64,000 bases of DNA, from positions 3,100,001 to 3,164,000 of the forward strand of contig NZ_CP114909.1 of NCBI RefSeq assembly GCF_027497355.1. The letters are read 5' to 3'. The notes under the pieces are model-generated. The model was not told the DNA's origin, did not search any database, and saw only the letters and a program-made list of their open reading frames with translations. The position numbers and the translations under genes are program-made. Source of the DNA: Micromonospora sp. WMMA1947 (GTDB lineage Bacteria; Actinomycetota; Actinomycetes; Mycobacteriales; Micromonosporaceae). Shown one piece after another: positions 1 to 64,000 of the stretch; position 1 is the stretch's first letter; each line of letters begins with the position of its first letter.

Positions 1-1048
1 GGGCGCGGGCCTGCTGCACGTACGCCTCGGTCTCGGTGCGCATGCGCTGCACGTACGCCTCGACCTCGGCGCGGTTGCGCTTGCCGGCCTCGGCGGCCTC
101 GGTGGTGAGCCGGTTGGCTTCGGTGCGGGCCCGGCCGCGGGTGGCCTTGGCGGCCTCCTCCGCGTCGTCCACGATCTTCTTGGCCTCGGCCAGCGCCTTG
201 GCGTGCGTGGCCCGGCCGGCCTCGGCGGCGGCGTCGGTGAGCCGCTTGGCCTCCTGCTGGCCCTTGGCGTGCACCTCCTTGGCGGCCTCGCGGAGCTGGT
301 TCGCCTCCTGCTGGGCCTTCGCCAGCGCCTCCTTGGCCGCCTCGCGCAGCCGGGCGGCCTCCTGCTGGGCCCGGGCGTGGATCTCCTTGGCGGTGTCGCG
401 GAGCTGGGTGGCCTCCTGCTGGGCCTTCGCCAGCGCGTCCTGGGCGGTCCGGCGCAGCTTCTCGGCCTCGTCCTGGGCGGCCGTCCGCAGCTTCGTCGAC
501 TCGTCCTGCGCGGCCTTGCGCAGGTTCGCGGACTCGTCCTTGGCGGCCTTGAGGGTGGCCTCGGCCTCGGCCTTGCGGGCGGCGGTGTGCCGCTCCTCCT
601 CGGCCCGGCGGGCGGCCAGCGCGATCTCGAAGTCCTTCAGCGCCTGGGCGGCCTGCTCCCGGGCCTCCTCGACGATGTGCTCGGCGGCGGCGCGGCGGGC
701 CTCGATCTCCTCGTTGGCGGCGGCCAGGATGTCGTCGGCCTGCTCCTCGGCCATGGTGAGGATCTGCTCGACGCGCGGACCCAGGTGGCGGAACGACGCC
801 CGGTCCACCACCGCCGCCTGCTTGCGCACCTGGGCCAGGTCGCGCTGGAGCACCTCGACCTGACCGGCCAGCTTGTGGATCTGGGTGTACGCCTGTTCGC
901 GCTCGGTGGTCAACGCCGCGATCTCGTGCTCCGCGCGAGCGACGTAGCGGTCGACCTGTCGTTTCTCGTACCCCCGCAGGGCGGACTCGAAGCTGGGCTC
1001 CGTCGTCACGTCCCCGCCGAGCGCGAACAGTTCCTCGCCGTGCGACAT
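1..1048 (-). CDS. DivIVA-like coiled-coil cytoskeletal protein (FilP/Scy type), 3' end outside window
   Basis: The 349 visible codons begin at an ATG preceded by GAGG eight bases upstream; the reading frame leaves the window still open. Residues 24-37 (LRGYEKRQVDRYVA) match the N-terminal crossing motif of DivIVA-type proteins, and a conserved PRVEQILTMAEEQA block follows at about 91-104. The rest is an uninterrupted Ala/Glu/Lys/Arg-rich coiled coil with four near-identical 18-residue repeats of the form EAAKEALAKAQQEANQLR. In Streptomyces the FilP and Scy proteins, which build polar filamentous scaffolds for hyphal growth, are encoded beside mce as here. A polar cytoskeletal role is therefore inferred from fold and synteny; which of the two it corresponds to cannot be decided from the truncated protein. 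Confidence 0.75.
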   Translation of the reverse strand, partial: MSHGEELFALGGDVTTEPSFESALRGYEKRQVDRYVARAEHEIAALTTEREQAYTQIHKLAGQVEVLQRDLAQVRKQAAVVDRASFRHLGPRVEQILTMAEEQADDILAAANEEIEARRAAAEHIVEEAREQAAQALKDFEIALAARRAEEERHTAARKAEAEATLKAAKDESANLRKAAQDESTKLRTAAQDEAEKLRRTAQDALAKAQQEATQLRDTAKEIHARAQQEAARLREAAKEALAKAQQEANQLREAAKEVHAKGQQEAKRLTDAAAEAGRATHAKALAEAKKIVDDAEEAAKATRGRARTEANRLTTEAAEAGKRNRAEVEAYVQRMRTETEAYVQQARA

Positions 1049-1146
1049 GACCCCATCCTCACACGCATCCGGGTCTGCGGGGGCGATACGGACGCCCCTT
1101 CTGGGAGCTACTTCACCCTCCTGGCGAAACGGGCCGCACAAGCATG

Positions 1147-1190
1147 ACGGCGCGGGGCGACACCGGTCACCCGGCGTCACCCCGCGCCGT
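1147..1190 (-). terminator. Hairpin after the FilP-like gene
   Basis: Perfect 11-bp arms ACGGCGCGGGG (1147-1157) and CCCCGCGCCGT (1180-1190), with further partial pairing inside, lie 31 bases beyond the stop of the minus-strand gene ending at 1221. There is no U tract, as is usual for high-GC actinobacteria. Confidence 0.5.
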
Positions 1191-1220
1191 GGCTCATGCC
1201 CCCGACAGCGGGTGTAACGG

Positions 1221-2471
1221 TCAGCCGGCCGACTCGGCCGTCACCTTCTGCCCGGAGGCGTCGGCCTTCGGCGCCTCGGCCTTGCCGCCGGCCGGCACGC
1301 CCGGCACGATGCCGGCCAGGCCGGACAGCATCTGCCCGAGCTGCGAGGTGACCGCGTCCTTCTGGCGGGTCAGGTCCTCGACCTCGCGGCGGGCCGCCTG
1401 GGTGGTCAGCTCGGCCTCGGTGCGGGCCTCGTTGAGCACCCGCTGCGCCTCGGCGCGCGCCTCGTTGAGGGTCTTGTCGGCCAGGGCCTTGGCCTTGTCG
1501 ACGGTCTCGTTCGCGGTGCGCTCGGACTCGACCCGGCGGGCCTCGGCCCGCTGCTCGATCTCCTTGGCGCGCTCCTGCGCCGCGCGGGCCCGCTGCTCGG
1601 CCTCGTTGACCAGCTTCTGGGTCTGCGAGACCTGGGCGGCGTGCCGCTCCGACTCCTCGCGCTCGGCCTTCTCCCGCCGCTCGGCGAGCTGGAGCTCCAG
1701 GGCCTGGAGATCCTTGTCGCGCTTGTCGCGCGCGTCGGTGAGCAGCTTGGTCGCCTCGGCCCGCTTCTCCTCGGCCTCCCGGGCGGCCTTGGCCCGCTGC
1801 TGGGTGATCTCCCGCTCGGCGGTGGCGCGCAGCGTGGCGACCTCCCGCTCGACCGTCGACTTCAGCTCGGCCACCTCGTGCGCGGTGACCGTACGCAGCT
1901 GCTTGGTCTCCCGGTCGGCGTCGGCGCGCAGCGTGTCGGCCTCGCGGCGGGCCTGCACCCGGACCTCGGCGGCCTCCCGCTCGGCGGCGGTACGGACGCT
2001 GCCGGCCTCGCGCTCGGCGGTGGCCTTCATGGCGGCGGCCTCGGCGCGGGCCTTGTCGGTGATCTCGCGCGCCTCGAGGCGGGCGGCGGAGAGGATGCCC
2101 TCCGACTCGCGCTTGGCCTCGTTGCGGTGGTCGTTCGCCTGCTCCTCGGCCAGCCGCAGGATCTGCTCGACGCGAGTGCCCAGGCCGGACAGGGTCGGCC
2201 GGCTGTTCTCCTCGAGCTGCTTGTTGGTCTCGGTGAGCTTCTGCTCGAGCGCGCTCTGGCGCTGCTCGGCCTGCCGCAGGCGGCGCTGCGCGTCGTTCAT
2301 CCGCTGCTCGGCCTCGGCGCGGGCCTGCTCGGACTGGCTCAGGGCGGCGCTGAGGCGGCCGATGAAGTCGTCGACCTGGTTGGTGTTGTAACCACGCAGG
2401 CCAACGGTGAAATCGGGCTGTGAGTTCGCGTTATCGAAGAACGCAAGAGGGGAGGACTGCTGCTGGGGCAT
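1221..2471 (-). CDS. DivIVA-like coiled-coil protein (FilP/Scy type)
   Basis: 416 residues. Residues 25-37 (LRGYNTNQVDDFI) resemble the DivIVA N-terminal motif, and GLGTRVEQILRLAEEQA follows near residue 96, which is the hallmark block of FilP. The middle is a long coiled coil rich in Ala, Glu and Arg. The C-terminus (LTRQKDAVTSQL then a hydrophobic LSGLAGI segment) resembles the end of FilP. It is upstream of the similar gene at 1-1048 in the same direction, so the two look like a duplicated scaffold pair. No Shine-Dalgarno sequence precedes the ATG (upstream bases on the coding strand are TATGTCCCA), so a leaderless or weakly translated start is possible. Function as a polar or cytoskeletal filament protein is inferred from family resemblance. 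Confidence 0.75.
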   Translation of the reverse strand: MPQQQSSPLAFFDNANSQPDFTVGLRGYNTNQVDDFIGRLSAALSQSEQARAEAEQRMNDAQRRLRQAEQRQSALEQKLTETNKQLEENSRPTLSGLGTRVEQILRLAEEQANDHRNEAKRESEGILSAARLEAREITDKARAEAAAMKATAEREAGSVRTAAEREAAEVRVQARREADTLRADADRETKQLRTVTAHEVAELKSTVEREVATLRATAEREITQQRAKAAREAEEKRAEATKLLTDARDKRDKDLQALELQLAERREKAEREESERHAAQVSQTQKLVNEAEQRARAAQERAKEIEQRAEARRVESERTANETVDKAKALADKTLNEARAEAQRVLNEARTEAELTTQAARREVEDLTRQKDAVTSQLGQMLSGLAGIVPGVPAGGKAEAPKADASGQKVTAESAG

Positions 2472-2734
2472 TGGGACATACTGGCAGACGCCCCAGGGTG
2501 GTTCGCAAGAGCGGTCGGCACCTTTCGCGTCCTGTTTACATGGTCAACTCGGTCGGCCGGCGAGACCGGACCAATAGGCGATCTTGGCAGCTCCCGGGCG
2601 GGTCGGGCGGGTCGGGCTTCTGCGGGGAAGGCGGCGCACAAAGGGCCGCGGGTCGGAACCCGCGGCCCTTTGTGCGTACGTCGATCGAATGGTGCCCCGC
2701 TCGGCCGGAAAGGCAATCCGGGACAACCGTACGG
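2472..2734. other. Intergenic region between ccr and the coiled-coil gene
   Basis: Both neighbours are on the minus strand. The region holds the strong hairpin at 2635-2676 and, near 2579-2586, a lone CGATCTTG half-site like the arms of the inverted-repeat family seen at 7206, 10363 and 10754. No coding sequence is supported. Confidence 0.6.
2635..2676 (-). terminator. Strong hairpin terminator of ccr
   Basis: A perfect 19-bp stem (left arm 2635-2653, right arm 2658-2676, loop CGGA) lies about 60 bases after the ccr stop codon. No U tract follows. Confidence 0.75.
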
Positions 2735-4090
2735 TCAGTGACCGCGGAACCGGTTGATGGCGCTTTCGTGGCGCGAACGCATCTCGGTGTCGCGGACGCC
2801 GAGCCCGTCGGCGGGGGCGAGGCACCGCACGCCCACCTTGCCCTGGTGCGCGTTGCGGTGCACCTCGTACGCGGCCTGGCCGGTCTGCTCCAGCGCGTAG
2901 GTCTTCGACACGGTCGGGTGCACCTTGCCGAGCGCGACCAGCCGGTTGGCCTGCCACGCCTCGTGGTAGTTGGCGAAGTGGCTGCCGACGATGCGCTTGA
3001 GGTGCATCCACAGGTAGCGGTTGTCGTACTGGTGCATGTAGCCGCTGGTGGAGGCGCAGGTGACGATCGTGCCGCCCTTCTTGGCGACGTAGACGCTGGC
3101 GCCGAACGTCTCCCGGCCCGGGTGCTCGAAGACGATGTCCGGGTCCTCGCCGCCGGTCAGCTCGCGGATGCGCTCACCGAAGCGGCGCCACTCGTCCTGG
3201 TCCTGGGTCTGCTCGTCCTTCCAGAACGTGAACCCCTCGGCGGTGCGGTCGATGACCAGCTCGGCGCCCATCTTGCGGCACAGCTCGGCCTTCTCCGGCG
3301 AGGAGACCACGCAGACCGGGATCGCGCCGCCGTTGAGGGCCATCTGGGTGGCGTACCCGCCGAGGCCGCCGGACGCGCCCCAGATCAGCACCACGTCGCC
3401 CTGCTTCATGTTCGCGCCGTGGTGCGAGACGAGCTGCCGGTACGCGGTGGAGTTGACCAGCCCCGGGCTGGCCGCCTCCTCCCAGCTGAGGTGGCGCGGC
3501 TTCGGCATCAGCTGGTTGGCCTTGACGATCGCCAGCTCGGCCAGGCCGCCGAAGTTGGTCTCGAAGCCCCAGATCCGCTGCTGCGGGTCCAGCATCGTGT
3601 CGTCGTGGCCGGCGGAGTCCTCCAGCTCGACCGAGAGGCAGTGCGCGACCACCTCGTCGCCGGCCTTCCACTTGGTCACGCCGGGCCCGGTGCGCAGCAC
3701 CACGCCCGCGGCGTCCGAGCCGACCACGTGATACGGCAGGTCGTGGCGGCGGGTCAGCTCGGAGAGCCGGCCGTAGCGCTGGAGGAACTTGAACGTGGGC
3801 AGCGGCTCGAAGATGCTGGTCCACACCGTGTTGTAGTTGATCGCGCTGGCCATCACCGCGACGAGCGCCTCACCCGGGCCCAGCTCGGGGGTGGGCACCT
3901 CCTGCACGTGCAGCGCCTTGCGCGGGTCCTTGTCGCGGGTGGCCATGCCCTCGAACATGCGGGTGTCCTCGGCGCGCACCACCACGCCCCGGTAGCTCTC
4001 CGGCACGGGCAGGCCGGCGAGGCCGGCGAGCTCCCGCTCCGGCTGCGACGAACCCTCCGCCGCCATGATCGCTTCGAGGATGTCCTGCAC
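2735..4090 (-). CDS. ccr: Crotonyl-CoA carboxylase/reductase
   Basis: 451 residues, the normal length for the family. Ccr reductively carboxylates crotonyl-CoA to ethylmalonyl-CoA with NADPH and CO2, feeding the ethylmalonyl-CoA pathway and polyketide extender units. The nucleotide-binding motif IWGASGGLGGYA lies near 237-247. The four CO2-binding residues known from Kitasatospora Ccr (Asn81, Phe170, Glu171, His365) fall at Asn87, Phe176, Glu177 and His371 with a constant offset, which argues for a true carboxylase rather than a plain crotonyl-CoA reductase. The GTG start at 4090 is chosen because GGGAGG lies five bases upstream and the protein then starts like known Ccr (V-x-DILEAI); the frame continues upstream but those residues are not family-like. 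Its neighbours on the other side of a palindromic terminator are mce, a thiolase and meaB. Confidence 0.95.
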   Translation of the reverse strand: MQDILEAIMAAEGSSQPERELAGLAGLPVPESYRGVVVRAEDTRMFEGMATRDKDPRKALHVQEVPTPELGPGEALVAVMASAINYNTVWTSIFEPLPTFKFLQRYGRLSELTRRHDLPYHVVGSDAAGVVLRTGPGVTKWKAGDEVVAHCLSVELEDSAGHDDTMLDPQQRIWGFETNFGGLAELAIVKANQLMPKPRHLSWEEAASPGLVNSTAYRQLVSHHGANMKQGDVVLIWGASGGLGGYATQMALNGGAIPVCVVSSPEKAELCRKMGAELVIDRTAEGFTFWKDEQTQDQDEWRRFGERIRELTGGEDPDIVFEHPGRETFGASVYVAKKGGTIVTCASTSGYMHQYDNRYLWMHLKRIVGSHFANYHEAWQANRLVALGKVHPTVSKTYALEQTGQAAYEVHRNAHQGKVGVRCLAPADGLGVRDTEMRSRHESAINRFRGH

Positions 4091-4391
4091 GGTGACCTCC
4101 CGTTTGTCCACACCCGCACGACGCGGGCAGGGGTGCTGCCATCGTCGGCGCCGGTGCGGCGGGACCGCCATGTCGGCAATCGACACATTCCGGCACCGGT
4201 CGCCGCTGCTGTTCGGGCGGACGTTACTGAACGGTAGCTAAAGCGGGAACCCCTCTGTGAAAAACTGCATCCACCAATGCGTGGAGGTGTCCGTGGGAAC
4301 GTGCAAGTGCGCACTGCCGCGCGTGTTCCCACGTGTTAGGAAGGGCCCCTTCTTAACAGACGTCTGTTAAGAAGGGGCCCTTCCTTGCGCC
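4091..4391. other. Intergenic region upstream of ccr
   Basis: It separates two minus-strand genes. It should hold the ccr promoter, but no clear -35/-10 pair was recognised. A short imperfect inverted repeat TTACTGAACGGTA lies near 4224-4236 and could be an operator. The palindrome at 4338-4385 lies at its far end, just after mce. No coding sequence is supported. Confidence 0.5.
4338..4385 (-). terminator. 48-bp perfect palindrome after mce (repeat family copy 1)
   Basis: The sequence is a perfect palindrome, left half AGGAAGGGCCCCTTCTTAAC then AGACGTCT at the centre, six bases after the mce stop. It can form a very long hairpin and probably terminates mce. A near-copy lies at 36413-36465. 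Confidence 0.7.
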
Positions 4392-4856
4392 TCAGGCGGG
4401 CTGGACCAGCTCGATCAGCACGCCGCCGGCGTCCTTGGGGTGCACGAAGTTGACCCGGGAGTCCGACGTCCCGCGCCGGGGTGCGTCGTAGAGCAGCCGG
4501 ACGCCGCGCTCACGCAGCGCCGCGCAGGCCACGTCGATGTCCGCCACCGTGTACGCCACCTGCTGGATGCCGGGACCGCGCTTGTCCAGGAACTTGCCGA
4601 TCGTGGTGTCCGGGGACAGCGGCGCGAGCAGCTGCACCATGCCGCCGGACGCGTCCGGCCCGACCGCGAGCATCGCCTCGCGTACGCCCTGCTCGTCGTT
4701 GGTCTCGGTGTGCACGCAGCGCATCCCGAACGTGCGCTGGTAGAAGTCGATCGCGGCGTCCAGGTCGGCCACGGCGATCCCGACGTGGTCGATGCGGCGC
4801 AGGCCGATGTCTGTGACAAACTCGGCAGCGGGCTCGACGGGGGAGTTCTCAGCCAT
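4392..4856 (-). CDS. mce: Methylmalonyl-CoA epimerase
   Basis: 154 residues, vicinal-oxygen-chelate (glyoxalase) fold. It interconverts (2R)- and (2S)-methylmalonyl-Co[10 protein letters not shown] supplies the first metal ligand (His24), GGMVQLLAP the second (Gln75) and LIELVQP the last (Glu149). The third ligand, normally the His of a GxHH motif, is read here as GIQQV (Gln98/Gln99), a departure worth testing. The ATG at 4856 is preferred over one seven codons upstream because the protein then starts just before the conserved domain; no Shine-Dalgarno sequence is visible. It is divergent from the thiolase, 63 bases away, and belongs with ccr, meaB and icmA in acyl-CoA metabolism. Confidence 0.9.
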
Positions 4857-4919
4857 GACGCTAGTCTGACCGAACAATCGTTAAGGCGTACAGGTCGGCA
4901 CCCCCCTCGGAGGCAGGCA
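4857..4919. promoter_or_regulatory. Divergent promoter region mce / thiolase
   Basis: This 63-base gap must carry promoters for both directions. It contains the AT-richer stretch GAACAATCGTTAAGG with the half-sites AAC and GTT, which could bind a repressor. Motif assignment is tentative. Confidence 0.35.
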
Positions 4920-6113
4920 ATGGCTTCGGTGATCGTCAGCGGCGCGCGGACCCCCATGGGGCGCCTGCTGGGCAACCTCAAGGACCTCCCCGCGACCAAG
5001 CTCGGTGGCATCGCGATCAAGGCGGCCCTGGAGCGCGCCGGCGTCGCGCCCGAGCAGGTCCAGTACGTGATCATGGGCCAGGTGCTCCAGGCCGGCGCCG
5101 GGCAGATCCCGGCCCGGCAGGCGGCCGTCGAGGCCGGCATCCCGATGTCCACCCCGGCGCTGACCATCAACAAGGTCTGCCTCTCCGGGCTGGACGCGAT
5201 CGCGCTCGCCGACCAGCTCATCCGGGCCGGTGAGTTCGACGTCGTGGTGGCCGGCGGCATGGAGTCGATGACGAACGCCCCGCACCTGCTGCTCGGTCAG
5301 CGCTCCGGCTACAAGTACGGCGACGTGACGGTCAAGGACCACATGGCCCTCGACGGCCTCACCGACGCCTGGGACTGCTGCTCGATGGGCGAGTCGACCG
5401 AGCGGCACGGCGCGAAGCACGGCATCACCCGCGAGGAGCAGGACGCGTTCTCCGCGGCCAGCCACCAGCGCGCCGCCGCCGCGCAGAAGAACGGCCACTT
5501 CGGCGACGAGATCACCCCGGTGGTCATCCCGCAGCGCAAGGGCGACCCGCTGGTTATCAGCGAGGACGAGGGCATCCGCCCCGACACCACCGCCGAGTCG
5601 CTCGGGAAGCTGCGCCCCGCCTTCACCAAGGACGGCACCATCACCGCCGGCAGCTCCTCGCCGATCTCCGACGGCGCCGCCGCCGTGGTCGTGATGAGCA
5701 AGGCCAAGGCCAAGGAGCTGGGCCTGACCTGGCTGGCCGAGATCGGCGCGCACGGCAACGTGGCCGGTCCGGACAACTCCCTGCACTCGCAGCCGTCGAA
5801 CGCGATCAACCACGCCCTGAAGAAGGGCGGCCTGAGCATCGAGGACCTCGACCTCATCGAGATCAACGAGGCGTTCGCGGCGGTGGGCATCCAGTCCACC
5901 CGTGACCTCGGGATCAGCCCCGACAAGGTCAACGTCAACGGTGGCGCGATCGCGCTCGGCCACCCGATCGGCATGTCCGGCGCCCGCCTCGTCCTCACGC
6001 TCGCGATGGAGCTGAAGCGGCGCGGTGGCGGCACCGGCGCGGCGGCGCTCTGCGGCGGTGGCGGGCAGGGCGACGCGCTGATCATCCACGTCCCGAACGG
6101 CGCCGAGAGCTGA
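4920..6113 (+). CDS. Acetyl-CoA C-acetyltransferase (thiolase)
   Basis: 397 residues, the usual length of a biosynthetic or degradative thiolase. It condenses two acetyl-CoA to acetoacetyl-CoA or runs in reverse. The acyl-enzyme cysteine is Cys87 (NKVCLSG), His348 lies in [16 protein letters not shown], and the second catalytic cysteine is Cys378 ([10 protein letters not shown]); INEAFA is also present. GGAGG seven bases before ATG 4920 fixes the start. It is followed directly by meaB and is divergent from mce. Together with ccr it can supply the acetoacetyl/crotonyl-CoA route into ethylmalonyl-CoA. Confidence 0.93.
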
Positions 6114-6125
6114 TTGCTGATACCT

Positions 6126-7127
6126 GTGAACGATGCACAGAACGCCCCGGCGGCGGCCTCCGGCCCGGTGCGCCGCAGCCGGGACGTACCCATGCTGGTG
6201 GAACGGGCCCGCGCGGGTGACCCCCGCGCGGTGGCCCGCCTGATCACCCTGGTCGAGTCCGGCGACGAGGTGTTGCCGCAGGTTGCGGCGGCGCTCGCGC
6301 CGTACGCCGGGCACGCCCAGGTGGTCGGCCTGACCGGCTCGCCCGGCGTGGGCAAGTCGACCACCACGAACGAGCTGGTCCGGGCGCTGCGGGCGCGCGG
6401 GCACCGGGTCGGCGTGCTCGCGATCGACCCGTCCAGCCCGTTCACCGGCGGGGCGATCCTCGGCGACCGGGTCCGGATGCAGGACCACGCGACCGACCCG
6501 GGCGTCTACATCCGCTCGATGTCCAGCCGGGGCCACCTGGGCGGGCTCTCCGCCGCCACGCCGCAGGCGGTGCGCGTGCTGGAGGGCGCCGGCTGCGACG
6601 TGGTGCTCGTCGAGACCGTCGGTGTCGGGCAGGCCGAGGTGGAGGTGGCGTCGCTGGCCGACACCACGCTCGTGCTGCTCGCGCCGGGCATGGGCGACGC
6701 GATCCAGGCGGTCAAGGCCGGCATCCTGGAGATCGCCGACGTCTTCGTGGTCAACAAGGCCGACCGGGACGGTGCCGACGCGACGGTCCGCGACATCCAG
6801 GGCATGATCGCGCTGGGCGAGCGTGGGCCGGGGGAGTGGCGTCCGCAGGTGGTGCGCTCGATCGCCTCCCGTGCCGAGGGCATCGACGACATCGCCGCCG
6901 CGATCGACAAGCACCGCGACTGGCTGGAGCGCCACGGCGAGCTGCGCCGCCGCCGGGAGGCGCGGGCCGCCGCCGAGATCGAGGCCATCGCGCTGGGCGT
7001 CCTGCGCGCCCGGATCGGCTCACTGCGCGACGGTACGCAGCTCCCGACGCTCGCGGCCAAGGTGGCCGAGGGCGCCATCGACCCGTACGCTGCGGCGGAC
7101 GAGCTGCTCTCCCAGCTGGGCTCCTGA
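6126..7127 (+). CDS. meaB: MeaB/ArgK-type GTPase, chaperone of a B12-dependent acyl-CoA mutase
   Basis: 333 residues, G3E P-loop GTPase. MeaB protects and reloads the adenosylcobalamin of methylmalonyl- or isobutyryl-CoA mutase. The P-loop GSPGVGKS is at 71-78, followed by AIDPSSPFTGGAILGDR, VETVGVGQAEVEV and NKAD, the standard MeaB order. The start is uncertain. GTG 6126 is used, but TTG 6114, which touches the thiolase stop codon and has GAGAG four bases upstream, is equally possible. It is apparently co-transcribed with the thiolase. A likely client in this window is the isobutyryl-CoA mutase at 34714; a mutase elsewhere in the genome is also possible. Confidence 0.92.
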   Translation: MNDAQNAPAAASGPVRRSRDVPMLVERARAGDPRAVARLITLVESGDEVLPQVAAALAPYAGHAQVVGLTGSPGVGKSTTTNELVRALRARGHRVGVLAIDPSSPFTGGAILGDRVRMQDHATDPGVYIRSMSSRGHLGGLSAATPQAVRVLEGAGCDVVLVETVGVGQAEVEVASLADTTLVLLAPGMGDAIQAVKAGILEIADVFVVNKADRDGADATVRDIQGMIALGERGPGEWRPQVVRSIASRAEGIDDIAAAIDKHRDWLERHGELRRRREARAAAEIEAIALGVLRARIGSLRDGTQLPTLAAKVAEGAIDPYAAADELLSQLGS

Positions 7128-7205
7128 CCCGCCCCCGCCCCGTCCGCCGCTCCCACCTGGCGGAACGCCAATCTCGCGTGACGGGAGGCGCTCCCGCAAA
7201 GCCCG

Positions 7206-7274
7206 CGATCTTGCGGTTGCGGCCCCGGTTGCGCCTGCTTCGCGGCTTCTGCCGGGGCCGTAACTCCATGATCG
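7206..7274. repeat. Intergenic inverted repeat, CGATCTTG family copy 1
   Basis: The arms at 7206-7228 and 7252-7274 match at 19 of 23 positions around a 23-base spacer. The outer arm begins CGATCTTGCGGTTGCGGC. The same core recurs at 10363-10432 and 10754-10823. It may also act as a terminator after meaB. Confidence 0.65.
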
Positions 7275-7316
7275 ACGGTCGATGTACGCTCCCCCGGACG
7301 AGGGAGGGCGGGGCGC

Positions 7317-7715
7317 GTGGAGCACGACGCTACTCAGGAGCTGCCGGCGATGCACGAGACCGTGGCGGGCGGGAGCACTTCGGTCTCGGACGAGGTGGTC
7401 GAGAAGATCGCGGTGGCCGCCGCGAAGTCGGTGCCGGGCGTGGCCGAGCTGGGCGGCGACATCGCCCGCTTCTTCAACGCCGTGCTGGACCGGGTCGGGC
7501 TGGACCAGGTCGGGGACGCGCGGCGCGGCTGCTCGGCGCACGTCACCGACGGCTCGGCAGTGGTCAACCTCGTCCTCGTGATCGACGCCGGGTACCCGGT
7601 GCCGCAGGTGACGGGTGAGGTCCGGGCCGCGGTGGCGTCCGCGATCGAGGCGTACGGACTGCGCGCCGCCGAGATCAACATTCGTGTCGACGACGTGGCC
7701 ATCGGCGCGAGCTGA
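7317..7715 (+). CDS. Asp23/Gls24 family envelope stress protein
   Basis: 132 residues. The central part (VSDEVVEKIAVAAAKSVPGV ... VVNLVLVIDAGYPVPQVTGE ... EINIRVDDV) is the pattern of Asp23/Gls24 (DUF322) proteins, which in Gram-positive bacteria sit at the membrane and are linked to envelope stress. There is no transmembrane segment. The GTG start at 7317 follows a GGGAGGGCGGGG stretch; ATG 7350, with GGAG upstream, is an alternative that would lose eleven residues outside the conserved domain. It stands alone between meaB and a GntR regulator. The family call is firm; its role here is unknown. Confidence 0.8.
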   Translation: MEHDATQELPAMHETVAGGSTSVSDEVVEKIAVAAAKSVPGVAELGGDIARFFNAVLDRVGLDQVGDARRGCSAHVTDGSAVVNLVLVIDAGYPVPQVTGEVRAAVASAIEAYGLRAAEINIRVDDVAIGAS

Positions 7716-7836
7716 CGCGCTCGGCCGCCCGGCCTGCGCACTCGTCGTCGCGGGCGGGGGCTGACCACCGCACGGGTCGATGCACCGTACCGTTGTTCGC
7801 AGCGGCGCGAGGCCGCGGTGCGTCGGGAGGTTCGCC

Positions 7837-8589
7837 ATGCCCAAGGGTGTCTCGTTCGCTCCAGTGCGCACCGTGAGGGCGTACGAGGGGATCGTCCGGC
7901 AGGTCGAGGAGCGGATCGCCGCCGGCGACCTGCGGCCGGGGGACCGGCTGCCCAGCGAGCGCGAGCTGACGACCCAGTTCGACGTGAGCAGGTCCACCGT
8001 GCGCGAGGCGCTGCGCGTGCTGGAGAGCAGCGGCCTGGTCCGCTCGCGCCCCGGTGACCCGCTCGGGCCGCAGGTGATCGCCTCGACCGCCTCGGCGATG
8101 CGCAAGCTGTTCGCCCGGGTCGTGGACAGCCGGCGGCTCGGCGTGGCGGAGCTGCTCCAGTTCCGGATGATCATCGAGTCGGCGGCCGGTTCGGTCGCCG
8201 CCCGGCTGGCGTCACCGTCCGAGTTGGACGAGCTGGAGCAGGCGCTGACGGGCATGCGGGACGCGGTGGCCGACGGCTACGAGGCGTTCAGCGCGGCGGA
8301 CGTCCGCTTCCACGAGCACGTCGCCCGGTTGTCGGGCAACGAGTTGCTCGTGCTCTGCCTCGACGCGGTACGGAGCATGGTGCTGGACCTCATCTCCACC
8401 AAGCTCGCGCAGGCCCCGGATCCGGAGGCCCTGATGGAGCGCACCTTGACACATCACCGGCGCGTCATCGACGCGATGCGGGCGGGCGAGGCCGACGAGG
8501 TGGCCCGGCTGACCCGGCAGGAGTTGCACCACTACTACGCCGAGTACGTGCCGGAGGCGCGTCGCTCGATGGTGGACGTATTGCTCTGA
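7837..8589 (+). CDS. FadR/GntR-family transcriptional regulator (FCD domain)
   Basis: 250 residues. An N-terminal GntR winged helix (about 14-75, with LPSERELTTQFDVSRSTVRE) is followed by an FCD ligand-binding domain containing the metal/ligand motifs DVRFHEHVARLSGN and LTHHRRVIDAM. Such proteins usually repress catabolic genes until an organic acid binds. The ATG is preceded by GGGAGG at a six-base distance. A perfect ACTGGT-CTG-ACCAGT site 69 bases beyond its stop, upstream of the P1 peptidase gene, fits the TNGTNNNACNA consensus of this subfamily, so that gene is the best candidate target. Confidence 0.88.
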   Translation: MPKGVSFAPVRTVRAYEGIVRQVEERIAAGDLRPGDRLPSERELTTQFDVSRSTVREALRVLESSGLVRSRPGDPLGPQVIASTASAMRKLFARVVDSRRLGVAELLQFRMIIESAAGSVAARLASPSELDELEQALTGMRDAVADGYEAFSAADVRFHEHVARLSGNELLVLCLDAVRSMVLDLISTKLAQAPDPEALMERTLTHHRRVIDAMRAGEADEVARLTRQELHHYYAEYVPEARRSMVDVLL

Positions 8590-8657
8590 ATCCGCCTGAT
8601 GTGGCCTGACCTCGGATTATCCGAGTCGGCCATCAGCTGAGCAGGCTCTTCCCTTCA

Positions 8658-8672
8658 ACTGGTCTGACCAGT
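8658..8672. promoter_or_regulatory. Candidate FadR/GntR operator
   Basis: ACTGGT CTG ACCAGT is a perfect six-base inverted repeat with a three-base spacer and contains TGGTCTGACCA, matching the FadR-subfamily consensus TNGTNNNACNA. It lies between the GntR regulator and the P1 peptidase gene. Confidence 0.55.
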
Positions 8673-8730
8673 AGCCTCCCCCACATCTCGTCGTGTACCA
8701 CGGGGGACCACCAGTTGCCCAATGCATCGA

Positions 8731-8748
8731 CCGCCCCGATCGGGGCGG
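8731..8748. repeat. 18-bp GC palindrome in the P1 peptidase leader
   Basis: CCGCCCCGATCGGGGCGG is a perfect palindrome 31 bases before the start codon of the P1 peptidase gene. It could be a second operator or an RNA hairpin in the leader. Confidence 0.45.
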
Positions 8749-8779
8749 AGGTCGCACCGCTTCACATGGGAGAAGCTGC

Positions 8780-10237
8780 ATGAAGTCGTCCAGATTCGCC
8801 GCGTTCGCCGCGGCAGCCCTGGTCTGTCCGGGACTCGTGCTCGTCGGGTCGCCCGCGTCGGCCAACCCCGCCGCCGGTGCCCCGGGCACCCACAACGCCA
8901 TCACCGACGTCCCCGGCATCCAGGTCGGCCAGGTCCAGTCCGACACCGCTCCGTACCTGACCGGCACCTCGGTCGTCTACATGCCGCAGATGTCCGTGGC
9001 GAGTGTGGACCAGCGTGGTGGCGCCCCCGCCACCAAGGAGACCGACCTGCTCAGCCCGCTCAACTCGAACCCGGGCGTCAACGCGATCCAGCTCGGCGGC
9101 AGCAGCATGTACGGGCTGTCGGCCACCAACGGCATCATCCGCTGGCTCGAGGACCGCGGCGAGGGCGTACGCGTCGGCGCCGGCGGCGTGGCCCCGATCG
9201 TGCCGGCCGCGGACATCTTCGACCTCGGCCGCGGCGGCGACCCGAAGGCCCGCACCTCCGCCGAGTGGGGCTACCTCGCGGCACAGGCCACCTCGGACGG
9301 TCCCGTTCGCCAGGGCGGCGTCGGCGGTGGCACCGGTGCCCGTGGCGGCGGCATGCGCGGCGGCGTCGGCACCGCGAGCGTCCACCTCGGCGACGGCATC
9401 TACGTCGGCGCGATGGTGATCGTGAACCCGGCCGGTTCCCCGGTCGACCCGGCCGACTGCACCCTGTACGGCGTCAAGTACGGCATCGGCGACGAGTTCG
9501 CCGGGTACAAGGCTCCCAAGAAGAAGGAGTGCAACCCGCCGACCCCGCCGGCCGCCGCCGCCGAGCAGCCGGCCAACACCACGATCGCCGTGGTCGCGAC
9601 CAACGCCCCGCTGGAGAAGGCCGCCGCGCAGCGCATGTCCGGCAACGCGCACGACGGCATGGCCCGCGCGATCAGCCCGATCCACACGCTCGGCGACGGC
9701 GACACCGTGTTCGCGGTGTCCACCGGCAAGGGCGAGGCGCTCCAGATCAACGACCCGGCCGACAGCCGCCAGCTCAACGCCATCTTCAACGCCGGCGCCA
9801 GCACGCTCGCCCGTGCCATCGCCAAGGCTGTCCTCTCGTCCGAGAGCATCGGCAACACCACCAGCTACTGCGACCGCTACCCCTCGGCCTGCAAGGGCAT
9901 GAAGCAGCTCAAGCAGTGGCGTACCCAGGGCAACGCCCCGGACGTGACGCCGGAGACCTTCGCCGCGGCGTCGCAGGCGCTGGCGCAGACCCCGGTCCCC
10001 GCGCCGGCCGGTGCCGACAACGGCAAGGACAAGCCCAAGCCCAAGGCCGCCCCGGCGGGCAACACCACCCAGCAGGAGTCGCAGAACGGCATGGTTCTCG
10101 CCTCCGGTAACACCGGTGGTCCCAGCGTCCCGACCGGCGTGACCACGGGCCTGCTGGCCGCCGCCATCCTCGGCGTCGGCCTGCTGGGGATGCACCTGCG
10201 GGGACGCCGCCGGACGCCCTCCGCCCCGCTCAGCTGA
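8780..10237 (+). CDS. Secreted P1-family (S58, DmpA-like) peptidase with C-terminal membrane anchor
   Basis: 485 residues. An N-terminal signal peptide ends near SPASA (residue 28). The body starts with NAITDVPGIQVGQV, typical of P1/DmpA Ntn hydrolases, which self-cleave into two chains and remove N-terminal residues or cleave small amides. The expected self-cleavage site before the beta chain reads ANTTIAVVATNAP (265-277), so a threonine (267/268) rather than serine would be the nucleophile. A Lys/Pro-rich insert (245-265) precedes it. The C-terminus has a Lys/Pro-rich spacer, one membrane helix (TTGLLAAAILGVGLLGMHL) and a GRRR tail, which suggests display at the cell surface. The start follows GGGAGAA. 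It is likely controlled by the adjacent GntR protein. Confidence 0.85.
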   Translation: MKSSRFAAFAAAALVCPGLVLVGSPASANPAAGAPGTHNAITDVPGIQVGQVQSDTAPYLTGTSVVYMPQMSVASVDQRGGAPATKETDLLSPLNSNPGVNAIQLGGSSMYGLSATNGIIRWLEDRGEGVRVGAGGVAPIVPAADIFDLGRGGDPKARTSAEWGYLAAQATSDGPVRQGGVGGGTGARGGGMRGGVGTASVHLGDGIYVGAMVIVNPAGSPVDPADCTLYGVKYGIGDEFAGYKAPKKKECNPPTPPAAAAEQPANTTIAVVATNAPLEKAAAQRMSGNAHDGMARAISPIHTLGDGDTVFAVSTGKGEALQINDPADSRQLNAIFNAGASTLARAIAKAVLSSESIGNTTSYCDRYPSACKGMKQLKQWRTQGNAPDVTPETFAAASQALAQTPVPAPAGADNGKDKPKPKAAPAGNTTQQESQNGMVLASGNTGGPSVPTGVTTGLLAAAILGVGLLGMHLRGRRRTPSAPLS

Positions 10238-10285
10238 CACACACGCTGTCTCACCTCGCGCCGCAACAGGAGGCGCCTGACGAAC

Positions 10286-10321
10286 GAGGCGGGTTCCGTC
10301 CACCAGGACGGGACCCGCCTC
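10286..10321 (+). terminator. Terminator of the P1 peptidase gene
   Basis: A 16-bp stem (GAGGCGGGTTCCGTCC with GGACGGGACCCGCCTC, one G.U pair, loop ACCA), followed by GCGTCGTTTCCC. Confidence 0.75.
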
Positions 10322-10362
10322 GCGTCGTTTCCCGCCCTCCGGTCCGCGCTTGATGTGACCGC

Positions 10363-10432
10363 CGATCTTGGAGTTGTGGCACCTCGCACAGCTCGCATAC
10401 GGGGCATCCCAGGCGCCACAACTCCAAGATCG
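10363..10432. repeat. Intergenic inverted repeat, CGATCTTG family copy 2
   Basis: Perfect 18-bp arms CGATCTTGGAGTTGTGGC (10363-10380) and its complement (10415-10432) with a 34-base spacer. This is the best-preserved copy of the family. Confidence 0.75.
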
Positions 10433-10753
10433 ACGGAGCGGGGCGTTCTACACCGACTCACTCCGCAGCACGTCAGCTCCTGGCGTGTGGAGCGCGAGCG
10501 GGATTGCGCCGTCCCTCGGCAGCCCCTGTGCATCGCGCTGGCGCCGAGCGCAGGGGCTGCACCGCAGGGCTGGACGTGGTCGTCGGCCCGGGCGGAACAC
10601 GTCCACCGCGGCTTAGCGCCCGCTCGGCAGTGCGTTGTGTCGACGCCCTGCGGTCCCGGACGCGCAGGGCTACACGCGGGCAGCACCTCGACTGCGTCAG
10701 TCCCCTGCGCACCGATCACGGCTCCTCGGGCGTCCCCGGCCCTCCTAGCCCGT

Positions 10754-10823
10754 CGATCTTGGATTTGGTGCCCCGGCGAACGGGGTCAAATCCCCCGCGC
10801 CAGGGGCCGCAAGTGCAAGATCG
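10754..10823. repeat. Intergenic inverted repeat, CGATCTTG family copy 3 (degenerate)
   Basis: Outer arms CGATCTTG (10754-10761) and CAAGATCG (10816-10823) enclose a nested hairpin GGATTTG...CAAATCC with CCCCG/CGGGG inside. It is less well conserved than the copies at 7206 and 10363. Confidence 0.55.
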
Positions 10824-10872
10824 CGGGGAGCGGGGAGCGGGGAGCGGGGAGCGGGGAGCGGGGAGCGGGGAG
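10824..10872. repeat. Seven tandem copies of CGGGGAG
   Basis: Seven perfect head-to-tail copies of the 7-base unit CGGGGAG, then CGGGC. The plus strand has seven G4 runs with AGC linkers, a strong G-quadruplex motif and a slippage-prone site. It abuts repeat copy 3. Confidence 0.9.
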
Positions 10873-10884
10873 CGGGCGGAAAGA

Positions 10885-10924
10885 CGGAAGGACCTGGTGG
10901 GCGGGAGCCCACCAGGTCCTTCCG
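10885..10924 (-). terminator. Terminator of the solute-binding protein gene
   Basis: A perfect 18-bp stem (10885-10902 with 10907-10924, loop GGGA), 15 bases after the minus-strand stop at 10940. Confidence 0.75.
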
Positions 10925-10939
10925 TGTGCGTGGAACTGA

Positions 10940-12460
10940 TTACTTCTTGGACACCTTGGTGACGTCGAAGGACTGGGTCACCGCGTCCTTCGGGTAGCCC
11001 TCGACGCCGTCGCGGATCACGGCCAGGTTCGGCAGCAGGAAGAGCCAGTCGCTGGCCGCCTCCTGCGAGATGACCTTCGCGGCCTCGGCGAACTTCTTGT
11101 CCCGGGTCGCCGCGTCCAGGGCCGTGTCGGCCTCGTTCATGAGCTGCGTGACGGCCGGGTTCTTGTAGCGGTAGTAGTAGTCCGGCTGGCCGTAGCGGAC
11201 CAGGTCACGCGGCTCCACGTGGGCGATGATCGACAGGTCGTAGTTGGCCTTGCCGAGCACCTTGTCGAGCCACTGCGGCATCTCGACGTTGTTCTGGGTC
11301 ACCTTGATGCCGACCTCGGCGAGCTGCGAGGCGACGAACTGCGCGGAGGCGCGGGCGTAGCCGGGCGGCGGGACGTCCATGGTCAGGGTGAGCCCGTTGG
11401 CGTGACCGGCGTCGGCGAGCAGCTGCTTGGCCTTGGCGGGGTCGTGCGGGAAGTCGCCGGTGCGGTCCTCGTACCACGGGTCGCTCGGCGGCACCATGCT
11501 GCCGATCTTCGTGCCGTAGCCGGACCAGACGGTCTTGATGAGGGCGTCGTGGTCGATCGCGTGGCGGATGGCCTGGCGCACCCGGACGTCGGCCAGCGGG
11601 CCCTTGCTGTTGTTCATCGCCATGACGACCTCACCGGTCGTCTTGCCCTCGACCACCTCGAACTGCTTGTTGCCCTTGAAGACCTCGAGCAGCTGCGGCG
11701 CCTGGATGTTCGCCACGATGTCGAGCTGACCGGAGAGCATCGCGTTGTTCAGGGCGTTGGCGTCGGTGATGTAGCGGAAGACGGCGGTGGCTACCTTGGC
11801 CTTCTCGCCCCAGTAGCCGTCGTTGCGCACCAGCGTGATGCTGTCGCCGCGGTTCCACTTGTCGAACTTGAAGGGGCCGGTGCCGTTCGGCTTCGTGCCC
11901 AGGTCGGTGGCGTTCTCCTTGAGGACCACGCCGACGCGGCCGGCGACGTCGAACAGCCAGCTCTGGCTGGGCCGCGACAGCGTCACCTCCACGGTGGACG
12001 CGTCCGGCGACTCGACGGTCTTCACGACTGTCATCTGGGACTTGAACGGGTTCGTCGAGCCCTCCGCGGTCACCCGCTTGAAGCTCCACACCACGTCCTG
12101 CGCGGTGAGCTTCTGGCCGTCGTGGAAGGTCACGTTTTCGCGGAGCTTGAACGTGTACTTGGTGCCGTCGTCGGACATCTTCCACTCGGTGGCCAGCAGC
12201 GGCTCCACCTCGCCGGTGTCCGCGTTCTGGCGCACCAGGCCCTCGTACACGTTGTAGAGCAGGACCTGCGGGATCGCGGCGCCGGCCTCGGCGGTCAGGT
12301 CGAGGCTCACCGGCTCGAGGTAGGCACCGAGGGTGACCGTACCGTTGCCGGAACCACCACCGCCGGTGGTGGTCTCCGAGTCACCATCGCTACTGCACGC
12401 GGTCAGAGCCAGCGCCGTGGCGAGCAGCACGGCGGGCAGCGTTATCTTCAGCCGATTCAT
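10940..12460 (-). CDS. ABC transporter solute-binding lipoprotein, oligopeptide/dipeptide type
   Basis: 506 residues. A lipoprotein signal peptide with lipobox LTAC (about residues 19-22) is followed by a Gly/Thr-rich linker and an SBP_bac_5 domain, with YNVYEGLVRQ, WKMSDDGTKYTFKLRENVTFHDG and VRQAIRHAIDHDALI. It captures a peptide-like or other small ligand outside the membrane and delivers it to the permeases. No permease follows it. The matching permeases and ATPases are on the opposite strand at 19067-22705, across the divergent regulator, so the transporter seems split between two operons. The start at 12460 is chosen because it gives a proper signal peptide; the Shine-Dalgarno sequence is weak. 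Substrate unknown; the neighbouring sulfatase and FGE suggest a sulfate ester. Confidence 0.9.
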   Translation of the reverse strand: MNRLKITLPAVLLATALALTACSSDGDSETTTGGGGSGNGTVTLGAYLEPVSLDLTAEAGAAIPQVLLYNVYEGLVRQNADTGEVEPLLATEWKMSDDGTKYTFKLRENVTFHDGQKLTAQDVVWSFKRVTAEGSTNPFKSQMTVVKTVESPDASTVEVTLSRPSQSWLFDVAGRVGVVLKENATDLGTKPNGTGPFKFDKWNRGDSITLVRNDGYWGEKAKVATAVFRYITDANALNNAMLSGQLDIVANIQAPQLLEVFKGNKQFEVVEGKTTGEVVMAMNNSKGPLADVRVRQAIRHAIDHDALIKTVWSGYGTKIGSMVPPSDPWYEDRTGDFPHDPAKAKQLLADAGHANGLTLTMDVPPPGYARASAQFVASQLAEVGIKVTQNNVEMPQWLDKVLGKANYDLSIIAHVEPRDLVRYGQPDYYYRYKNPAVTQLMNEADTALDAATRDKKFAEAAKVISQEAASDWLFLLPNLAVIRDGVEGYPKDAVTQSFDVTKVSKK

Positions 12461-12513
12461 TCGTGTGTCCCATCGCGAAGAACGCCAAGGGCGCTCGTAG
12501 CCTGTGAGGCGGG

Positions 12514-12542
12514 ACACTATGAGCGTGGTACCCGATGCAAAA
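12514..12542 (-). promoter_or_regulatory. Candidate promoter for the solute-binding protein gene
   Basis: On the minus strand TTTTGC (12537-12542) and TAGTGT (12514-12519) are separated by 17 bases, 54 bases before the start codon. It would allow expression independent of the upstream FGE gene. Confidence 0.35.
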
Positions 12543-12584
12543 GGGCCAGTTCAGCGGGGTCGGCAGGTACCAATCAGCATCCGG

Positions 12585-13541
12585 CTACCGGGCCACGCGG
12601 AACCCGGTGTTGCCACTCGAGGAGTCAACGGTGGTCCGACTCCGTGCTGCCACGCGGTATCTGTTGCAGTAGGAGTCGTGGCAGAGATACGAACCACCCC
12701 TGATGACGCTCTCACCTGGTGAGATGCGGCCTCGATGGTCGCGCCAGGGTTCGGCCGTGAGTTCCCAAACGTTGCCCGCGACGTCGTACAGGCCGTAGCC
12801 GTTCGGCGGAAACGCGGTCACCGGAGAGGTGCCCACGAACCCGTCGTCCGCGGCGTTGACAGCGGGGAAGGTGCCCTGCCAGATGTTGCACAGGTGCCGC
12901 CCGCCCGGGGTCAGCTCGTCGCCCCAGGCGTAGCGGGCCTGGGACAGGCCGCCGCGCGCCGCGTACTCCCACTCCGCCTCGGCGGCCAGCCGGGTGCCGG
13001 ACCACAGGCAGTACGCCTCGGCGTCCCGCTGGGAGACGTGCACGACCGGATGCTGCTCGCGTCCGCGTACGTCCGAACCGGGCCCGTCCGGGGCGGCCCA
13101 GTGCGCCCCCTCGACCGCCAGCCACCAGGGTGCGCCCGGCACCGTGGCGTCGAGTACCCACGAGCGTGCGGACGGCGCCAGCAGCAGGTGGAAGACGAAC
13201 GACCAGCCGTACCGTTCCGCGTCCGTGCGGTAGCCGGTGGCGTCGACGAAGCGGGCGAACTGCCGGTTCGTCACCGGTGTCGCGGCGATCTCGAACGGCG
13301 CCACGGTCACCGGGCGGACCGGCCCCTCCAGATCCTCCGGGAAGCCCTCCGGATCGTCGGTGCCCATGAGGAAGGTGCCGCCGGGCAGCGCGATCAGGCC
13401 CTCCGTACCGGCGGGGCCGGCGCGGACGGCGCTCGGGCCGGACGTCGATCCGGCGGCGGCGGGCGGGCGTTTCGGCGCGCAACACGGCGACGGCGGAGGG
13501 CTTCCTCCGCCGTCGCCGTGTTCAGCCGATTCGGTGCTCAC
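12585..13541 (-). CDS. Formylglycine-generating enzyme (sulfatase-modifying factor, SUMF1/FGE)
   Basis: 318 residues. FGE oxidises the active-site cysteine of type I sulfatases to C-alpha-formylglycine. The domain runs from LPGGTFLMG (51-59) to the end and is close in pattern to Streptomyces coelicolor FGE. The copper-binding cysteine pair is present as Cys287 and Cys292 in YLCHDSYCNRYRVAAR, with the same five-residue spacing as Cys272/Cys277 there. An N-terminal CCAPKR motif (20-25) of the kind seen in many bacterial FGEs supports the GTG start at 13541. No signal peptide is seen, so it acts in the cytosol. It lies seven bases after the LeuB-like gene, surely in the same transcript. A target, the CSPTR sulfatase, is encoded at 23466 in the same island. 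Confidence 0.93.
   Translation of the reverse strand: MSTESAEHGDGGGSPPPSPCCAPKRPPAAAGSTSGPSAVRAGPAGTEGLIALPGGTFLMGTDDPEGFPEDLEGPVRPVTVAPFEIAATPVTNRQFARFVDATGYRTDAERYGWSFVFHLLLAPSARSWVLDATVPGAPWWLAVEGAHWAAPDGPGSDVRGREQHPVVHVSQRDAEAYCLWSGTRLAAEAEWEYAARGGLSQARYAWGDELTPGGRHLCNIWQGTFPAVNAADDGFVGTSPVTAFPPNGYGLYDVAGNVWELTAEPWRDHRGRISPGESVIRGGSYLCHDSYCNRYRVAARSRTTVDSSSGNTGFRVAR
13481..13522 (-). other. Perfect hairpin inside the first codons of FGE
   Basis: A perfect 19-bp stem (13481-13499 with 13504-13522, loop GCTT) lies at about nucleotides 20-61 of the FGE coding sequence, just after the LeuB-like gene. It looks like a terminator but is within the gene; it may act as an attenuator that lowers FGE expression relative to the upstream gene. 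Confidence 0.6.
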
Positions 13542-13548
13542 ATCCGCG

Positions 13549-14637
13549 CTACGCCGGCAGGGCGTCCGCCTGGTACGCGCCCTCGCCGATGACGGCCGCG
13601 ACCGCGTCGCCGAAGTCCTCGGTCGACATGCCCATCTCCGGCCCGCGCATGGCGCCCAGGCGCGGCAGCACCGCCTTCACGCCGTCCTCCAGGCTGCGGG
13701 CCGCCTCGGCGTGGCCCAGGTGCTCCAGCATCAGCGCGGCGCTGAGGATCGAGCCCGCGGGGTTGGCCCAGCCACGGCCGGCGATGTCCGGCGCGGAGCC
13801 GTGCACCGGCTCGAACATGCTCGGCGCCGACCCGGTCGGGTTGAGGTTGCCGCTCGCGGCCAGACCGAGACCGCCCTGCACGGCGGCGCCGAGGTCGGTG
13901 ATGATGTCGCCGAACAGGTTGTCGGTGACCACCACGTCGAACCGCTCCGGCTGCGTCACCAGGTAGAGGCACATCGCGTCGACGTGGACGTAGTCCACAG
14001 CGATGTCCGGGTACTCCGCGGCGACCTCCTCGAAGGTCCGCTGCCACAGGTCACCGGCGTACGTGAGGATGTTCGCCTTGTGCACCAGGGTCACGTGCTT
14101 GCGGCGGGTCAGGGCCAGCCGGAAACCGTGCCGGATGAGGCGTTCGACCCCCTTGCGGGTGTTGACCGACTCCTGGGTGGCGATCTCGTCCGGCCCGCCC
14201 CGGTGGATGAAGCCGCCGGCGCCGACGTACGCGCCCTCGGTGTTCTCCCGCAGGATCACCAGGTCGCACTGCTCGGGGCGCAGGCCGCCGATGGGCGTGG
14301 GTACGCCGGGCAGCAGCTTGACCGGCCGCAGGTTCACGTACTGGTCGAACGCGGTCCGCAGGTGGATCACCAGGCCGCGTTCGAGCACGCCGGGCGGCAC
14401 CGACGGGTCGCCGACGGCGCCGAAGAGAATGGCGTCCGCCTTGGCCAGTTCCTGCTCCACGTCCGGCGGTACGACCTGGCCGGTTATCCGCCAGTAGTCC
14501 GCGCCGAGTTCGTAGTCCTCCCAGACCAGGTCGATCCCGAACCGTCGGGCGGCGGCGTCGCACGCCTTGACCGCCTGCGCGGTGACCTCCGGTCCGATGC
14601 CGTCGCCGGGCACCAGCGCGATTCGCTGGGCGCTCAT
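13549..14637 (-). CDS. LeuB-type beta-decarboxylating dehydrogenase (3-isopropylmalate / tartrate dehydrogenase family)
   Basis: 362 residues. It has the NAD-dependent isocitrate/isopropylmalate dehydrogenase fold: VPGDGIGPEV at the start, NLRPVKLLPG, LVHKANILTY (catalytic Lys), DNLFGDIITD and EPVHGSAPDIAG. It resembles actinobacterial LeuB, but the substrate-pocket helix reads ERGLVIHLRTAFDQYVNLRP. Glu and the first Leu of the E-LL pocket are kept, the second Leu is Val, and FDQY-N-RP also resembles tartrate dehydrogenase. The ATG at 14637 follows GGGGTGGA. It leads the operon with FGE and a solute-binding protein and has no leucine genes nearby, so a catabolic role on a 3-substituted malate or similar 2-hydroxy acid is inferred. 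It could still be the cell's LeuB. Confidence 0.82.
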   Translation of the reverse strand: MSAQRIALVPGDGIGPEVTAQAVKACDAAARRFGIDLVWEDYELGADYWRITGQVVPPDVEQELAKADAILFGAVGDPSVPPGVLERGLVIHLRTAFDQYVNLRPVKLLPGVPTPIGGLRPEQCDLVILRENTEGAYVGAGGFIHRGGPDEIATQESVNTRKGVERLIRHGFRLALTRRKHVTLVHKANILTYAGDLWQRTFEEVAAEYPDIAVDYVHVDAMCLYLVTQPERFDVVVTDNLFGDIITDLGAAVQGGLGLAASGNLNPTGSAPSMFEPVHGSAPDIAGRGWANPAGSILSAALMLEHLGHAEAARSLEDGVKAVLPRLGAMRGPEMGMSTEDFGDAVAAVIGEGAYQADALPA

Positions 14638-14822
14638 GAGTCCACCCCTGTCCGCGTGCAGGAGACCGTCACCTGCCATCGCCCGGCCAAGCGTGGCGGG
14701 AACGGGCCCTCCGCAACAGGTCCAGGTCTCCGGCTAGGCTGGTACCAGCGGGACGCACAGGGCGTGTGCAGGGCGTACGACGACGGGACGAGGCGAGACC
14801 CCCGCGGAGGTGGGAGGTCGAG
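14638..14822. promoter_or_regulatory. Divergent control region between LeuB-like operon and mocR
   Basis: This 185-base gap separates the two divergent operons of the island. It contains direct AGGTC repeats (AGGTCCAGGTC), a palindrome CTGGTACCAG (14739-14748) and a possible plus-strand -10 TAGGCT (14735-14740). MocR regulators often bind direct repeats near their own promoter. Assignment is tentative. Confidence 0.4.
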
Positions 14823-16349
14823 GTGGCGGATTTCCTGCTGCCGGTCAACCCGCAGAGCACGGTTCCGCTCTACGAGCAGATCATCACCGGGCTCGAGGAC
14901 GCCATCCTCGCCGGGCAGTACGACGACGGCCCGCTGCCGAGCACGCGCCGCCTGGCCGAGGCGCTCGGCGTCTCCCGGAACACGGTGCTGACCGCGTACG
15001 ACCGGCTCATGGAGCAGGGGCTGATCGTGACCGTCCCGCGCCGCGGTCTCTACGTCTCCTCGGACGCGGTGGTGCGGATGCGGGCCGCGCGGCGGACCAC
15101 CCGTTCGCCGATGCAGCCGATCGACTGGGCGGCGCGGCTACCGGAACCGCCCCCGACTCCGGTGCACCGGGATCCGGCGTGGGCGCGGGCGCCGTTCCCC
15201 TTCGTGGTCGGCCAGCCCGACCCCACCATGTTTCCGATCGGCGCGTGGGAACGGGCGCAGCGTGAGGCGCTGCGGCAGGACGGGCTGACCCGGGTCATCG
15301 GGGACGCCGGCCAGGCCGACGACCCGGAGCTGGTGCGTCAGCTCTGCGAGCACGTGCTGCCCGCGCGCGGCATCTCCGCCCGTCCGGACCAGGTGATGAT
15401 CACGCTGGGCTCGACGCACGCGCTGCACCTGCTGGCGAGCGTCCTCGTCCGGCCGGGCAGCGTGGTGCTCGTCGAGGACCCGGGCTACCCGGACGCGCGG
15501 ACGATCATGCAGATGGCCGGTGCCGACGTGGTGCCCGGCGCGGTCGACGAGGACGGCCTGGTCGTCGAGGACCTGCCGGCGGACCTGCACGGCGCCCAGC
15601 TCGTCTACGTCACGCCGAGCCACCAGTACCCGACCGGCGCGACCATGTCGGCGTCCCGGCGTGAGGAGCTGCTGCGGCGGGCGGGAGCGGCGGACGCGGT
15701 CGTGATCGAGGACGACTACGACCCCGAGATGACGTTCCGCGGAATGCCCGCGGTGGCGGTGCGGGCCCTCGACGACGAGGACCGCGTGGTCTACCTCGGC
15801 AGCTTCAGCAAGCTGCTGGCACCGGGCCTGCGGCTCGGCTACGTGGTGGCGTCCCCGGCGCTCGTGGACGCCATGCGGGCCCGCTCCCGCTACGTGCTGC
15901 GTCACCCGCCCGGCCCGATGCAGCGCGCCCTCGCCCAGATGATCGCCAGCCGCGACCTGGCCCGTCACGTGCGTCGCGTCCGCGCCCACTACCAGGGGCT
16001 GTACGAGGAGATGGTGCGGGCGGTCGAGCGGCACGTGCGCTGGGGGCCGCAGCCGGTGCCGCGCGGCGGGCTGGCACGGTGGATCACCGGCCCGCCGGGG
16101 CTGGACGCCGGGGAACTCGCCCGCGAGCTGCGCCGGCAGGGCGTGCTGCTGGACCCGGGCGCGCCGTACTGGGCCACCCGGCCGGCGCCGCGTCACCACC
16201 TGCGCCTGGGGTACCAGGTGATGCCGCTGGACCGCATCGACGAGGGCGTGCGGCGGGTCGTGGAGGCCGTAGAAGTCCAGGTCCGGCCAGGGCTGGTACC
16301 CCCACCGACCCGGAAACTGGACGTTCCCCTCCGGGGTCGGAGTTCGTAA
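14823..16349 (+). CDS. MocR/GabR-type PLP-dependent transcriptional regulator
   Basis: 508 residues. A GntR winged helix (about 12-75; LPSTRRLAEALGVSRNTVLTAYDRL) is fused to a fold-type I aminotransferase domain. The PLP lysine is Lys330 in GSFSKLLAPGLRLGY, and IEDDYDPE (296-302) provides the cofactor aspartate. Family members (GabR, TauR, PdxR) sense amino compounds through PLP and switch nearby catabolic operons. The GTG start at 14823 follows GGGAGG and gives a normal N-terminus. It is divergent from the LeuB-like operon and is followed after 11 bases by the M20 hydrolase, so it probably controls both arms of the island. An amine-containing inducer is inferred. Confidence 0.9.
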   Translation: MADFLLPVNPQSTVPLYEQIITGLEDAILAGQYDDGPLPSTRRLAEALGVSRNTVLTAYDRLMEQGLIVTVPRRGLYVSSDAVVRMRAARRTTRSPMQPIDWAARLPEPPPTPVHRDPAWARAPFPFVVGQPDPTMFPIGAWERAQREALRQDGLTRVIGDAGQADDPELVRQLCEHVLPARGISARPDQVMITLGSTHALHLLASVLVRPGSVVLVEDPGYPDARTIMQMAGADVVPGAVDEDGLVVEDLPADLHGAQLVYVTPSHQYPTGATMSASRREELLRRAGAADAVVIEDDYDPEMTFRGMPAVAVRALDDEDRVVYLGSFSKLLAPGLRLGYVVASPALVDAMRARSRYVLRHPPGPMQRALAQMIASRDLARHVRRVRAHYQGLYEEMVRAVERHVRWGPQPVPRGGLARWITGPPGLDAGELARELRRQGVLLDPGAPYWATRPAPRHHLRLGYQVMPLDRIDEGVRRVVEAVEVQVRPGLVPPPTRKLDVPLRGRSS

Positions 16350-16360
16350 CCTCCGACGCC

Positions 16361-17605
16361 ATGACGTCGGACACCCACGCCTCCCTCCGCGCCGGCCATC
16401 TCGTGGACGAGCAAGCCGTCGTGACGCTGACCCAGGACCTGGTCCGCATCCCCTCGACCTGGGACGCGGGGCGCGGGCGCAGCGAGCAGCCCGCGGCGGA
16501 ACTCGTCGCGGAGGTCATGCGAGGTTTCGGATGGCGACCGGACGTCACCGAGGTCGTCCCCGGGCGTCCCAACGTCGTCGCGGTGGTCGACGGTGGCCTG
16601 CCCGGCCCGACGCTGATGTTCGAGGGGCACACCGACGTCGTCACCGAGGGCGCTCCCGAGGAGTGGACTGTCGACCCGTTCGGCGGCGACATCGTCGACG
16701 GGCGGCTGTACGGTCGCGGCTCCGCCGACATGAAGGCCGGTGTCGCCGCGATGATCCACGCGACCCGGGCCGTCGAGCTGGCCGGGCCGTTCCCGGGCCG
16801 GATCGTGGTGGCGGCCCTGGTGGACGAGGAGGGCCAGATGCTCGGGGCGAAGCACTTCACCACGACGCCGCTGGCCGGTGAGGTGGACGCCGCGATCATC
16901 TGCGAGCCGGAGGCGGAGGAGATCTGCGCGGTCGCCAAGGGCGCCGTCCGGCTGCTGGTCACCTGCACCGGCAAGATGGCGCACGGCGCGATGCCGCAGC
17001 ACGGCCGCAACCCCGTCCCCGCGGTGGCCGAGCTGGTCGCCGCGCTCGGCCGGTACCAGAAGGAGCTGCAGGCCGACCCGGGTGAGCACGAGCACCTCGG
17101 CCTGACGTTCCTGACCCCCACGGTCCTGGACGCCGGCTCCGCCGACCAGCTCAACGTCATCCCCGGCCGCGCCGTGCTCGGCGTGGACTGCCGGACCGTA
17201 CCCGGTGTCGACCACGCCGCGCTCGCCGCGCGCGTCCGCTCCGACGCCGACGCCATCGGCGCCCGGCACGGCGTCACCTTCGCCGTCGAGGTCGTCGACG
17301 ACCGGCCGTGCGCGGTCACCCCGGAGGACCACCCGATCTCGCTCGCCGTGGCCGACGCGCACCGCGCCGTCACCGGCGCCGAGCCGGTCTTCGGTGGTGT
17401 GCCCGGCGCGACCGACGGCACGATCCTGTGGCGCGACAGCGGCATCCCGAACGTCGTGTACGGCCCGGGCCCGAAGTGGATCGCCCACCAGCCCGACGAG
17501 TACGTCGAGGTCGACGACATCGTCCGCAAGACGAAGGTCTACGCCGAGGCGGCGCTGGCCTTCCTCAACGGGGCCACCGGCGCCCGGTCGGGTGCGGCGT
17601 CGTGA
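16361..17605 (+). CDS. M20-family metallo-amidohydrolase (ArgE/DapE/CPG2 type)
   Basis: 414 residues. The two-zinc M20 fold is clear: MFEGHTDVV supplies His90 and the bridging-site Asp92, GRGSADMKAG Asp123, VDEEGQ Glu156/157, CEPEAEE another acidic ligand and IAHQPDEY the final His. A lid/dimerisation domain lies in between (MAHGAMPQHGRNPVPA). It should hydrolyse an N-acyl or peptide-like amide bond. No signal peptide, so it acts on imported substrate. ATG 16361 is used. Its stop overlaps the next GTG by four bases, showing tight co-translation with the aldehyde dehydrogenase. Exact substrate unknown. Confidence 0.88.
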   Translation: MTSDTHASLRAGHLVDEQAVVTLTQDLVRIPSTWDAGRGRSEQPAAELVAEVMRGFGWRPDVTEVVPGRPNVVAVVDGGLPGPTLMFEGHTDVVTEGAPEEWTVDPFGGDIVDGRLYGRGSADMKAGVAAMIHATRAVELAGPFPGRIVVAALVDEEGQMLGAKHFTTTPLAGEVDAAIICEPEAEEICAVAKGAVRLLVTCTGKMAHGAMPQHGRNPVPAVAELVAALGRYQKELQADPGEHEHLGLTFLTPTVLDAGSADQLNVIPGRAVLGVDCRTVPGVDHAALAARVRSDADAIGARHGVTFAVEVVDDRPCAVTPEDHPISLAVADAHRAVTGAEPVFGGVPGATDGTILWRDSGIPNVVYGPGPKWIAHQPDEYVEVDDIVRKTKVYAEAALAFLNGATGARSGAAS

Positions 17606-19044
17606 CCGCGCAGGAGCTGCTGAACGCGCTGCCCGCCGGCCTGCCGATCGGCGCGGGCTGGACCACCACCGCGCAGACCGCGCCGGTCCGGTTCCCGTAC
17701 GACGGCAGCATCGTGACCCAGGCGCCGTGGGGCGACATCGCCGACGGGGAGGCGGCTGTCGAAGCCGCGCGGGAGGTCGCCGCGGAGATGGCCGGCCTGC
17801 CCGGTCACCGGCGGCGCGCGATCCTGACGACAGTCGCCGCCGAGGTGCGCGCCCGCGCCGACGACCTCGCCGAGCTGCTGGTCCTGGAGACCGGCAAGCC
17901 GCTCGTCGACTGCCGGGTCGAGGTCGCCCGCACGCTTGTCACGCTGGAGACCGCCGCCGAGGAGGTCGGGCACCTGACCGGCGAGACGGTGGCACTGGAC
18001 ATGCAGCCGGCCGGCGAGGGCATGCTCGGCTTCTGGGTGCGCCGCCCGGTCGGTGTCGTCGTCGGCATCACCGGGTTCAACTACCCCCTGCTCCTGGCCG
18101 CCCACAAGGTCGCGCCGTCGGTCGCGGCGGGCTGCCCGGTGATCGTCAAGCCGGCGCCGAACACGCCGCTGGCCACGCTGGTGCTGGTCGACCTGTTCCG
18201 CCGGGCGGGCTGCCCGGCCGCCGGGGTCCAGCTCGTCACCGGTGGCGTCGAGGTCGGCAAGCTCCTGACCACGCATCCCGGCGTCGCCGCCGTGTCGTTC
18301 ACCGGGTCCGCGCAGGTCGGCCACCAGATCGCCCGCGCCGCGGCCCCGCGCAAGGTGCTGCTCGAACTCGGGTCCAACGCGGCGCTCGTCGTCGGCCGCG
18401 ACGCCGACCTGGACCGGGCCGCGGAAGCGGTCGTACGCGGGGGGTTCTACGCCTCCGGTCAGGCGTGCATCAGCGTGCAGCGGGTGATCGTCGAGGAGCC
18501 GGTCCGCGAGGCGCTGCTGGAACGCCTCCGGCCGCTGCTGGCTACGGTCACCACCGGCGACCCCCGGTCCGCCGGCACCCGGGTGTCCGCACTGGTGGAC
18601 GAGGCGTCCACCGAGCGGGTCCACTCGTGGGTGGATCGCGCGGTCGCCGCCGGTGCGCGCTGCCTGGCCGGCGGTACGGCGCAGGGCCGGGTGCTGCAGC
18701 CGACGGTGCTCGTCGACGTCCCCGAGGACGCCGAGTGCTGGGCGGAGGAGATCTTCGGCCCGGTGGTCTGCGTCCGGTCGGTGCCGGACATGGACGCGGC
18801 GGTCGAGCTGGTCAACAGGTCGCGCTACGGGCTCCAGGCCGCCGTCTTCACCCGTGATCTGGCGGTGGCCCTGGACGTCGTGCGCCGTCTCGACGTCGGC
18901 GGGGTGCTCGTCAACGAGGTGCCCGGCTTCCGCGCCGACAACATGCCGTACGGCGGCGTCAAGGACTCCGGCATCGGCCGGGAGGGACCGCGCTTCGCCA
19001 TGGAGGAGCTGACCGTGACCAAGATGGTGATGATCAGGCCATGA
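17602..19044 (+). CDS. NAD(P)-dependent aldehyde dehydrogenase
   Basis: 480 residues, the usual length. GITGFNYPLLL carries the catalytic Asn160, LELGSN the general base Glu255 and GGFYASGQAC the nucleophile Cys289. The usual ELGGK is changed to ELGSN, which is also seen in glyceraldehyde-, lactaldehyde- and sulfolactaldehyde-type enzymes, but the substrate cannot be fixed from this. The GTG start overlaps the stop of the M20 gene. The position between an amidohydrolase and a transporter fits oxidation of an aldehyde formed in the island's pathway, perhaps by the SDR at 22702. Confidence 0.88.
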   Translation: MTAQELLNALPAGLPIGAGWTTTAQTAPVRFPYDGSIVTQAPWGDIADGEAAVEAAREVAAEMAGLPGHRRRAILTTVAAEVRARADDLAELLVLETGKPLVDCRVEVARTLVTLETAAEEVGHLTGETVALDMQPAGEGMLGFWVRRPVGVVVGITGFNYPLLLAAHKVAPSVAAGCPVIVKPAPNTPLATLVLVDLFRRAGCPAAGVQLVTGGVEVGKLLTTHPGVAAVSFTGSAQVGHQIARAAAPRKVLLELGSNAALVVGRDADLDRAAEAVVRGGFYASGQACISVQRVIVEEPVREALLERLRPLLATVTTGDPRSAGTRVSALVDEASTERVHSWVDRAVAAGARCLAGGTAQGRVLQPTVLVDVPEDAECWAEEIFGPVVCVRSVPDMDAAVELVNRSRYGLQAAVFTRDLAVALDVVRRLDVGGVLVNEVPGFRADNMPYGGVKDSGIGREGPRFAMEELTVTKMVMIRP

Positions 19045-19066
19045 TTCGGAGTGGGAGCACACACGC

Positions 19067-20011
19067 ATGGTGATCTACTTCGTCCGGCGGCTGGCCATCC
19101 TCGCGGTATCCCTGTTCGCCGCGTCGATCCTCGTCTTCACGATGCTGTCGCTGCTGCCGGGCGACCAGGCGCAGGCGATGCTGGGTGTGAACGCCACCCC
19201 CGAGGCGCTGGAGGCGCTGCGGGAACAGTTCGGGACGAACCGCCCGTTCACCGAGCGGTACCTCGACTGGGCCGGCGGCCTGATCCGCGGTGACTTCGGC
19301 ATCTCGCCGCTCAGCGGGGTGTCGGTCGGCTCGGAGATCGCCGACAAGCTCGGCGTGACGGTGCCGCTGATCCTGGCCGGGATGACGCTCGCGCTGCTCA
19401 TCGCCGTGCCGCTGGGCATCCTCGCCGCCGTGAAGAGCCGGACCGCGATCGGGACGGCGCTGTCGGCGCTGAGCCAGGTCGGCATCGCCGTGCCGTCGTT
19501 CTGGCTCGGCATCCTGCTCATCACCGTGTTCGCGGTGAAGCTGCAGTGGCTGCCCGCCGGCGGGTTCACCGGATGGGACGACGTCGGCGGCGCCGTGCAG
19601 GCCCTGCTGATGCCGGCGCTGGTCCTCGGCGTGGCCCAGGGCGCGATCCTGATGCGCTACGTCCGGTCCGCGGTGGTCGAGGTCATGCAGGAGGACTTCA
19701 TCCAGACCGCGCGGGCCAAGGGGCTCAGCCGCTCGCAGGCGCTGACCCGGCACGCGCTGCGCAACGCGGCCATCCCGGTCATCACCGTCCTCGGTCTGCA
19801 ACTCGCGACGCTGCTCATCGGCACCGTCGTGATCGAGAACGTCTTCGGCCTGCCCGGTCTCGGCCGGATGCTGCTGCAGGACGTCGGCAACCGCGACCTG
19901 CTGAAGGTGCAGGGCACCGTGATGGTGCTGACCGCCGCGGTGCTTCTGATCAACTTCGTCGTCGACGTGGTGTACCACGCGGTCGACCCCAGGCTGAGGA
20001 GCAAGGCATGA
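19067..20011 (+). CDS. ABC transporter permease, DppB/OppB type
   Basis: 314 residues with six predicted membrane helices; the first (LAILAVSLFAASILVFTML) is at the N-terminus. The EAA loop that contacts the ATPase reads DFIQTARAKGLSRSQALTRHALRNA near the middle of the C-terminal half. It forms the membrane channel with the DppC-type permease. Start ATG 19067 is preceded by GGGAG nine bases away. It overlaps the next gene by ATGA. Confidence 0.93.
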   Translation: MVIYFVRRLAILAVSLFAASILVFTMLSLLPGDQAQAMLGVNATPEALEALREQFGTNRPFTERYLDWAGGLIRGDFGISPLSGVSVGSEIADKLGVTVPLILAGMTLALLIAVPLGILAAVKSRTAIGTALSALSQVGIAVPSFWLGILLITVFAVKLQWLPAGGFTGWDDVGGAVQALLMPALVLGVAQGAILMRYVRSAVVEVMQEDFIQTARAKGLSRSQALTRHALRNAAIPVITVLGLQLATLLIGTVVIENVFGLPGLGRMLLQDVGNRDLLKVQGTVMVLTAAVLLINFVVDVVYHAVDPRLRSKA

Positions 20012-20892
20012 CATCAGTCGCCGACGCCCCACCGGACGCCACCGCCGACGTCGTCGCGGCCGGCCCGGTCAAGCCGCGCCGCCGCTGGAACCTCACGCTG
20101 GTGATCGGCGCCGGCCTGGTGGGCCTGGTCGTCCTCACCGCGCTGGTGTCGTTCCTCTGGACGCCGTACGACCCCACCCGGGTCGACCCGTCGCAGACGC
20201 TGCTCTCCCCGGGCGGGGACCACTGGCTCGGCACCGACCACTTCGGCCGGGACATCGTCAGCCAGCTCCTCGTCGGCGCGCGGACCACCCTGTTCGTCGG
20301 TGTCGTCGCCGTCGCGATCGCCGCCGCTGTGGGCGTACCCCTGGGTCTGCTCGCCGCCACCGGGCACCGCTGGCTCAGCGAGCCGGTGATGCGGGCGCTG
20401 GACATCGTGTTCGCCTTCCCGGCCATCCTGCTGGCGATCATCCTGGCTGCCGGCTTCGGCGCCTCCACCCTCACCGGCATGATCGCCATCGGCGTCGCCA
20501 ACGTGCCGGTGTTCGGCCGCCTCACCCGGGCCGGCGCGATGCAGGTGCTGCAGAGCGACTTCGTGCTCGCCGCGCGCAGCTACGGCCGCCGGGGCGTGGT
20601 GCTCATGGTCCGGTACGTGCTGCCCAACATCGCCGCCCTGCTCATCGTGCAGGCGTCGGTGTCGTTCGCGCACGCGGTGCTCGCCGAGGCGGCGCTGTCC
20701 TACCTCGGGTACGGCACCCCGCCACCGACCCCCACCTGGGGCCGGATGCTCCAGGAGGCCCAGAACTACTTCGTCGTGCAGCCGATGCTCGCCGTCTGGC
20801 CCGGTCTGGCCATCGCCCTGTCGGTGCTCGGCTTCAACCTCATGGGCGACGGGCTGCGCGACGCCCTCGACCCGCGGCTGAGAGGACGGTGA
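20008..20892 (+). CDS. ABC transporter permease, DppC/OppC type
   Basis: 294 residues. A short cytosolic N-terminus is followed by a first helix (LTLVIGAGLVGLVVLTALVSF), the conserved HWLGTDHFGRDIVSQLLVGAR segment typical of DppC and the EAA loop DFVLAARSYGRRGVVLMVRYVLPN. It pairs with the DppB-type permease. It overlaps its neighbours at both ends (ATGA with dppB, GTGA with dppD), so the transporter subunits are translationally coupled. GAGGAG precedes the start. Confidence 0.93.
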   Translation: MTSVADAPPDATADVVAAGPVKPRRRWNLTLVIGAGLVGLVVLTALVSFLWTPYDPTRVDPSQTLLSPGGDHWLGTDHFGRDIVSQLLVGARTTLFVGVVAVAIAAAVGVPLGLLAATGHRWLSEPVMRALDIVFAFPAILLAIILAAGFGASTLTGMIAIGVANVPVFGRLTRAGAMQVLQSDFVLAARSYGRRGVVLMVRYVLPNIAALLIVQASVSFAHAVLAEAALSYLGYGTPPPTPTWGRMLQEAQNYFVVQPMLAVWPGLAIALSVLGFNLMGDGLRDALDPRLRGR

Positions 20893-21884
20893 GCGGCGTG
20901 AGCGGGCTCGTGGTGGAGGACCTCGTCGTCAAGGTCCACGACATCCAGGCCGTCAAGGGCGTCTCGTTCGAGATCGGGCGGGGCCGGCGGATGGGGCTGA
21001 TCGGCGAGTCCGGCTGCGGCAAGTCCCTGACCGCGCTCGCGCTGATGGGCCTGCTGCCCCACGGCGTGACGGCGTCGGGCCGGGTGTTGCTGAACGGCCG
21101 GAACCTGCTCGACCTGTCCGACAAGGAGATGTGCGCGGTCCGCGGCAACGACATCGCCATGGTGTTCCAGGAGCCGATGACGGCGCTCAACCCGCTGATG
21201 CGGGTCGGCAACCAGGTCGCCGAGTCACTGCGGCTGCACAAGGGGATGAGCCGCGCGGCGGCCTCCGCCCGGGCCACCGAACTGCTCGAACGGGTCCAGC
21301 TGCCCGAGCCCGACCGGACCGCGCGCAAGTACCCGCACCAGCTCTCCGGCGGTCAGCGGCAGCGCGTCGTACTGGCCATCGCGCTGGCGTGCGACCCGGC
21401 CGTGCTGGTCGCGGACGAGCCCACCACGGCGCTGGACGTCACGGTGCAGGCGGAGATGCTGCGGCTGATGGACACGCTGGTGCGCGAGGAGGGCGCGTCG
21501 CTGCTGCTCATCACGCACGACCTGCCGGTCGTCGCCAGCATCTGCGAGGAACTGCTCGTCATGTACGGCGGCTCGATCGTCGAGCACGGCGACGTGGCGA
21601 CGGTGTTCGACTCGCCCCGGCACCCGTACACGGCGGGCCTGCGGGCGTCCACGGTGCTGGAGAGCACCGACGGAAGCGGCCGGCTGTCGACGATCCCGGG
21701 CCGCGTCCCGTCGCTCGGGTCGTTCCCCACCGGCTGCGTGTACCGCAACCGCTGCCCGCGCGCCGACGACGTCTGCGCCACGGTGCCGCTGCTGACGGCG
21801 CCGCCCGGCAGCAACCAGCGGGCGGCCTGCCACCACCCCATCGAGAGCGACCAGCCCCTAGGAAGCGGGAAGGCCAGCGCATGA
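20889..21884 (+). CDS. ABC transporter ATP-binding protein, DppD/OppD type
   Basis: 331 residues. Walker A GESGCGKS, Q-loop, signature LSGGQRQR, Walker B VLVADEPTTALD and the C-terminal oligopeptide domain with the cysteine-containing segment CVYRNRCPRADDVC, typical of the iron-sulfur/oligo-HPY extension of DppD. It powers transport with the DppF-type ATPase. GTG 20889 overlaps the previous stop; GTG 20898 is an alternative with better spacing from AGAGGAC. Confidence 0.93.
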   Translation: MSGVSGLVVEDLVVKVHDIQAVKGVSFEIGRGRRMGLIGESGCGKSLTALALMGLLPHGVTASGRVLLNGRNLLDLSDKEMCAVRGNDIAMVFQEPMTALNPLMRVGNQVAESLRLHKGMSRAAASARATELLERVQLPEPDRTARKYPHQLSGGQRQRVVLAIALACDPAVLVADEPTTALDVTVQAEMLRLMDTLVREEGASLLLITHDLPVVASICEELLVMYGGSIVEHGDVATVFDSPRHPYTAGLRASTVLESTDGSGRLSTIPGRVPSLGSFPTGCVYRNRCPRADDVCATVPLLTAPPGSNQRAACHHPIESDQPLGSGKASA

Positions 21885-22705
21885 CCACCACCCCGTTGCT
21901 GGAAGCCGTCGACGTGGTGCGCGAGTACCGCGCCCCGCGGCGGTCGCTGCGTACGCCGGGCCAGCCGATCCGCGCGCTCGACGGCGTGAGCGTGCAGGTC
22001 CACGAGGGCGAGGCGTTCGGCATCGTGGGGGAGAGCGGCTCCGGCAAGTCCACGCTGTCGCGCATCCTCATGGCCCTCGACCGGCCGACGTCCGGCACCG
22101 CGTTCTACAACGGGCAGCGGATCAGCGGCGTACCGGAGCGGAAGCTCGCGTTCCTGCGCCGCGACGTGCAGATGGTGCTGCAGGACCCGATGTCGTCGCT
22201 GAACCCGCGGATGCGCGTCGCGGACATCATCGCGGAGCCGATGCGCGCGCTGCGCCTGCCCGGCGACCACCGGGCCCGCGTGGCCGAGCTGATGCACTCG
22301 GTGGGCCTGCCCGAGGAGGCGGTGACCCGCTACCCGCACCAGTTCTCCGGCGGCCAGCGGCAGCGCATCGCCATCGCCCGCGCCCTCGCGGCCGGGCCGA
22401 AGGTCATCGTCGGCGACGAGCCGGTCAGCGCGCTCGACGTCTCGGTCCGCGCGCAGATCCTCAACCTGCTCACCGACCTGGCCGAGCAGTTCAAGCTGAC
22501 CCTGATCCTGGTCTCCCACGACCTGTCCGTGGTCCGGTACCTCTGCGACCGGATCGCGGTGATGAACCAGGGCCGGATCGTCGAGACGGGTGACACCGAA
22601 TCGATCTACTCCGACCCCCGGCACCCCTACACCCAGAGGCTGCTGTCCGCGGTGCCCACCCTGAGCGGCGACCTCCTGGACCGATTCAACAGGAGCAGCA
22701 CATGA
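21881..22705 (+). CDS. ABC transporter ATP-binding protein, DppF/OppF type
   Basis: 274 residues. Walker A GESGSGKS, QDPMSSLNPRM (characteristic of the OppF/DppF branch), signature FSGGQRQRIAIARAL and Walker B VIVGDEPVSALDVS. The protein ends soon after the DPRHPYTQRLL motif. It is slightly shorter than typical DppF because the C-terminal oligo-HPY part is minimal. It overlaps dppD upstream and the SDR gene downstream by four bases each. Confidence 0.93.
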   Translation: MTTTPLLEAVDVVREYRAPRRSLRTPGQPIRALDGVSVQVHEGEAFGIVGESGSGKSTLSRILMALDRPTSGTAFYNGQRISGVPERKLAFLRRDVQMVLQDPMSSLNPRMRVADIIAEPMRALRLPGDHRARVAELMHSVGLPEEAVTRYPHQFSGGQRQRIAIARALAAGPKVIVGDEPVSALDVSVRAQILNLLTDLAEQFKLTLILVSHDLSVVRYLCDRIAVMNQGRIVETGDTESIYSDPRHPYTQRLLSAVPTLSGDLLDRFNRSST

Positions 22706-23457
22706 GGTTGGTTGACCGCGTCGCCGTCGTCACCGGAGGCGCCAGCGGCATCGGACTGGCCACCGTCGGCCGGCTCGTCGAGGAGGGCGCGCGCGTCGTC
22801 ATCGCCGACCTCGACGGCGACCGCGCCGCCAAGGCGGCCGCCGACTTCGGGTCCGCCGTCGTCGGCGTGGCCTGCGACGTCACCCGGGCCGCCGACTGCC
22901 GCGCCGCCGTCGAGACCGCCGTCGAGCGGTTCGGCCGGCTCGACCTCATGCACGCCAACGCCGGTACGCCGTTCACCGGCCCGCTGGACGAGGTGGACCA
23001 GGCGACGCTGGACCGCGTGGTCGACGTCAACCTCAAGGGCGCGTTCTGGACCGCGCAGGCCGCCGCGCCCGCGCTGATCGAGGCCGGTGGCGGCGCGATC
23101 GTGTTCACCGCGTCGCTGCAGGCGGTCATCGCCCGCCCCCGGTACGCGCCGTACACCGCCGCCAAGCACGGCGTCATCGGTCTGATGAAGGCGCTGGCGC
23201 TGGAACTCGCGCCGCACGGCGTCCGGGTCAACGCGATCGCCCCGGCGGCGACCGAGACGCCGATGCTCTCGGCGTTCCTCGGCGGGATGGGTGACGTGCC
23301 GGACAGCGCCCGGGAGAACTTCCGGGCGTCGATCCCGCTGGGACGCATGGCGACGCCGCGCGACTCCGCCGACGCGGTGGTGTTCCTCGCCAGCGACGAG
23401 GCGCGAATGGTGACGGGCCACACGCTCGTCCTCGACGGCGGCACGACGGCCGGCTGA
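22702..23457 (+). CDS. Short-chain dehydrogenase/reductase
   Basis: 251 residues, classical SDR. The cofactor motif is TGGASGIG (residues about 12-19), ADLDGD after the second strand points to NAD, HANAG is the NNAG equivalent, and the catalytic set is Ser of TASLQ with YTAAK. It ends GHTLVLDGG as usual. It probably oxidises an alcohol to a ketone or aldehyde. It is translationally coupled to the transporter ATPase and followed eight bases later by the sulfatase, so an alcohol released by desulfation is an attractive substrate (inference). Confidence 0.9.
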   Translation: MRLVDRVAVVTGGASGIGLATVGRLVEEGARVVIADLDGDRAAKAAADFGSAVVGVACDVTRAADCRAAVETAVERFGRLDLMHANAGTPFTGPLDEVDQATLDRVVDVNLKGAFWTAQAAAPALIEAGGGAIVFTASLQAVIARPRYAPYTAAKHGVIGLMKALALELAPHGVRVNAIAPAATETPMLSAFLGGMGDVPDSARENFRASIPLGRMATPRDSADAVVFLASDEARMVTGHTLVLDGGTTAG

Positions 23458-23465
23458 GGCGTCCC

Positions 23466-25766
23466 GTGACCAGTTCGCTGGCGGACCCTCCGTACGAGGG
23501 CACGATCGGGCGCACCTACCACGAGTCGACGGAGCACTGGAGCGCGCCGCAGTGGGCCGCCCCGGGCACCCCGAACGTGGTGTACGTGCTGCTGGACGAC
23601 GTCGGGTTCGCCGACTTCGGCTGCTTCGGCGCCGAGATCGACACCCCGACGATCGACCGGCTGGCCGCGTCCGGGCTGCGGTACACCAACTTCCACACCT
23701 CGCCGCTGTGCTCGCCGACCCGGGCCAGCGTGCTCACCGGCCGCAACCACCACAGCGTCGGCATGCGCATGCTGTCCAACTTCGACAGCGGCTTCCCCAG
23801 CGGGCGGGGGCGGATCACCCACGCCGCCGCCACCGTCGCGGAGATGCTCGGCGACGCCGGGTTCAACACCATGGCGGTCGGCAAGTGGCACGTCGCGCCG
23901 CTGGAGCACACCACGCCGTCCGGCCCGTACGACCAGTGGCCGCTGGGCCGTGGCTTCGAGCGGTACTACGGCTTCCTGGAGGCCGAGACCGACAACTTCT
24001 ATCCGGAACTGGTGTACGACAACCACCAGGTGGACCCGCCGGCCACCCCGGAGGAGGGCTACCACCTGACCGAGGACCTGACCGACCGGGCCATCGGGTT
24101 CGTCCGGGACCAGACCTCGTTCACCCCGGAGAAGCCGTTCTTCCTGTATCTGGCGTACGCCGCCGCGCACGCGCCGCACCAGGCCCCGCCGGAGTACCTG
24201 GCGAAGTACCGGGGCCGCTACGACGCCGGCTGGGACGTCATCCGCGCGGACCGGCACCGGAGGCAGATCGGGCTCGGCATCGTCCCGCCGGACGCGCCGC
24301 TGCCACCGCACAACCCCGGCGTCGTCCCGTGGGACGACGTGCCGCCGGAGCAGCGGCGCCTGTTCGCCCGCATGCAGGAGGCGTACGCGGCGATGGTCGA
24401 CCACACCGACGCCCAGCTCGGGCGCCTGGTCGACTTCCTGGAGCGGATCGGCCGGCTCGACAACACGATCTTCGTGGTCATGTCGGACAACGGGGCGAGC
24501 CCCGAGGGCACGCCGCTGGGCACGCTCAACCCGACCGCGTTCCAGAACCGGGTGCCGGAGAACCTCCAGGACAGCCTGGCCCGGATCGACGAGATCGGCG
24601 GCCCGCGCGCGCAGAGCAACTATCCGCTGGGCTGGGCCCAGGTCAGCAACACCCCGTTCCGCCGCTACAAGCAGCACACCCACGAGGGCGGGGTCCGGGT
24701 GCCGTTCGTGCTGAGCTGGCCGGCCGGTGACGTACCCGGCGGGGGAGTGCGGACGCAGTTCCAGCACAGCATCGACGTCACCGCGACGGTGCTGGACCTC
24801 GTCGGGGTGCAGCCGCCCGCGGTGCGCCGGGGCGTCCCGCAGATGCCGCTGCACGGCCGTAGCTTCCGCGACGGGCTGCGCGACCCGGCGGCGCCACCGT
24901 CACGGGACCGCCAGTACTTCGAGATGTTCGGCCACCGCGGCATCTACCACCAGGGCTGGAAGGCTGTCGCGTTCCACGAGCGGGGCACCTCGTGGGACGA
25001 GGACCGCTGGGAGCTGTACCGGATCGACGAGGACCCGACCGAGAGCCGCGACCTGGCCGCCGAGCATCCGGAGGTGCTGCGGCGCCTCATCGAGGAGTTC
25101 TGGATCGAGGCGGCCCGCTACGACGTGCTGCCGCTGGACGACAGGGGATTCGCGGTTCGGGCCCGGGTGCCGCGACCCGGATCGGTACGGGACCGGCTGG
25201 ACTTCACCTACCTGGCGGGCGTACCGACGATCTCCGGCGCGGCGGTGCCGCCGACGATGAACCGCTCGCACGCCATCACCGCCCGGGTGCACCGCACCGA
25301 CGCCACCCAGGGCGGCGTGATCGTGGTGCTCGGCAACGTCAGCGGCGGCTACGTGCTGCACATCCAGGACAACCACCTGGTGTACGAGTACAACCACCTC
25401 GGCACCCACTACGTGCTGCGGTCCGAGGGCGAGTTGCCGCTGGGCCCGGTGGAGCTGACCTTCGAGCTGACCAAGACCGCCGACTGCCAGGGCACCGGCC
25501 GCCTGTTCGTGGACGGCGAGGCGGCGGGCGAGGCGCTGTTCCCGCGGTTGCTGCCGTTCTTCCACGGGTTCGCCGGCATGGACGTCGGGCGCAGCATCCA
25601 CTCGCCGGTGTCGCCGAGCTACCCGGCCCGGCACGAGTTCTCCGGCGAGCTGGAGTACGTGCGGTTCCGGCTCGCCGCGTCCGAGGAGGTGGGTGAGCCC
25701 ATCGCCCCGGCGGGCGACGTCGCGCCGCGTCCGTCGGCCGGCGTCGGGTTCGAGGTCGTGGACTGA
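23466..25766 (+). CDS. Type I (formylglycine-dependent) sulfatase, arylsulfatase family
   Basis: 766 residues, similar in length to the large actinobacterial arylsulfatases. The metal-binding pair Asp44-Asp45 (VLLDDVGFAD) and the signature CSPTRASVLTGR starting at Cys82 mark a type I sulfatase whose Cys82 must be converted to formylglycine. AVGKWHV and MSDNGASPEG supply further active-site Lys, His, Asp and Asn. After about residue 560 comes a beta-rich C-terminal domain. There is no signal peptide, so the enzyme should work in the cytosol after import of an intact sulfate ester. The GTG start at 23466 is nine bases after the SDR stop. The maturation enzyme FGE is encoded in the divergent arm of the same island. 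The exact sulfate ester is unknown. Confidence 0.93.
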   Translation: MTSSLADPPYEGTIGRTYHESTEHWSAPQWAAPGTPNVVYVLLDDVGFADFGCFGAEIDTPTIDRLAASGLRYTNFHTSPLCSPTRASVLTGRNHHSVGMRMLSNFDSGFPSGRGRITHAAATVAEMLGDAGFNTMAVGKWHVAPLEHTTPSGPYDQWPLGRGFERYYGFLEAETDNFYPELVYDNHQVDPPATPEEGYHLTEDLTDRAIGFVRDQTSFTPEKPFFLYLAYAAAHAPHQAPPEYLAKYRGRYDAGWDVIRADRHRRQIGLGIVPPDAPLPPHNPGVVPWDDVPPEQRRLFARMQEAYAAMVDHTDAQLGRLVDFLERIGRLDNTIFVVMSDNGASPEGTPLGTLNPTAFQNRVPENLQDSLARIDEIGGPRAQSNYPLGWAQVSNTPFRRYKQHTHEGGVRVPFVLSWPAGDVPGGGVRTQFQHSIDVTATVLDLVGVQPPAVRRGVPQMPLHGRSFRDGLRDPAAPPSRDRQYFEMFGHRGIYHQGWKAVAFHERGTSWDEDRWELYRIDEDPTESRDLAAEHPEVLRRLIEEFWIEAARYDVLPLDDRGFAVRARVPRPGSVRDRLDFTYLAGVPTISGAAVPPTMNRSHAITARVHRTDATQGGVIVVLGNVSGGYVLHIQDNHLVYEYNHLGTHYVLRSEGELPLGPVELTFELTKTADCQGTGRLFVDGEAAGEALFPRLLPFFHGFAGMDVGRSIHSPVSPSYPARHEFSGELEYVRFRLAASEEVGEPIAPAGDVAPRPSAGVGFEVVD

Positions 25767-25790
25767 CGCGCGCGCCCGCGCGTACGGCGA

Positions 25791-25828
25791 CGGCGCGTGG
25801 ACGGACCTCGTTGTCCGTCCACGCGCCG
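25791..25828. terminator. Bidirectional terminator between sulfatase and E2
   Basis: A perfect 16-bp stem CGGCGCGTGGACGGAC with its complement, loop CTCGTT, between two convergent genes. Confidence 0.8.
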
Positions 25829-25844
25829 TCCGTCCACCGGGGCC

Positions 25845-27113
25845 TCAGCGCAGGGCCAGACCCCACAGCGGGTCCTCCAGGAACCGGCCGACGTGGGCGA
25901 GCACCCGGCTGCCCAGTTCCCCGTCCACCAGCCGGTGGTCGAACGACAGCGACAACTGCACCGTCCACCGGGGAACGACCTGCTCGTCGACCACCCACGG
26001 CATCCGGCGCAGCGCGCCGAGGCAGAGGATCGCCGCCTCGCCGGGGTTGAGGATCGGAGTGCCGGCGTCCACGCCGAACACGCCGATGTTGGTGATGGTG
26101 ATCGTCCCTCCGGCCAGGTCGGCGGGACGGGTGCGGCCCTCCCGCGCGGTGCTCGCCAGCTCGTTGAGGGCGACCGCGAGGTCCCGTACCGGAAGGGTCT
26201 GCGCGGCCTTGATGTTCGGCACGAGCAGGCCGCGCGGCGTCGCGGCGGCGATGCCCAGGTTGACGTCGGCGAACCGGACGATCTCCTGGTTCTCCTCGTC
26301 CCAACTGGAGTTCACGTCCGGATGCCGGCGGACGGCGTCCAGCACCGCCAGCGACGCCACGAGCAGCGGGCTGACCTTCACCCCCTGGAAGGCCGGGTCC
26401 TGCCTCAGCCGGTCCACGAACTCGACGGTGCCGGTCATGTCGACGGTGAGGAACTCGGTGACGTGCGGCGCGGTGAACGCGCTGGCGACCATGGCGGCGG
26501 CGGTCGCCTTGCGGACCCCGCGCACGGGCAGGCGCTCGTCCCGCCGGGCGTCGGTCGCCGGCGCCGGGCCGGTGGTGTGGTCGAGCAGGTCCTGGCGCGT
26601 GATCCGGCCGCCGGGGCCGCTGCCGCGTACCTCGGTCAGCTCCACACCGAGGTCCTTGGCGAGCTTGCGCAGCGGAGGCTTGGTGAGCACCGGCGGCCGG
26701 GACGTGTGCGCCGGGCGGGCCGGCTCGGCCGGGCGTACCGACGGCGTGGCGCGGCGTGGCCGCCGCGTCCGCGCCTGGGCGGACACCCCGTAGCCGACGA
26801 GCACCGCGGTGCGTTCCTCGGCGGGCTCCTCGGTGGCCGGCGATGCGGCGGCCGGCGCGGCGTCCGGGTCGTCCCCGGTCCGGATCGCGATGATCGGCGA
26901 GCCGACCTCGACGGTCTGCCCCGCCTCGGCCAGGAGGCGGTCCACCACCCCGGCGTACGGGCTGGGCAGCTCGACCACGGCCTTGGCGGTCTCGATGTCC
27001 ACGATGACGTCGTTGAGGCCGACCGGATCGCCCGGTGCGACCCGCCAGGTGACGATCTCGGCCTCGGTGAGGCCCTCGCCGACGTCGGGCAGACGGAACT
27101 GCTGAACGGTCAC
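25845..27113 (-). CDS. 2-oxoacid dehydrogenase E2, dihydrolipoamide acyltransferase (branched-chain type)
   Basis: 422 residues. An N-terminal lipoyl domain carries the lipoylated Lys44 (DIETAKAVVELP), a Pro/Ala/Arg-rich linker follows, then an E3/E1-binding domain (LRKLAKDLGVELTEVRGSGPGGRITRQD) and the catalytic domain with HRLVDG (SFDHRLVDGE) near the C-terminus. It transfers the acyl group from E1 to CoA. The GTG at 27113 with GGGAGAGG upstream gives the typical VTVQQFRLPDVGEG start. It follows E1beta by 14 bases. No E3 gene is present here, so a shared lipoamide dehydrogenase is assumed. Branched-chain specificity is inferred from the separate E1 alpha and beta subunits and sequence pattern. 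Confidence 0.92.
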   Translation of the reverse strand: MTVQQFRLPDVGEGLTEAEIVTWRVAPGDPVGLNDVIVDIETAKAVVELPSPYAGVVDRLLAEAGQTVEVGSPIIAIRTGDDPDAAPAAASPATEEPAEERTAVLVGYGVSAQARTRRPRRATPSVRPAEPARPAHTSRPPVLTKPPLRKLAKDLGVELTEVRGSGPGGRITRQDLLDHTTGPAPATDARRDERLPVRGVRKATAAAMVASAFTAPHVTEFLTVDMTGTVEFVDRLRQDPAFQGVKVSPLLVASLAVLDAVRRHPDVNSSWDEENQEIVRFADVNLGIAAATPRGLLVPNIKAAQTLPVRDLAVALNELASTAREGRTRPADLAGGTITITNIGVFGVDAGTPILNPGEAAILCLGALRRMPWVVDEQVVPRWTVQLSLSFDHRLVDGELGSRVLAHVGRFLEDPLWGLALR

Positions 27114-27127
27114 GTGTACCTCTCCCT

Positions 27128-28102
27128 TCAGGCGGCCAGGACGCGGTCGACGGCGTCGAGGATCCGGTCCAGGTCGGGCAGGTACTCCTCCTCGACCTTC
27201 GCCGGCGGGTACGGCAGGTTGAAGCCGCCGACCCGCTCGACCGGCGCCTCCAGCGAGTAGAAGCACCGGCTCGTCACCTGCGCGACGACCTCGGCACCGA
27301 ACCCGGCGAACGTGGGGGCCTCGTGGACCACCACCGCCCGGCCGGTGCGGCGCACCGACTCCTCGATGGTCGCCACGTCCAGCGGGGAGATGGACCGCAG
27401 GTCGATCACCTCGATGTCGCGGCCCTCCTGCGCCGCGGCCTCGGCGGCGGCCACGCAGGTGGCGACAGTGCCGCCGTACGTCAGCAGCGTCACGTCGCTG
27501 CCCGGCCGTACGGTCCGGGCGCGGTCCAGCGGCAGCGGCGGCCCGGAGTCCTCCGGTGTCACCTCGCCCTTGACCCAGTAGCGGCGCTTCGGCTCGTAGA
27601 AGATGACCGGGTCGTCACCGGCGACGGCCTGCCGGATCATCCAGTGCGCGTCGTCCGGGCTGGCGCAGTAGACGACCCGCAGCCCGGCGGTGTGCGCGAA
27701 GTACGCCTCGTTCGACTCGCTGTGGTGCTCCACCGCGCCGATGCCGCCACCGACCGGGATCCGGATCACCACCGGCAGGGCGGTACGGCCGCCGGTGCGG
27801 GCCCGCATCTTGGCGAGCTGGGAGACGATCTGGTTGAACGCGGGGTACACGAAGCCGTCGAACTGGATCTCGCAGACCGGGCGGTACCCGCGCAGCGCCA
27901 GCCCGATGGCCGTGCCGACGATCCCGGACTCGGCGAGAGTGGTGTCCACCACCCGGGCCTCACCGAAGTCCTTCTGGAGACCGTCGGTGACCCGGAAGAC
28001 GCCGCCGAGCCGGCCGACGTCCTCGCCCATCAGGAGGACCTTGTCGTCGTCCTTCATGGCGCGGCGCAGGCCGGAGTTCAGTGCCTGACAGAGGGTGAGC
28101 AT
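27128..28102 (-). CDS. 2-oxoacid dehydrogenase E1 beta subunit (branched-chain type)
   Basis: 324 residues, transketolase-like pyrimidine domain plus C-terminal domain. Landmarks are LMGEDVGRLGGVFRVTDGL, TLAESGIVGTAIGLALRG, EIQFDGFVYPAFNQI and IRIPVGGGIGAVEHHSES, matching BkdB-type beta subunits. Together with the alpha subunit it decarboxylates a branched-chain or related 2-oxoacid using thiamine diphosphate. GGAGAAC lies before the ATG. It is transcribed between E1alpha and E2. Confidence 0.93.
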   Translation of the reverse strand: MLTLCQALNSGLRRAMKDDDKVLLMGEDVGRLGGVFRVTDGLQKDFGEARVVDTTLAESGIVGTAIGLALRGYRPVCEIQFDGFVYPAFNQIVSQLAKMRARTGGRTALPVVIRIPVGGGIGAVEHHSESNEAYFAHTAGLRVVYCASPDDAHWMIRQAVAGDDPVIFYEPKRRYWVKGEVTPEDSGPPLPLDRARTVRPGSDVTLLTYGGTVATCVAAAEAAAQEGRDIEVIDLRSISPLDVATIEESVRRTGRAVVVHEAPTFAGFGAEVVAQVTSRCFYSLEAPVERVGGFNLPYPPAKVEEEYLPDLDRILDAVDRVLAA

Positions 28103-28130
28103 GAACGAGTTCTCCGATCGCGGGCGGGCG

Positions 28131-29261
28131 TCAGTCGAGGAAGGAGGCGCGGTAGGCGACGAACGCGTCGCGCTCCTCCCGCAGGAGCTGGGGCACGTCG
28201 GCCAGCACCGTGGCGAAGGCGTCGGCGAGGTCCGGCGCCGTCAGGGCCAGGCACTCCCGGCGGGTCCGGTCGGCCAGTTCGTCCGCCTCGGCCTGGATCT
28301 CGCCGAGGAACGCCTCGTCGCTCCAGCCCTCGGCGCGCATGAGCGCCTCGACCCGGGCCAGCGGGTCCCGCGCCCGCCACGCCTCCAGCTCGTCGTCCGT
28401 GCGGTACCGGGTCGGGTCGTCGGACGTGCTGTGCCCGCCCATCCGGTACGTGGTGGCCTCGACGATCGCGGGGCCGGCGCCGGACCGGGCGTGCTCGGTC
28501 ACCGCCGACGTCACCGCGTACACCGCCAGCACGTCGTTGCCGTCGACCCACTCGCTGCGCAGGCCGAAGCCGGCGCCGCGCCGGTGGATCGGGGTACGCG
28601 TCTGCGACGCCGTCGGCGTCGAGATGGCCCACTGGTTGTTCTGGCAGAAGAACACTATCGGGGCGGCGTTCACCGCGGCGATGTTCATCGCCTCGCTCGC
28701 GTCGCCCTCGCTCGCGGCCCCGTCACCGAAATACGTGACGACGACCGTGTCGCTGCCGTCGCGCTGCACCCCGAGGGCGTACCCGGTGGCGTGCAGCAGC
28801 TGGGCGGCCAGCACCAGCGTGTAGATGTGGAACGCGTACGGCTCCGGGTCCCAGCCGCTGTGCGCGACGCCGCGCCACTGACGCAGCAGGTCGGCCGGGC
28901 CGATGCCGCGCCACAGGGCCGCGGCGTGCTCCCGGTAGCTCGGGAAGACGTAGTCGTCGGCGCGTACCGCCGCTACCGAACCGATCTGGGCGGCCTCCTG
29001 GCCGCGGCACTGCAGCCACAGGCCCAGCTCACCCTGTCGCTGCAACGCGAACGCCTCGTCGTCGAGGCGGCGGGCGAGCCGCATCCCCCGGTACAGGTCG
29101 CGGGTGAGGCGGCCGAGGGCGTCACGGTCGGCGTCGACGTCCGGGTGCAGGCGCCCGTCCGGGGCGACGAGCTGGGTCCAGCCCTCGGACGTACGCGGAA
29201 GGCCGGTGGTGCCGGCGAAGGGGTTGGTGACCGGTGGGTCGGCGAGATCTACGGTAGTCAT
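28131..29261 (-). CDS. 2-oxoacid dehydrogenase E1 alpha subunit (branched-chain type)
   Basis: 376 residues. The thiamine-diphosphate motif GDGAASEGD...N is present (FGDGAASEGDASEAMNIAA then FCQNNQWAIST), as are the phosphorylation-loop-like YRMGGHSTSDDPTRYR and GQEAAQIGS. It binds the cofactor and the 2-oxoacid with E1beta. AGAAGGTGA precedes the ATG. It is the first gene of the E1alpha-E1beta-E2 run and is separated from the upstream aminotransferase by a hairpin, so it may have its own promoter. Confidence 0.93.
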   Translation of the reverse strand: MTTVDLADPPVTNPFAGTTGLPRTSEGWTQLVAPDGRLHPDVDADRDALGRLTRDLYRGMRLARRLDDEAFALQRQGELGLWLQCRGQEAAQIGSVAAVRADDYVFPSYREHAAALWRGIGPADLLRQWRGVAHSGWDPEPYAFHIYTLVLAAQLLHATGYALGVQRDGSDTVVVTYFGDGAASEGDASEAMNIAAVNAAPIVFFCQNNQWAISTPTASQTRTPIHRRGAGFGLRSEWVDGNDVLAVYAVTSAVTEHARSGAGPAIVEATTYRMGGHSTSDDPTRYRTDDELEAWRARDPLARVEALMRAEGWSDEAFLGEIQAEADELADRTRRECLALTAPDLADAFATVLADVPQLLREERDAFVAYRASFLD

Positions 29262-29332
29262 TCGTCACCTTCTGGGTGCGTCGGTCTCCGCGTCACCGGG
29301 GTCACCGGCCGTCTCGCGGATCTCGGATACGG

Positions 29333-29363
29333 GACCGCCCGCCGGGGTGGACCCGGCGGGCGG
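29333..29363 (-). terminator. Hairpin between the aminotransferase and E1 alpha genes
   Basis: A perfect 13-bp stem (ACCGCCCGCCGGG with its complement, loop GTGGA) just beyond the aminotransferase stop. It may end or attenuate the mmsA-aminotransferase transcript before the dehydrogenase genes. Confidence 0.65.
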
Positions 29364-29377
29364 TGATGGGCATTGCC

Positions 29378-30709
29378 TCAGACCGTGTGGCGGTCGGCGA
29401 GTGTCAGCGCCTCGTCGAGGATCGCCAGGCCCGCCTTGGCCTCCGTCTCCGACACGGTGCACGGCGGCACCACGTGGATCCGGTTGAAGTTCGCGAACGC
29501 GACCAGGCCGCCCCGCTTGCATGCGGCCAGCACCTCGTTCATCTCCGGCGACGACGACCCGTACGGCGCCAGCGGCTCCTTCGACTCGCGGTCGCGTACC
29601 AGTTCCAGCGCCCAGAACACGCCGAGCCCGCGTACGTCACCGACGCTCGGGTGCCGTTCGGCCAGCTCGCGCAGTCCCGGGCCCAGCACGTCGGCGCCGA
29701 TCGTGGCGGCGTTCTCGACGATCCGCTCGTTCCGCATCACGTTGATGGTGGCGACGGCGGCGGCGGTGGCCAGCGGGTGACCGGAGTAGGTCAGGCCGCC
29801 GGGGTAGGCGCGGGTGGCGAACGTCTCGGCCACGTGGTCGGCGATCACCACACCGCCGAGCGGGACGTAACCGGAGTTCACGCCCTTCGCGAAGGTGATC
29901 AGGTCGGGCACCACGCCGTAGTGGTCCAGCGCGAACCAGGCGCCGGTACGCCCGAAGCCCGCCATCACCTCGTCGGCGATGTAGAGGATGCCGTGCCTGT
30001 CGCACAGCTCCCGTACGCCCGCGAGGAAGCCCGGCGGCGGCGGCATGATGCCGGCGGTGCCCGGCACCGTCTCCAGCACGATCGCGGCGATGGTGGACGG
30101 GCCCTCCATCTCCACCACGCGTTCGAGGTGGCGCAGCGCGAGCGTGCACTCCTCCTCCTCGGTCGTGGCGCCGAACTCCGACCGGTACAGGAACGGGCCG
30201 AAGAAGTGCACGACCCCGGCGGTGCCGTTGTCGCTGGGCCAGCGGCGCGGGTCGCCGGTGAGGTTCACCGCGGTCTGGGTGCCGCCGTGGTAGCTGCGGT
30301 ACTGCGACAGCACCTTCGGCCGGCCGGTGTGCAGCCGGGCCATCCGGACGGCGTGCTCGATCGCATCCGCGCCGCCGTTGGTGAAGAACACCTTCTCCAG
30401 GCCCGCCGGGGTCAGCTCGGCGATCAGCCGGGCCGCCTCGCCCCGGGCGTCGTTGGCGTACGACGGCGCGATCGTGCACAGCTTGGCGGCCTGCTCCTGG
30501 ATCGCCGCGACCACCACCGGGTGCTGGTGGCCGATGTTGGTGTTGACGAGCTGCGACGAGAAGTCCAGGTAGCGGTTCCCGTCGCCGTCCCAGAAGTACG
30601 AGCCCTCGGCCCGCTCGACCACCATCGGGTCGAGCAGCGACTGGGCGGACCAGGAGTGGAAGACGTGGGCCCGGTCGAGTTCGTAGGTGCGGCGTGCGCT
30701 GCTGCTCAT
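29378..30709 (-). CDS. Class III PLP-dependent aminotransferase (omega-amino acid type)
   Basis: 443 residues. The PLP lysine is Lys275 (ITFAKGVNSGYVPLGG), with Asp246 in YIADEVMAGFGRTG binding the pyridine nitrogen, typical of subgroup III enzymes that use omega-amino acids or diamines. The ATG at 30709 follows GGAGAGAG; an upstream ATG in frame would add 25 unrelated residues. It lies directly downstream of the methylmalonate-semialdehyde dehydrogenase, a pairing common in beta-alanine and beta-aminoisobutyrate breakdown, where the transaminase makes the semialdehyde that MmsA oxidises. That substrate is an inference. Confidence 0.9.
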   Translation of the reverse strand: MSSSARRTYELDRAHVFHSWSAQSLLDPMVVERAEGSYFWDGDGNRYLDFSSQLVNTNIGHQHPVVVAAIQEQAAKLCTIAPSYANDARGEAARLIAELTPAGLEKVFFTNGGADAIEHAVRMARLHTGRPKVLSQYRSYHGGTQTAVNLTGDPRRWPSDNGTAGVVHFFGPFLYRSEFGATTEEEECTLALRHLERVVEMEGPSTIAAIVLETVPGTAGIMPPPPGFLAGVRELCDRHGILYIADEVMAGFGRTGAWFALDHYGVVPDLITFAKGVNSGYVPLGGVVIADHVAETFATRAYPGGLTYSGHPLATAAAVATINVMRNERIVENAATIGADVLGPGLRELAERHPSVGDVRGLGVFWALELVRDRESKEPLAPYGSSSPEMNEVLAACKRGGLVAFANFNRIHVVPPCTVSETEAKAGLAILDEALTLADRHTV

Positions 30710-30729
30710 CGGCGTTCTCTCTCCGCTGC

Positions 30730-32274
<1,545 letters not shown>

Positions 32275-32368
32275 CTGCGCTTCCCCAGGTCGGGGCAATG
32301 GGCACTGTGTCGTTCCCGTCCGCGGGAAGCGCACATACTGTGCGCCGAGGAGAGGGGGAGACGCTCCG
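32275..32368. promoter_or_regulatory. Divergent control region mmsA / pucR
   Basis: This 94-base gap must contain the promoters of both mmsA and the regulator. CACTGTGTCG and CATACTGTGCG share an ACTGTG core; the pair could form a regulator site. No firm -35/-10 assignment. Confidence 0.35.
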
Positions 32369-34012
32369 ATGCCCATGACGGTCCGCGACGTGCTCGAACT
32401 GCCGGCGTTGCAGCAGGCCGGGCCGCGCGTCCTGGCGGGCCGGGACCGGCTGGACGCGCCGGTGCGCTGGGTGCACGTCGCCGAGATCCCCGAGATCGCC
32501 GACCTGCTCCGGGGCGGCGAGCTGGTGCTGACGACCGGTATCGGCCTGCCCCCTGACGACGACGGCCTGCGCCGGTGGATCGACGGCCTGGCGGCGGTCG
32601 GGGTGGCGGGTGTGGTGGTCGAGTTGGGCCGCCGGTTCGGTGGCACCCTGCCGGCCGGGCTGGTCGAGCACGCCCGCAGCCGGAACCTGCCCCTCATCGC
32701 GCTGCGGCGCGAGATGCGTTTCGTCGCCGTCACCGAGGTCGTCCACTCCGTGATCGTCGAGGAGCAGACGGCCGACCTGCTCGCGAAGGACGAGATCCAC
32801 CGCATCTTCACCGAGCTGTCGGTGGAGGGCGCCGAGCCCCGGCAGGTGCTCCGCGAGGTCACCCGCCTGTCCCGGCGTCCCGCCGTGCTGGAGAACCTCG
32901 CCCATCACGTGCTGGCGTACGAGACCGGCCCGCTCACCGCCGAGGAACTGCTCGACCGCTGGGAGACCCGCTCCCGCGCGGTCGAGGTCCCGTCCGGCAC
33001 CGGCTACGAGCCGCGCTCGGGCTGGCTGGTGACGAGCGTCGAGGCGCGCGGCAACCGGTGGGGGCGGCTCGTGCTGCTGTGCGAGCAGGAGCCGCCGGCC
33101 CGGACCCGGGTGCTGCTGGAGCGCGCCGCGTCCACCATCGCGCTGAACCAGCTCGTGGCCCGGGACTCGTCGTCTGTCGAACGGCAGGCGCGCAGCAGCC
33201 TGCTGCTGAGCATCGTCAACCACTCGGCGCCCACCCGGGACGTGGCGCTGCGGGCGCGCGGGCTCGGTGTCGTCCTGGAGCAGCGACTGCTGCTCGGCGT
33301 CGTGGTCCGGCGGCGGCGTCCGGCCCCGGCCGGCGGCGCCGGCCCGAACGCGCCCCGGCGGGAACTGCTGGACGCGGTGGAGACGGCGGTACGCGAGTGC
33401 GGGCTCGCCGCGCTGGTCGGTGACGTGGACGAGGCGGCCGGTGGCACCGGCGTCACGCTCCTCGTCGCGCTCGACGAGACCGGCTCCGACGAAGCGGCGC
33501 TGCACGGCCTGTCCACCGCGCTCACCCGGGCGGGGCACCGGGCCGGCTCGGACGTCGTCGTCGCCGCCGGATCGGTGGTCCGGACGCTCGACCTGGCCCG
33601 GCGTTCGCTTGTCGAAGCGGCGCAGGTGGCCGACGCCACGGTGCACACCGCCGAGCCCCGCCCGTTCTACCGGCTCGGCGACGTCCGCCTGCGGGGCCTG
33701 CTGTACCTGCTCCGCGACGACGTGCGCCTGCAGACGTTCGTCGAGCGCGAGCTGGGCCCGCTGCTCTCCTACGACCAGCGGCACGGCACGAACCACGTCG
33801 CGCTGCTGGAGACGTACCTCGTGGAGGGCCGCAACAAGCGGCGCGCGGCGGACGCGATGTCGCTGTCGCGATCCGCGCTCTACCAGCGGCTGGAGTTGAT
33901 CGAGCGGGTGCTCGGCGTAGACCTGGACTCGAGCGAGCGGCGCCTGTCGCTGCACGTGGCGCTCACCGCCCGGGACGTCATGCGCGCCGGCGGCCCGGAG
34001 CCCACCGGCTGA
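32369..34012 (+). CDS. PucR-family transcriptional regulator
   Basis: 547 residues. The N-terminal PucR domain (VRDVLELPALQQAGPRVLAG ... VRWVHVAEIPEIADLLRGGELVLTTG) is followed by a GAF-like middle and a C-terminal helix-turn-helix (LLETYLVEGRNKRRAADAMSLSRSALYQRLELIERVLGVDL). PucR proteins activate purine, amino acid or GABA catabolism in response to metabolites. GGGGGAG lies eight bases before the ATG. The divergent position opposite mmsA makes the aminotransferase / MmsA / 2-oxoacid dehydrogenase group its likely target. It converges with the ACT-domain gene, three bases apart. Confidence 0.9.
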   Translation: MPMTVRDVLELPALQQAGPRVLAGRDRLDAPVRWVHVAEIPEIADLLRGGELVLTTGIGLPPDDDGLRRWIDGLAAVGVAGVVVELGRRFGGTLPAGLVEHARSRNLPLIALRREMRFVAVTEVVHSVIVEEQTADLLAKDEIHRIFTELSVEGAEPRQVLREVTRLSRRPAVLENLAHHVLAYETGPLTAEELLDRWETRSRAVEVPSGTGYEPRSGWLVTSVEARGNRWGRLVLLCEQEPPARTRVLLERAASTIALNQLVARDSSSVERQARSSLLLSIVNHSAPTRDVALRARGLGVVLEQRLLLGVVVRRRRPAPAGGAGPNAPRRELLDAVETAVRECGLAALVGDVDEAAGGTGVTLLVALDETGSDEAALHGLSTALTRAGHRAGSDVVVAAGSVVRTLDLARRSLVEAAQVADATVHTAEPRPFYRLGDVRLRGLLYLLRDDVRLQTFVERELGPLLSYDQRHGTNHVALLETYLVEGRNKRRAADAMSLSRSALYQRLELIERVLGVDLDSSERRLSLHVALTARDVMRAGGPEPTG

Positions 34013-34015
34013 TCG

Positions 34016-34396
34016 TCACCTGTGGGTGCCGCGGCCCGACCGGAGGCGCCGCGCGCCGTCGCGGGTCGGCGCGCTGTGCACGCTGACGCTGACCACCGGT
34101 ACGGCGTTCGCGACGCTCTTGCGGACCGTCTCCATCGGCGCCGTGCCGGGGGTGCACTCGACGATCATCACCGCGGACCGGTCGGGGCACTGCACGTACT
34201 GGACGTGTGAGACGGCGACCCGGCGGGAGTGCAGCACGGAGAGCACCTTGAGCAGGCCGGTCGTGGAGTGGCCCACGCCGAGGTGGATCACCATCGTGGT
34301 CGGCGTGCCGTGGTTGGCGGCGGGCTCGGCGTGCGGTCGGCCGGGGGCGGGCCGGGGATGGTCGACGGTGGCGGGGGTGGATGCGGACACGCTCAC
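34016..34396 (-). CDS. Small stand-alone ACT-like domain protein
   Basis: 126 residues. After a Pro/Ala-rich N-terminal tail, residues about 35-108 (MVIHLGVGHSTTGLLKVLSVLHSRRVAVSHVQYVQ ... AVMIVECTPGTAPMETVRKSVANAVPVVSVSVHSA) show the beta-alpha-beta-beta-alpha-beta pattern of ACT regulatory domains, like the small subunit of acetolactate synthase. There is no enzyme domain. The GTG start is preceded by GAGAGG six bases away. It may sense an amino acid, given its place beside amino acid and acyl-CoA degradation genes, but no partner can be named. Family call moderate, function unknown. Confidence 0.6.
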   Translation of the reverse strand: MSVSASTPATVDHPRPAPGRPHAEPAANHGTPTTMVIHLGVGHSTTGLLKVLSVLHSRRVAVSHVQYVQCPDRSAVMIVECTPGTAPMETVRKSVANAVPVVSVSVHSAPTRDGARRLRSGRGTHR

Positions 34397-34713
34397 GGGG
34401 GCCTCTCAAGGACGAGCCGACAGGATCTCGTGGCCGGCGACGCACGCGGAGGCGTACGCCGCCTAGGTAATCAGCCGGGTCGCGATTCGATTGCCCACGG
34501 CCGGAGTCTGGCACGGGAACCGGGCCTCCGGGAGGTCGCGCCGGGCAGTCGTCCGCCACGTGAGACAGGGCCCTGACCTGCGGATCGACGGTGATGGGTC
34601 GTCCGGTGGGACCGGCCGCCGGGTTACCGGCCGGTACGCGAGCCCTTAAGGATCGTTCAGGATCCCGCTCTACACTCGGACTCGGGACGACGACTTGAGA
34701 AGGAGCTCCGCGC
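34397..34713. promoter_or_regulatory. Divergent intergenic region ACT protein / icmA
   Basis: 317 bases without a gene. On the plus strand a possible -10 TACACT (34671-34676) has TTAAGG (34646-34651) 19 bases upstream, 38 bases before the start codon, which is preceded by AGAAGGAG. GGAACCGGG near 34516 was checked as a B12-riboswitch element but the other conserved boxes are missing. Confidence 0.35.
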
Positions 34714-36402
34714 ATGGACGCTGACGAGATCGCCGCCGGTCGGGCCCGCTGGCAGGCCCGCTACGACGCCGCCCGCAAGCGCGACGCGGACTTCACCACG
34801 CTGTCCGGAATGCCGGTCGAGCCGGTGTACGGCCCGCCGGAGGACACCGCGTACCCCGGGTTCGAGCGGATCGGCTGGCCGGGCGAGTTCCCGTACACCA
34901 GGGGTCTGTATCCGACCGGCTACCGCGGGCGGACCTGGACCATCAGGCAGTTCGCCGGCTTCGGCAACGCCCGGCAGACCAACGAGCGCTACAAGATGAT
35001 CCTCGGCGCGGGCGGCGGCGGTCTCTCCGTCGCCTTCGACATGCCGACGCTGATGGGCCGCGACTCGGACGACCCGCAGTCCCTCGGCGAGGTCGGCCAC
35101 TGTGGTGTCGCCGTGGACTCGGCCGCCGACATGGAGGTGCTGTTCGACGGCATCGACCTGGCCGGCGTGACCACCTCGATGACCATCTCCGGCCCGGCCG
35201 TGCCGGTCTTCTGCATGTACCTGGTCGCCGCCGAGCGGCAGGGCGCCGACCTGTCCACGCTGGACGGCACACTCCAGACGGACATCTTCAAGGAGTACAT
35301 CGCGCAGAAGGAGTGGCTGTTCGACCCCGAGCCGCACCTGCGCCTCATCGGCGACCTGATGGAGTACTGCGCCCGGGAGATCCCCCGGTACAAGCCGCTG
35401 TCGGTCTCCGGCTACCACATCCGCGAGGCCGGCTCGACCGCCGCGCAGGAGCTGGCGTACACGCTGGCCGACGGGTTCGGGTACGTCGAGCTGGGCCTGT
35501 CGCGCGGGCTGGACGTGAACACGTTCGCCCCCGGCCTGAGCTTCTTCTTCGACTCGCATGTGGACTTCTTCGAGGAGATCGCCAAGTTCCGCGCCGCCCG
35601 CCGGATCTGGGCCCGCTGGCTGCGCGACGTGTACGGCGCGACCAGCGAGAAGGCGCAGTGGCTGCGGTTCCACACGCAGACCGCCGGTGTGTCGCTGACC
35701 GCGCAGCAGCCGGTGAACAACGTGGTCCGTACCGCCGTGGAGGCCCTGGCGGCGGTGCTCGGCGGCACCAACTCGCTGCACACAAACGCCCTCGACGAGA
35801 CGCTCGCCCTGCCCACCGACGAGTCGGCCGAGATCGCCCTGCGGACCCAGCAGGTGCTGATGGAGGAGACCGGGGTGACGAACGTGGCCGACCCGCTCGG
35901 CGGGTCCTGGTACGTCGAGGCGCTCACCGACCGGATCGAGGCCGAGGCGGAGGAGATCTTCGCCCGGATCAAGCAGCTCGGCGGGGAGGGCCCGCACACC
36001 ATCGGCCCGATGACCTCCGGCATCCTGCGCGGCATCGAGGACGGCTGGTTCACCGGGCACATCGCCGAGTCGGCGTTCGTCTACCAGCAGGCGCTGGAGA
36101 AGGGCGACAAGAAGATCGTCGGCGTCAACTGCCACACCGGCACCGTCGCCAAGGACCTGGAGATCCTGCGCATCTCGCACGAGGTGGAGCTGGAGCAGCG
36201 CCGGGTGCTGACCGAGCGCAAGTCGGCCCGCGACGACGCCGCCGTCACCGCCGCCGTGGCGCGGATGGTCGAGGTGGCGCGGACCGGCGAGAACATGATC
36301 CCCGCCATGCTCGACGCGGTCCGCGCCGAGGCCACCCTCGGCGAGATCTGCGACGCGCTCCGCGCCGAGTGGGGCGTCTACCGCGAGCCCGCCCGCTTCT
36401 GA
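34714..36402 (+). CDS. icmA: Isobutyryl-CoA mutase large (catalytic) subunit
   Basis: 562 residues, the TIM-barrel catalytic subunit of a B12-dependent acyl-CoA mutase with no fused B12-binding domain. The two residues that distinguish the enzymes are Phe80 (TIRQF) and Gln198 (EYIAQKEW). These are the residues of isobutyryl-CoA mutase, whereas methylmalonyl-CoA mutase has Tyr89 and Arg207 at the same 118-residue spacing. It should interconvert isobutyryl- and n-butyryl-CoA. The absent cobalamin domain implies a separate small subunit elsewhere. AAGGAG is properly placed before the ATG. With ccr, mce and meaB at 2.7-7.1 kb, and the branched-chain dehydrogenase nearby, it links valine carbon to butyryl/ethylmalonyl-CoA. 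Ethylmalonyl-CoA mutase is unlikely because those enzymes carry their own B12 domain. Confidence 0.88.
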   Translation: MDADEIAAGRARWQARYDAARKRDADFTTLSGMPVEPVYGPPEDTAYPGFERIGWPGEFPYTRGLYPTGYRGRTWTIRQFAGFGNARQTNERYKMILGAGGGGLSVAFDMPTLMGRDSDDPQSLGEVGHCGVAVDSAADMEVLFDGIDLAGVTTSMTISGPAVPVFCMYLVAAERQGADLSTLDGTLQTDIFKEYIAQKEWLFDPEPHLRLIGDLMEYCAREIPRYKPLSVSGYHIREAGSTAAQELAYTLADGFGYVELGLSRGLDVNTFAPGLSFFFDSHVDFFEEIAKFRAARRIWARWLRDVYGATSEKAQWLRFHTQTAGVSLTAQQPVNNVVRTAVEALAAVLGGTNSLHTNALDETLALPTDESAEIALRTQQVLMEETGVTNVADPLGGSWYVEALTDRIEAEAEEIFARIKQLGGEGPHTIGPMTSGILRGIEDGWFTGHIAESAFVYQQALEKGDKKIVGVNCHTGTVAKDLEILRISHEVELEQRRVLTERKSARDDAAVTAAVARMVEVARTGENMIPAMLDAVRAEATLGEICDALRAEWGVYREPARF

Positions 36403-36412
36403 CCCCCGCTCT

Positions 36413-36465
36413 GCAAGGAAGGGCCCCTTGTTGACAGCAGCTGTTAACAAGGGGCCCTTCCTTGC
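36413..36465 (+). terminator. 53-bp near-perfect palindrome after icmA (repeat family copy 2)
   Basis: Two 26-base arms (36413-36438 and 36440-36465) pair at all but one position, which is a G.U pair. It starts 11 bases after the icmA stop. It shares AGGAAGGGCCCCTT-N-TT-R-ACAG with the palindrome at 4338-4385. It probably terminates icmA. Confidence 0.7.
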
Positions 36466-36550
36466 GGGCGGGCTGAGCTGGGGGAGAGTGGTGACTGTCG
36501 CCGTCGCGGCTGGTCGGAGATCCGTCGCGTACGTGCGAGACTAGACAACC

Positions 36551-37468
36551 ATGAGCGACCCACGGATCACCTCGTCGATCTTCACCCGCGGCGCGGTCGA
36601 CCTCAGCGCGCTGCGCACCCCCGCACCGGCCGACACCTCCACCGCCACACCGTCTCCGGGCGGCACACCCGCCGGGCTGCCGGGCAGCCCCGCCGGGTCC
36701 GCCGCCGTGATCGACGTGACCGAGGCGAACATCCAGTCCGAGGTGCTCGAACGCTCGCTCACCACACCGGTCGTGGTCTTCTTCGGCGCCGCCGGCTACC
36801 CGGAGAGCGACCAGTTCGCCCCGGTGCTGGAGAAGCTGGCCGCCGAGGGCGGCGGAGCGTGGCTGCTGGCCCGGGTCGACGTGCAGCACCAGCCGCGGCT
36901 CGCGCAGATGTTCCAGCTGCAGGCGCTGCCCACCACGTACGCCATCGTCGGCGGACGCCCGATCGACGCCTTCCCCGGCCCGGTGCCGGAGTCGCAGTTG
37001 CGACAGTGGCTCCAGGCGGTGCTCAAGGCCGGCGGCGTCACAGTCGCCGAGCCGGAGGACCCGCGCCTCGACGCCGCCGACGACGCGCTGATGAGCGGCG
37101 ACCTCGACGCGGCCGAGGCGGCGTACCGGAAGATCCTCGCCGAGTCGCCCGGGGACGCGGCGGCGGAGGCGGGCCTGGCGCAGGTCGGGCTGGCCCGCCG
37201 GGTCGCCGGCGCGGACCCGCAGGGCGCGCTCGACGCCGCGGCCGCCGCCCCCGACGACGTCGACGCCCAGCTGCTGGCCGCCGACATCGAGGTGCTCAGC
37301 GGCCTCGCCGACCAGGCGTACAAGCGGCTCGTCGGCCTGGTCCGGCGCACCGCCGGAGACGACCGGGACCGGGTACGCCAGCACCTGCTCGGCCTGTTCA
37401 CCATCGCCGGCCCGGACGACCCGGCCGTGGCCTCCGCCCGACGCGCCCTGGCCAGCGCACTGTTCTGA
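36551..37468 (+). CDS. Thioredoxin-fold protein with TPR-like C-terminus (YbbN/CnoX type), cysteine-free
   Basis: 305 residues. A Pro/Ser/Thr-rich N-terminal segment (1-55) is followed by a thioredoxin fold (about 56-150: VIDVTEANIQSEVLERS ... TPVVVFFGAAGYPESDQF ... LPTTYAIVGG) and helical TPR-like repeats. The redox CxxC is replaced by AAGY/PES and the whole protein has no cysteine, so it cannot be a disulfide reductase. YbbN-like proteins act as holdase co-chaperones. The cis-proline (LPTTY) is kept. No Shine-Dalgarno sequence is obvious before ATG 36551. It is downstream of icmA, as a similar protein is in Streptomyces; a chaperone role is inferred. Confidence 0.82.
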   Translation: MSDPRITSSIFTRGAVDLSALRTPAPADTSTATPSPGGTPAGLPGSPAGSAAVIDVTEANIQSEVLERSLTTPVVVFFGAAGYPESDQFAPVLEKLAAEGGGAWLLARVDVQHQPRLAQMFQLQALPTTYAIVGGRPIDAFPGPVPESQLRQWLQAVLKAGGVTVAEPEDPRLDAADDALMSGDLDAAEAAYRKILAESPGDAAAEAGLAQVGLARRVAGADPQGALDAAAAAPDDVDAQLLAADIEVLSGLADQAYKRLVGLVRRTAGDDRDRVRQHLLGLFTIAGPDDPAVASARRALASALF

Positions 37469-37526
37469 GTCAACCCGCGCGGGCCGGCGCACCGCCGGCC
37501 CGCCCGACCGCCGAGGACGGGAGCCC

Positions 37527-38753
37527 ATGATGCGCCGGATCGCCGTCCTCGACGCGCCGACGAACCTCGGACTGCGCCCGCCGACCGCCAGCTCCGTCCC
37601 CGGCTGCGCCAAGGCGCCTGGTGCGCTGCGCGACCACGGCCTGCTCGCCCGGCTGCGGGCACGCGACGCCGGCTGCCTCACCCCGCCCCGGTACGACCCG
37701 GGGGACTGGCGACCCGGCGACGGCGTCTGCCACGCGCCGGAGATCTCCGCGTACTCGCTGGCGCTCGCCGACCGGATCGGCGCGATCATCGACCGGGGCG
37801 AGTTCCCGCTGGTGCTCGGCGGGGACTGCTCGGTGCTGCTCGGCTCGGCGCTGGCCATGCACCGCCTCGGCGAGGCGGTCGGCGGGCGGATCGGGCTGGT
37901 CTTCGTCGACGGCCACTCCGACTTCCGGCACCCGGGCAACGCCTCCTACGTCGGTGCGGCGGCCGGGGAGGACCTGGCCCTGGTCACCGGCCGGGGCCAG
38001 CCCGACCTGGCCGCTATCGAAGGGCGACGGCCCTACTTCCGGGACATCGACGTGGTGGTGCTCGGCATCCGCGCGCAGGACGAGTACCGCCTCGACCTCC
38101 AGGCCGCCGGCATCACCACCCGGCCGGTGCCGGCGCTGCGCGCCGAGGGCGCGGCCCGGACCGCCCAGTGGGCGCACGAGCAGCTCGTCGACTGCGCCGG
38201 CTACTGGGTGCACATCGACGTGGACGTGCTCGACCCGGCGGTCATGCCCGCCGTGGACGCGCCCGACCCGGGCGGCATCGCCTTCGCCGAGCTGGAGATC
38301 CTGCTCGCCGGGCTGGTCGACACCCCGCACTGCCTCGGCGTCGAGCTGACCGTCTTCGACCCCGACTACGACCCGGACGGGGCGTACGCGGCGGAGATCG
38401 TGAACACGGTGGTGGCCGGGCTCGCCCCGGTCGTCGCGCCCGGTGCCGTGCCGCCCCGGCTGCTGCCGGCCGGGCCGGTCGCACCGGCCCCCCGCACCGA
38501 CAGCCGCCGGGCCGAGCCGGTGGCGGTGACCGTGCCGGTGCCCGCCGTCGCGACGGACCCGATCGGCCCGCCCGCCGCCGTCGACGGGCTCGACGAACGC
38601 GCGTCGGCGGATGCCGAGGAGCCACCGCCGTGGCCCGGCCCGGAGGATCGGCTACCGCCCGTCGGTCCCGGTCTGCTCCGCCGCGTGGCGGTGCCCGACG
38701 CGGACGTGCCGCCGGTCGAGGAGGCGCCGTCGGTCGCCGACGGCACCCCCTGA
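37527..38753 (+). CDS. Arginase/agmatinase (ureohydrolase) family protein with long Pro-rich tail
   Basis: 408 residues. The first 300 carry the binuclear manganese motifs of ureohydrolases: LGGDCSVLLG, VDGHSDFRHP and HIDVDVLDPAVMPAVD with GVELTVFDPDYDPDG. Such enzymes hydrolyse arginine, agmatine, guanidino- or formimino-compounds. From about residue 305 a low-complexity Pro/Ala/Val-rich tail of roughly 100 residues follows, which is not part of the family fold. ATG 37527 (or 37530) is preceded by GGGAG. The specific substrate is not clear: the substrate-loop residues are not those of typical arginase as far as can be judged by eye. Confidence 0.82.
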   Translation: MMRRIAVLDAPTNLGLRPPTASSVPGCAKAPGALRDHGLLARLRARDAGCLTPPRYDPGDWRPGDGVCHAPEISAYSLALADRIGAIIDRGEFPLVLGGDCSVLLGSALAMHRLGEAVGGRIGLVFVDGHSDFRHPGNASYVGAAAGEDLALVTGRGQPDLAAIEGRRPYFRDIDVVVLGIRAQDEYRLDLQAAGITTRPVPALRAEGAARTAQWAHEQLVDCAGYWVHIDVDVLDPAVMPAVDAPDPGGIAFAELEILLAGLVDTPHCLGVELTVFDPDYDPDGAYAAEIVNTVVAGLAPVVAPGAVPPRLLPAGPVAPAPRTDSRRAEPVAVTVPVPAVATDPIGPPAAVDGLDERASADAEEPPPWPGPEDRLPPVGPGLLRRVAVPDADVPPVEEAPSVADGTP

Positions 38754-38761
38754 GCAGCCGG

Positions 38762-39262
38762 TCACGTCATGGCCGGGTCGTCGCGGTCCGCCGACGGGCC
38801 GGGCTCCGGCGGGGTGGGCGACCGAGGCAGGTCCACGGGAGGCGTGCCCCCGGAGCCCGGCTCGGCGCCGGTCGCGGCCAGCACGTCCAGCACGACCCGG
38901 GTGAGCAGCGTGGCCAGCGCCAGCAGCACGCAGATCGTCACGCCGGCACGCAGCACCCGACCGTGCGGCAGCACCTCGGCCAGCACCAGCACGGCCAGTG
39001 CCGTCCCGGTCACGATGACGCTCACGATGAACAGGGAGTACGCGCGCACCCGGGGCCGGGTCCAGAACAGGACACCGCCCGGATCGTCGCGCCGGAGCCG
39101 GCGGTTCTGCGCCCGCAGGCGATCCAGGAACCGGGACTCCCAGATCAGCGCGAGCAACACCACCGGGAGTACCTGGGCGGCGGTCGCATAGAGGTCGGGG
39201 AACACCGAGGCCCCCTCCACTGTGGTCGGAGCCGTTGTGGTCAGAGCCGTATCATCCAGCAC
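38762..39262 (-). CDS. Small membrane protein of unknown function
   Basis: 166 residues with three predicted membrane helices: YATAAQVLPVVLLALIWES (about 25-43), LFIVSVIVTGTALAVLVLAEV (about 77-97) and VTICVLLALATLLTRVVLDVL (about 108-128), with a basic cytosolic loop between the first two and a Pro/Gly/Ser-rich acidic C-tail. I do not recognise the family. The GTG start has only a weak ribosome-binding sequence and GTG codons further in are possible. It converges with the arginase-family gene eight bases away. Confidence 0.65.
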   Translation of the reverse strand: MLDDTALTTTAPTTVEGASVFPDLYATAAQVLPVVLLALIWESRFLDRLRAQNRRLRRDDPGGVLFWTRPRVRAYSLFIVSVIVTGTALAVLVLAEVLPHGRVLRAGVTICVLLALATLLTRVVLDVLAATGAEPGSGGTPPVDLPRSPTPPEPGPSADRDDPAMT

Positions 39263-39316
39263 TCCGGCATCGACGCGGATCGCACGAATGGTCGAACCAC
39301 GTCGATGTGAGCGCGG

Positions 39317-41281
39317 TCAGCCGGCCAGCCCGCGCAGGAACCGCTCGGCGATCGGCGCCGCGACCTTCGAGCCCGCCCCGCCCTGTTCCACGAAGACGGC
39401 GAAGGCCACGTCGCCCTGCCAGCCGACGAACCAGGCGTGCGTGTGCGCCGGGTTGTTGTCGTACTCCGCGGTGCCGGTCTTGCCGTGCACCGGCTCGCCC
39501 GGGACGTCCGCGAGCACGCTGCCGCTGCCCGATGTGACCACCCCGCGCATCATCGTCTTCAGCGCCGCCACCGACTCCGGCTTGAGCGCCTCGCCGGCCG
39601 GCGCGGGCTTGGCCGGCGCCGGGTCGAGCAGCAGCTTGGGCTGCTCGAACTTGCCCCGGGCCACCGCCGCGGTGGCGCTCGCCATCGTCAGCGGGCTGAC
39701 CAGCGTGGTGCCCTGCCCGATCGCGGCGGCGGCCTGCTCGGTGGCCGGGCCGTTGGCGGAGATCTTGCCGGTGAACGCGTCGGTGCCCAGATCCCACTCG
39801 GCCTCCAGGCCGAGCGACCGGCCCGCCTGCGCGAGCCCGTCCGGGCCGAGCTTCGGCGCCAGCGCCACGAACGCGGTGTTGCAGGACTTGGCGAAGTCGG
39901 TGGCGAACGGCACCGCGCCCAGCTCGAAGTTGTCCGAGTTCTTGAAGACCCGGCCCTCGACGGTCGCCGTCTTCGGGCAGTTCACAGTCGTCTGCGGGGT
40001 CACCGCACCGCGGTCGAGCAGGCCGAGCGCGCTGACCATCTTGAACGTCGAACCCGGCGGAACCTGGGCGGTGAAGGCGAGGTTCTCGCCCGCCGCGCCC
40101 GGACCGTTCGCGGCGGCCAGCACCGCGCCGTCGCTGATCCGCACGGCGACCAGGGCGGAGCGGCGGGTCTGCCCGCGCAACGCGGCGTCGGCGGCGTTCT
40201 GGGTGGCCGCGTCGATCGTCGTCTTCACCGGCTGACCGGGCTTCGGGTCGCTGCGGAACAGCTCCGTGCCGGTCGGCTCCACCTTGCCGTCCGGGGTGGT
40301 CCGTTCGGTGATCACGGTGACGCCGGGGGTGCCGCGCAGCCGTTCGTCGTACCGGCCCTGGAGGCCGCCGTGGCCGACCAGGTCGCCGCGCGCGTACCGG
40401 TCGGGGTGGGCCTGGAGGTCGTCGGCGGTGGCCTGGTCGACCGAGCCGAGCAGCGCCCGGGCGAACTCGCGGGTCGGCGCCAGCATGAGCTGCTCGGAGA
40501 CGAACCGGGTGCCGGCCAGGTCGTAGATGCGCGGCTTGATCTGCCGGTACGCCTCGTCGCGCAGCGTCACCACCTCGACGAGCCCGTCCGCCTTCGCCTC
40601 CTTGAGCCGCTTGGGCAGGTCGCCGAGGTCGACCGGCGGGGTGAGCGCGGGCCGGATCGCCTTGAACGCGGTGTCCAGCTTCCGGACCATGCCCGGTACG
40701 TCGTCGATCTCGCCGGGGACGAGCTGCACCCGGACCACCGGGCGGGGCGCGACGATCGGCTGACCGGCGGCGTCCAGCACACCGGCGCGCTGCGCCGGCT
40801 CCCGCCGCAGCGCGATCCGGTCCCCGCTCTCCAGCTTCTCGTGCACCACCGACGGCTCCCAGACCACCTGCCACTGGTCGTCGCCGCCGCGCTTGAGGCG
40901 TACCGGATTCTCGTAGGCCCAGGTGCCGCCGCCGGGCAGCGCCCAGCTCACCTTGACGCGCGCGGTGGCGACGTCGCCCTTGGTGGTGATCTCCCCGGTG
41001 CGGGCCAGCTCCGGCGGGTTGGCCGCGAGCGCGCCGGCGAGCGCCTGGATCTGCTTGGTCACCTCACCGGCGGGCACCCGCCCGCCGGCCGGCTCGACGA
41101 AGCCGACCGCCTGCAGGTCGCCGGAGCGCCAGCCGCCGAGGAACGCCTCCACGGCCGTCTCCGGGCCGTCGTCTCCGGAGCATCCGGTCAGCGCACCGGC
41201 TGTGACCAGGACTGCGGCCAGCGCGGCGAGGGCACGGTGACGGGTGTGGCGGCGGGGGCGGACGGGGTACGACACGGGCAT
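39317..41281 (-). CDS. Class B penicillin-binding protein, lipoprotein with NTF2-like N-terminal domain
   Basis: 654 residues. A lipoprotein signal (LVTAGALTGC, lipobox Cys34) is followed by an NTF2-like MecA-N-type domain (about 40-145), a PBP dimerisation domain and a transpeptidase domain. The catalytic motifs are Ser411-T-F-Lys414, Ser466-C-Asn468 and Lys601-T-Gly603 (HGKTGTAEY). It cross-links peptidoglycan outside the membrane and resembles PBP2a/PBP3-type proteins of Gram-positives, which may be less sensitive to beta-lactams. GGAGGG lies eight bases before ATG 41281. The open frame continues far upstream antisense to the glutamate dehydrogenase gene, but the signal peptide fixes the start. 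Divergent from gdh. Confidence 0.92.
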   Translation of the reverse strand: MPVSYPVRPRRHTRHRALAALAAVLVTAGALTGCSGDDGPETAVEAFLGGWRSGDLQAVGFVEPAGGRVPAGEVTKQIQALAGALAANPPELARTGEITTKGDVATARVKVSWALPGGGTWAYENPVRLKRGGDDQWQVVWEPSVVHEKLESGDRIALRREPAQRAGVLDAAGQPIVAPRPVVRVQLVPGEIDDVPGMVRKLDTAFKAIRPALTPPVDLGDLPKRLKEAKADGLVEVVTLRDEAYRQIKPRIYDLAGTRFVSEQLMLAPTREFARALLGSVDQATADDLQAHPDRYARGDLVGHGGLQGRYDERLRGTPGVTVITERTTPDGKVEPTGTELFRSDPKPGQPVKTTIDAATQNAADAALRGQTRRSALVAVRISDGAVLAAANGPGAAGENLAFTAQVPPGSTFKMVSALGLLDRGAVTPQTTVNCPKTATVEGRVFKNSDNFELGAVPFATDFAKSCNTAFVALAPKLGPDGLAQAGRSLGLEAEWDLGTDAFTGKISANGPATEQAAAAIGQGTTLVSPLTMASATAAVARGKFEQPKLLLDPAPAKPAPAGEALKPESVAALKTMMRGVVTSGSGSVLADVPGEPVHGKTGTAEYDNNPAHTHAWFVGWQGDVAFAVFVEQGGAGSKVAAPIAERFLRGLAG

Positions 41282-41569
41282 GAAGCGGTCCCTCCGGTGC
41301 TCAACTGCCCTGCACGCTAGTACGACGCGGCGCTCGCCACCGCCCCGCCACGGCCTCCGGGAGCGCGAGAAGCAGCGTGTGGCAGTGTGATGAACATCGC
41401 CAGTCGGGGTACTCCGCGATCGGCCGACCACGAACCCGCAACGGGTGAAAGGACAGAGTCCCGATCCGGACGTCCGGCCGGTGGTCCGCCGCGGGAGGTA
41501 CCGCGCGGTAGGGCCTAGGCTGGGCGGCAGAGTGACCCACAACGCGGTGGGTCGAGGGGAGTGGCACCG

Positions 41570-44500
41570 ATGGACCGGCGTCCGGCGATCAAACCGGGAC
41601 CCGACCTCCGGCAGGCTGACACCGGCCGGGACGACGACAGCTTCGATTCGGCGACCGACGGGGACGGTTTCAGCCGTCTCGACACAGGAGTGACCGGGAT
41701 GACCGGTTCCAGCATCGACACCCTCTACGACCTGGGCCTGCCTGCGCAGGCACTGGCCGACGAGTCGGAGGACGCCGAGCTGGACGAGCCCGTTCCCAAC
41801 GCGGAGCGGCTGGTCGCCCAGGCGGTCGCACTCGCCGGCGACGACCACGACGCGGCCACGCTGGTGGACCGCTTCTGGCGGTTCGCGCCGGACGAGGAGC
41901 TGATCGGCTTCACCGCCGAGGAGATGCTGGAGGCGGCCCGGGCCCACCGGGACCTGGCCCAGCAGCGGGTGCCGGGCGAGCTGAAGCTCCGCATCCACGA
42001 GCCGGACGCCGAACAGCACCACACGGTCGTCGAGATCGTCACCGACGACATGCCGTTCCTCGTCGACTCGGTGACCGCCCTGCTGAACTCCCGCCACCTC
42101 GACGTGCACCTGCTGGTGCACCCGCTGGTCGTGGTGCGGCGCGAGCCGCTCGGCCGGCTCACCGAGGTCTCCGCCGACGTGGAACCGGACGACGCCATCG
42201 CCGGTGACCTGGTCGAGAGCTGGATGCGGATCGAGATCGACCCGGTCCGTGACCCGGCCGAGCGGGAGGCGCTGCGCCGCGAGTTGCAGCGGGTGCTCAC
42301 CGACGTGCGCGAGGCGGTCGAGGACTGGCCGAAGATGCGGCAGCGGGCCCTCGCGCTCGCCGACGAACTGGCCGCCGCCCGGACGTCGGACAATCGCCCG
42401 CCGGTGCCGGAGAAGGACATCACCGACTCGGTGGAGCTGCTGCGCTGGCTGGCGCACGACCACTTCACGTTCCTCGGCTACCGCGAGTACCGCCTGGTGC
42501 ACACCGACGGGGCGCGCGGCGGGCAGGCCCTGGAGGCGGTGCTCGGCACCGGGCTGGGCATCCTGCGCTCCGACTCGCCGGAGGCCCGGTCGCTGAACTC
42601 GATGACGCCCGAGGCGCACGAGAAGGTGTTGGAGAAGCGCCTGCTCATCATCACCAAGGCCAACTCGCGGGCCACCGTGCACCGCTCGGCGTACCTCGAC
42701 TACATCGGCTTCAAGATCTTCAACGAGGCCGGCGAGGTGGTCGGGGAACGGCGCTTCCTCGGCCTGTTCTCCACCGCGGCGTACCGGACCAGCGTGCAGG
42801 AGCTGCCGGTGGTCCGGCGCAAGGTCGCCGAGGTGCTGGACCGCTCGGGCCTGAGCCTGCGCAGCCACTCCGGCAAGGACCTGTTGCAGATCCTGGAGAC
42901 CTACCCGCGCGACGAGCTGTTCCAGATCAAGACCGACGACCTCTACCACGCGGTGATCGGCGTGCTGCGGATGGCGGGCCGCCGGCAGCTGCGGGTGTTC
43001 CTGCGCCGCGACGCGTACGGGCGGTTCATCTCCTGCCTGATCTACCTGCCGCGGGACCGGTTCACCACGCAGAACCGGCTCCGCATGCAGGACATCCTGC
43101 TGCGCGAGCTGAACGGCGTCGGCGTCGACTACACCACCCGGGTGACCGAGTCGATGCTCGCGCGGGTGCACTTCATCGTGCGTACCGACCCGAACAACCC
43201 GCCCGGTGACATCGACGCCGACCTGCTCGCCGAGGAGCTGGCCGACGCGACCCGGCTCTGGGACGACGACTACCGGCTGGTGCTGGAGCGCAAGCTCGGC
43301 GACGAGCAGGCCAAGCACCTGTTCGCCAGGTACGCCGACGCCTTCCCGGAGGGCTACAAGGACGGGCACACGCCGTACGAGGCGATGAAGGATCTGGCGA
43401 AGCTGGAGCTGCTGGAGGAGCCCGGCCAGCTGGAGATGCACCTGTTCCGCAAGCAGGCGCCGCCGCGTCCGTACGCCGGGCGCGCTGCCGACGCCGACGA
43501 GGCGATGGACGTGCGGTTCAAGGTCTACCGGTACGGCGAGCCGATGATGCTCTCCGCCGTGCTGCCGGTGCTGCACTCGCTCGGCGTGAAGGTGGTCGAC
43601 GAGCACCCGTACGAGGTGGAGCGCGTCGACGGCCGGATCTGGCTCTACGACTTCGGTCTGGAGCTGCCCGAGCGGCACCAGGACCTGGCCGAGGTACGTC
43701 CGCACGTGGAGAACGCCTTCGCCGCCGCCTGGCGGGGCGAGGCCGAGGTGGACGGCTTCAACGAGCTGGTGCTGCGCGCCGGGCTCACCTGGCGGCAGGT
43801 CGTCGTGCTGCGCGCGTACGCGAAGTACCTGCGGCAGGCCGGCACCGTGTTCTCCCAGGAGTACATGGAGCAGACGTTCATCGCGTACCCGCAGATCGCC
43901 GAACTGCTGGTGAAGCTGTTCGAGACCCGGTTCGCCCCGGGCGCGACCACGCTCGACGAGCGCCGGCAGCGCAGCGGTGAGCTGGTCGACGCGATCGGCG
44001 AGGCGCTGGACGAGGTGGCCAGCCTCGACCAGGACCGCATCCTGCGGGCCTACCTGACGCTGATCCAGGCCACGCTGCGCACCAGCTTCTACCAGAAGCC
44101 GGTGGGCGGGCGACCCAAGGCGTACGTGGCGTTCAAGCTGGACCCGCAGGCCATCCCGGACCTGCCGGCGCCGCGACCCAAGTTCGAGATCTTCGTCTAC
44201 TCGCCCCGGTTCGAGGGCGTGCACCTGCGCTACGGGCCGGTGGCCCGCGGCGGCCTGCGCTGGTCCGACCGGCGCGAGGACTTCCGGACCGAGGTGCTCG
44301 GCCTGGTCAAGGCGCAGATGGTGAAGAACGCGGTGATCGTGCCGGTCGGCGCCAAGGGCGGCTTCGTGCTCAAGCAGAAGCCGGGCGACCGGGACGAGGC
44401 GGTGATCTGCTACAAGGAGTTCATCTCCGCCCTGCTGGACGTCACCGACAACATCGTCAGCGGCGAGATCGTGCCGCCCGACGACGTGGTCCGGCACGAC

Positions 44501-46633
44501 GGCGACGACCCGTACATGGTGGTGGCCGCCGACAAGGGCACGGCGACGTTCTCCGACATCGCCAACGAGATCTCCGAGGCGCACAGCTTCTGGCTCGGCG
44601 ACGCGTTCGCCTCCGGCGGCTCGGCGGGCTACGACCACAAGAAGATGGGCATCACCGCCCGGGGCGCCTGGGAGTCGGTCAAGCGGCACTTCCGGGAGCT
44701 GGGCCACGACACCCAGACGCAGGACTTCACGGTGGTCGGCGTCGGCGACATGTCCGGCGACGTGTTCGGCAACGGGATGCTGCTGTCGAAGCACATCCGG
44801 CTGGTGGCCGCGTTCGACCACAGGCACATCTTCCTGGACCCGGACCCGGACTCGGCCCGGTCCTGGGAGGAACGCAAGCGGCTGTTCGACATGCCGCGCT
44901 CGTCGTGGGAGGACTACGACCGCGAGCTGATCTCCGCCGGCGGCGGCGTCTATTCGCGTACGGCGAAGTCGGTGCCGATCTCGCCGCAGGTCCGCGCGGT
45001 GCTCGGCCTCGACGACGACGTCACCCAGATCAGCCCGCAGGAGCTGATGAAGGCGATCCTCACCGCGCCGGTCGACCTGTTCTGGAACGGCGGCATCGGC
45101 ACCTACGTCAAGGCGTCCAGCCAGACCAGCGCCGAGGTGGGGGACAAGTCCAACGACGCCATCCGGGTGGACGGCAAGAGCCTGCGCTGCCGGGTGGTCG
45201 GCGAGGGCGGCAACCTGGGCTTCACCCAGCAGGGCCGGATCGAGTACGCCTCGACCGGCGGCCGCATCTACACCGACTTCATCGACAACGCGGCCGGTGT
45301 GGACTGCTCCGACCACGAGGTCAACATCAAGATCCTGCTCAACACGGCGGTGGCCGACGGCGAGCTGGACCGGCCGGAGCGCGACGAGCTGCTGGCCCAG
45401 ATGACCGACGAGGTCGCCGAGCTGGTGCTGCGGGACAACTACGACCAGGCGCGGGCACTGAACAACGCCCAGGCCCAGGCCGCCTCGCTGCTCCCGGTGC
45501 ACCGGCGGATGATCAACGAGCTGGAGCGGTCCGGCGCGCTGAACCGGTCGCTGGAGGCGTTGCCGTCGGACGAGGAACTGGCGGTCCGCACCGAGAGCGG
45601 CCTGACCGCGCCGGAGTTCGCGGTGCTGCTCGCGTACGTCAAGATCGTGTTGGAGCGCGAGATCGTCGGCGAGGGCCTGGCGGACGAGGAGTGGACGACC
45701 GAGGTTCTGGTCAACTACTTCCCGACCCCGCTGCGGAAGCGCTTCGCCGACCGGATGGGCCGGCACCGCCTGCGCCGGGACATCGTCACCACGGTCCTGG
45801 TCAACGAGGCGATCAACCGGGGCGGCATCTCGTTCGTCTTCCGGGTGGTCGAGGAGACGGCCGCGTCCGCGGCGGACGTGCTCCGCGCGTACGTGGTGGT
45901 CCGCGAGGTGTTCGGCCTGCGCGACCTCTGGGACGCGGTCGAGGCGCTGGACAACAAGGTCTCGCCCGAGTTGCAGACGGCCGTCTACCTGGACACCCGG
46001 CGGCTCCTCGACCGCGCGGTGCGCTGGCTGGTCACCAACCGGCGCTCGCCGATCGACGTGCCGGCGGAGATCGCCCGGCTGCGTGACGGTGTGGCCCGGC
46101 TCCTGCCGGACCTGGAGCACCGGTTCTGGGGCACCGAGCGGGAGGCCATCGCGGCGCACATCGAGTCGCTGGTCGGCCGCGGGCTGCCGCGTGACCTGGC
46201 CGAGCAGGCGACCCGCCTGATGTACAGCTTCGGCCTGCTGGACATCGTCGAGACGGCGCAGGGCACCGGGCGGGACGTGAGCGAGGTGGCCTCGGTCTAC
46301 TTCGTGCTCTCCGACCGGTTCCGGGTGGACGCGCTGCTGTCGAAGATCTCCCTGCTGCCCCGCGAGGACAGGTGGCAGACCCTGGCCCGGATGGCGCTGC
46401 GCTACGACCTGTACGCCGCGCTGGCCGCGCTCACCGCGGAGGTGCTCGGGTCGACGCCGGAGGACGTACCGCCGGTCGAGCGGGTGCAGGCGTGGGAGCA
46501 GGCGAACGCCACCTCGATCCACCGGGCGCACCGGGCGATGGGGGAGTTCGACGAGTCCCGCGCCGACCTGTCCGCGCTGTCGGTGCTGCTGCGCCAGATC
46601 CGTACCCTGGTCCGGACGTCGGCGGCGGCCTGA
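41570..46633 (+). CDS. Large NAD-specific glutamate dehydrogenase (GDH-180 class)
   Basis: 1,687 residues, the size of the L_180 class first described in Streptomyces and Pseudomonas. It deaminates glutamate to 2-oxoglutarate with NAD. The N-terminal third carries ACT-like regulatory domains (VEIVTDDMPFLVDSVTALLN), the catalytic core lies at about 880-1280 (YGPVARGGLRWSDRREDFRTEV, PVGAKGGFVLK, VVAADKGTATFSDIAN, DMSGDVFGNGML, VVGEGGNLGFTQQGR). The ATG at 41570 with GAGGGGAG upstream is preferred to a GTG three codons earlier. The enzyme is typically regulated by phosphorylation-state proteins and amino acids, but nothing in the flanks shows this. Very high codon bias leaves the antisense strand open for most of its length. 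Confidence 0.95.
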   Translation: MDRRPAIKPGPDLRQADTGRDDDSFDSATDGDGFSRLDTGVTGMTGSSIDTLYDLGLPAQALADESEDAELDEPVPNAERLVAQAVALAGDDHDAATLVDRFWRFAPDEELIGFTAEEMLEAARAHRDLAQQRVPGELKLRIHEPDAEQHHTVVEIVTDDMPFLVDSVTALLNSRHLDVHLLVHPLVVVRREPLGRLTEVSADVEPDDAIAGDLVESWMRIEIDPVRDPAEREALRRELQRVLTDVREAVEDWPKMRQRALALADELAAARTSDNRPPVPEKDITDSVELLRWLAHDHFTFLGYREYRLVHTDGARGGQALEAVLGTGLGILRSDSPEARSLNSMTPEAHEKVLEKRLLIITKANSRATVHRSAYLDYIGFKIFNEAGEVVGERRFLGLFSTAAYRTSVQELPVVRRKVAEVLDRSGLSLRSHSGKDLLQILETYPRDELFQIKTDDLYHAVIGVLRMAGRRQLRVFLRRDAYGRFISCLIYLPRDRFTTQNRLRMQDILLRELNGVGVDYTTRVTESMLARVHFIVRTDPNNPPGDIDADLLAEELADATRLWDDDYRLVLERKLGDEQAKHLFARYADAFPEGYKDGHTPYEAMKDLAKLELLEEPGQLEMHLFRKQAPPRPYAGRAADADEAMDVRFKVYRYGEPMMLSAVLPVLHSLGVKVVDEHPYEVERVDGRIWLYDFGLELPERHQDLAEVRPHVENAFAAAWRGEAEVDGFNELVLRAGLTWRQVVVLRAYAKYLRQAGTVFSQEYMEQTFIAYPQIAELLVKLFETRFAPGATTLDERRQRSGELVDAIGEALDEVASLDQDRILRAYLTLIQATLRTSFYQKPVGGRPKAYVAFKLDPQAIPDLPAPRPKFEIFVYSPRFEGVHLRYGPVARGGLRWSDRREDFRTEVLGLVKAQMVKNAVIVPVGAKGGFVLKQKPGDRDEAVICYKEFISALLDVTDNIVSGEIVPPDDVVRHDGDDPYMVVAADKGTATFSDIANEISEAHSFWLGDAFASGGSAGYDHKKMGITARGAWESVKRHFRELGHDTQTQDFTVVGVGDMSGDVFGNGMLLSKHIRLVAAFDHRHIFLDPDPDSARSWEERKRLFDMPRSSWEDYDRELISAGGGVYSRTAKSVPISPQVRAVLGLDDDVTQISPQELMKAILTAPVDLFWNGGIGTYVKASSQTSAEVGDKSNDAIRVDGKSLRCRVVGEGGNLGFTQQGRIEYASTGGRIYTDFIDNAAGVDCSDHEVNIKILLNTAVADGELDRPERDELLAQMTDEVAELVLRDNYDQARALNNAQAQAASLLPVHRRMINELERSGALNRSLEALPSDEELAVRTESGLTAPEFAVLLAYVKIVLEREIVGEGLADEEWTTEVLVNYFPTPLRKRFADRMGRHRLRRDIVTTVLVNEAINRGGISFVFRVVEETAASAADVLRAYVVVREVFGLRDLWDAVEALDNKVSPELQTAVYLDTRRLLDRAVRWLVTNRRSPIDVPAEIARLRDGVARLLPDLEHRFWGTEREAIAAHIESLVGRGLPRDLAEQATRLMYSFGLLDIVETAQGTGRDVSEVASVYFVLSDRFRVDALLSKISLLPREDRWQTLARMALRYDLYAALAALTAEVLGSTPEDVPPVERVQAWEQANATSIHRAHRAMGEFDESRADLSALSVLLRQIRTLVRTSAAA

Positions 46634-46650
46634 CGCCGCACGCACGAGTG

Positions 46651-46680
46651 GCCCGGCGGTCGGTTCCCCGACCACCGGGC
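46651..46680. terminator. Hairpin between gdh and sortase genes
   Basis: GCCCGGCGGTCGG (46651-46663) pairs with CCGACCACCGGGC (46668-46680) with one mismatch, between two convergent genes. Confidence 0.6.
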
Positions 46681-46697
46681 CACCGCCGTTCCCGGCC

Positions 46698-47543
46698 TCA
46701 GCCGGTCATCTCGGCGTAGACGACGATGTTGTTCAGGTAGCTGCCGGCCGTCTTGTCGAACACCCCGCCGCAGGTCACCACGCGTAGGGCGGGCGTGGCC
46801 GACGGCCCGTAGACCTGCGCGGCGGGAAAGGCGGTCTTCGGGTACGACCCCACCTCCCGCACCGCGAACGTGGCGGGCCTGCCGTCCTGCCGGGCGACCA
46901 CGATCGTGTCGCCGGGCACCAGCGCGCCGAGGTTGAAGAACACCGCCGGGCCGAGCTGGGCGGAGTCGACGTGACCCACGATCACCGCGTTGCCGGCCTC
47001 GCCCGGGCTGGCGCCGGGGGAGTACCAGCCGGCCTTCATGGCCTGGTCCAGCGGGGGCACCTGGACCGTGCCGTCCGGATTCGTGCCGAGCGACATGATC
47101 GGGGCCTGCACCCCGATGCGGGGGATCGAGATGGTGACCGGCGCGGACCGGGGCAGCGGGGCCGCTCCGGTGGCACCCGTCGCGGCCGGGGCGCCCGGGG
47201 TGGCGGGCCCGGCCGGCACGCCCGGCGTCGCCTGGCCGGTGGCGCCCGCAGTCGGTTGCCCGTCGCCGCCGGGTACGGGCTGGGCGGAGGCGTCCGGTGT
47301 CACCCGCCCTCCGGCGTCCGGGTCGGTGTAGACGGTGCCCGGATCGATCTGTGGCTCCGTGGTGACCGGGCCCGCCTGCGAGATCGGCTGCGGCGGGGCG
47401 GGTGGCGGTACGGTGCGGACCGACGCGCCGACCAGCCCGGCCCCGGCCATGGCGAGCAGGACGACGACGGCCGTGCCGACGGCACGCCACGGACTTCCGT
47501 GACGGCCGCCGGCCCGGGTCGTCGTCCGGTCAGACCAGGCCAC
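46698..47543 (-). CDS. Sortase (class E/F-like transpeptidase)
   Basis: 281 residues. An N-terminal membrane helix (AVGTAVVVLLAMAGAGLVGA, about 21-40) is followed by a long Pro/Gly/Ala/Thr-rich stalk and a sortase beta-barrel: SIPRIGVQAPIM, VIVGHVDS (His191) and RVVTCGG (Cys258). It should anchor proteins to the cell wall. No arginine is found after the cysteine, where the third catalytic residue usually lies; the nearest is Arg254, four residues before it. The GTG start at 47543 overlaps the 3' end of the surface-protein gene (stop 47530) by 14 bases, so the two are translationally coupled. The neighbouring protein is its probable substrate. Confidence 0.88.
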   Translation of the reverse strand: MAWSDRTTTRAGGRHGSPWRAVGTAVVVLLAMAGAGLVGASVRTVPPPAPPQPISQAGPVTTEPQIDPGTVYTDPDAGGRVTPDASAQPVPGGDGQPTAGATGQATPGVPAGPATPGAPAATGATGAAPLPRSAPVTISIPRIGVQAPIMSLGTNPDGTVQVPPLDQAMKAGWYSPGASPGEAGNAVIVGHVDSAQLGPAVFFNLGALVPGDTIVVARQDGRPATFAVREVGSYPKTAFPAAQVYGPSATPALRVVTCGGVFDKTAGSYLNNIVVYAEMTG

Positions 47544-48747
47544 CGGCCCGCCGCCGGCGCAGCAGCACCAGGCCGCCCAGCGCCGCGGCACCGATCATGC
47601 CGGCGCCACCGGTGGCGAGGTTGCGGTCCACGCCGGTGGTCGTCATGCCGCCGTCGCCACCGTCGACCCCGCCGCGCGGCAGGACGACCAGCTCGCCCTC
47701 ACCGCAGGAGCCCCGCAGCTCGTAGCGGCCCGGCCGGGCGTCGTGCGAGACGGTGGCCTCGCCGTAGTAGACGAAGTCCTTCCCGTGCTCCCAGCCGTCC
47801 TTGTCGTAGTCGCGCTCGGCGTCCTTGCCGTAGTCGCCCTTCTCGTCCTGCCAGGCGCCTCCGCTCGCCTGCCAGTCGTCCTTGCCGCCCTGCCACGAGC
47901 CGTGCTCGTCCTTGCCGTAGTCGCGCTCGGCGTCCTTGCCGTACTCGCCCTTGGCGTCCTTGCCGTGCTCGTCCTTGCCGTGCCGCTCCTTGCCGTCGGG
48001 GCCGTGCGCGTCCTTGGTCCAGTCGGGCTCGCCCCGCTTCTCCTTCTCCCAGCCCGGCTCGGCGTCCTGGCCGTACTCGTCGTGCCCCTGCCAGTCCCCG
48101 GGCTCGACGGCCGCGCCGGCACCCGCACCGCCCGGCTGCGGCTGTCCTTCCGGCTGGCCGCCCGGCTGGGGCTGGTTCGCCGGAGGCTGCGGCATCCCGT
48201 CGCCGCCCGGACCGTTCCCGCCCGGACCGTTCCCGCCCGGACCGTTGCCGCCCGGACCGTTGCCGCCGGGGCCCTTGTCGTCCCAGCCCGGCTCGCCGCG
48301 GCCGTCCGGACCCTTGCCGTGCTCGTCCTTGCCGTCCGGGCCCTTGCCGTGCTCGTCCTTGCCGTCCGGGCCCTTGCCGTGCTCGTCCTTGCCGTCCGGG
48401 CCCTTGCCGTGCTCGTCCTTGCCCTCCGGGCCCTTGTCGTCCCAGCCCCAGTCCTTGTCACCGCCCCAGTCGCCGCCGCGGTCGGTCCGGTCGCCGTGCT
48501 CGCCGTCCCGGGCCGGGTGCAGGTCGACCTTGCCGGTCACCTTCGACCAGACGGTGGCGTGCTTCTGCGGCTCGGAGCAGATCGCGAGCAGTTCGACGGT
48601 GTCCCCCGCCTTCACCACGTGCGGCTTGGCGATGACCTTGCTGTCGTCGTGCCCGCCCGCGTAGGCCATCCCCGGGGTGAACGCGAGAAGGCCCGCCCCG
48701 CCGAGAGCGGCGCCCGCGACCACCTTCCCGAGCATCTTCTTAGCCAT
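47530..48747 (-). CDS. Secreted, highly charged repeat protein with C-terminal membrane segment (probable sortase substrate)
   Basis: 405 residues. A signal peptide ends near GMAYA. A small folded domain with a Cys (VVKAGDTVELLAICSEPQ) is followed by four perfect 10-residue repeats of KDEHGKGPDG type, Gly/Asn/Pro repeats (GNGPG), a long Asp/Glu/Lys/Gly-rich region, and a second small domain (VSHDARPGRYELRGSCGEGELVV). The C-terminus has PRGGVDGGDGG, then NLATGG, a hydrophobic helix (MIGAAALGGLVLL) and RRRR. No LPxTG is present. The layout of signal, spacer, short Gly-rich motif, helix and basic tail is that of a wall- or membrane-anchored protein, and the next gene is a sortase. ATG 48747 has GGAGAC upstream; ATG 48762 is less likely. 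Function unknown, perhaps hydrated surface coat or adhesion. Confidence 0.8.
   Translation of the reverse strand: MAKKMLGKVVAGAALGGAGLLAFTPGMAYAGGHDDSKVIAKPHVVKAGDTVELLAICSEPQKHATVWSKVTGKVDLHPARDGEHGDRTDRGGDWGGDKDWGWDDKGPEGKDEHGKGPDGKDEHGKGPDGKDEHGKGPDGKDEHGKGPDGRGEPGWDDKGPGGNGPGGNGPGGNGPGGNGPGGDGMPQPPANQPQPGGQPEGQPQPGGAGAGAAVEPGDWQGHDEYGQDAEPGWEKEKRGEPDWTKDAHGPDGKERHGKDEHGKDAKGEYGKDAERDYGKDEHGSWQGGKDDWQASGGAWQDEKGDYGKDAERDYDKDGWEHGKDFVYYGEATVSHDARPGRYELRGSCGEGELVVLPRGGVDGGDGGMTTTGVDRNLATGGAGMIGAAALGGLVLLRRRRAGGLV
48301..48420 (-). repeat. Four perfect 30-bp tandem repeats inside the surface-protein gene
   Basis: The 30-base unit beginning GCCGTCCGGGCCCTTGCCGT occurs four times head to tail with only one base change in the first copy, encoding the decapeptide KDEHGKGPDG. 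Partial copies flank it. Near-identity at DNA level points to recent expansion. Confidence 0.9.
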
Positions 48748-49388
48748 GACCAGCGTCTCCATCCCTGTTCGTCCTGAGCCCGACGTCAGTCGCGCTAAGG
48801 CCGACGTTAGACCTTTTCGCGAGTTATTCGGGGAAAGATTCGCTTTTAGGAGTTTGTCGAGATCAGGCGTGTCCGCGCTGTCCCAGACCCGCCGCGCCGA
48901 TCGGCCCCACTTCGGTCGCCGTCGTCGCCGCTTCGCCCGTCGTGCCCCGGCGTCGCGGAGGTGCGCGCCGTGGGTGGAACGTCACGGGTGTCATCGGGCC
49001 GTTCTGACACCCATGGCGTTCCATCGAGCCGGGCGGGTCGTAGCGGACGGGGTTGGTGGGACGGGCGGGGCGGGTGCGGGCCGGCGGTAGGGTGGGCGGC
49101 GAGCGCATCGAACCATTGCCATGGAAGCGCTCCCATGCAAGAATCGCTGCACGCGGTTCGGGGAGCCACACCGCGAGCTCAGACGTCGAGGGCAACCGGC
49201 ACCGCCGGACGACGTCCGGCTCCATCGGCCGGTCCTGCGGACCGGTCGGCACCACCACCCCCACAACGCCCGTCCGGGTCGGGCGTCCCCCGAAGAAACC
49301 CGTGGCGCGCACGGTCGTTTCCACGACCGCCGCCGCCATTTGCGCCGGGCCGTACGCGGATCCGGTCTCGCCCAAGGAGATCAGTGGC
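48748..49388. other. 641-base divergent intergenic region, surface protein / cellulase
   Basis: The half next to the surface-protein gene (about 48800-48865) is unusually AT-rich for this genome and probably holds that gene's promoter. The other half contains the cellulase promoter with its CebR-like box (49116-49144) and a leader of about 235-240 bases. Open frames in the leader run into the cellulase but lack protein character. No gene supported. Confidence 0.55.
49116..49144 (+). promoter_or_regulatory. Cellulase promoter with embedded CebR-like operator
   Basis: TTGCCA (-35, 49116-49121), a 17-base spacer and AAGAAT (-10, 49139-49144). The spacer contains TGGAAGCGCTCCCA (49122-49135), one base away from the CebR/CelR box TGGGAGCGCTCCCA. 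A repressor there would block RNA polymerase until cellobiose releases it. Confidence 0.8.
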
Positions 49389-51197
49389 ATGAATCTGTGG
49401 AGAAGGCTGTCCGGCCGGAGCCGGACGCTCGCGCTCACCAGCGCCGGCGTCCTGGTAGCCGGTGGACTGGTGACCCTCCCGGTCACCGCGGCGCAGGCCG
49501 CCACCCAGTGCAGCGTGACCTACACGACCAGCGACTGGCCCGGTGGTTTCACCGGCAACGTGACCATCAGGAACATCGGTGACGCGCTCAGCTCGTGGAA
49601 CCTCGGCTTCACCTTCCCGAACAGCTCGCAGCGCGTGGTGAACGGCTGGTCCGCGAGGTGGTCCCAGAGCGGGCAGAACGTCACCGCGCAGAACGAGTCG
49701 TACAACGGGTCGCTCGCCAGCGGCGCCAGCACCACCATCGGCTTCAACGGCTCCTGGAGCGGCAGCAACCCCAAGCCGACCCAGTTCACGCTCAACGGCA
49801 CTGTGTGCAACGGCGGCACGCCGACCACCAGCACCCCGCCGACGAGCACGCCGCCGACCAGCACGCCGCCCACGAGCACGCCGCCGACGTCGACCCCGCC
49901 GACCTCGACGCCGCCGACCAGCCCGCCGCCGCCCGGGCAGCGGGTCGACAACCCGTACGCCGGTGTGAAGGGGTACGTGAACCCCGAGTGGAAGGCCAAG
50001 GCCGAGTCGGTGTCCGGCGGCAACCGGGTGTCGAACAACCCGACCGCCGTCTGGATCGACCGGATCGCCGCCATCAACGGCACGCCGGACAGCAGCTCCA
50101 ACGGCGCGATGGGCGTCCGTGACCACCTGGACGCCGCGGTCGCCCAGGGTGCCGGCTACATCCAGTTCGTCATCTACAACCTGCCCGGCCGGGACTGCTC
50201 CGCGCTCGCCTCGAACGGTGAGCTGGGCCCGGACGAGCTGCCCCGCTACAAGGCCGAGTACATCGACCCGATCGCCGCGATCCAGGGCGACTCGAAGTAC
50301 CGGAACCTGCGCATCGTCAACATCATCGAGATCGACTCGCTGCCCAACCTGGTGACCAACACCTCGGGCAACGCGGGCGGCACGGTCATGTGTGACACGG
50401 TGAAGGCCAACGGCGCGTACGTGAACGGTGTCGGCTACGCCCTGGCGAAGCTGGGCGCGATCGGCAACGTCTACAACTACATCGACGCCGCCCACCACGG
50501 CTGGATCGGCTGGGACAGCAACTTCGGCCCGGTCGCCGACCAGCTCAAGGCCGCCGCTGTGGCCTCCGGCAGCACCGTCGCCAACGTGCAGGGCTTCATC
50601 GTCAACACGGCGAACTACTCCGCGCTGAGGGAGCCGTACGTCAAGATCACCGACACGGTGAACGGCCAGACCGTCCGGCAGTCCAAGTGGGCCGACTGGA
50701 ACCAGTACCTCGACGAGCTGTCGTTCGCCCAGGCGTTCCGGCAGAAGCTGGTCTCGATCGGCTTCGACAGCAACATCGGCATGCTGATCGACACCTCCCG
50801 CAACGGTTGGGGCGGCGCCGCCCGGCCGACCGGCCCCGGCCCGTCGACCAGCGTGGACGCGTACGTCGACGGCGGCCGGGTCGACCGCCGCTTCCACACC
50901 GGCAACTGGTGCAACCAGGCCGGCGCGGGTCTCGGCGAGCGGCCGCAGGCCAACCCGGAGCCCGGGATCGACGCCTACGTCTGGGTGAAGCCCCCGGGTG
51001 AGTCGGACGGCTCCAGCAAGGAGATCCCGAACAACGAGGGCAAGGGCTTCGACCGGATGTGCGACCCGACCTACACCGGCAACGCCCGCAACGGCAACAA
51101 CATGTCCGGTGCCCTGCCGGACGCGCCGATCTCCGGCGCCTGGTTCGCGGCCCAGTTCCAGCAGCTCATGCAGAACGCGTACCCGCCGCTCTCCTGA
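49389..51197 (+). CDS. Secreted GH6 cellulase (cellobiohydrolase type) with CBM2
   Basis: 602 residues. A signal peptide ends at AQA (37). A family 2 cellulose-binding module follows (38-140, bracketed by Cys41 and Cys140, with Trp50, Trp70 and Trp87), then a (TPPTS)n linker (144-182) and a glycoside hydrolase family 6 domain. IQFVIYNLPGRDCSALAS carries the proposed acid Asp269; YIDAAHHGWIGWDSNF and GWGGAARPTGPG are further GH6 hallmarks, and the length of the catalytic domain fits a cellobiohydrolase. AAGGAG is nine bases before ATG 49389. It acts outside the cell on cellulose. Expression is likely cellobiose-controlled through the CebR-like box in its promoter. Confidence 0.95.
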   Translation: MNLWRRLSGRSRTLALTSAGVLVAGGLVTLPVTAAQAATQCSVTYTTSDWPGGFTGNVTIRNIGDALSSWNLGFTFPNSSQRVVNGWSARWSQSGQNVTAQNESYNGSLASGASTTIGFNGSWSGSNPKPTQFTLNGTVCNGGTPTTSTPPTSTPPTSTPPTSTPPTSTPPTSTPPTSPPPPGQRVDNPYAGVKGYVNPEWKAKAESVSGGNRVSNNPTAVWIDRIAAINGTPDSSSNGAMGVRDHLDAAVAQGAGYIQFVIYNLPGRDCSALASNGELGPDELPRYKAEYIDPIAAIQGDSKYRNLRIVNIIEIDSLPNLVTNTSGNAGGTVMCDTVKANGAYVNGVGYALAKLGAIGNVYNYIDAAHHGWIGWDSNFGPVADQLKAAAVASGSTVANVQGFIVNTANYSALREPYVKITDTVNGQTVRQSKWADWNQYLDELSFAQAFRQKLVSIGFDSNIGMLIDTSRNGWGGAARPTGPGPSTSVDAYVDGGRVDRRFHTGNWCNQAGAGLGERPQANPEPGIDAYVWVKPPGESDGSSKEIPNNEGKGFDRMCDPTYTGNARNGNNMSGALPDAPISGAWFAAQFQQLMQNAYPPLS

Positions 51198-51254
51198 GCC
51201 GCGGTGAGGGCCACCCGCCGCGGCGGGAGTGAGGCACCGCCGCGCGGGTTCCCC

Positions 51255-51290
51255 GGGCCCCTGGTCGACGCCCACGTCGACCAGGGGCCC
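51255..51290. terminator. Terminator between cellulase and convergent small gene
   Basis: A perfect 16-bp stem GGGCCCCTGGTCGACG with its complement, loop CCCA. Confidence 0.8.
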
Positions 51291-51305
51291 TCGGCCGTCC
51301 CGGTG

Positions 51306-51689
51306 TCAGGGCACGGTGCGCTCGATCGCCGCCCGGCCCAGCTCGGCCAGGTCGCGGCGGGCCCGTTCCAGGTTCTCCGGCGTCACGTCCTGACCCCGGG
51401 CCTGCACCAGGTCCTCCGGATCCCAGGGCTGCTCGGCGCCGGTACGGATGTCGTCCGGGGCGGCACCGGTGCCGGTGCCGGTCGCGCCGGTCCCGGCCGC
51501 GTACGGGTCACCGATCAGGTTCGGTGAACCGGTGTCCGGCACCGCGCCGTCCGGCTCGGTGAAGACGGGGTTGTCCGGGTCGGTGCCGCCGCTGCGCAAC
51601 TGGGGCACCGTGCTGTCGTCGTCCACCGCCGCGGCCACCTCGGGGGTCTCCTCCAGCGGCCGCTCGCCACCGCGGTCACGATCGGTCAT
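51306..51689 (-). CDS. Small acidic hypothetical protein
   Basis: 127 residues, hydrophilic and rich in Asp, Glu, Gly, Thr and Pro, probably disordered up to a predicted short helix near the C-terminus (TPENLERARRDLAELGRAAIERTV). I do not recognise a family. The ATG at 51689 is supported by AGGAGGG eight bases upstream; the frame extends further 5' but without a better start. It follows the small membrane-protein gene by 74 bases in the same direction. Confidence 0.6.
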   Translation of the reverse strand: MTDRDRGGERPLEETPEVAAAVDDDSTVPQLRSGGTDPDNPVFTEPDGAVPDTGSPNLIGDPYAAGTGATGTGTGAAPDDIRTGAEQPWDPEDLVQARGQDVTPENLERARRDLAELGRAAIERTVP

Positions 51690-51763
51690 GCTGCTGCCCT
51701 CCTGTCCCTTCGCGTGATCCCCGTGGCCTACCCGGTGCGGACCGCGCCATGCGGGCGGAGGGG

Positions 51764-52087
51764 TCAGGACTCGTCGCGCTGCGGCTCCGGCGGCTCGGTC
51801 GGGCGCAGCCGCTGCCACAGCAGCATCAGCAGCCCGAACACCAGCATCGCCGCGCCGGCCCACAGGTTGATCCGCAGGCCCTGCGCCTTCTCGATCTCGG
51901 CGGAGGTGTCGAACAGTCCCAGCAACCCGACGATCAGGCCGTACGCCACGAACAGGCCGCCGATGACCCGGCGGATGTCGAACAGCCGGGCCGCGGCGGA
52001 GCGCTCCTCCCGGGCGTCCTCGGTCTCGTCGACCAGCGGGTCGTGCGCCTCGCCGCCCTGGTAGTGGCGGTCCGCGTCGTCTGCCAT
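51764..52087 (-). CDS. Small two-helix membrane protein
   Basis: 107 residues. A charged N-terminus, then two predicted membrane helices (VIGGLFVAYGLIVGLLGLF at about 41-59 and LWAGAAMLVFGLLMLLWQRL at about 75-94) joined by a short loop, and a charged tail. GAAGGAGGGG precedes the ATG. It starts 17 bases after the symporter stop on the same strand, so it is almost surely co-transcribed with it and might be a small accessory subunit. Function unknown. Confidence 0.7.
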   Translation of the reverse strand: MADDADRHYQGGEAHDPLVDETEDAREERSAAARLFDIRRVIGGLFVAYGLIVGLLGLFDTSAEIEKAQGLRINLWAGAAMLVFGLLMLLWQRLRPTEPPEPQRDES

Positions 52088-52104
52088 GGCGTGCGTCCCC
52101 TCCT

Positions 52105-53763
52105 TCAGAAGACCGGGATGTAGAACAGGGCGGCGAGGACCACGGCGACGACGCCGAGCAGCACCGGGGAGCGGTACCAGGCGGTGTCGCCGGCCAGCGA
52201 GTCGTCGGCGAGCGTGGTGTCGCTGAGGCCGTACACCAGCCCGGTCAGCTCCCGGTCGGTCTTCGGCCGGGTCAGCGGCGTGACGACCGCGGCTACCACC
52301 GCGACGGTGGCGAAGGCCAGGCCGGCGCCCCAGAAGCTCTCCTCCAGGTCCGAGTTGAAACTGATCACGCCGCCCTTGTAGAGCAGGTAGGTGGCGGTCG
52401 CGACGACGGTGCCGGACAGCAGCGACCAGAACCCGGCCAGCGGCGTCATCCGCCGCCAGAACATGCCGATGATGAAGGTGCCGAACAGCGGGGCGTTGAA
52501 GACCGAGAACAGCGCCTGGATGTAGTTCATGATGTTGCTGAACCCGGCCGCGATGAACGCCGTGCCGATGCCGATCACGACCGCGCCGACGGTGGCGATC
52601 CGGCCCACCTTCACGTAGTGCTCGTCCGGCATGTCCCGCCGGAAGTACGCCTGCCAGATGTCGTACGTGAACACGGTGTTGAACCCGCTGACGTTCGCCG
52701 CCATGCCGGCCATGAACGAGGCCACCAGGCCGGTCACCGCGATACCCAGCACCCCGTTGGGCAGCAGGTCGCGCATGAGCAGCGGGATCGCGTTGTTGTA
52801 GACCAGGTCGCCCTCGTCGGCGCCCAGCCCTTTCACGGTGACCAGGGCGATCAGGCCGGGGATCACGGTGACCGCCGGAATGAGCAGCTTCGGGTACGCG
52901 GCGATGATCGGCGTACGCCGCGCGGCACTCATGTTCCGTGCGGACAGGGCGCGCTGCACCTCGGCGAAGTTGGTGGTCCAGTAGCCGAAGGAGAGCACGA
53001 AGCCGAGGCCGAACACGATGCCCAGCCAGTGCGCGCCGAGTGGGTTGTCGGTGCTGCCGGTGCCCTCCCAGGCGTGCAGTCCGGCCTCGCCGAGCTTGGA
53101 GTCGCGGACCGCGTCCATCAGTCCGCTCACGCCGCCGACCTTGACCAGCCCGATCACCGTGATCGGCACCAGACCGGCGATGATCACGAAGAACTGGAGC
53201 ACCTCGTTGTAGATCGCGCCGGAGAGCCCGCCGACGGTGATGTACGCCAGCACGATCACCGCGCCGACGATGATCGCGAACCAGAGCGGCCAGCCGAGCA
53301 GCGCCTGCATGATCAGGGCCAGCGCGTAGAGGTTCACGCCCGCGATGAGCACCTGCGCGACCGCGAAGCTGATCGCGTTGAGCAGGTGGGTGGGGCGGTT
53401 GAAGCGCAGCCGCAGGTACTCGGGGACGCTACGGACCTTGGAGCCGTAGTAGAACGGCATCATCACGATGCCGAGGAAGACCATCGCCGGTACGGCGCCG
53501 ATCCAGTAGTAGTGCACGGTCATGATGCCGTACTGGGCGCCGTTGGCGGCCATGCCGATGATCTCCAGCGCGCCCAGGTTCGCCGAGACGAACGCCAGGC
53601 CGGTGACCCAGGCGGGCAGCGAGCGGCCGGAGAGGAAGAAGTCCACGCTGGTACGGATCGCGCGCCGGGCGGCGAAACCGACGCCGAGCACCGTGACGAA
53701 GTAGAGCGCGAGGATCAGGTAGTCCACCGCGTTCATGTCCAGACGCAGGCCGCCGCCACCCAT
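52105..53763 (-). CDS. Sodium:solute symporter (SSS family, SGLT-like)
   Basis: 552 residues with about 13-14 membrane helices. Family landmarks are FFLSGRSLPAWVTGLAFVSAN, GLSGAIYNEVLQFFVIIAG and GLVASFMAGMAANVSGFNTVFTYDI. It uses the sodium gradient to import a small solute. The sequence pattern is closest to sugar (galactose/glucose, myo-inositol) members, but the substrate cannot be fixed by eye. The ATG at 53763 follows GAGGGGAG. A small membrane protein is encoded just downstream. The secreted cellulase next door makes a sugar substrate plausible, nothing more. Confidence 0.9.
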   Translation of the reverse strand: MGGGGLRLDMNAVDYLILALYFVTVLGVGFAARRAIRTSVDFFLSGRSLPAWVTGLAFVSANLGALEIIGMAANGAQYGIMTVHYYWIGAVPAMVFLGIVMMPFYYGSKVRSVPEYLRLRFNRPTHLLNAISFAVAQVLIAGVNLYALALIMQALLGWPLWFAIIVGAVIVLAYITVGGLSGAIYNEVLQFFVIIAGLVPITVIGLVKVGGVSGLMDAVRDSKLGEAGLHAWEGTGSTDNPLGAHWLGIVFGLGFVLSFGYWTTNFAEVQRALSARNMSAARRTPIIAAYPKLLIPAVTVIPGLIALVTVKGLGADEGDLVYNNAIPLLMRDLLPNGVLGIAVTGLVASFMAGMAANVSGFNTVFTYDIWQAYFRRDMPDEHYVKVGRIATVGAVVIGIGTAFIAAGFSNIMNYIQALFSVFNAPLFGTFIIGMFWRRMTPLAGFWSLLSGTVVATATYLLYKGGVISFNSDLEESFWGAGLAFATVAVVAAVVTPLTRPKTDRELTGLVYGLSDTTLADDSLAGDTAWYRSPVLLGVVAVVLAALFYIPVF

Positions 53764-53845
53764 GCCCGTGCTCCCCTCGTGTGCACCGCTGCCCGCACGT
53801 ACCCCGATTGCGAAGTTTCATGCCTGCTGGCCGGTCTGGGTACGG

Positions 53846-53879
53846 CGGAGCCCCGGCCGGGTCGCCGGCCGGGGCTCCG
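53846..53879 (-). terminator. Terminator after the 53899-55020 gene
   Basis: A perfect 15-bp stem CGGAGCCCCGGCCGG with its complement, loop GTCG, 20 bases after the stop. Confidence 0.75.
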
Positions 53880-53898
53880 TGGGGTTCTGCGGGGAGCC

Positions 53899-55020
53899 TC
53901 AGCGCCCCAGGACGCGGTCCAGGAAGTCGCGGTAGCCGCGCACGGCGACCCGGAGCTGTTCGGTGTCGGTGGAGCCGGACTCCTGCCAGGCGCCGAGCCG
54001 GGTGCGCTGCTCGCGCAGGGCGGTGGAGAGCGCCTCGATGGCCTCCTCGACGAGCGACTCCGCCTCGCCGACCGCGGCGCGCGGGTCGTCCACGAAGCGC
54101 AGCTGCACGTCGCGCCAGCGGTCCCGGAAGCCCTGCGCGGCCTCGGGTGCGAACAGCGTCGCCGCGTCGGCGGGCACCGCGCCGGCCGTGGGCCGCTCGG
54201 CGCCGGCCAGCGTCGTGCCGGCCGCCCCGGCGGCTGCCGCGCCCGCCGCCGCTGCGGCGGTGTCGGCGTCCACCCGGTCGTGCCGCCGGTCGGCGTCGTC
54301 GCTGGCGGGGACGGGCTCGGCGTCCGGGTCGACCAGGCCGGGCTCGGCGCTGCCGTACCCGACCGCGCCGTCGGCGGCCGCGCCGTCCCGGACGACGCCG
54401 TCGATGCGGTCGTCGGTGTCCACCGGGCGGTCGCCCCGGGCCACGTCGTCGCCGGTGCGGTCGTCCCGGCCGTCGCCGTCCACGTCATCGGCGGCGCCGG
54501 AGTGCTCGGCGTCCCAGCGGTCCCGGTCGTGCAGGCGGTCCCCGGCGGTCGGGTCGGCCCGCTCGTCGTCCAGCGGGTCGGTGCGTCCCGGCGCGCCGTC
54601 GCCCGGCGCGGCCGTGTCCTCGTCGCGCGCGTCGCGCTCGTCCTGCGGACGGCCGCCGGCCAGCGCCGAGGCGGCTACCGCGTCGCCCACCGTGGCCGCG
54701 CCGAACGCCGTCGGCAGCGGCGCCGGCTCGGCGTACGGGGGTCGTCCGTCCTCGTCGCGCCCGTCCTCGTCGGTCCGGTCGGCCGCGTCGCGCAGGTCCC
54801 CGGCGTCGTAGGCGCGGGTCTCGTCGACCTCGGCGTCGCGCCGCTCGTCGGCGACCGCCGGGTCGTCGAAGGTGCCGCGGTCGTCCAGCGCGTCCTCGGG
54901 CACGTCGGCCCGGTCGGCGTCGCGTCGGTCGGCGTGCTCGCCCGGCTGCGGCACCGGCACCGGTGCGGACCGGACGGCCTCGGGGTGGTCCTGCGTGACC
55001 TGCTGTTCATCCTGGCGCAT
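53899..55020 (-). CDS. Asp/Arg-rich protein with the same C-terminal domain as its neighbour
   Basis: 373 residues. About 250 residues of low-complexity sequence dominated by Asp, Arg, Ala and Gly, with no membrane segment, are followed by a C-terminal domain (about 285-373) starting FRDRWRDVQLRFVDDPRAAV and ending GYRDFLDRVLGR. The neighbouring gene at 55034 encodes the same domain (WEELQVRFVDSPAETVGEADELV ... HYRALFADLLG), so the pair is a duplication with different N-termini. GAGGAGG precedes ATG 55020. The domain is not one to which I can assign a function; the acidic-basic region may mediate weak multivalent binding. Confidence 0.7.
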   Translation of the reverse strand: MRQDEQQVTQDHPEAVRSAPVPVPQPGEHADRRDADRADVPEDALDDRGTFDDPAVADERRDAEVDETRAYDAGDLRDAADRTDEDGRDEDGRPPYAEPAPLPTAFGAATVGDAVAASALAGGRPQDERDARDEDTAAPGDGAPGRTDPLDDERADPTAGDRLHDRDRWDAEHSGAADDVDGDGRDDRTGDDVARGDRPVDTDDRIDGVVRDGAAADGAVGYGSAEPGLVDPDAEPVPASDDADRRHDRVDADTAAAAAGAAAAGAAGTTLAGAERPTAGAVPADAATLFAPEAAQGFRDRWRDVQLRFVDDPRAAVGEAESLVEEAIEALSTALREQRTRLGAWQESGSTDTEQLRVAVRGYRDFLDRVLGR

Positions 55021-55033
55021 GGCGGCGGCCTCC

Positions 55034-55639
55034 TCAGCGGCTCGGGACGTCGTGGTCGTGGTCGTGATCGGGGTGGCGCTGCTCCGGCTGCTGCGTCGAC
55101 GTGGGCACCGGGTCCTCGCCGAGCAGGTCGGCGAAGAGGGCTCGGTAGTGCACGAGCGCCTGCCGGAGGTCCTCGGTGCCGGCCTCACCGCGCTCGTTGC
55201 GCTGCCGGATCTCGTGGGCGTCGCGGTAGTGGGTGAGCGTGCGGGCGTGCTCGACGGAGAGGTGGGCGATCTGGTCCGAGAAGTCCCCGGTGGGGTACCC
55301 GCGCTCGGCGATCAGACGGCTGACCAGCTCGTCGGCCTCGCCGACGGTCTCGGCGGGGGAGTCGACGAAGCGCACCTGGAGTTCTTCCCAGGCGGCGGCG
55401 TAGTGGGCCCGCGACTCCGGGCTCAGCGGGGTCAGCTCCAGCTCGGCGTGCCGGCGCTCCCGCTCCCGCAGCTCGCGCTCGGCGGCGCTGCGGCTGTCCT
55501 GTTCGGCGACGACCCGGTCGTACTCGGGGCCGAAGCGTTCGCGCAGCGCCCGGCGGCGGCTGGCGACCACGGCGACCGCGACGAGCGCGGCGATGACGGC
55601 GACGACGATGACTATGACGACTACCTGGGTGGACGACAT
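55034..55639 (-). CDS. Membrane-anchored protein with the shared RFVD domain
   Basis: 201 residues. One N-terminal membrane helix (VVVIVIVVAVIAALVAVAVVA, about 6-26) with a basic stop-transfer, a charged coiled stretch, then the domain WEELQVRFVDSPAETVGEADELV (about 85-107) through HYRALFADLLGEDP, and a His/Asp-rich tail (HPDHDHDHD). AAGGAGGAG lies before ATG 55639. It is transcribed 13 bases ahead of the gene at 53899, whose product has the same domain without the helix. Function unknown; a membrane/soluble partner pair is inferred. Confidence 0.75.
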   Translation of the reverse strand: MSSTQVVVIVIVVAVIAALVAVAVVASRRRALRERFGPEYDRVVAEQDSRSAAERELRERERRHAELELTPLSPESRAHYAAAWEELQVRFVDSPAETVGEADELVSRLIAERGYPTGDFSDQIAHLSVEHARTLTHYRDAHEIRQRNERGEAGTEDLRQALVHYRALFADLLGEDPVPTSTQQPEQRHPDHDHDHDVPSR

Positions 55640-55942
55640 GGCTCCTCCTTCGCACGCTGGTATTCCCTCGTGCGGGTGATCGCCAATCCCGTTCTGCGGC
55701 ACTTTCCGCCCCGGCCGGGAAAAAGGCGCGCTGCCGCGACCGCCGTCCGGTGCCGCAGCGGTGTCCGACTGCGCCCGTCGTGCCCGTCTCGGACCGTAGT
55801 GAGAGCCGAGACGGCCGGTAGTGCATCCGCCCCGGATTACGTATCCTGCCCAAGGCGTCCGGGCCGGGGCCCGGCGTCGTGGCCGGCGAAACGGCGGCCG
55901 CTGCCGGCGCCACCGAGCGACACCTTCCCGGGCGAGGTCTGA
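55640..55942. promoter_or_regulatory. Divergent intergenic region upstream of the conservon
   Basis: 303 bases. An inverted repeat CCGTCTCGG (55784-55792) / CCGAGACGG (55806-55814) with a 13-base loop and a possible plus-strand -10 TATCCT (55842-55847) lie upstream of the histidine-kinase-like gene. No gene seen. Confidence 0.35.
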
Positions 55943-58291
55943 TTGAACACCCGTGACTGGCCGATCCGCGCCAAGCTGACCGCGCTGGTCATCGGCCCGG
56001 TGACCGGGCTGCTGGCGTTGTGGATCTTCGCCACCACGCTCACCTTCGGGCCCGCGCTCGACCTGCTCTCCGCGCGTACCCTCCTCTACGACCTGGGCCG
56101 CCCGGGCGAGGCCGTGGTGGCGGAGCTGCAACGTGAACGGCGGCTGTCGGTGGTCCAGCTCGCCGGCGACCGCGCCCTCCCGGAGCTGACCGAGCAGCGG
56201 GTACGCACCGACGACGCGATCGTCGAGCTGCGCCGCAAGGTCGACGGCGGTGACCTGCGCGACGTCGCCGACGCCCAGCTCGACAACCGGCTCGACCAGT
56301 TGGTCTCGGCGCTCGACGCGCTGCCCGCCGGGCGCGCGTTCATCGACGACCGGAAGGTCGACCGGGCCGGCGCCGTCGGCCTCTACAGCGGGATGATCGG
56401 CTCGGCGTTCCAGGCGTTCGGCGCCATGGCCGCGTTGCCCGACGCGCAGCTCAACCGGGAGGCGACGGCGCTCACCGCGCTGGGGCGCTCCCGGGAGCTG
56501 CTCGGGCAGGCCGACGCGCTGCTGGCCGGCGCCGTCACCGCCGGCCGGTACGCCGACGGCGAGCACGAGCAACTGGTACGCACCGTCGAGAACCAGCGCT
56601 TCCTGGCCGAGATCGCGGTGGCCGACCTGCCGCCCGCGGAGCGGGCCGCGTACCAGCGGATGACCGAGGGCGCCGGGTTCGGCAAGCTGCGCGCGCTGCA
56701 GGACAGCCTGGTCCGCTCGTCCGCGCTGCCCGCCCGGTTCGACATGCGGGCGTGGGACACCAGTCACGCCGAGGTGTGGAAGAGCCTGCGCGACTTCGAG
56801 CTGCGCGGCGCCGACGCCCTCGCCGAGCGGTCGGTGCCGATGGCCACCCGGATCCTCGTCCAGCTCGCCGCCGCCGGGGTGCTGGGCCTGGTCGCGATCG
56901 TGGTGTGCGTGCTGGTGGCGCTGCGGGTCGGCCGGTCGCTGGCGCAGCGGCTGACCGGCGTACGGGCGGCCGCGACCGAGGTGGCCGAACGCCGGCTGCC
57001 CGACGTGGTCGCGCGGCTGCGCCGGGGCGAGGAGGTCGACGTGGCCCGGGAGGCGCCCGAACTCGACCACGGCGGCGACGAGATCGGTCAGGTGGCGCGC
57101 GCCTTCAACGAGGTGCGCCGGACCGCGGTCCGCGCCGCCGTCGACGAGGTGACGCTGCGCCGCGGCTTCAACGAGGTGATCCTCAACCTGGCCCGGCGCA
57201 GCCAGGGGCTGGTGCACCGGCAGCTGGCGCTGCTGGACCGGCTGGAACGGCGTACCGAGGACCCGGACGAGCTGGCCGGGTTGTTCCAGGTCGACCACCT
57301 GGCGACGCGGCTGCGGCGGCACGCCGAGGACCTGGTGATTCTCGCCGGGGCCGCGCCCGGACGCGGCTGGCGCCGGCCGGTCGCCGCCGTCGACGTGATG
57401 CGCGGCGCGATCTCCGAGGTCGAGGCGTACGACCGGGTCGACGTGGGCGAGGTGGCCCCGGCCGGGGTGCTGGGCCGGGCCGTCGGCGACGTGATCCACC
57501 TGCTCGCCGAACTGATCGAGAACGCCACCACGTTCTCCCCGCCCGGCACCCGGGTGGACGTCACCGGCCGGACCGTCCCGGACGGCTACACCATCGAGAT
57601 CACCGACCGGGGACTGGGCATGTCCGCGCCGGCCCTGGCCGACGCCAACCGCAAGCTGGCCGAGCCGCCGGAGTTCGACCCGGCCGGCAGCGCCCGGCTG
57701 GGGCTGTTCGTGGTGGCGCGCCTGGCCGCCCGGCACGGCGTACGGGTGGAGCTGCGGCCGTCCCGCCCGGCCGGGATCGTCGCCGCGGTGTTCGTACCGT
57801 CGGAACTGATCACCGACGAGCCGCCGGTGGGCGCGGACACCTCCGCCGGGCCGGAACGGCGGCGCCTGGCCAAGGTGACGCGGCTGGCCACGGTGCCCCG
57901 GCCGGGGCGGCCGGTCCGGCCGGGCCGGGACCGGTCGGAGAGCACAGTGGTCCCGTTGCAGTCGGCGCGCGCCTCGACTGTGGAGCCACCTGCCGACGAC
58001 GACGGCCTGCCCCGCCGGATCCGGCGCCGCGGCGCGACGGCGCGTCCCCGCGCGGTTGTCACCGACACTCCGGCCCACCGCACCCCGGAGGAGGCCCGCC
58101 GGGCCATGTCGGCGTTGCAGGCCGGCACCGCCCGCGGACGCCGGGACGGCGCCCGCACCGCCGGGACCGACCCGGCCACCCCCACGACCGAAACGCGCGA
58201 CACCGGTACGCCGTCCACGACCGCGGGGCCGGGCGTTCAGCCCGCCCCGCCGGCGCCGGACCCACGAACCGCGACTGAGAGGGACGCCTAG
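55943..58291 (+). CDS. Conservon histidine-kinase-like sensor with NIT domain (CvnA type)
   Basis: 782 residues. Two membrane helices (about 15-35 and 302-328) bracket an extracytoplasmic nitrate/nitrite-sensing (NIT) type helical domain. A HAMP-like segment and a dimerisation region (NEVILNLARRSQGLVHRQLALLDRLE) precede an HATPase_c domain with the N-box Asn527 (LAELIENATTFSPPGT) and DRGLGMS. The C-terminal 150 residues are Pro/Arg/Thr-rich and disordered. The usual phospho-accepting H-box is not recognisable. It heads the four-gene conservon typical of Streptomyces, in which such a sensor passes signals to a small GTPase. The start is a TTG with GAGG upstream. The stop TAG overlaps the next start by one base. 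Confidence 0.9.
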   Translation: MNTRDWPIRAKLTALVIGPVTGLLALWIFATTLTFGPALDLLSARTLLYDLGRPGEAVVAELQRERRLSVVQLAGDRALPELTEQRVRTDDAIVELRRKVDGGDLRDVADAQLDNRLDQLVSALDALPAGRAFIDDRKVDRAGAVGLYSGMIGSAFQAFGAMAALPDAQLNREATALTALGRSRELLGQADALLAGAVTAGRYADGEHEQLVRTVENQRFLAEIAVADLPPAERAAYQRMTEGAGFGKLRALQDSLVRSSALPARFDMRAWDTSHAEVWKSLRDFELRGADALAERSVPMATRILVQLAAAGVLGLVAIVVCVLVALRVGRSLAQRLTGVRAAATEVAERRLPDVVARLRRGEEVDVAREAPELDHGGDEIGQVARAFNEVRRTAVRAAVDEVTLRRGFNEVILNLARRSQGLVHRQLALLDRLERRTEDPDELAGLFQVDHLATRLRRHAEDLVILAGAAPGRGWRRPVAAVDVMRGAISEVEAYDRVDVGEVAPAGVLGRAVGDVIHLLAELIENATTFSPPGTRVDVTGRTVPDGYTIEITDRGLGMSAPALADANRKLAEPPEFDPAGSARLGLFVVARLAARHGVRVELRPSRPAGIVAAVFVPSELITDEPPVGADTSAGPERRRLAKVTRLATVPRPGRPVRPGRDRSESTVVPLQSARASTVEPPADDDGLPRRIRRRGATARPRAVVTDTPAHRTPEEARRAMSALQAGTARGRRDGARTAGTDPATPTTETRDTGTPSTTAGPGVQPAPPAPDPRTATERDA

Positions 58292-58713
58292 TGGTGCACA
58301 CGACGCGGCAGAACGCCGATCTCGACTGGCTGCTCGACGACCTGGTGGAGCGCGTTCCCGCCGCCCGCCAGGCGGTGGTGCTCTCGGCGGACGGGCTCCT
58401 GCTCGGGGCCTCCACCGACCAGGACCGCACCGACGCGGAACACCTGTGCGCGCTGGCCTCCGGCTTCTCCGGCCTGGCCAAGGGCGCCACCCGGCACCTG
58501 GGCGGCGGCGCGGTCCGTCAGACCGTGGTGGAGATGGAGTCGGCCTACCTGTTCGTGACCGCCGCCGGGCAGGGCGCCTGCCTGGCGGTGGCGAGCGACG
58601 CCGACGCCGACATCGGCCTGGTCGCGTACGAGATGGCGATGCTCGTCATCCGGGTCGGGGAGAACCTGGCCGCGCCGAGCCGGGTGGCGGGGGAGCGGAC
58701 CGATGCGCGCTGA
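58291..58713 (+). CDS. Roadblock/LC7 domain protein (CvnB type)
   Basis: 140 residues. The roadblock/LC7 fold is shown by LDWLLDDLVERVPAARQAVVLSADGLLLGASTDQ and MESAYLFVTAAGQGACLAVASD. In conservons this protein bridges the sensor and the GTPase CvnD and may act as a GTPase-activating or scaffold subunit. The GTG start overlaps the stop of the sensor gene and its own stop lies within the next gene, so all four genes are translationally coupled. Confidence 0.93.
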   Translation: MVHTTRQNADLDWLLDDLVERVPAARQAVVLSADGLLLGASTDQDRTDAEHLCALASGFSGLAKGATRHLGGGAVRQTVVEMESAYLFVTAAGQGACLAVASDADADIGLVAYEMAMLVIRVGENLAAPSRVAGERTDAR

Positions 58714-59092
58714 GTCGCCGGGGCCGCAGCACGAGTGGCTGGACGCCGACGCCGGACCGGTGGTGCGCCCCTACACGCTCACCGGCGGCCGGGTACGCCC
58801 ACCCGTCGACGGCTTCGACCTGCTGGCGTTCGTGCTCGCCACCAGTGGCGCGGACCCGGCCGGTACGCCCGGCCTCCAGCCGGAGCACCGCCGCCTGATC
58901 GAGCTGGCCCGGCGGCCGAAGGCCGTGGCCGACCTCGCCGCCGACCTGGACCTGGCCGTGGGCGTGGTCCGGGTGCTGCTCGGCGACCTTCTCGCCCATG
59001 GACTCGTCGCGGTGCACCGCCCACCGGCCACCGCGTACCTGCCCGACGACAACATCCTCAAGGCGGTGGTCAGTGGACTCCGTGCGCTATGA
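58703..59092 (+). CDS. DUF742 protein (CvnC type)
   Basis: 129 residues of the DUF742 family (VVRPYTLTGGRVRP ... LQPEHRRLIELARRPKAVADLAADLDLAVGVVRVLLGDLLAHGLVAV ... DDNILKAVVSGLRAL). The middle is winged-helix-like, suggesting DNA or protein binding. It overlaps the roadblock gene by 11 bases and the GTPase gene by 20 bases. Confidence 0.93.
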   Translation: MRAESPGPQHEWLDADAGPVVRPYTLTGGRVRPPVDGFDLLAFVLATSGADPAGTPGLQPEHRRLIELARRPKAVADLAADLDLAVGVVRVLLGDLLAHGLVAVHRPPATAYLPDDNILKAVVSGLRAL

Positions 59093-59675
59093 CCGGGAGC
59101 CGGAGGCGGCACGAGTGCCGCTGGCGCTGAAGATCCTCATCGCCGGTGGCTTCGGCGCCGGAAAGACGACGCTGGTCAGCGCGTTGAGTGAGGTTCGGCC
59201 GTTGCAGACCGAGGAGGTCCTCACCGGGGCCGGGCTCGGTACCGACGACGTCTCCGGGGTCGAGCAGAAGTCGACCACGACCGTGGCGATGGACTTCGGC
59301 CGGATCACCATCAACGACGACCTCCAGGTCTATCTGTTCGGCACCCCGGGCCAGGACCGGTTCTGGTTCCTCTGGGACGAGCTGGCGTTCGGCGCGCTCG
59401 GCGCGGTGGTGCTCGCCGACACCCGGCGGCTCGCCGACTGCTTCCCCTCGATCGACTACTTCGAGCAGCGGGGCATTCCGTTCGTGGTGGGCGTCAACTG
59501 CTTCGAGGGTTCCCGCCGGTTCGGCCTGGAGGCGGTCCGCGACGCCCTCGACCTGGACCCGGACGTGCCGCTGGTGCTCTGCGACGCCCGGGACCGGCAG
59601 TCCGGCAAGCTGGTGCTGATCTCGCTCGTCGAGCACGTGGCGCGGCAGCGCGGCGAGCCGGTGCCGGTGGGCTGA
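59073..59675 (+). CDS. Small GTP-binding protein of the conservon (CvnD type)
   Basis: 200 residues. P-loop GGFGAGKT (25-32), a G3-like FGTPGQDRFWFLWDE and VGVNCF where a classic GTPase has NKxD. This is the MglA/Ras-like GTPase group used in conservons. It is predicted to switch downstream effectors when the membrane sensor responds. The GTG start at 59073 overlaps the DUF742 gene; another GTG at 59082 is possible. No cytochrome P450 gene follows, unlike some conservons. Confidence 0.92.
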   Translation: MDSVRYDREPEAARVPLALKILIAGGFGAGKTTLVSALSEVRPLQTEEVLTGAGLGTDDVSGVEQKSTTTVAMDFGRITINDDLQVYLFGTPGQDRFWFLWDELAFGALGAVVLADTRRLADCFPSIDYFEQRGIPFVVGVNCFEGSRRFGLEAVRDALDLDPDVPLVLCDARDRQSGKLVLISLVEHVARQRGEPVPVG

Positions 59676-59775
59676 GCACCCGCACCCGATCCGTCGGGCG
59701 CGGTGGGACTGACCGGGCGCGCCACCGGGAAGCCTCTGGTTGGATCGCAGGCAGGACCGACGAGAGGTGGGAGCG

Positions 59776-60804
59776 GTGACCGGGCAGGACGAGATCGTCC
59801 ACATCGGTGGCTACACGGCGGAGACGGGCGGGCGGGCCGAGGGCGTCGTGGCGGCCCGGCGGGACCGGGCGACCGGGGAACTGACCCCGCTGGGCGTCGT
59901 GGCGGTCACCCCGTCGCCGTCGTTCCTGGTGCGGCATCCGGCGCTGCCGGTGCTGTACGGGTGCAACGAGTTGCCCGACGGGCAGGTGAGCGCGTTCCGG
60001 GTGGCACCGGACGGCGACCTCACGCCGCTGGGCGTCCGCGAGACCGGCGGCGCGGAGCCGTGCCACCTGGCGGTCACACCGGACGGGCGGCACCTGTTCG
60101 TGGCGAACTACGGCGGCGGCAGCGTGGCGGTGTTCGGCCTGGACGCCGACGGCGTGCCGGGGGAGCGCACCGACCTGGTGCGGCACACCGGCCACGGCGC
60201 CGACCCGCAGCGGCAGGAGCACGCGCACTGCCACATGGTCTCGCCCGACCCGGCCGGCGGCGGGCTGCTCGCTGTCGACCTGGGCACCGACTCCGTCTAC
60301 CGGTACGCGGTCGACGCCGGCCGGTTGACCGAGCGGGAGCCCCGGGTACGGACGGCGCCCGGGACCGGGCCCCGGCACCTGGCCCGGCACCCGGACGGGC
60401 GGCGCTGCTGGCTCGTCGGCGAGCTGGACGCCACGGTCACCGCGTACGAGCTGACGCCGGACGGGCCGCGGCAGCGGACGCGTGTCGACGCCAGCGGCCG
60501 GACCGGGCACGTCCAGCCCTCCGAGGTGGCGGTCGGGCCCGGGGGACGTTTCCTCTATGTGGGCAACCGCGGTGTGGGCACGGTCGCGGTCTTCGCGCTC
60601 GACGGTCCCGCGCCGGAGCTGGTGGCCGAGGTCGACACCGGCGGCGAGTGGCCCCGGCACTTCGCCTTCGCCGGTGCGCACCTGTACGTGGCGGACGAGC
60701 GGGCCGACATGATCAGGATCTTCCGGGTGGATCCGGACGGCGGGGTGCCCGAGCCGGTGGGGGAGCCGGTGCCGGTGGCCAGTCCGACGTGCGTCCTACC
60801 GTGA
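59776..60804 (+). CDS. Lactonase-family seven-bladed beta-propeller protein (YbhE-like)
   Basis: 342 residues. Repeated blades of the form HPALPVLYGCNELPDGQVSAF, DGRHLFVANYGGGSVAVFGL, PGTGPRHLARHPDGRRCWLVGELDATVTAYEL and GPGGRFLYVGNRGVGTVAVFAL, typical of the 6-phosphogluconolactonase (YbhE/Pgl) family. It may hydrolyse 6-phosphogluconolactone or another sugar lactone. There is no signal peptide. The GTG start at 59776 is preceded by GGTGGGAG; the frame extends 12 codons upstream without a better start. It stands alone between the conservon and the VWA gene. Confidence 0.85.
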   Translation: MTGQDEIVHIGGYTAETGGRAEGVVAARRDRATGELTPLGVVAVTPSPSFLVRHPALPVLYGCNELPDGQVSAFRVAPDGDLTPLGVRETGGAEPCHLAVTPDGRHLFVANYGGGSVAVFGLDADGVPGERTDLVRHTGHGADPQRQEHAHCHMVSPDPAGGGLLAVDLGTDSVYRYAVDAGRLTEREPRVRTAPGTGPRHLARHPDGRRCWLVGELDATVTAYELTPDGPRQRTRVDASGRTGHVQPSEVAVGPGGRFLYVGNRGVGTVAVFALDGPAPELVAEVDTGGEWPRHFAFAGAHLYVADERADMIRIFRVDPDGGVPEPVGEPVPVASPTCVLP

Positions 60805-60954
60805 CGGAACGGTCACCAATTGCCAGTCCGAAGTGGACTGAAGTCACCTTAAATGACTGACCAGTAACTTAACGTATGGGTTAGGTGATCAACTGTTTCT
60901 GCTGCGTAACTTTCGTCCGAACGGTTGTGGTGGTAACCCCACGAGGTACGCAAG
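60805..60954. promoter_or_regulatory. AT-rich promoter region of the VWA gene
   Basis: The 60840-60900 part (CACCTTAAATGACTGACC ... TAACTTAACGTATGGGTTAGG) is far more AT-rich than its surroundings and is the likely promoter; elements TAACTTAACG and a TTAGG repeat are visible, but no firm hexamers can be assigned. Confidence 0.4.
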
Positions 60955-62736
60955 ATGGTCACCGTGTCTGGCCGCCATCGCATGCGTTCTCACCTCCGCG
61001 GAGCAGGTGCCGCCGCCGTGGCGGCCGCCCTGGTCGCCGTCGTAGCCGGCTCCTGGTTCGGCTACCAGCAGCTGGCCGGCCCGAACTGTTCGGGCCGCAT
61101 CGAGCTGTCGGTGGCGACCGCCCCGGAGATCGCCCCCGCGGTGCGCGCCGCCGCCGACCAGTGGGTCTCCGACGGCGCGGCGGTGGGCGGAACGTGCATC
61201 GCGGTGAACGTCTCCTCGTCCGAGTCGGTCGAGGTGGCTGCCGCGGTGGCGAGCAAGCACGGTGCCACGCTCGCCGGCGTCGGGCAGGCCAGCGGCACCG
61301 CCGTCACCCCCGACGTCTGGGTGCCGGACTCCTCGACCTGGCTGGTCCGGCTCAAGAGCGGCGGGGCCAGCGCGTTCGCGCCGACGAACGGTGCCTCGAT
61401 CGCGCGCAGCCCGGTCGTGGTGGCGCTGCCCGAGCCGGTGGCCTCGCGCATCGGGTGGCCGGACAAGAAGCTGCGCTGGTCCGACCTGCTGACCCAGGTC
61501 ACCGCCAGCAAGCCGCTGCGGGCCGGGATCGTCGAGCCGACCCAGGACGCGGCCGGCCTGTCCGGCCTGCTGTCGCTGACCGCCGCGGCCAGTTCCACCG
61601 GCGAGTCCGGCTCGCCGAAGGCGCAGGAGGCGATGGTCGGTGCGCTGCGTGCGCTGGCGACCAACCGTTCCTCGCTGCGGCAGGACCTTCTCGCGCGGTT
61701 CCCGCGCTCGTCGGACCCGACGGCGATCGCCAACGGGCTGGGGGCGGCGGCGCTGTCCGAGGAGGACGTGATCGCCTACAACAGCACCAAGCCGCCGATC
61801 CGGCTCGCCGCGCTCTACCTCGAGCCGGCGCCGATCCCGCTGGACTACCCGTTCGCGGTGCTGCCCGGCATCGAGCCGTCCAAGGCGTCCGCCGCCCGGG
61901 TGCTCTTCGAGGTGCTGCGTACGCCGGCCTTCAAGGACCGGCTCGCCTCGCAGGCGCTGCGCGCGCCGGACGGCAACTGGGGGCAGGGCTTCCAGGCCCC
62001 GACCGGCGCGCCGAGCCCGGCCAACGGCGGCGCGAGCCAGGTGCCGCCGTCGGGTCAGGGCGGCGCGGCCGACCTCGACCCCGGCGCCATCTCGACCGCG
62101 ACCACCACCTGGTCGGTGGCCACGCAGTCGGGCCGGATGCTCTGCGTCATCGACGTCTCCGGCTCGATGAAGAAGCCGGTCGCGACCGCCAACGGCGCCA
62201 GCCGGGAGCAGGTCACCGTCGCCGCCGCGAGCCAGGGCCTCGGGCTGTTCGACGACTCCTGGTCGATCGGCCTCTGGACCTTCTCCACCAACCTCCAGGG
62301 CTCGCAGGACTGGAGCGAGCTGGTCGGAATAAAGCCTCTGTCCAGCAACCGGGGCGCACTCCAGCGCGGCCTGGCCTCGATCAAGCCCTCCAGCGGCGAC
62401 ACCGGCCTGTACGACACCATGCTCGCGGCGTACAAGAAGGTGCAGCAGGACTGGGAGCCGGGCAAGGTCAACTCGATCGTGCTGTTCACCGACGGCAAGA
62501 ACGAGGACGCCAACGGCATCTCGCAGAAGGAACTGCTGGACCAGCTGAAGAAGCTGAAGGACGACGAGCAGCCGGTCCAGGTCGTCATCATCGGCATCGG
62601 CACCGAGGTGAACCGGGCCGAGCTGGAGTCGATCACCAAGGTCACCGGCGGCGGCGCGTTCGTCACCACCGACCCCAGCAAGATCGGCGAAATCTTCCTC
62701 CGGGCGATCGCGCTCCGGCCGCCCGCCCCCCGCTGA
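60955..62736 (+). CDS. Solute-binding domain plus von Willebrand A domain protein, membrane-anchored or secreted
   Basis: 593 residues. An N-terminal helix (AAVAAALVAVVAGSWFGYQQL, about 20-40) is followed by a periplasmic-binding-protein-like domain of the extracellular solute-binding type (about 45-360: IELSVATAPEIAPAVRAAADQWV ... SRIGWPDKKLRWSDLLTQV) and a C-terminal VWA domain with a complete MIDAS (Asp400-x-Ser402-x-Ser404 in DVSGSMKK, later FTDGKNED). VWA domains bind metal and partner proteins. The ATG has GAGG eight bases upstream. It lies just before a sugar-transferase gene, so a role in envelope or polysaccharide assembly is possible but unproven. Confidence 0.85.
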   Translation: MVTVSGRHRMRSHLRGAGAAAVAAALVAVVAGSWFGYQQLAGPNCSGRIELSVATAPEIAPAVRAAADQWVSDGAAVGGTCIAVNVSSSESVEVAAAVASKHGATLAGVGQASGTAVTPDVWVPDSSTWLVRLKSGGASAFAPTNGASIARSPVVVALPEPVASRIGWPDKKLRWSDLLTQVTASKPLRAGIVEPTQDAAGLSGLLSLTAAASSTGESGSPKAQEAMVGALRALATNRSSLRQDLLARFPRSSDPTAIANGLGAAALSEEDVIAYNSTKPPIRLAALYLEPAPIPLDYPFAVLPGIEPSKASAARVLFEVLRTPAFKDRLASQALRAPDGNWGQGFQAPTGAPSPANGGASQVPPSGQGGAADLDPGAISTATTTWSVATQSGRMLCVIDVSGSMKKPVATANGASREQVTVAAASQGLGLFDDSWSIGLWTFSTNLQGSQDWSELVGIKPLSSNRGALQRGLASIKPSSGDTGLYDTMLAAYKKVQQDWEPGKVNSIVLFTDGKNEDANGISQKELLDQLKKLKDDEQPVQVVIIGIGTEVNRAELESITKVTGGGAFVTTDPSKIGEIFLRAIALRPPAPR

Positions 62737-62755
62737 CCTGAAGCTCAGCGCTAGT

Positions 62756-62789
62756 CTTCCGCCGTACCGGAAATCCGGTACGGCGGAAG
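62756..62789 (+). terminator. Terminator of the VWA gene
   Basis: A 15-bp perfect stem CTTCCGCCGTACCGG with its complement, loop AAAT, 19 bases after the stop. Confidence 0.75.
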
Positions 62790-62948
62790 GCTTCCCGGGT
62801 CAAGACGCGGGATGAGAACTGACGGTAATGCGTCCGAATCAATCGGTAACCATAATTGTCCAGGCATGATGACCGGGTGCCTCGACCGCGGGCTCCACAC
62901 CGGAGCCGGGCGGGGACGAGGCGGTCCTGAGCGAAGTGGGGAGGGCCG

Positions 62949-64000
62949 GTGACCTCGGCGACGCTGTTGACTCCTGCCACGTCGTCGCGACCCGGTGGTG
63001 AACGCCCGGGCAAGACGACGCGAGCCGCGGAGCGGGCCTACATCCGGGTCCTGGTGGTGCTGGACACCGCCGTGCTCGCGGTGGCCATCCTGGTCGGTTA
63101 CCTGGCCCGGTTCGGAGACGAGGAGCCGACCGGTTCCGAGATCCCGTACGTGGTGGTCGCCCCGGCGCTGCTGCTGGTCTGGCTCGTCTCGCTCAAGGCG
63201 ATGCGGTGCTACGACGACCAGGTGCTCGGCTACGGCGCCGACGAGTACCGGCGGGTCAGCGCGGCGAGCATGCGACTCGCCGGCGGCATCGCCATCGCCG
63301 GGTACATCGCCGACGTCGGCGTCTCCCGGGGCTTCCTGGCGATCTCCTTCGCCGTCGGCACGATCGGGCTGGAGGTGGCGCGGTTCGCGGCCCGCAAGCG
63401 GCTGCACCGGGCCCGCGACCGGGGCGCCGGCTGGTCCCGCAAGGTGCTCGTGGTGGGTGACACCGCGCATGTGCTGGAGCTGGTGCACACGCTGCGCCGG
63501 GAGCCGTACGCCGGCTATCAGGTGGTCGGCGCGTGCATCCCGGACGCGCTGCTCGCCCCGGTGCCGCAGCGGCTGGGCGACGTGCCGGTGGTGGGCAGCT
63601 TCCGGGGCATCCCGGAGGCCGCCACCGCGATCGGCGCCGACACGGTGGCGGTCACCGCCTCGGGCGAGCTGACCGCGACCCGGCTGCGCCGCCTCGGTTG
63701 GCAGCTGGAGGGCACCGGCGTCGACCTGGTGGTGGCACCGGCGCTCACCGACGTGGCCGGTCCCCGCATCCACACCCGTCCGGTCGCCGGGCTGCCGTTG
63801 ATCCACGTCGAGGCGCCCGAGTTCCGGGGTGCCCGCAAGCTGGTGAAGGGCTTCGTCGACCGGTCGATCTCGTCGATCGCCCTGCTCGTGCTGGCGCCGC
63901 TGCTGATCGTGATCGCGCTCGCCATCAAGATCGACAGCCGTGGCCCGGTGCTGTTCCGGCAGACCCGGGTCGGTCAGGGCGGCGAGGAGTTCGGCGTCTT
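62949..64000 (+). CDS. Polyprenyl-phosphate sugar-phosphate transferase (WbaP/CpsE type), 3' end outside window
   Basis: 350 codons are visible. Four membrane helices in the N-terminal part (VLVVLDTAVLAVAILVGYLA ... YVVVAPALLLVWLVSL ... IAIAGYIADVGV ... AISFAVGTIGLEVA), a CoA-binding-like Rossmann segment (VLVVGDTAHVLELVHTL), another helix (SIALLVLAPLLIVIALAIKI) and the start of the bacterial transferase domain (DSRGPVLFRQTRVGQGGEEF), where the family continues for about 150 more residues. It transfers a sugar phosphate to undecaprenyl phosphate to begin exopolysaccharide or capsule synthesis. GGGGAGGG lies shortly before the GTG start. It probably opens a polysaccharide cluster beyond the window. 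Confidence 0.92.
   Translation, partial: MTSATLLTPATSSRPGGERPGKTTRAAERAYIRVLVVLDTAVLAVAILVGYLARFGDEEPTGSEIPYVVVAPALLLVWLVSLKAMRCYDDQVLGYGADEYRRVSAASMRLAGGIAIAGYIADVGVSRGFLAISFAVGTIGLEVARFAARKRLHRARDRGAGWSRKVLVVGDTAHVLELVHTLRREPYAGYQVVGACIPDALLAPVPQRLGDVPVVGSFRGIPEAATAIGADTVAVTASGELTATRLRRLGWQLEGTGVDLVVAPALTDVAGPRIHTRPVAGLPLIHVEAPEFRGARKLVKGFVDRSISSIALLVLAPLLIVIALAIKIDSRGPVLFRQTRVGQGGEEFGV

Follow-up and report, generated by a model that had tools for sequence, protein, structure and literature searches.

A Micromonospora gene island predicted to degrade a sulfated pantoyl amide

We analyzed a window of 64,000 nucleotides from Micromonospora sp. WMMA1947 (contig NZ_CP114909.1, positions 3,100,001 to 3,164,000); all coordinates below refer to this window. 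A block of about 26 kb (~7706-34500) forms an island between meaB/w7317 and methylmalonyl-CoA mutase. A preliminary description had drawn its borders at 10940 and 25766, which proved too narrow. The island reaches 7780-10237 on one side, with a GntR-FCD regulator and a secreted S58 peptidase, and 25845-34012 on the other, with BKDH E2, E1 beta and E1 alpha, a class III aminotransferase, MMSDH and a PucR-type regulator. Its features are as follows.

7780..8589, plus strand: GntR/FCD regulator (Pfam FCD and GntR), next to the module at 51 of 80 M20-related loci
8780..10237, plus strand: secreted S58 (DmpA-like) peptidase (Pfam Peptidase_S58, 1.5e-55; signal peptide judged by eye)
10940..12460, minus strand: substrate-binding lipoprotein of the importer (SBP_bac_5)
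12585..13541, minus strand: formylglycine-generating enzyme (FGE) with Cys287/Cys292 (Pfam, 5.6e-74)
13549..14637, minus strand: LeuB-type beta-decarboxylating dehydrogenase, proposed 3,3-dimethylmalate dehydrogenase (Pfam Iso_dh; PRK03437)
14717..14749, no strand: candidate operator between the arms, CAGGTCCAGGTC repeat and GCTGGTACCAGC palindrome
14826..16349, plus strand: MocR-type regulator, start inferred (GntR and aminotransferase domains)
16361..17605, plus strand: M20 amidohydrolase, proposed pantothenate hydrolase (Pfam Peptidase_M20; TIGR01910 above cut-off)
17602..19044, plus strand: aldehyde dehydrogenase (ALDH), proposed 4-dehydropantoate dehydrogenase (Pfam Aldedh, 1.8e-139)
19067..20011, plus strand: importer permease B (BPD_transp_1)
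20008..20892, plus strand: importer permease C (BPD_transp_1)
20889..21884, plus strand: importer ATPase D (ABC_tran/oligo_HPY)
21881..22705, plus strand: importer ATPase F (ABC_tran/oligo_HPY)
22702..23457, plus strand: SDR oxidoreductase, proposed pantoate 4-dehydrogenase (SDR family match)
23466..25766, plus strand: cytoplasmic fGly sulfatase with Cys82 in CSPTR (Pfam Sulfatase, 1.3e-64)
25845..27116, minus strand: BKDH-type E2, start approximate (Pfam 2-oxoacid_dh, Biotin_lipoyl, E3_binding)
27128..28102, minus strand: BKDH-type E1 beta (among 151 genomes, a copy at least 90% identical occurs in the 6 with the island and in no others)
28131..29261, minus strand: BKDH-type E1 alpha (Pfam E1_dh)
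29378..30784, minus strand: class III aminotransferase, proposed beta-alanine transaminase (Pfam Aminotran_3; PRK06062 above cut-off)
30730..32262, minus strand: CoA-acylating (methyl)malonate-semialdehyde dehydrogenase (MMSDH; TIGR01722, 717 bits, cut-off 448.5)
32375..34012, plus strand: PucR-type regulator (family match)

All genes named in the preliminary description were recovered between 10940 and 25766 by Pfam/NCBIfam (SBP_bac_5, FGE-sulfatase, Iso_dh, MocR, Peptidase_M20, Aldedh, SDR, Sulfatase). The transporter is split as described, with the SBP_bac_5 binding protein on the minus arm and two BPD_transp_1 permeases and two ABC_tran/oligo_HPY ATPases on the plus arm. The plus arm runs MocR-M20-ALDH-PermB-PermC-AtpD-AtpF-SDR-sulfatase and reads as one operon, because its gaps measure only -4 to 22 bp. 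The minus arm runs IDH-FGE-SBP, with its genes 7 and 124 bp apart given our choice of start sites. The regulator between the arms joins a GntR HTH to an aminotransferase-like domain, as in the MocR family, and scores 366 bits against the PdxR model (cut-off 320). In the candidate operator, the repeat CAGGTCCAGGTC is invariant in five aligned sequences and the palindrome GCTGGTACCAGC is imperfect in three of these five; exact scans of the window found no further exact copy near an island promoter. Comparison with the copy in genome G279 gave dN/dS values of 0.075-0.33 in 18 island genes, a set that does not include MMSDH. The functional set of the island is well supported, and from it we infer the substrate and each reaction proposed below.

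The FGE carries the Cys287/Cys292 pair exactly as first described (RGGSYLCHDSYCNRYR), which together with its FGE domain places it among the aerobic enzymes. Cys82 of the sulfatase likewise lies in an exact CSPTR, and C82SPTR, GKWH and SDNG together mark a type I (formylglycine) sulfatase, whose nearest solved structures are the arylsulfatases 7all and 1hdh. Neither protein has a recognisable N-terminal signal peptide, again in line with the preliminary description (judged by eye). Further gene copies on record are a presumed second LeuB, a third FGE-like and a second sulfatase-like gene.

The decarboxylating dehydrogenase passes the 3-isopropylmalate dehydrogenase (LeuB) model PRK03437 (492 bits, cut-off 393), and its relatives listed at 64-68% bear that name; judged by sequence, it is indistinguishable from LeuB. 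A second Iso_dh gene elsewhere in the genome, 60% identical to the island gene, is presumed to be the housekeeping LeuB. Enzymes of two types serve the Iso_dh slot in our tree, which leaves out G215 and G219. The tartrate-type Iso_dh of locus L063 matches 480 plasmid records.

E1 alpha, E1 beta and E2 are encoded together in the island, and another E1 beta lies elsewhere in the genome; we count the island set as a second BKDH. The best NCBIfam matches of these genes are PDH-type models, below cut-off; BKDH is our own label and reflects a suggested branched-chain specificity. The aminotransferase adjoins the module in other orders as well (G1020, and G384 with MMSDH). G156 holds aminotransferase, MMSDH and PucR genes without the rest of the island, so the genes for beta-alanine could form a unit of their own.

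Among 151 Micromonospora genomes, the M20 gene at no less than 90% identity occurs in six, and the extra E1 beta at the same threshold is found in the same six. The aminotransferase (at least 87%) occurs in these six and in G156. None of the eight island-free congeners that we read has island genes between meaB and the mutase, and in the two-copy genomes G236 and G159 the best E1 beta matches (71% and 68%) are not of the island type. The island genes thus travel together; a scattering of their homologues, named beforehand as the observation that would speak against a unit, was not seen.

Beyond these genomes we compared 80 M20-related loci. Entries that proved identical (L035 = G244, L036 = G241, L063 = G219, L037 = G730) enter our comparisons once. 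An Iso_dh gene lies nearby in 5 of the 80, so many modules are without the decarboxylation step locally; sulfatase and FGE are present in three. The amide slot is filled elsewhere by M20, S58 or amidase-signature enzymes. An SDR or alcohol dehydrogenase, an ALDH and a malate-type beta-decarboxylating dehydrogenase occur together in the island, and the same families recur together in L163, L182, L183 and L190-L197. Several actinobacterial modules (L043, L063, L179, L182, L183) combine an importer, an M20, S58 or amidase enzyme, ALDH, SDR and sometimes Iso_dh. They resemble the island in gene company and in the importer and ALDH (~42-68% identity), but sulfatase and FGE are missing from the matches, and in most cases the SDR is another one and GntR stands in place of MocR; we know of no published description of them. 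On one Arthrobacter plasmid, pDCT5, panC adjoins LeuB-like, ALDH, SDR and FadR genes. The M20 search in plasmids gave one record, from Nonomuraea gerenzanensis, where the gene is unannotated.

The closest sulfatases that our search found lie in 4 of 295 Streptomyces genomes (loci L190-L197). All four sets contain FGE, sulfatase, importer, ALDH, SDR, Iso_dh, an amide hydrolase and GntR, and two of the four add an extra BKDH, which the other two lack. They differ from the island in gene order and in an unrelated amidase-signature enzyme that replaces M20, and their SDR and Iso_dh are 37% and 45% identical to the island counterparts. The same set of activities is therefore assembled with different enzymes in three slots. 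Because the loci with the closest sulfatases carry the same activities, the sulfatase and the amide pathway very likely belong together. A link to PanF was sought in the Streptomyces symporter, which matches SSF (best MctP, below cut-off), with no PanF among its 7 matches.

We interpret the island, with somewhat more confidence than doubt, as a system for the catabolism of a sulfated pantoyl amide, most likely pantothenate or pantetheine carrying a sulfate ester. A larger amide may first be trimmed by the secreted S58 enzyme, and the Opp-type importer would take in the sulfated pantoyl amide. Once matured by the local FGE, the cytoplasmic sulfatase would remove the sulfate, and the M20 enzyme would then cut the amide to pantoate and beta-alanine. 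Pantoate could be oxidized by the SDR to 4-dehydropantoate and by the ALDH to 3,3-dimethylmalate, which the LeuB-like enzyme would convert to 2-oxoisovalerate and CO2; the dedicated BKDH should yield isobutyryl-CoA. Beta-alanine would pass through malonate semialdehyde to acetyl-CoA by the class III aminotransferase and MMSDH. The order proposed in the preliminary description (import, desulfation, amide cleavage, alcohol and aldehyde oxidation, decarboxylation) fits both these genes and the Streptomyces sets. Its substrate, a sulfated N-acyl or peptide-like compound, can be narrowed: the additional BKDH and beta-amino-acid arm of the island point to a pantoyl amide. The orthologous parts common to the Micromonospora and Streptomyces cluster types slightly lowered our confidence in this explanation.

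The amidase, SDR, ALDH, malate-type decarboxylating dehydrogenase, BKDH and beta-amino-acid arm match the order of classical pantothenate degradation. In Pseudomonas fluorescens, a 1966 series reportedly traced amide hydrolysis, alcohol oxidation, aldehyde oxidation and oxidative decarboxylation to 2-oxoisovalerate. Titles from this series are cited in PMC9426600 and PMC10393543. Each of these steps has a candidate gene in the island, which differs in adding a sulfatase, an FGE and a peptide-type importer, in its actinobacterial host, and in that its reactions are predicted from genes. No O-sulfated pantothenate or pantetheine was found in the literature searched.

The gene set determines reaction types and not the side chain, so the same logic could serve other sulfated amides, with an acyl unit derived from a different 2,4-dihydroxy acid (for example unbranched 2,4-dihydroxybutyrate, via malate to pyruvate) or from another 3-alkyl acid. 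The two types of Iso_dh serving the slot and the PDH-type matches of E1 and E2, below cut-off, agree with this. However, the dedicated E2 and two-chain E1 point to a branched oxo acid, panC is linked on the Arthrobacter plasmid, and aminotransferase and MMSDH suit beta-alanine; we regard another acyl unit as unlikely. Promiscuous activity is possible for sulfatases with this fold, and phosphorylated pantothenates are common whereas sulfated ones did not appear in our search. The fGly enzyme might then act on a phosphoester, such as 4'-phosphopantothenate or 4'-phosphopantetheine released as coenzyme A decays, with the remaining steps unchanged. Its intact sulfatase motifs, the adjoining canonical FGE and the arylsulfatase structures nearest to it make this rather improbable.

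Sulfatase and FGE might also have no part in the amide pathway and simply scavenge sulfate as a hitch-hiking pair, since most M20-related modules lack them (three of 80 have them). Arrays in G064 and G122 likewise join several related sulfatases and FGE to a different Opp-type importer, with no M20, ALDH or IDH matched and a binding protein only ~31% identical to that of the island. This is very improbable, as the island sulfatase lies in the same operon, 8 bp after the SDR, and both genes accompany the module in all four Streptomyces sets. N-acyl amino acids are frequent substrates of M20 enzymes, and a sulfated N-acyl amino alcohol, desulfated, oxidized to the N-acyl amino acid and only then cleaved, would employ sulfatase, SDR, ALDH and M20. 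It would give no role to the decarboxylating dehydrogenase, BKDH and aminotransferase, though these recur with the module, and we give it slightly less credence still. N-acylethanolamine-type, tyrosine-sulfate and choline-sulfate readings were dropped because they leave the same three activities idle. Least probable of all is a chance gathering of ordinary genes, with the LeuB-like enzyme, which does pass its model cut-off, in leucine synthesis, and BKDH and MMSDH in valine breakdown, which they generally serve. The genome has another Iso_dh, the presumed LeuB, and another E1 beta, and this combination of activities is found again in several orders.

Returning to the sulfated pantoyl amide, we tentatively suggest, at less than even confidence, that this would be the first gene set for the use of pantothenate (vitamin B5) as food. 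Under the same proposal, natural O-sulfated pantothenate or pantetheine would be imported intact by some actinobacteria, desulfated in the cytoplasm and burned, with different enzymes filling the amide, alcohol and decarboxylation steps across genera. If the sulfate part is true, it points to a sulfated form of the vitamin, of which we found no report. The enzymology of pantothenate breakdown dates back to descriptions of the 1960s. According to a 2023 paper (PMC10393543), the protein responsible for pantothenase is currently unknown. The island and its relatives supply candidates for the later steps and, from three alternative families, for the hydrolase, and the question therefore becomes testable with cloned enzymes.

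Domain and model matches bore out the island's gene list in the preliminary description, including the Cys287/Cys292 pair of the FGE and Cys82 within CSPTR in the sulfatase, which also carries further active-site motifs. The plus-strand genes from MocR through the sulfatase are separated by -4 to 22 bp, and dN/dS was 0.075-0.33 for 18 genes compared between the window and the copy in genome G279. The host genome has three FGE-domain matches, the island FGE included, and the second has one cysteine at the site of the pair. It has two sulfatase-domain matches, of which the non-island one scores 62 bits. Taken together, the match counts and the single cysteine of the second FGE suggest that the island FGE probably matures the island sulfatase.

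The host belongs to Micromonospora. Island copies occur in M. tulbaghiae and M. chalcea, with proteins 89-100% identical, and in M. qiuiae (72-96%). The M20 gene was found in 8 of the 151 genomes of the genus, with at least 90% identity in 6 of those 8. In all six island genomes (the window and five others), the sulfatase genes adjoin genes for the branched-chain-type 2-oxoacid dehydrogenase (BKDH), the class III aminotransferase and MMSDH; for G241 and G279, E1 beta presence was taken from a separate E1 beta search of the 151 genomes. The interval between meaB and methylmalonyl-CoA mutase held no island gene in any of eight island-free congeners, drawn from 12 same-genus relatives with a mutase match. 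Genomes G003 and G205 have other sequence there, up to ~3.4 kb. Genome G156 retains the aminotransferase, MMSDH and PucR genes at the same chromosomal site (window 29377-34073) and lacks the rest of the island, with ~1.3 kb of unaligned sequence in place of window 7706-29376. The island-free interval and this partial block point to an insertion of about 26-27 kb, which may have arrived in two steps. From the G156 arrangement, the interval between meaB and the mutase gene is a possible hot spot for insertions.

The LeuB-like enzyme (Iso_dh) would act on a 2-hydroxy acid with an adjacent carboxylate. Traced back through ALDH and then SDR, this substrate would derive from a 2,4-dihydroxy acid held as an amide, with a nitrogen part that the aminotransferase and MMSDH could use. 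Pantothenate consists of pantoate (2,4-dihydroxy-3,3-dimethylbutyrate) in amide linkage with beta-alanine. The classical route by which it is degraded, known since the 1960s, takes the same course, ending at 2-oxoisovalerate. In the island, 2-oxoisovalerate would pass to BKDH and beta-alanine to the aminotransferase and MMSDH. We consider it quite likely that the set converts a sulfated amide to a branched acyl-CoA; a phosphoester as the substrate of the fGly enzyme is a less probable alternative. For the sulfated amide, we lean less firmly towards a pantoyl compound.

Linkage to panC was seen on one plasmid, Arthrobacter pDCT5, where LeuB-like (56%), ALDH (59%), SDR (31%) and FadR/GntR (~48%) genes are followed by panC (275 bits, above the model cut-off of 213). 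On the other side of panC is a DUF2520 gene, a panC neighbour elsewhere too. This Arthrobacter dokdonellae plasmid also has genes for an E2, an acyl-CoA dehydrogenase, a thiolase and the methylcitrate cycle, and part of the block is repeated near the record's end. A literature search returned, among the matches listed, no paper naming genes for a pantothenate degradation route, and no O-sulfated pantothenate. PMC10393543 calls the identity of pantothenase currently unknown. We discounted a tentative mass-spectrometric 'sulfopantetheine' in saliva as support for a sulfated substrate, as the passages of PMC11306311 on it do not give the position of the sulfur group.

That the island encodes a 2-oxoacid dehydrogenase of its own gives a hint of what the decarboxylation step yields. 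E1 beta was matched at E 1e-120 or better in all 151 Micromonospora genomes and, among the matches listed, in two copies in eight. The six island genomes are among these eight, each having a copy 90-100% identical to the island E1 beta; in the other two (G236 and G159) the best listed copies reach 71% and 68%. NCBIfam matches of the island enzyme were to PDH-type models, below cut-off. We read its E1 as BKDH because it is two-chain, whereas the usual actinobacterial pyruvate dehydrogenase has a single-chain E1.

The Iso_dh tree contained a tartrate-DH-like clade (M. globbae, MA102 and G1101; support 100/100). Its other two clades were LeuB-type, and the backbone between them was not resolved. 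Among the matches listed, LeuB-named proteins (64-68%) are closer to the island enzyme than the host's other copy (60%), and by sequence alone it cannot be distinguished from LeuB.

A wider M20-related module was profiled in the best 80 of 211 confirmed loci, many on short contigs. ALDH and ATPase F were each found in 55, GntR-FCD in 51, the binding protein in 48, S58 in 34, MocR in 4, and sulfatase with FGE in 3; Iso_dh was seen nearby in 5, with none near most of the modules. In genomes of other orders, the amide slot holds S58 (G384 and G842) or an amidase-signature enzyme (G1101, G919 and G1020 by Pfam, G831 by similarity); the aminotransferase is 75% identical in G384 and 72% in G1020. 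In one M20-related module (L083), a 2-oxoglutarate/Fe(II) oxygenase gene (12448-13602) sits between S58 and the importer. An Actinomycetales MAG has MocR, M20 and ALDH in island order (74/81/65% identity) on a contig of 4.2 kb (L037). Loci L025-L028 (G064 and G122) resemble the island in having related sulfatase genes (4-5), an Opp-type importer and FGE, but have no M20, ALDH or IDH match. In some Streptomyces loci (including L059, L060 and L171), an SSF symporter takes the place of the ABC importer in a GntR-M20-ALDH-SDR module, in some cases with a penicillin-amidase gene downstream.

In a protein search, the closest sulfatases beyond the M. chalcea copy were ~60-64% identical, with one at 66% over 74% of the length. 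A sulfatase match at E 1e-240 or better occurred in 4 of 295 Streptomyces genomes, and all four loci contain FGE, sulfatase, SDR, ALDH, importer and Iso_dh genes, followed downstream by an amidase-signature enzyme (assigned by similarity to locus L179, itself Pfam-classified) and a GntR-FCD regulator. In two, E1 alpha, E1 beta and E2 come next, extra to another copy elsewhere in the genome; the other two genomes lack this extra set. FGE (54-56%), sulfatase (61-62%), ALDH (63-65%) and importer (42-65%) look orthologous to those of the island, while SDR (37%) and Iso_dh (45%) are more distant and the amidase has no match to the island M20. Different enzymes for the same steps beside an apparently orthologous core imply either that the set was built twice round a common core or that three enzymes of an ancestral cluster were swapped for others of the same activity. 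Either history is difficult to account for if the steps do not belong to a single pathway that includes the sulfatase.
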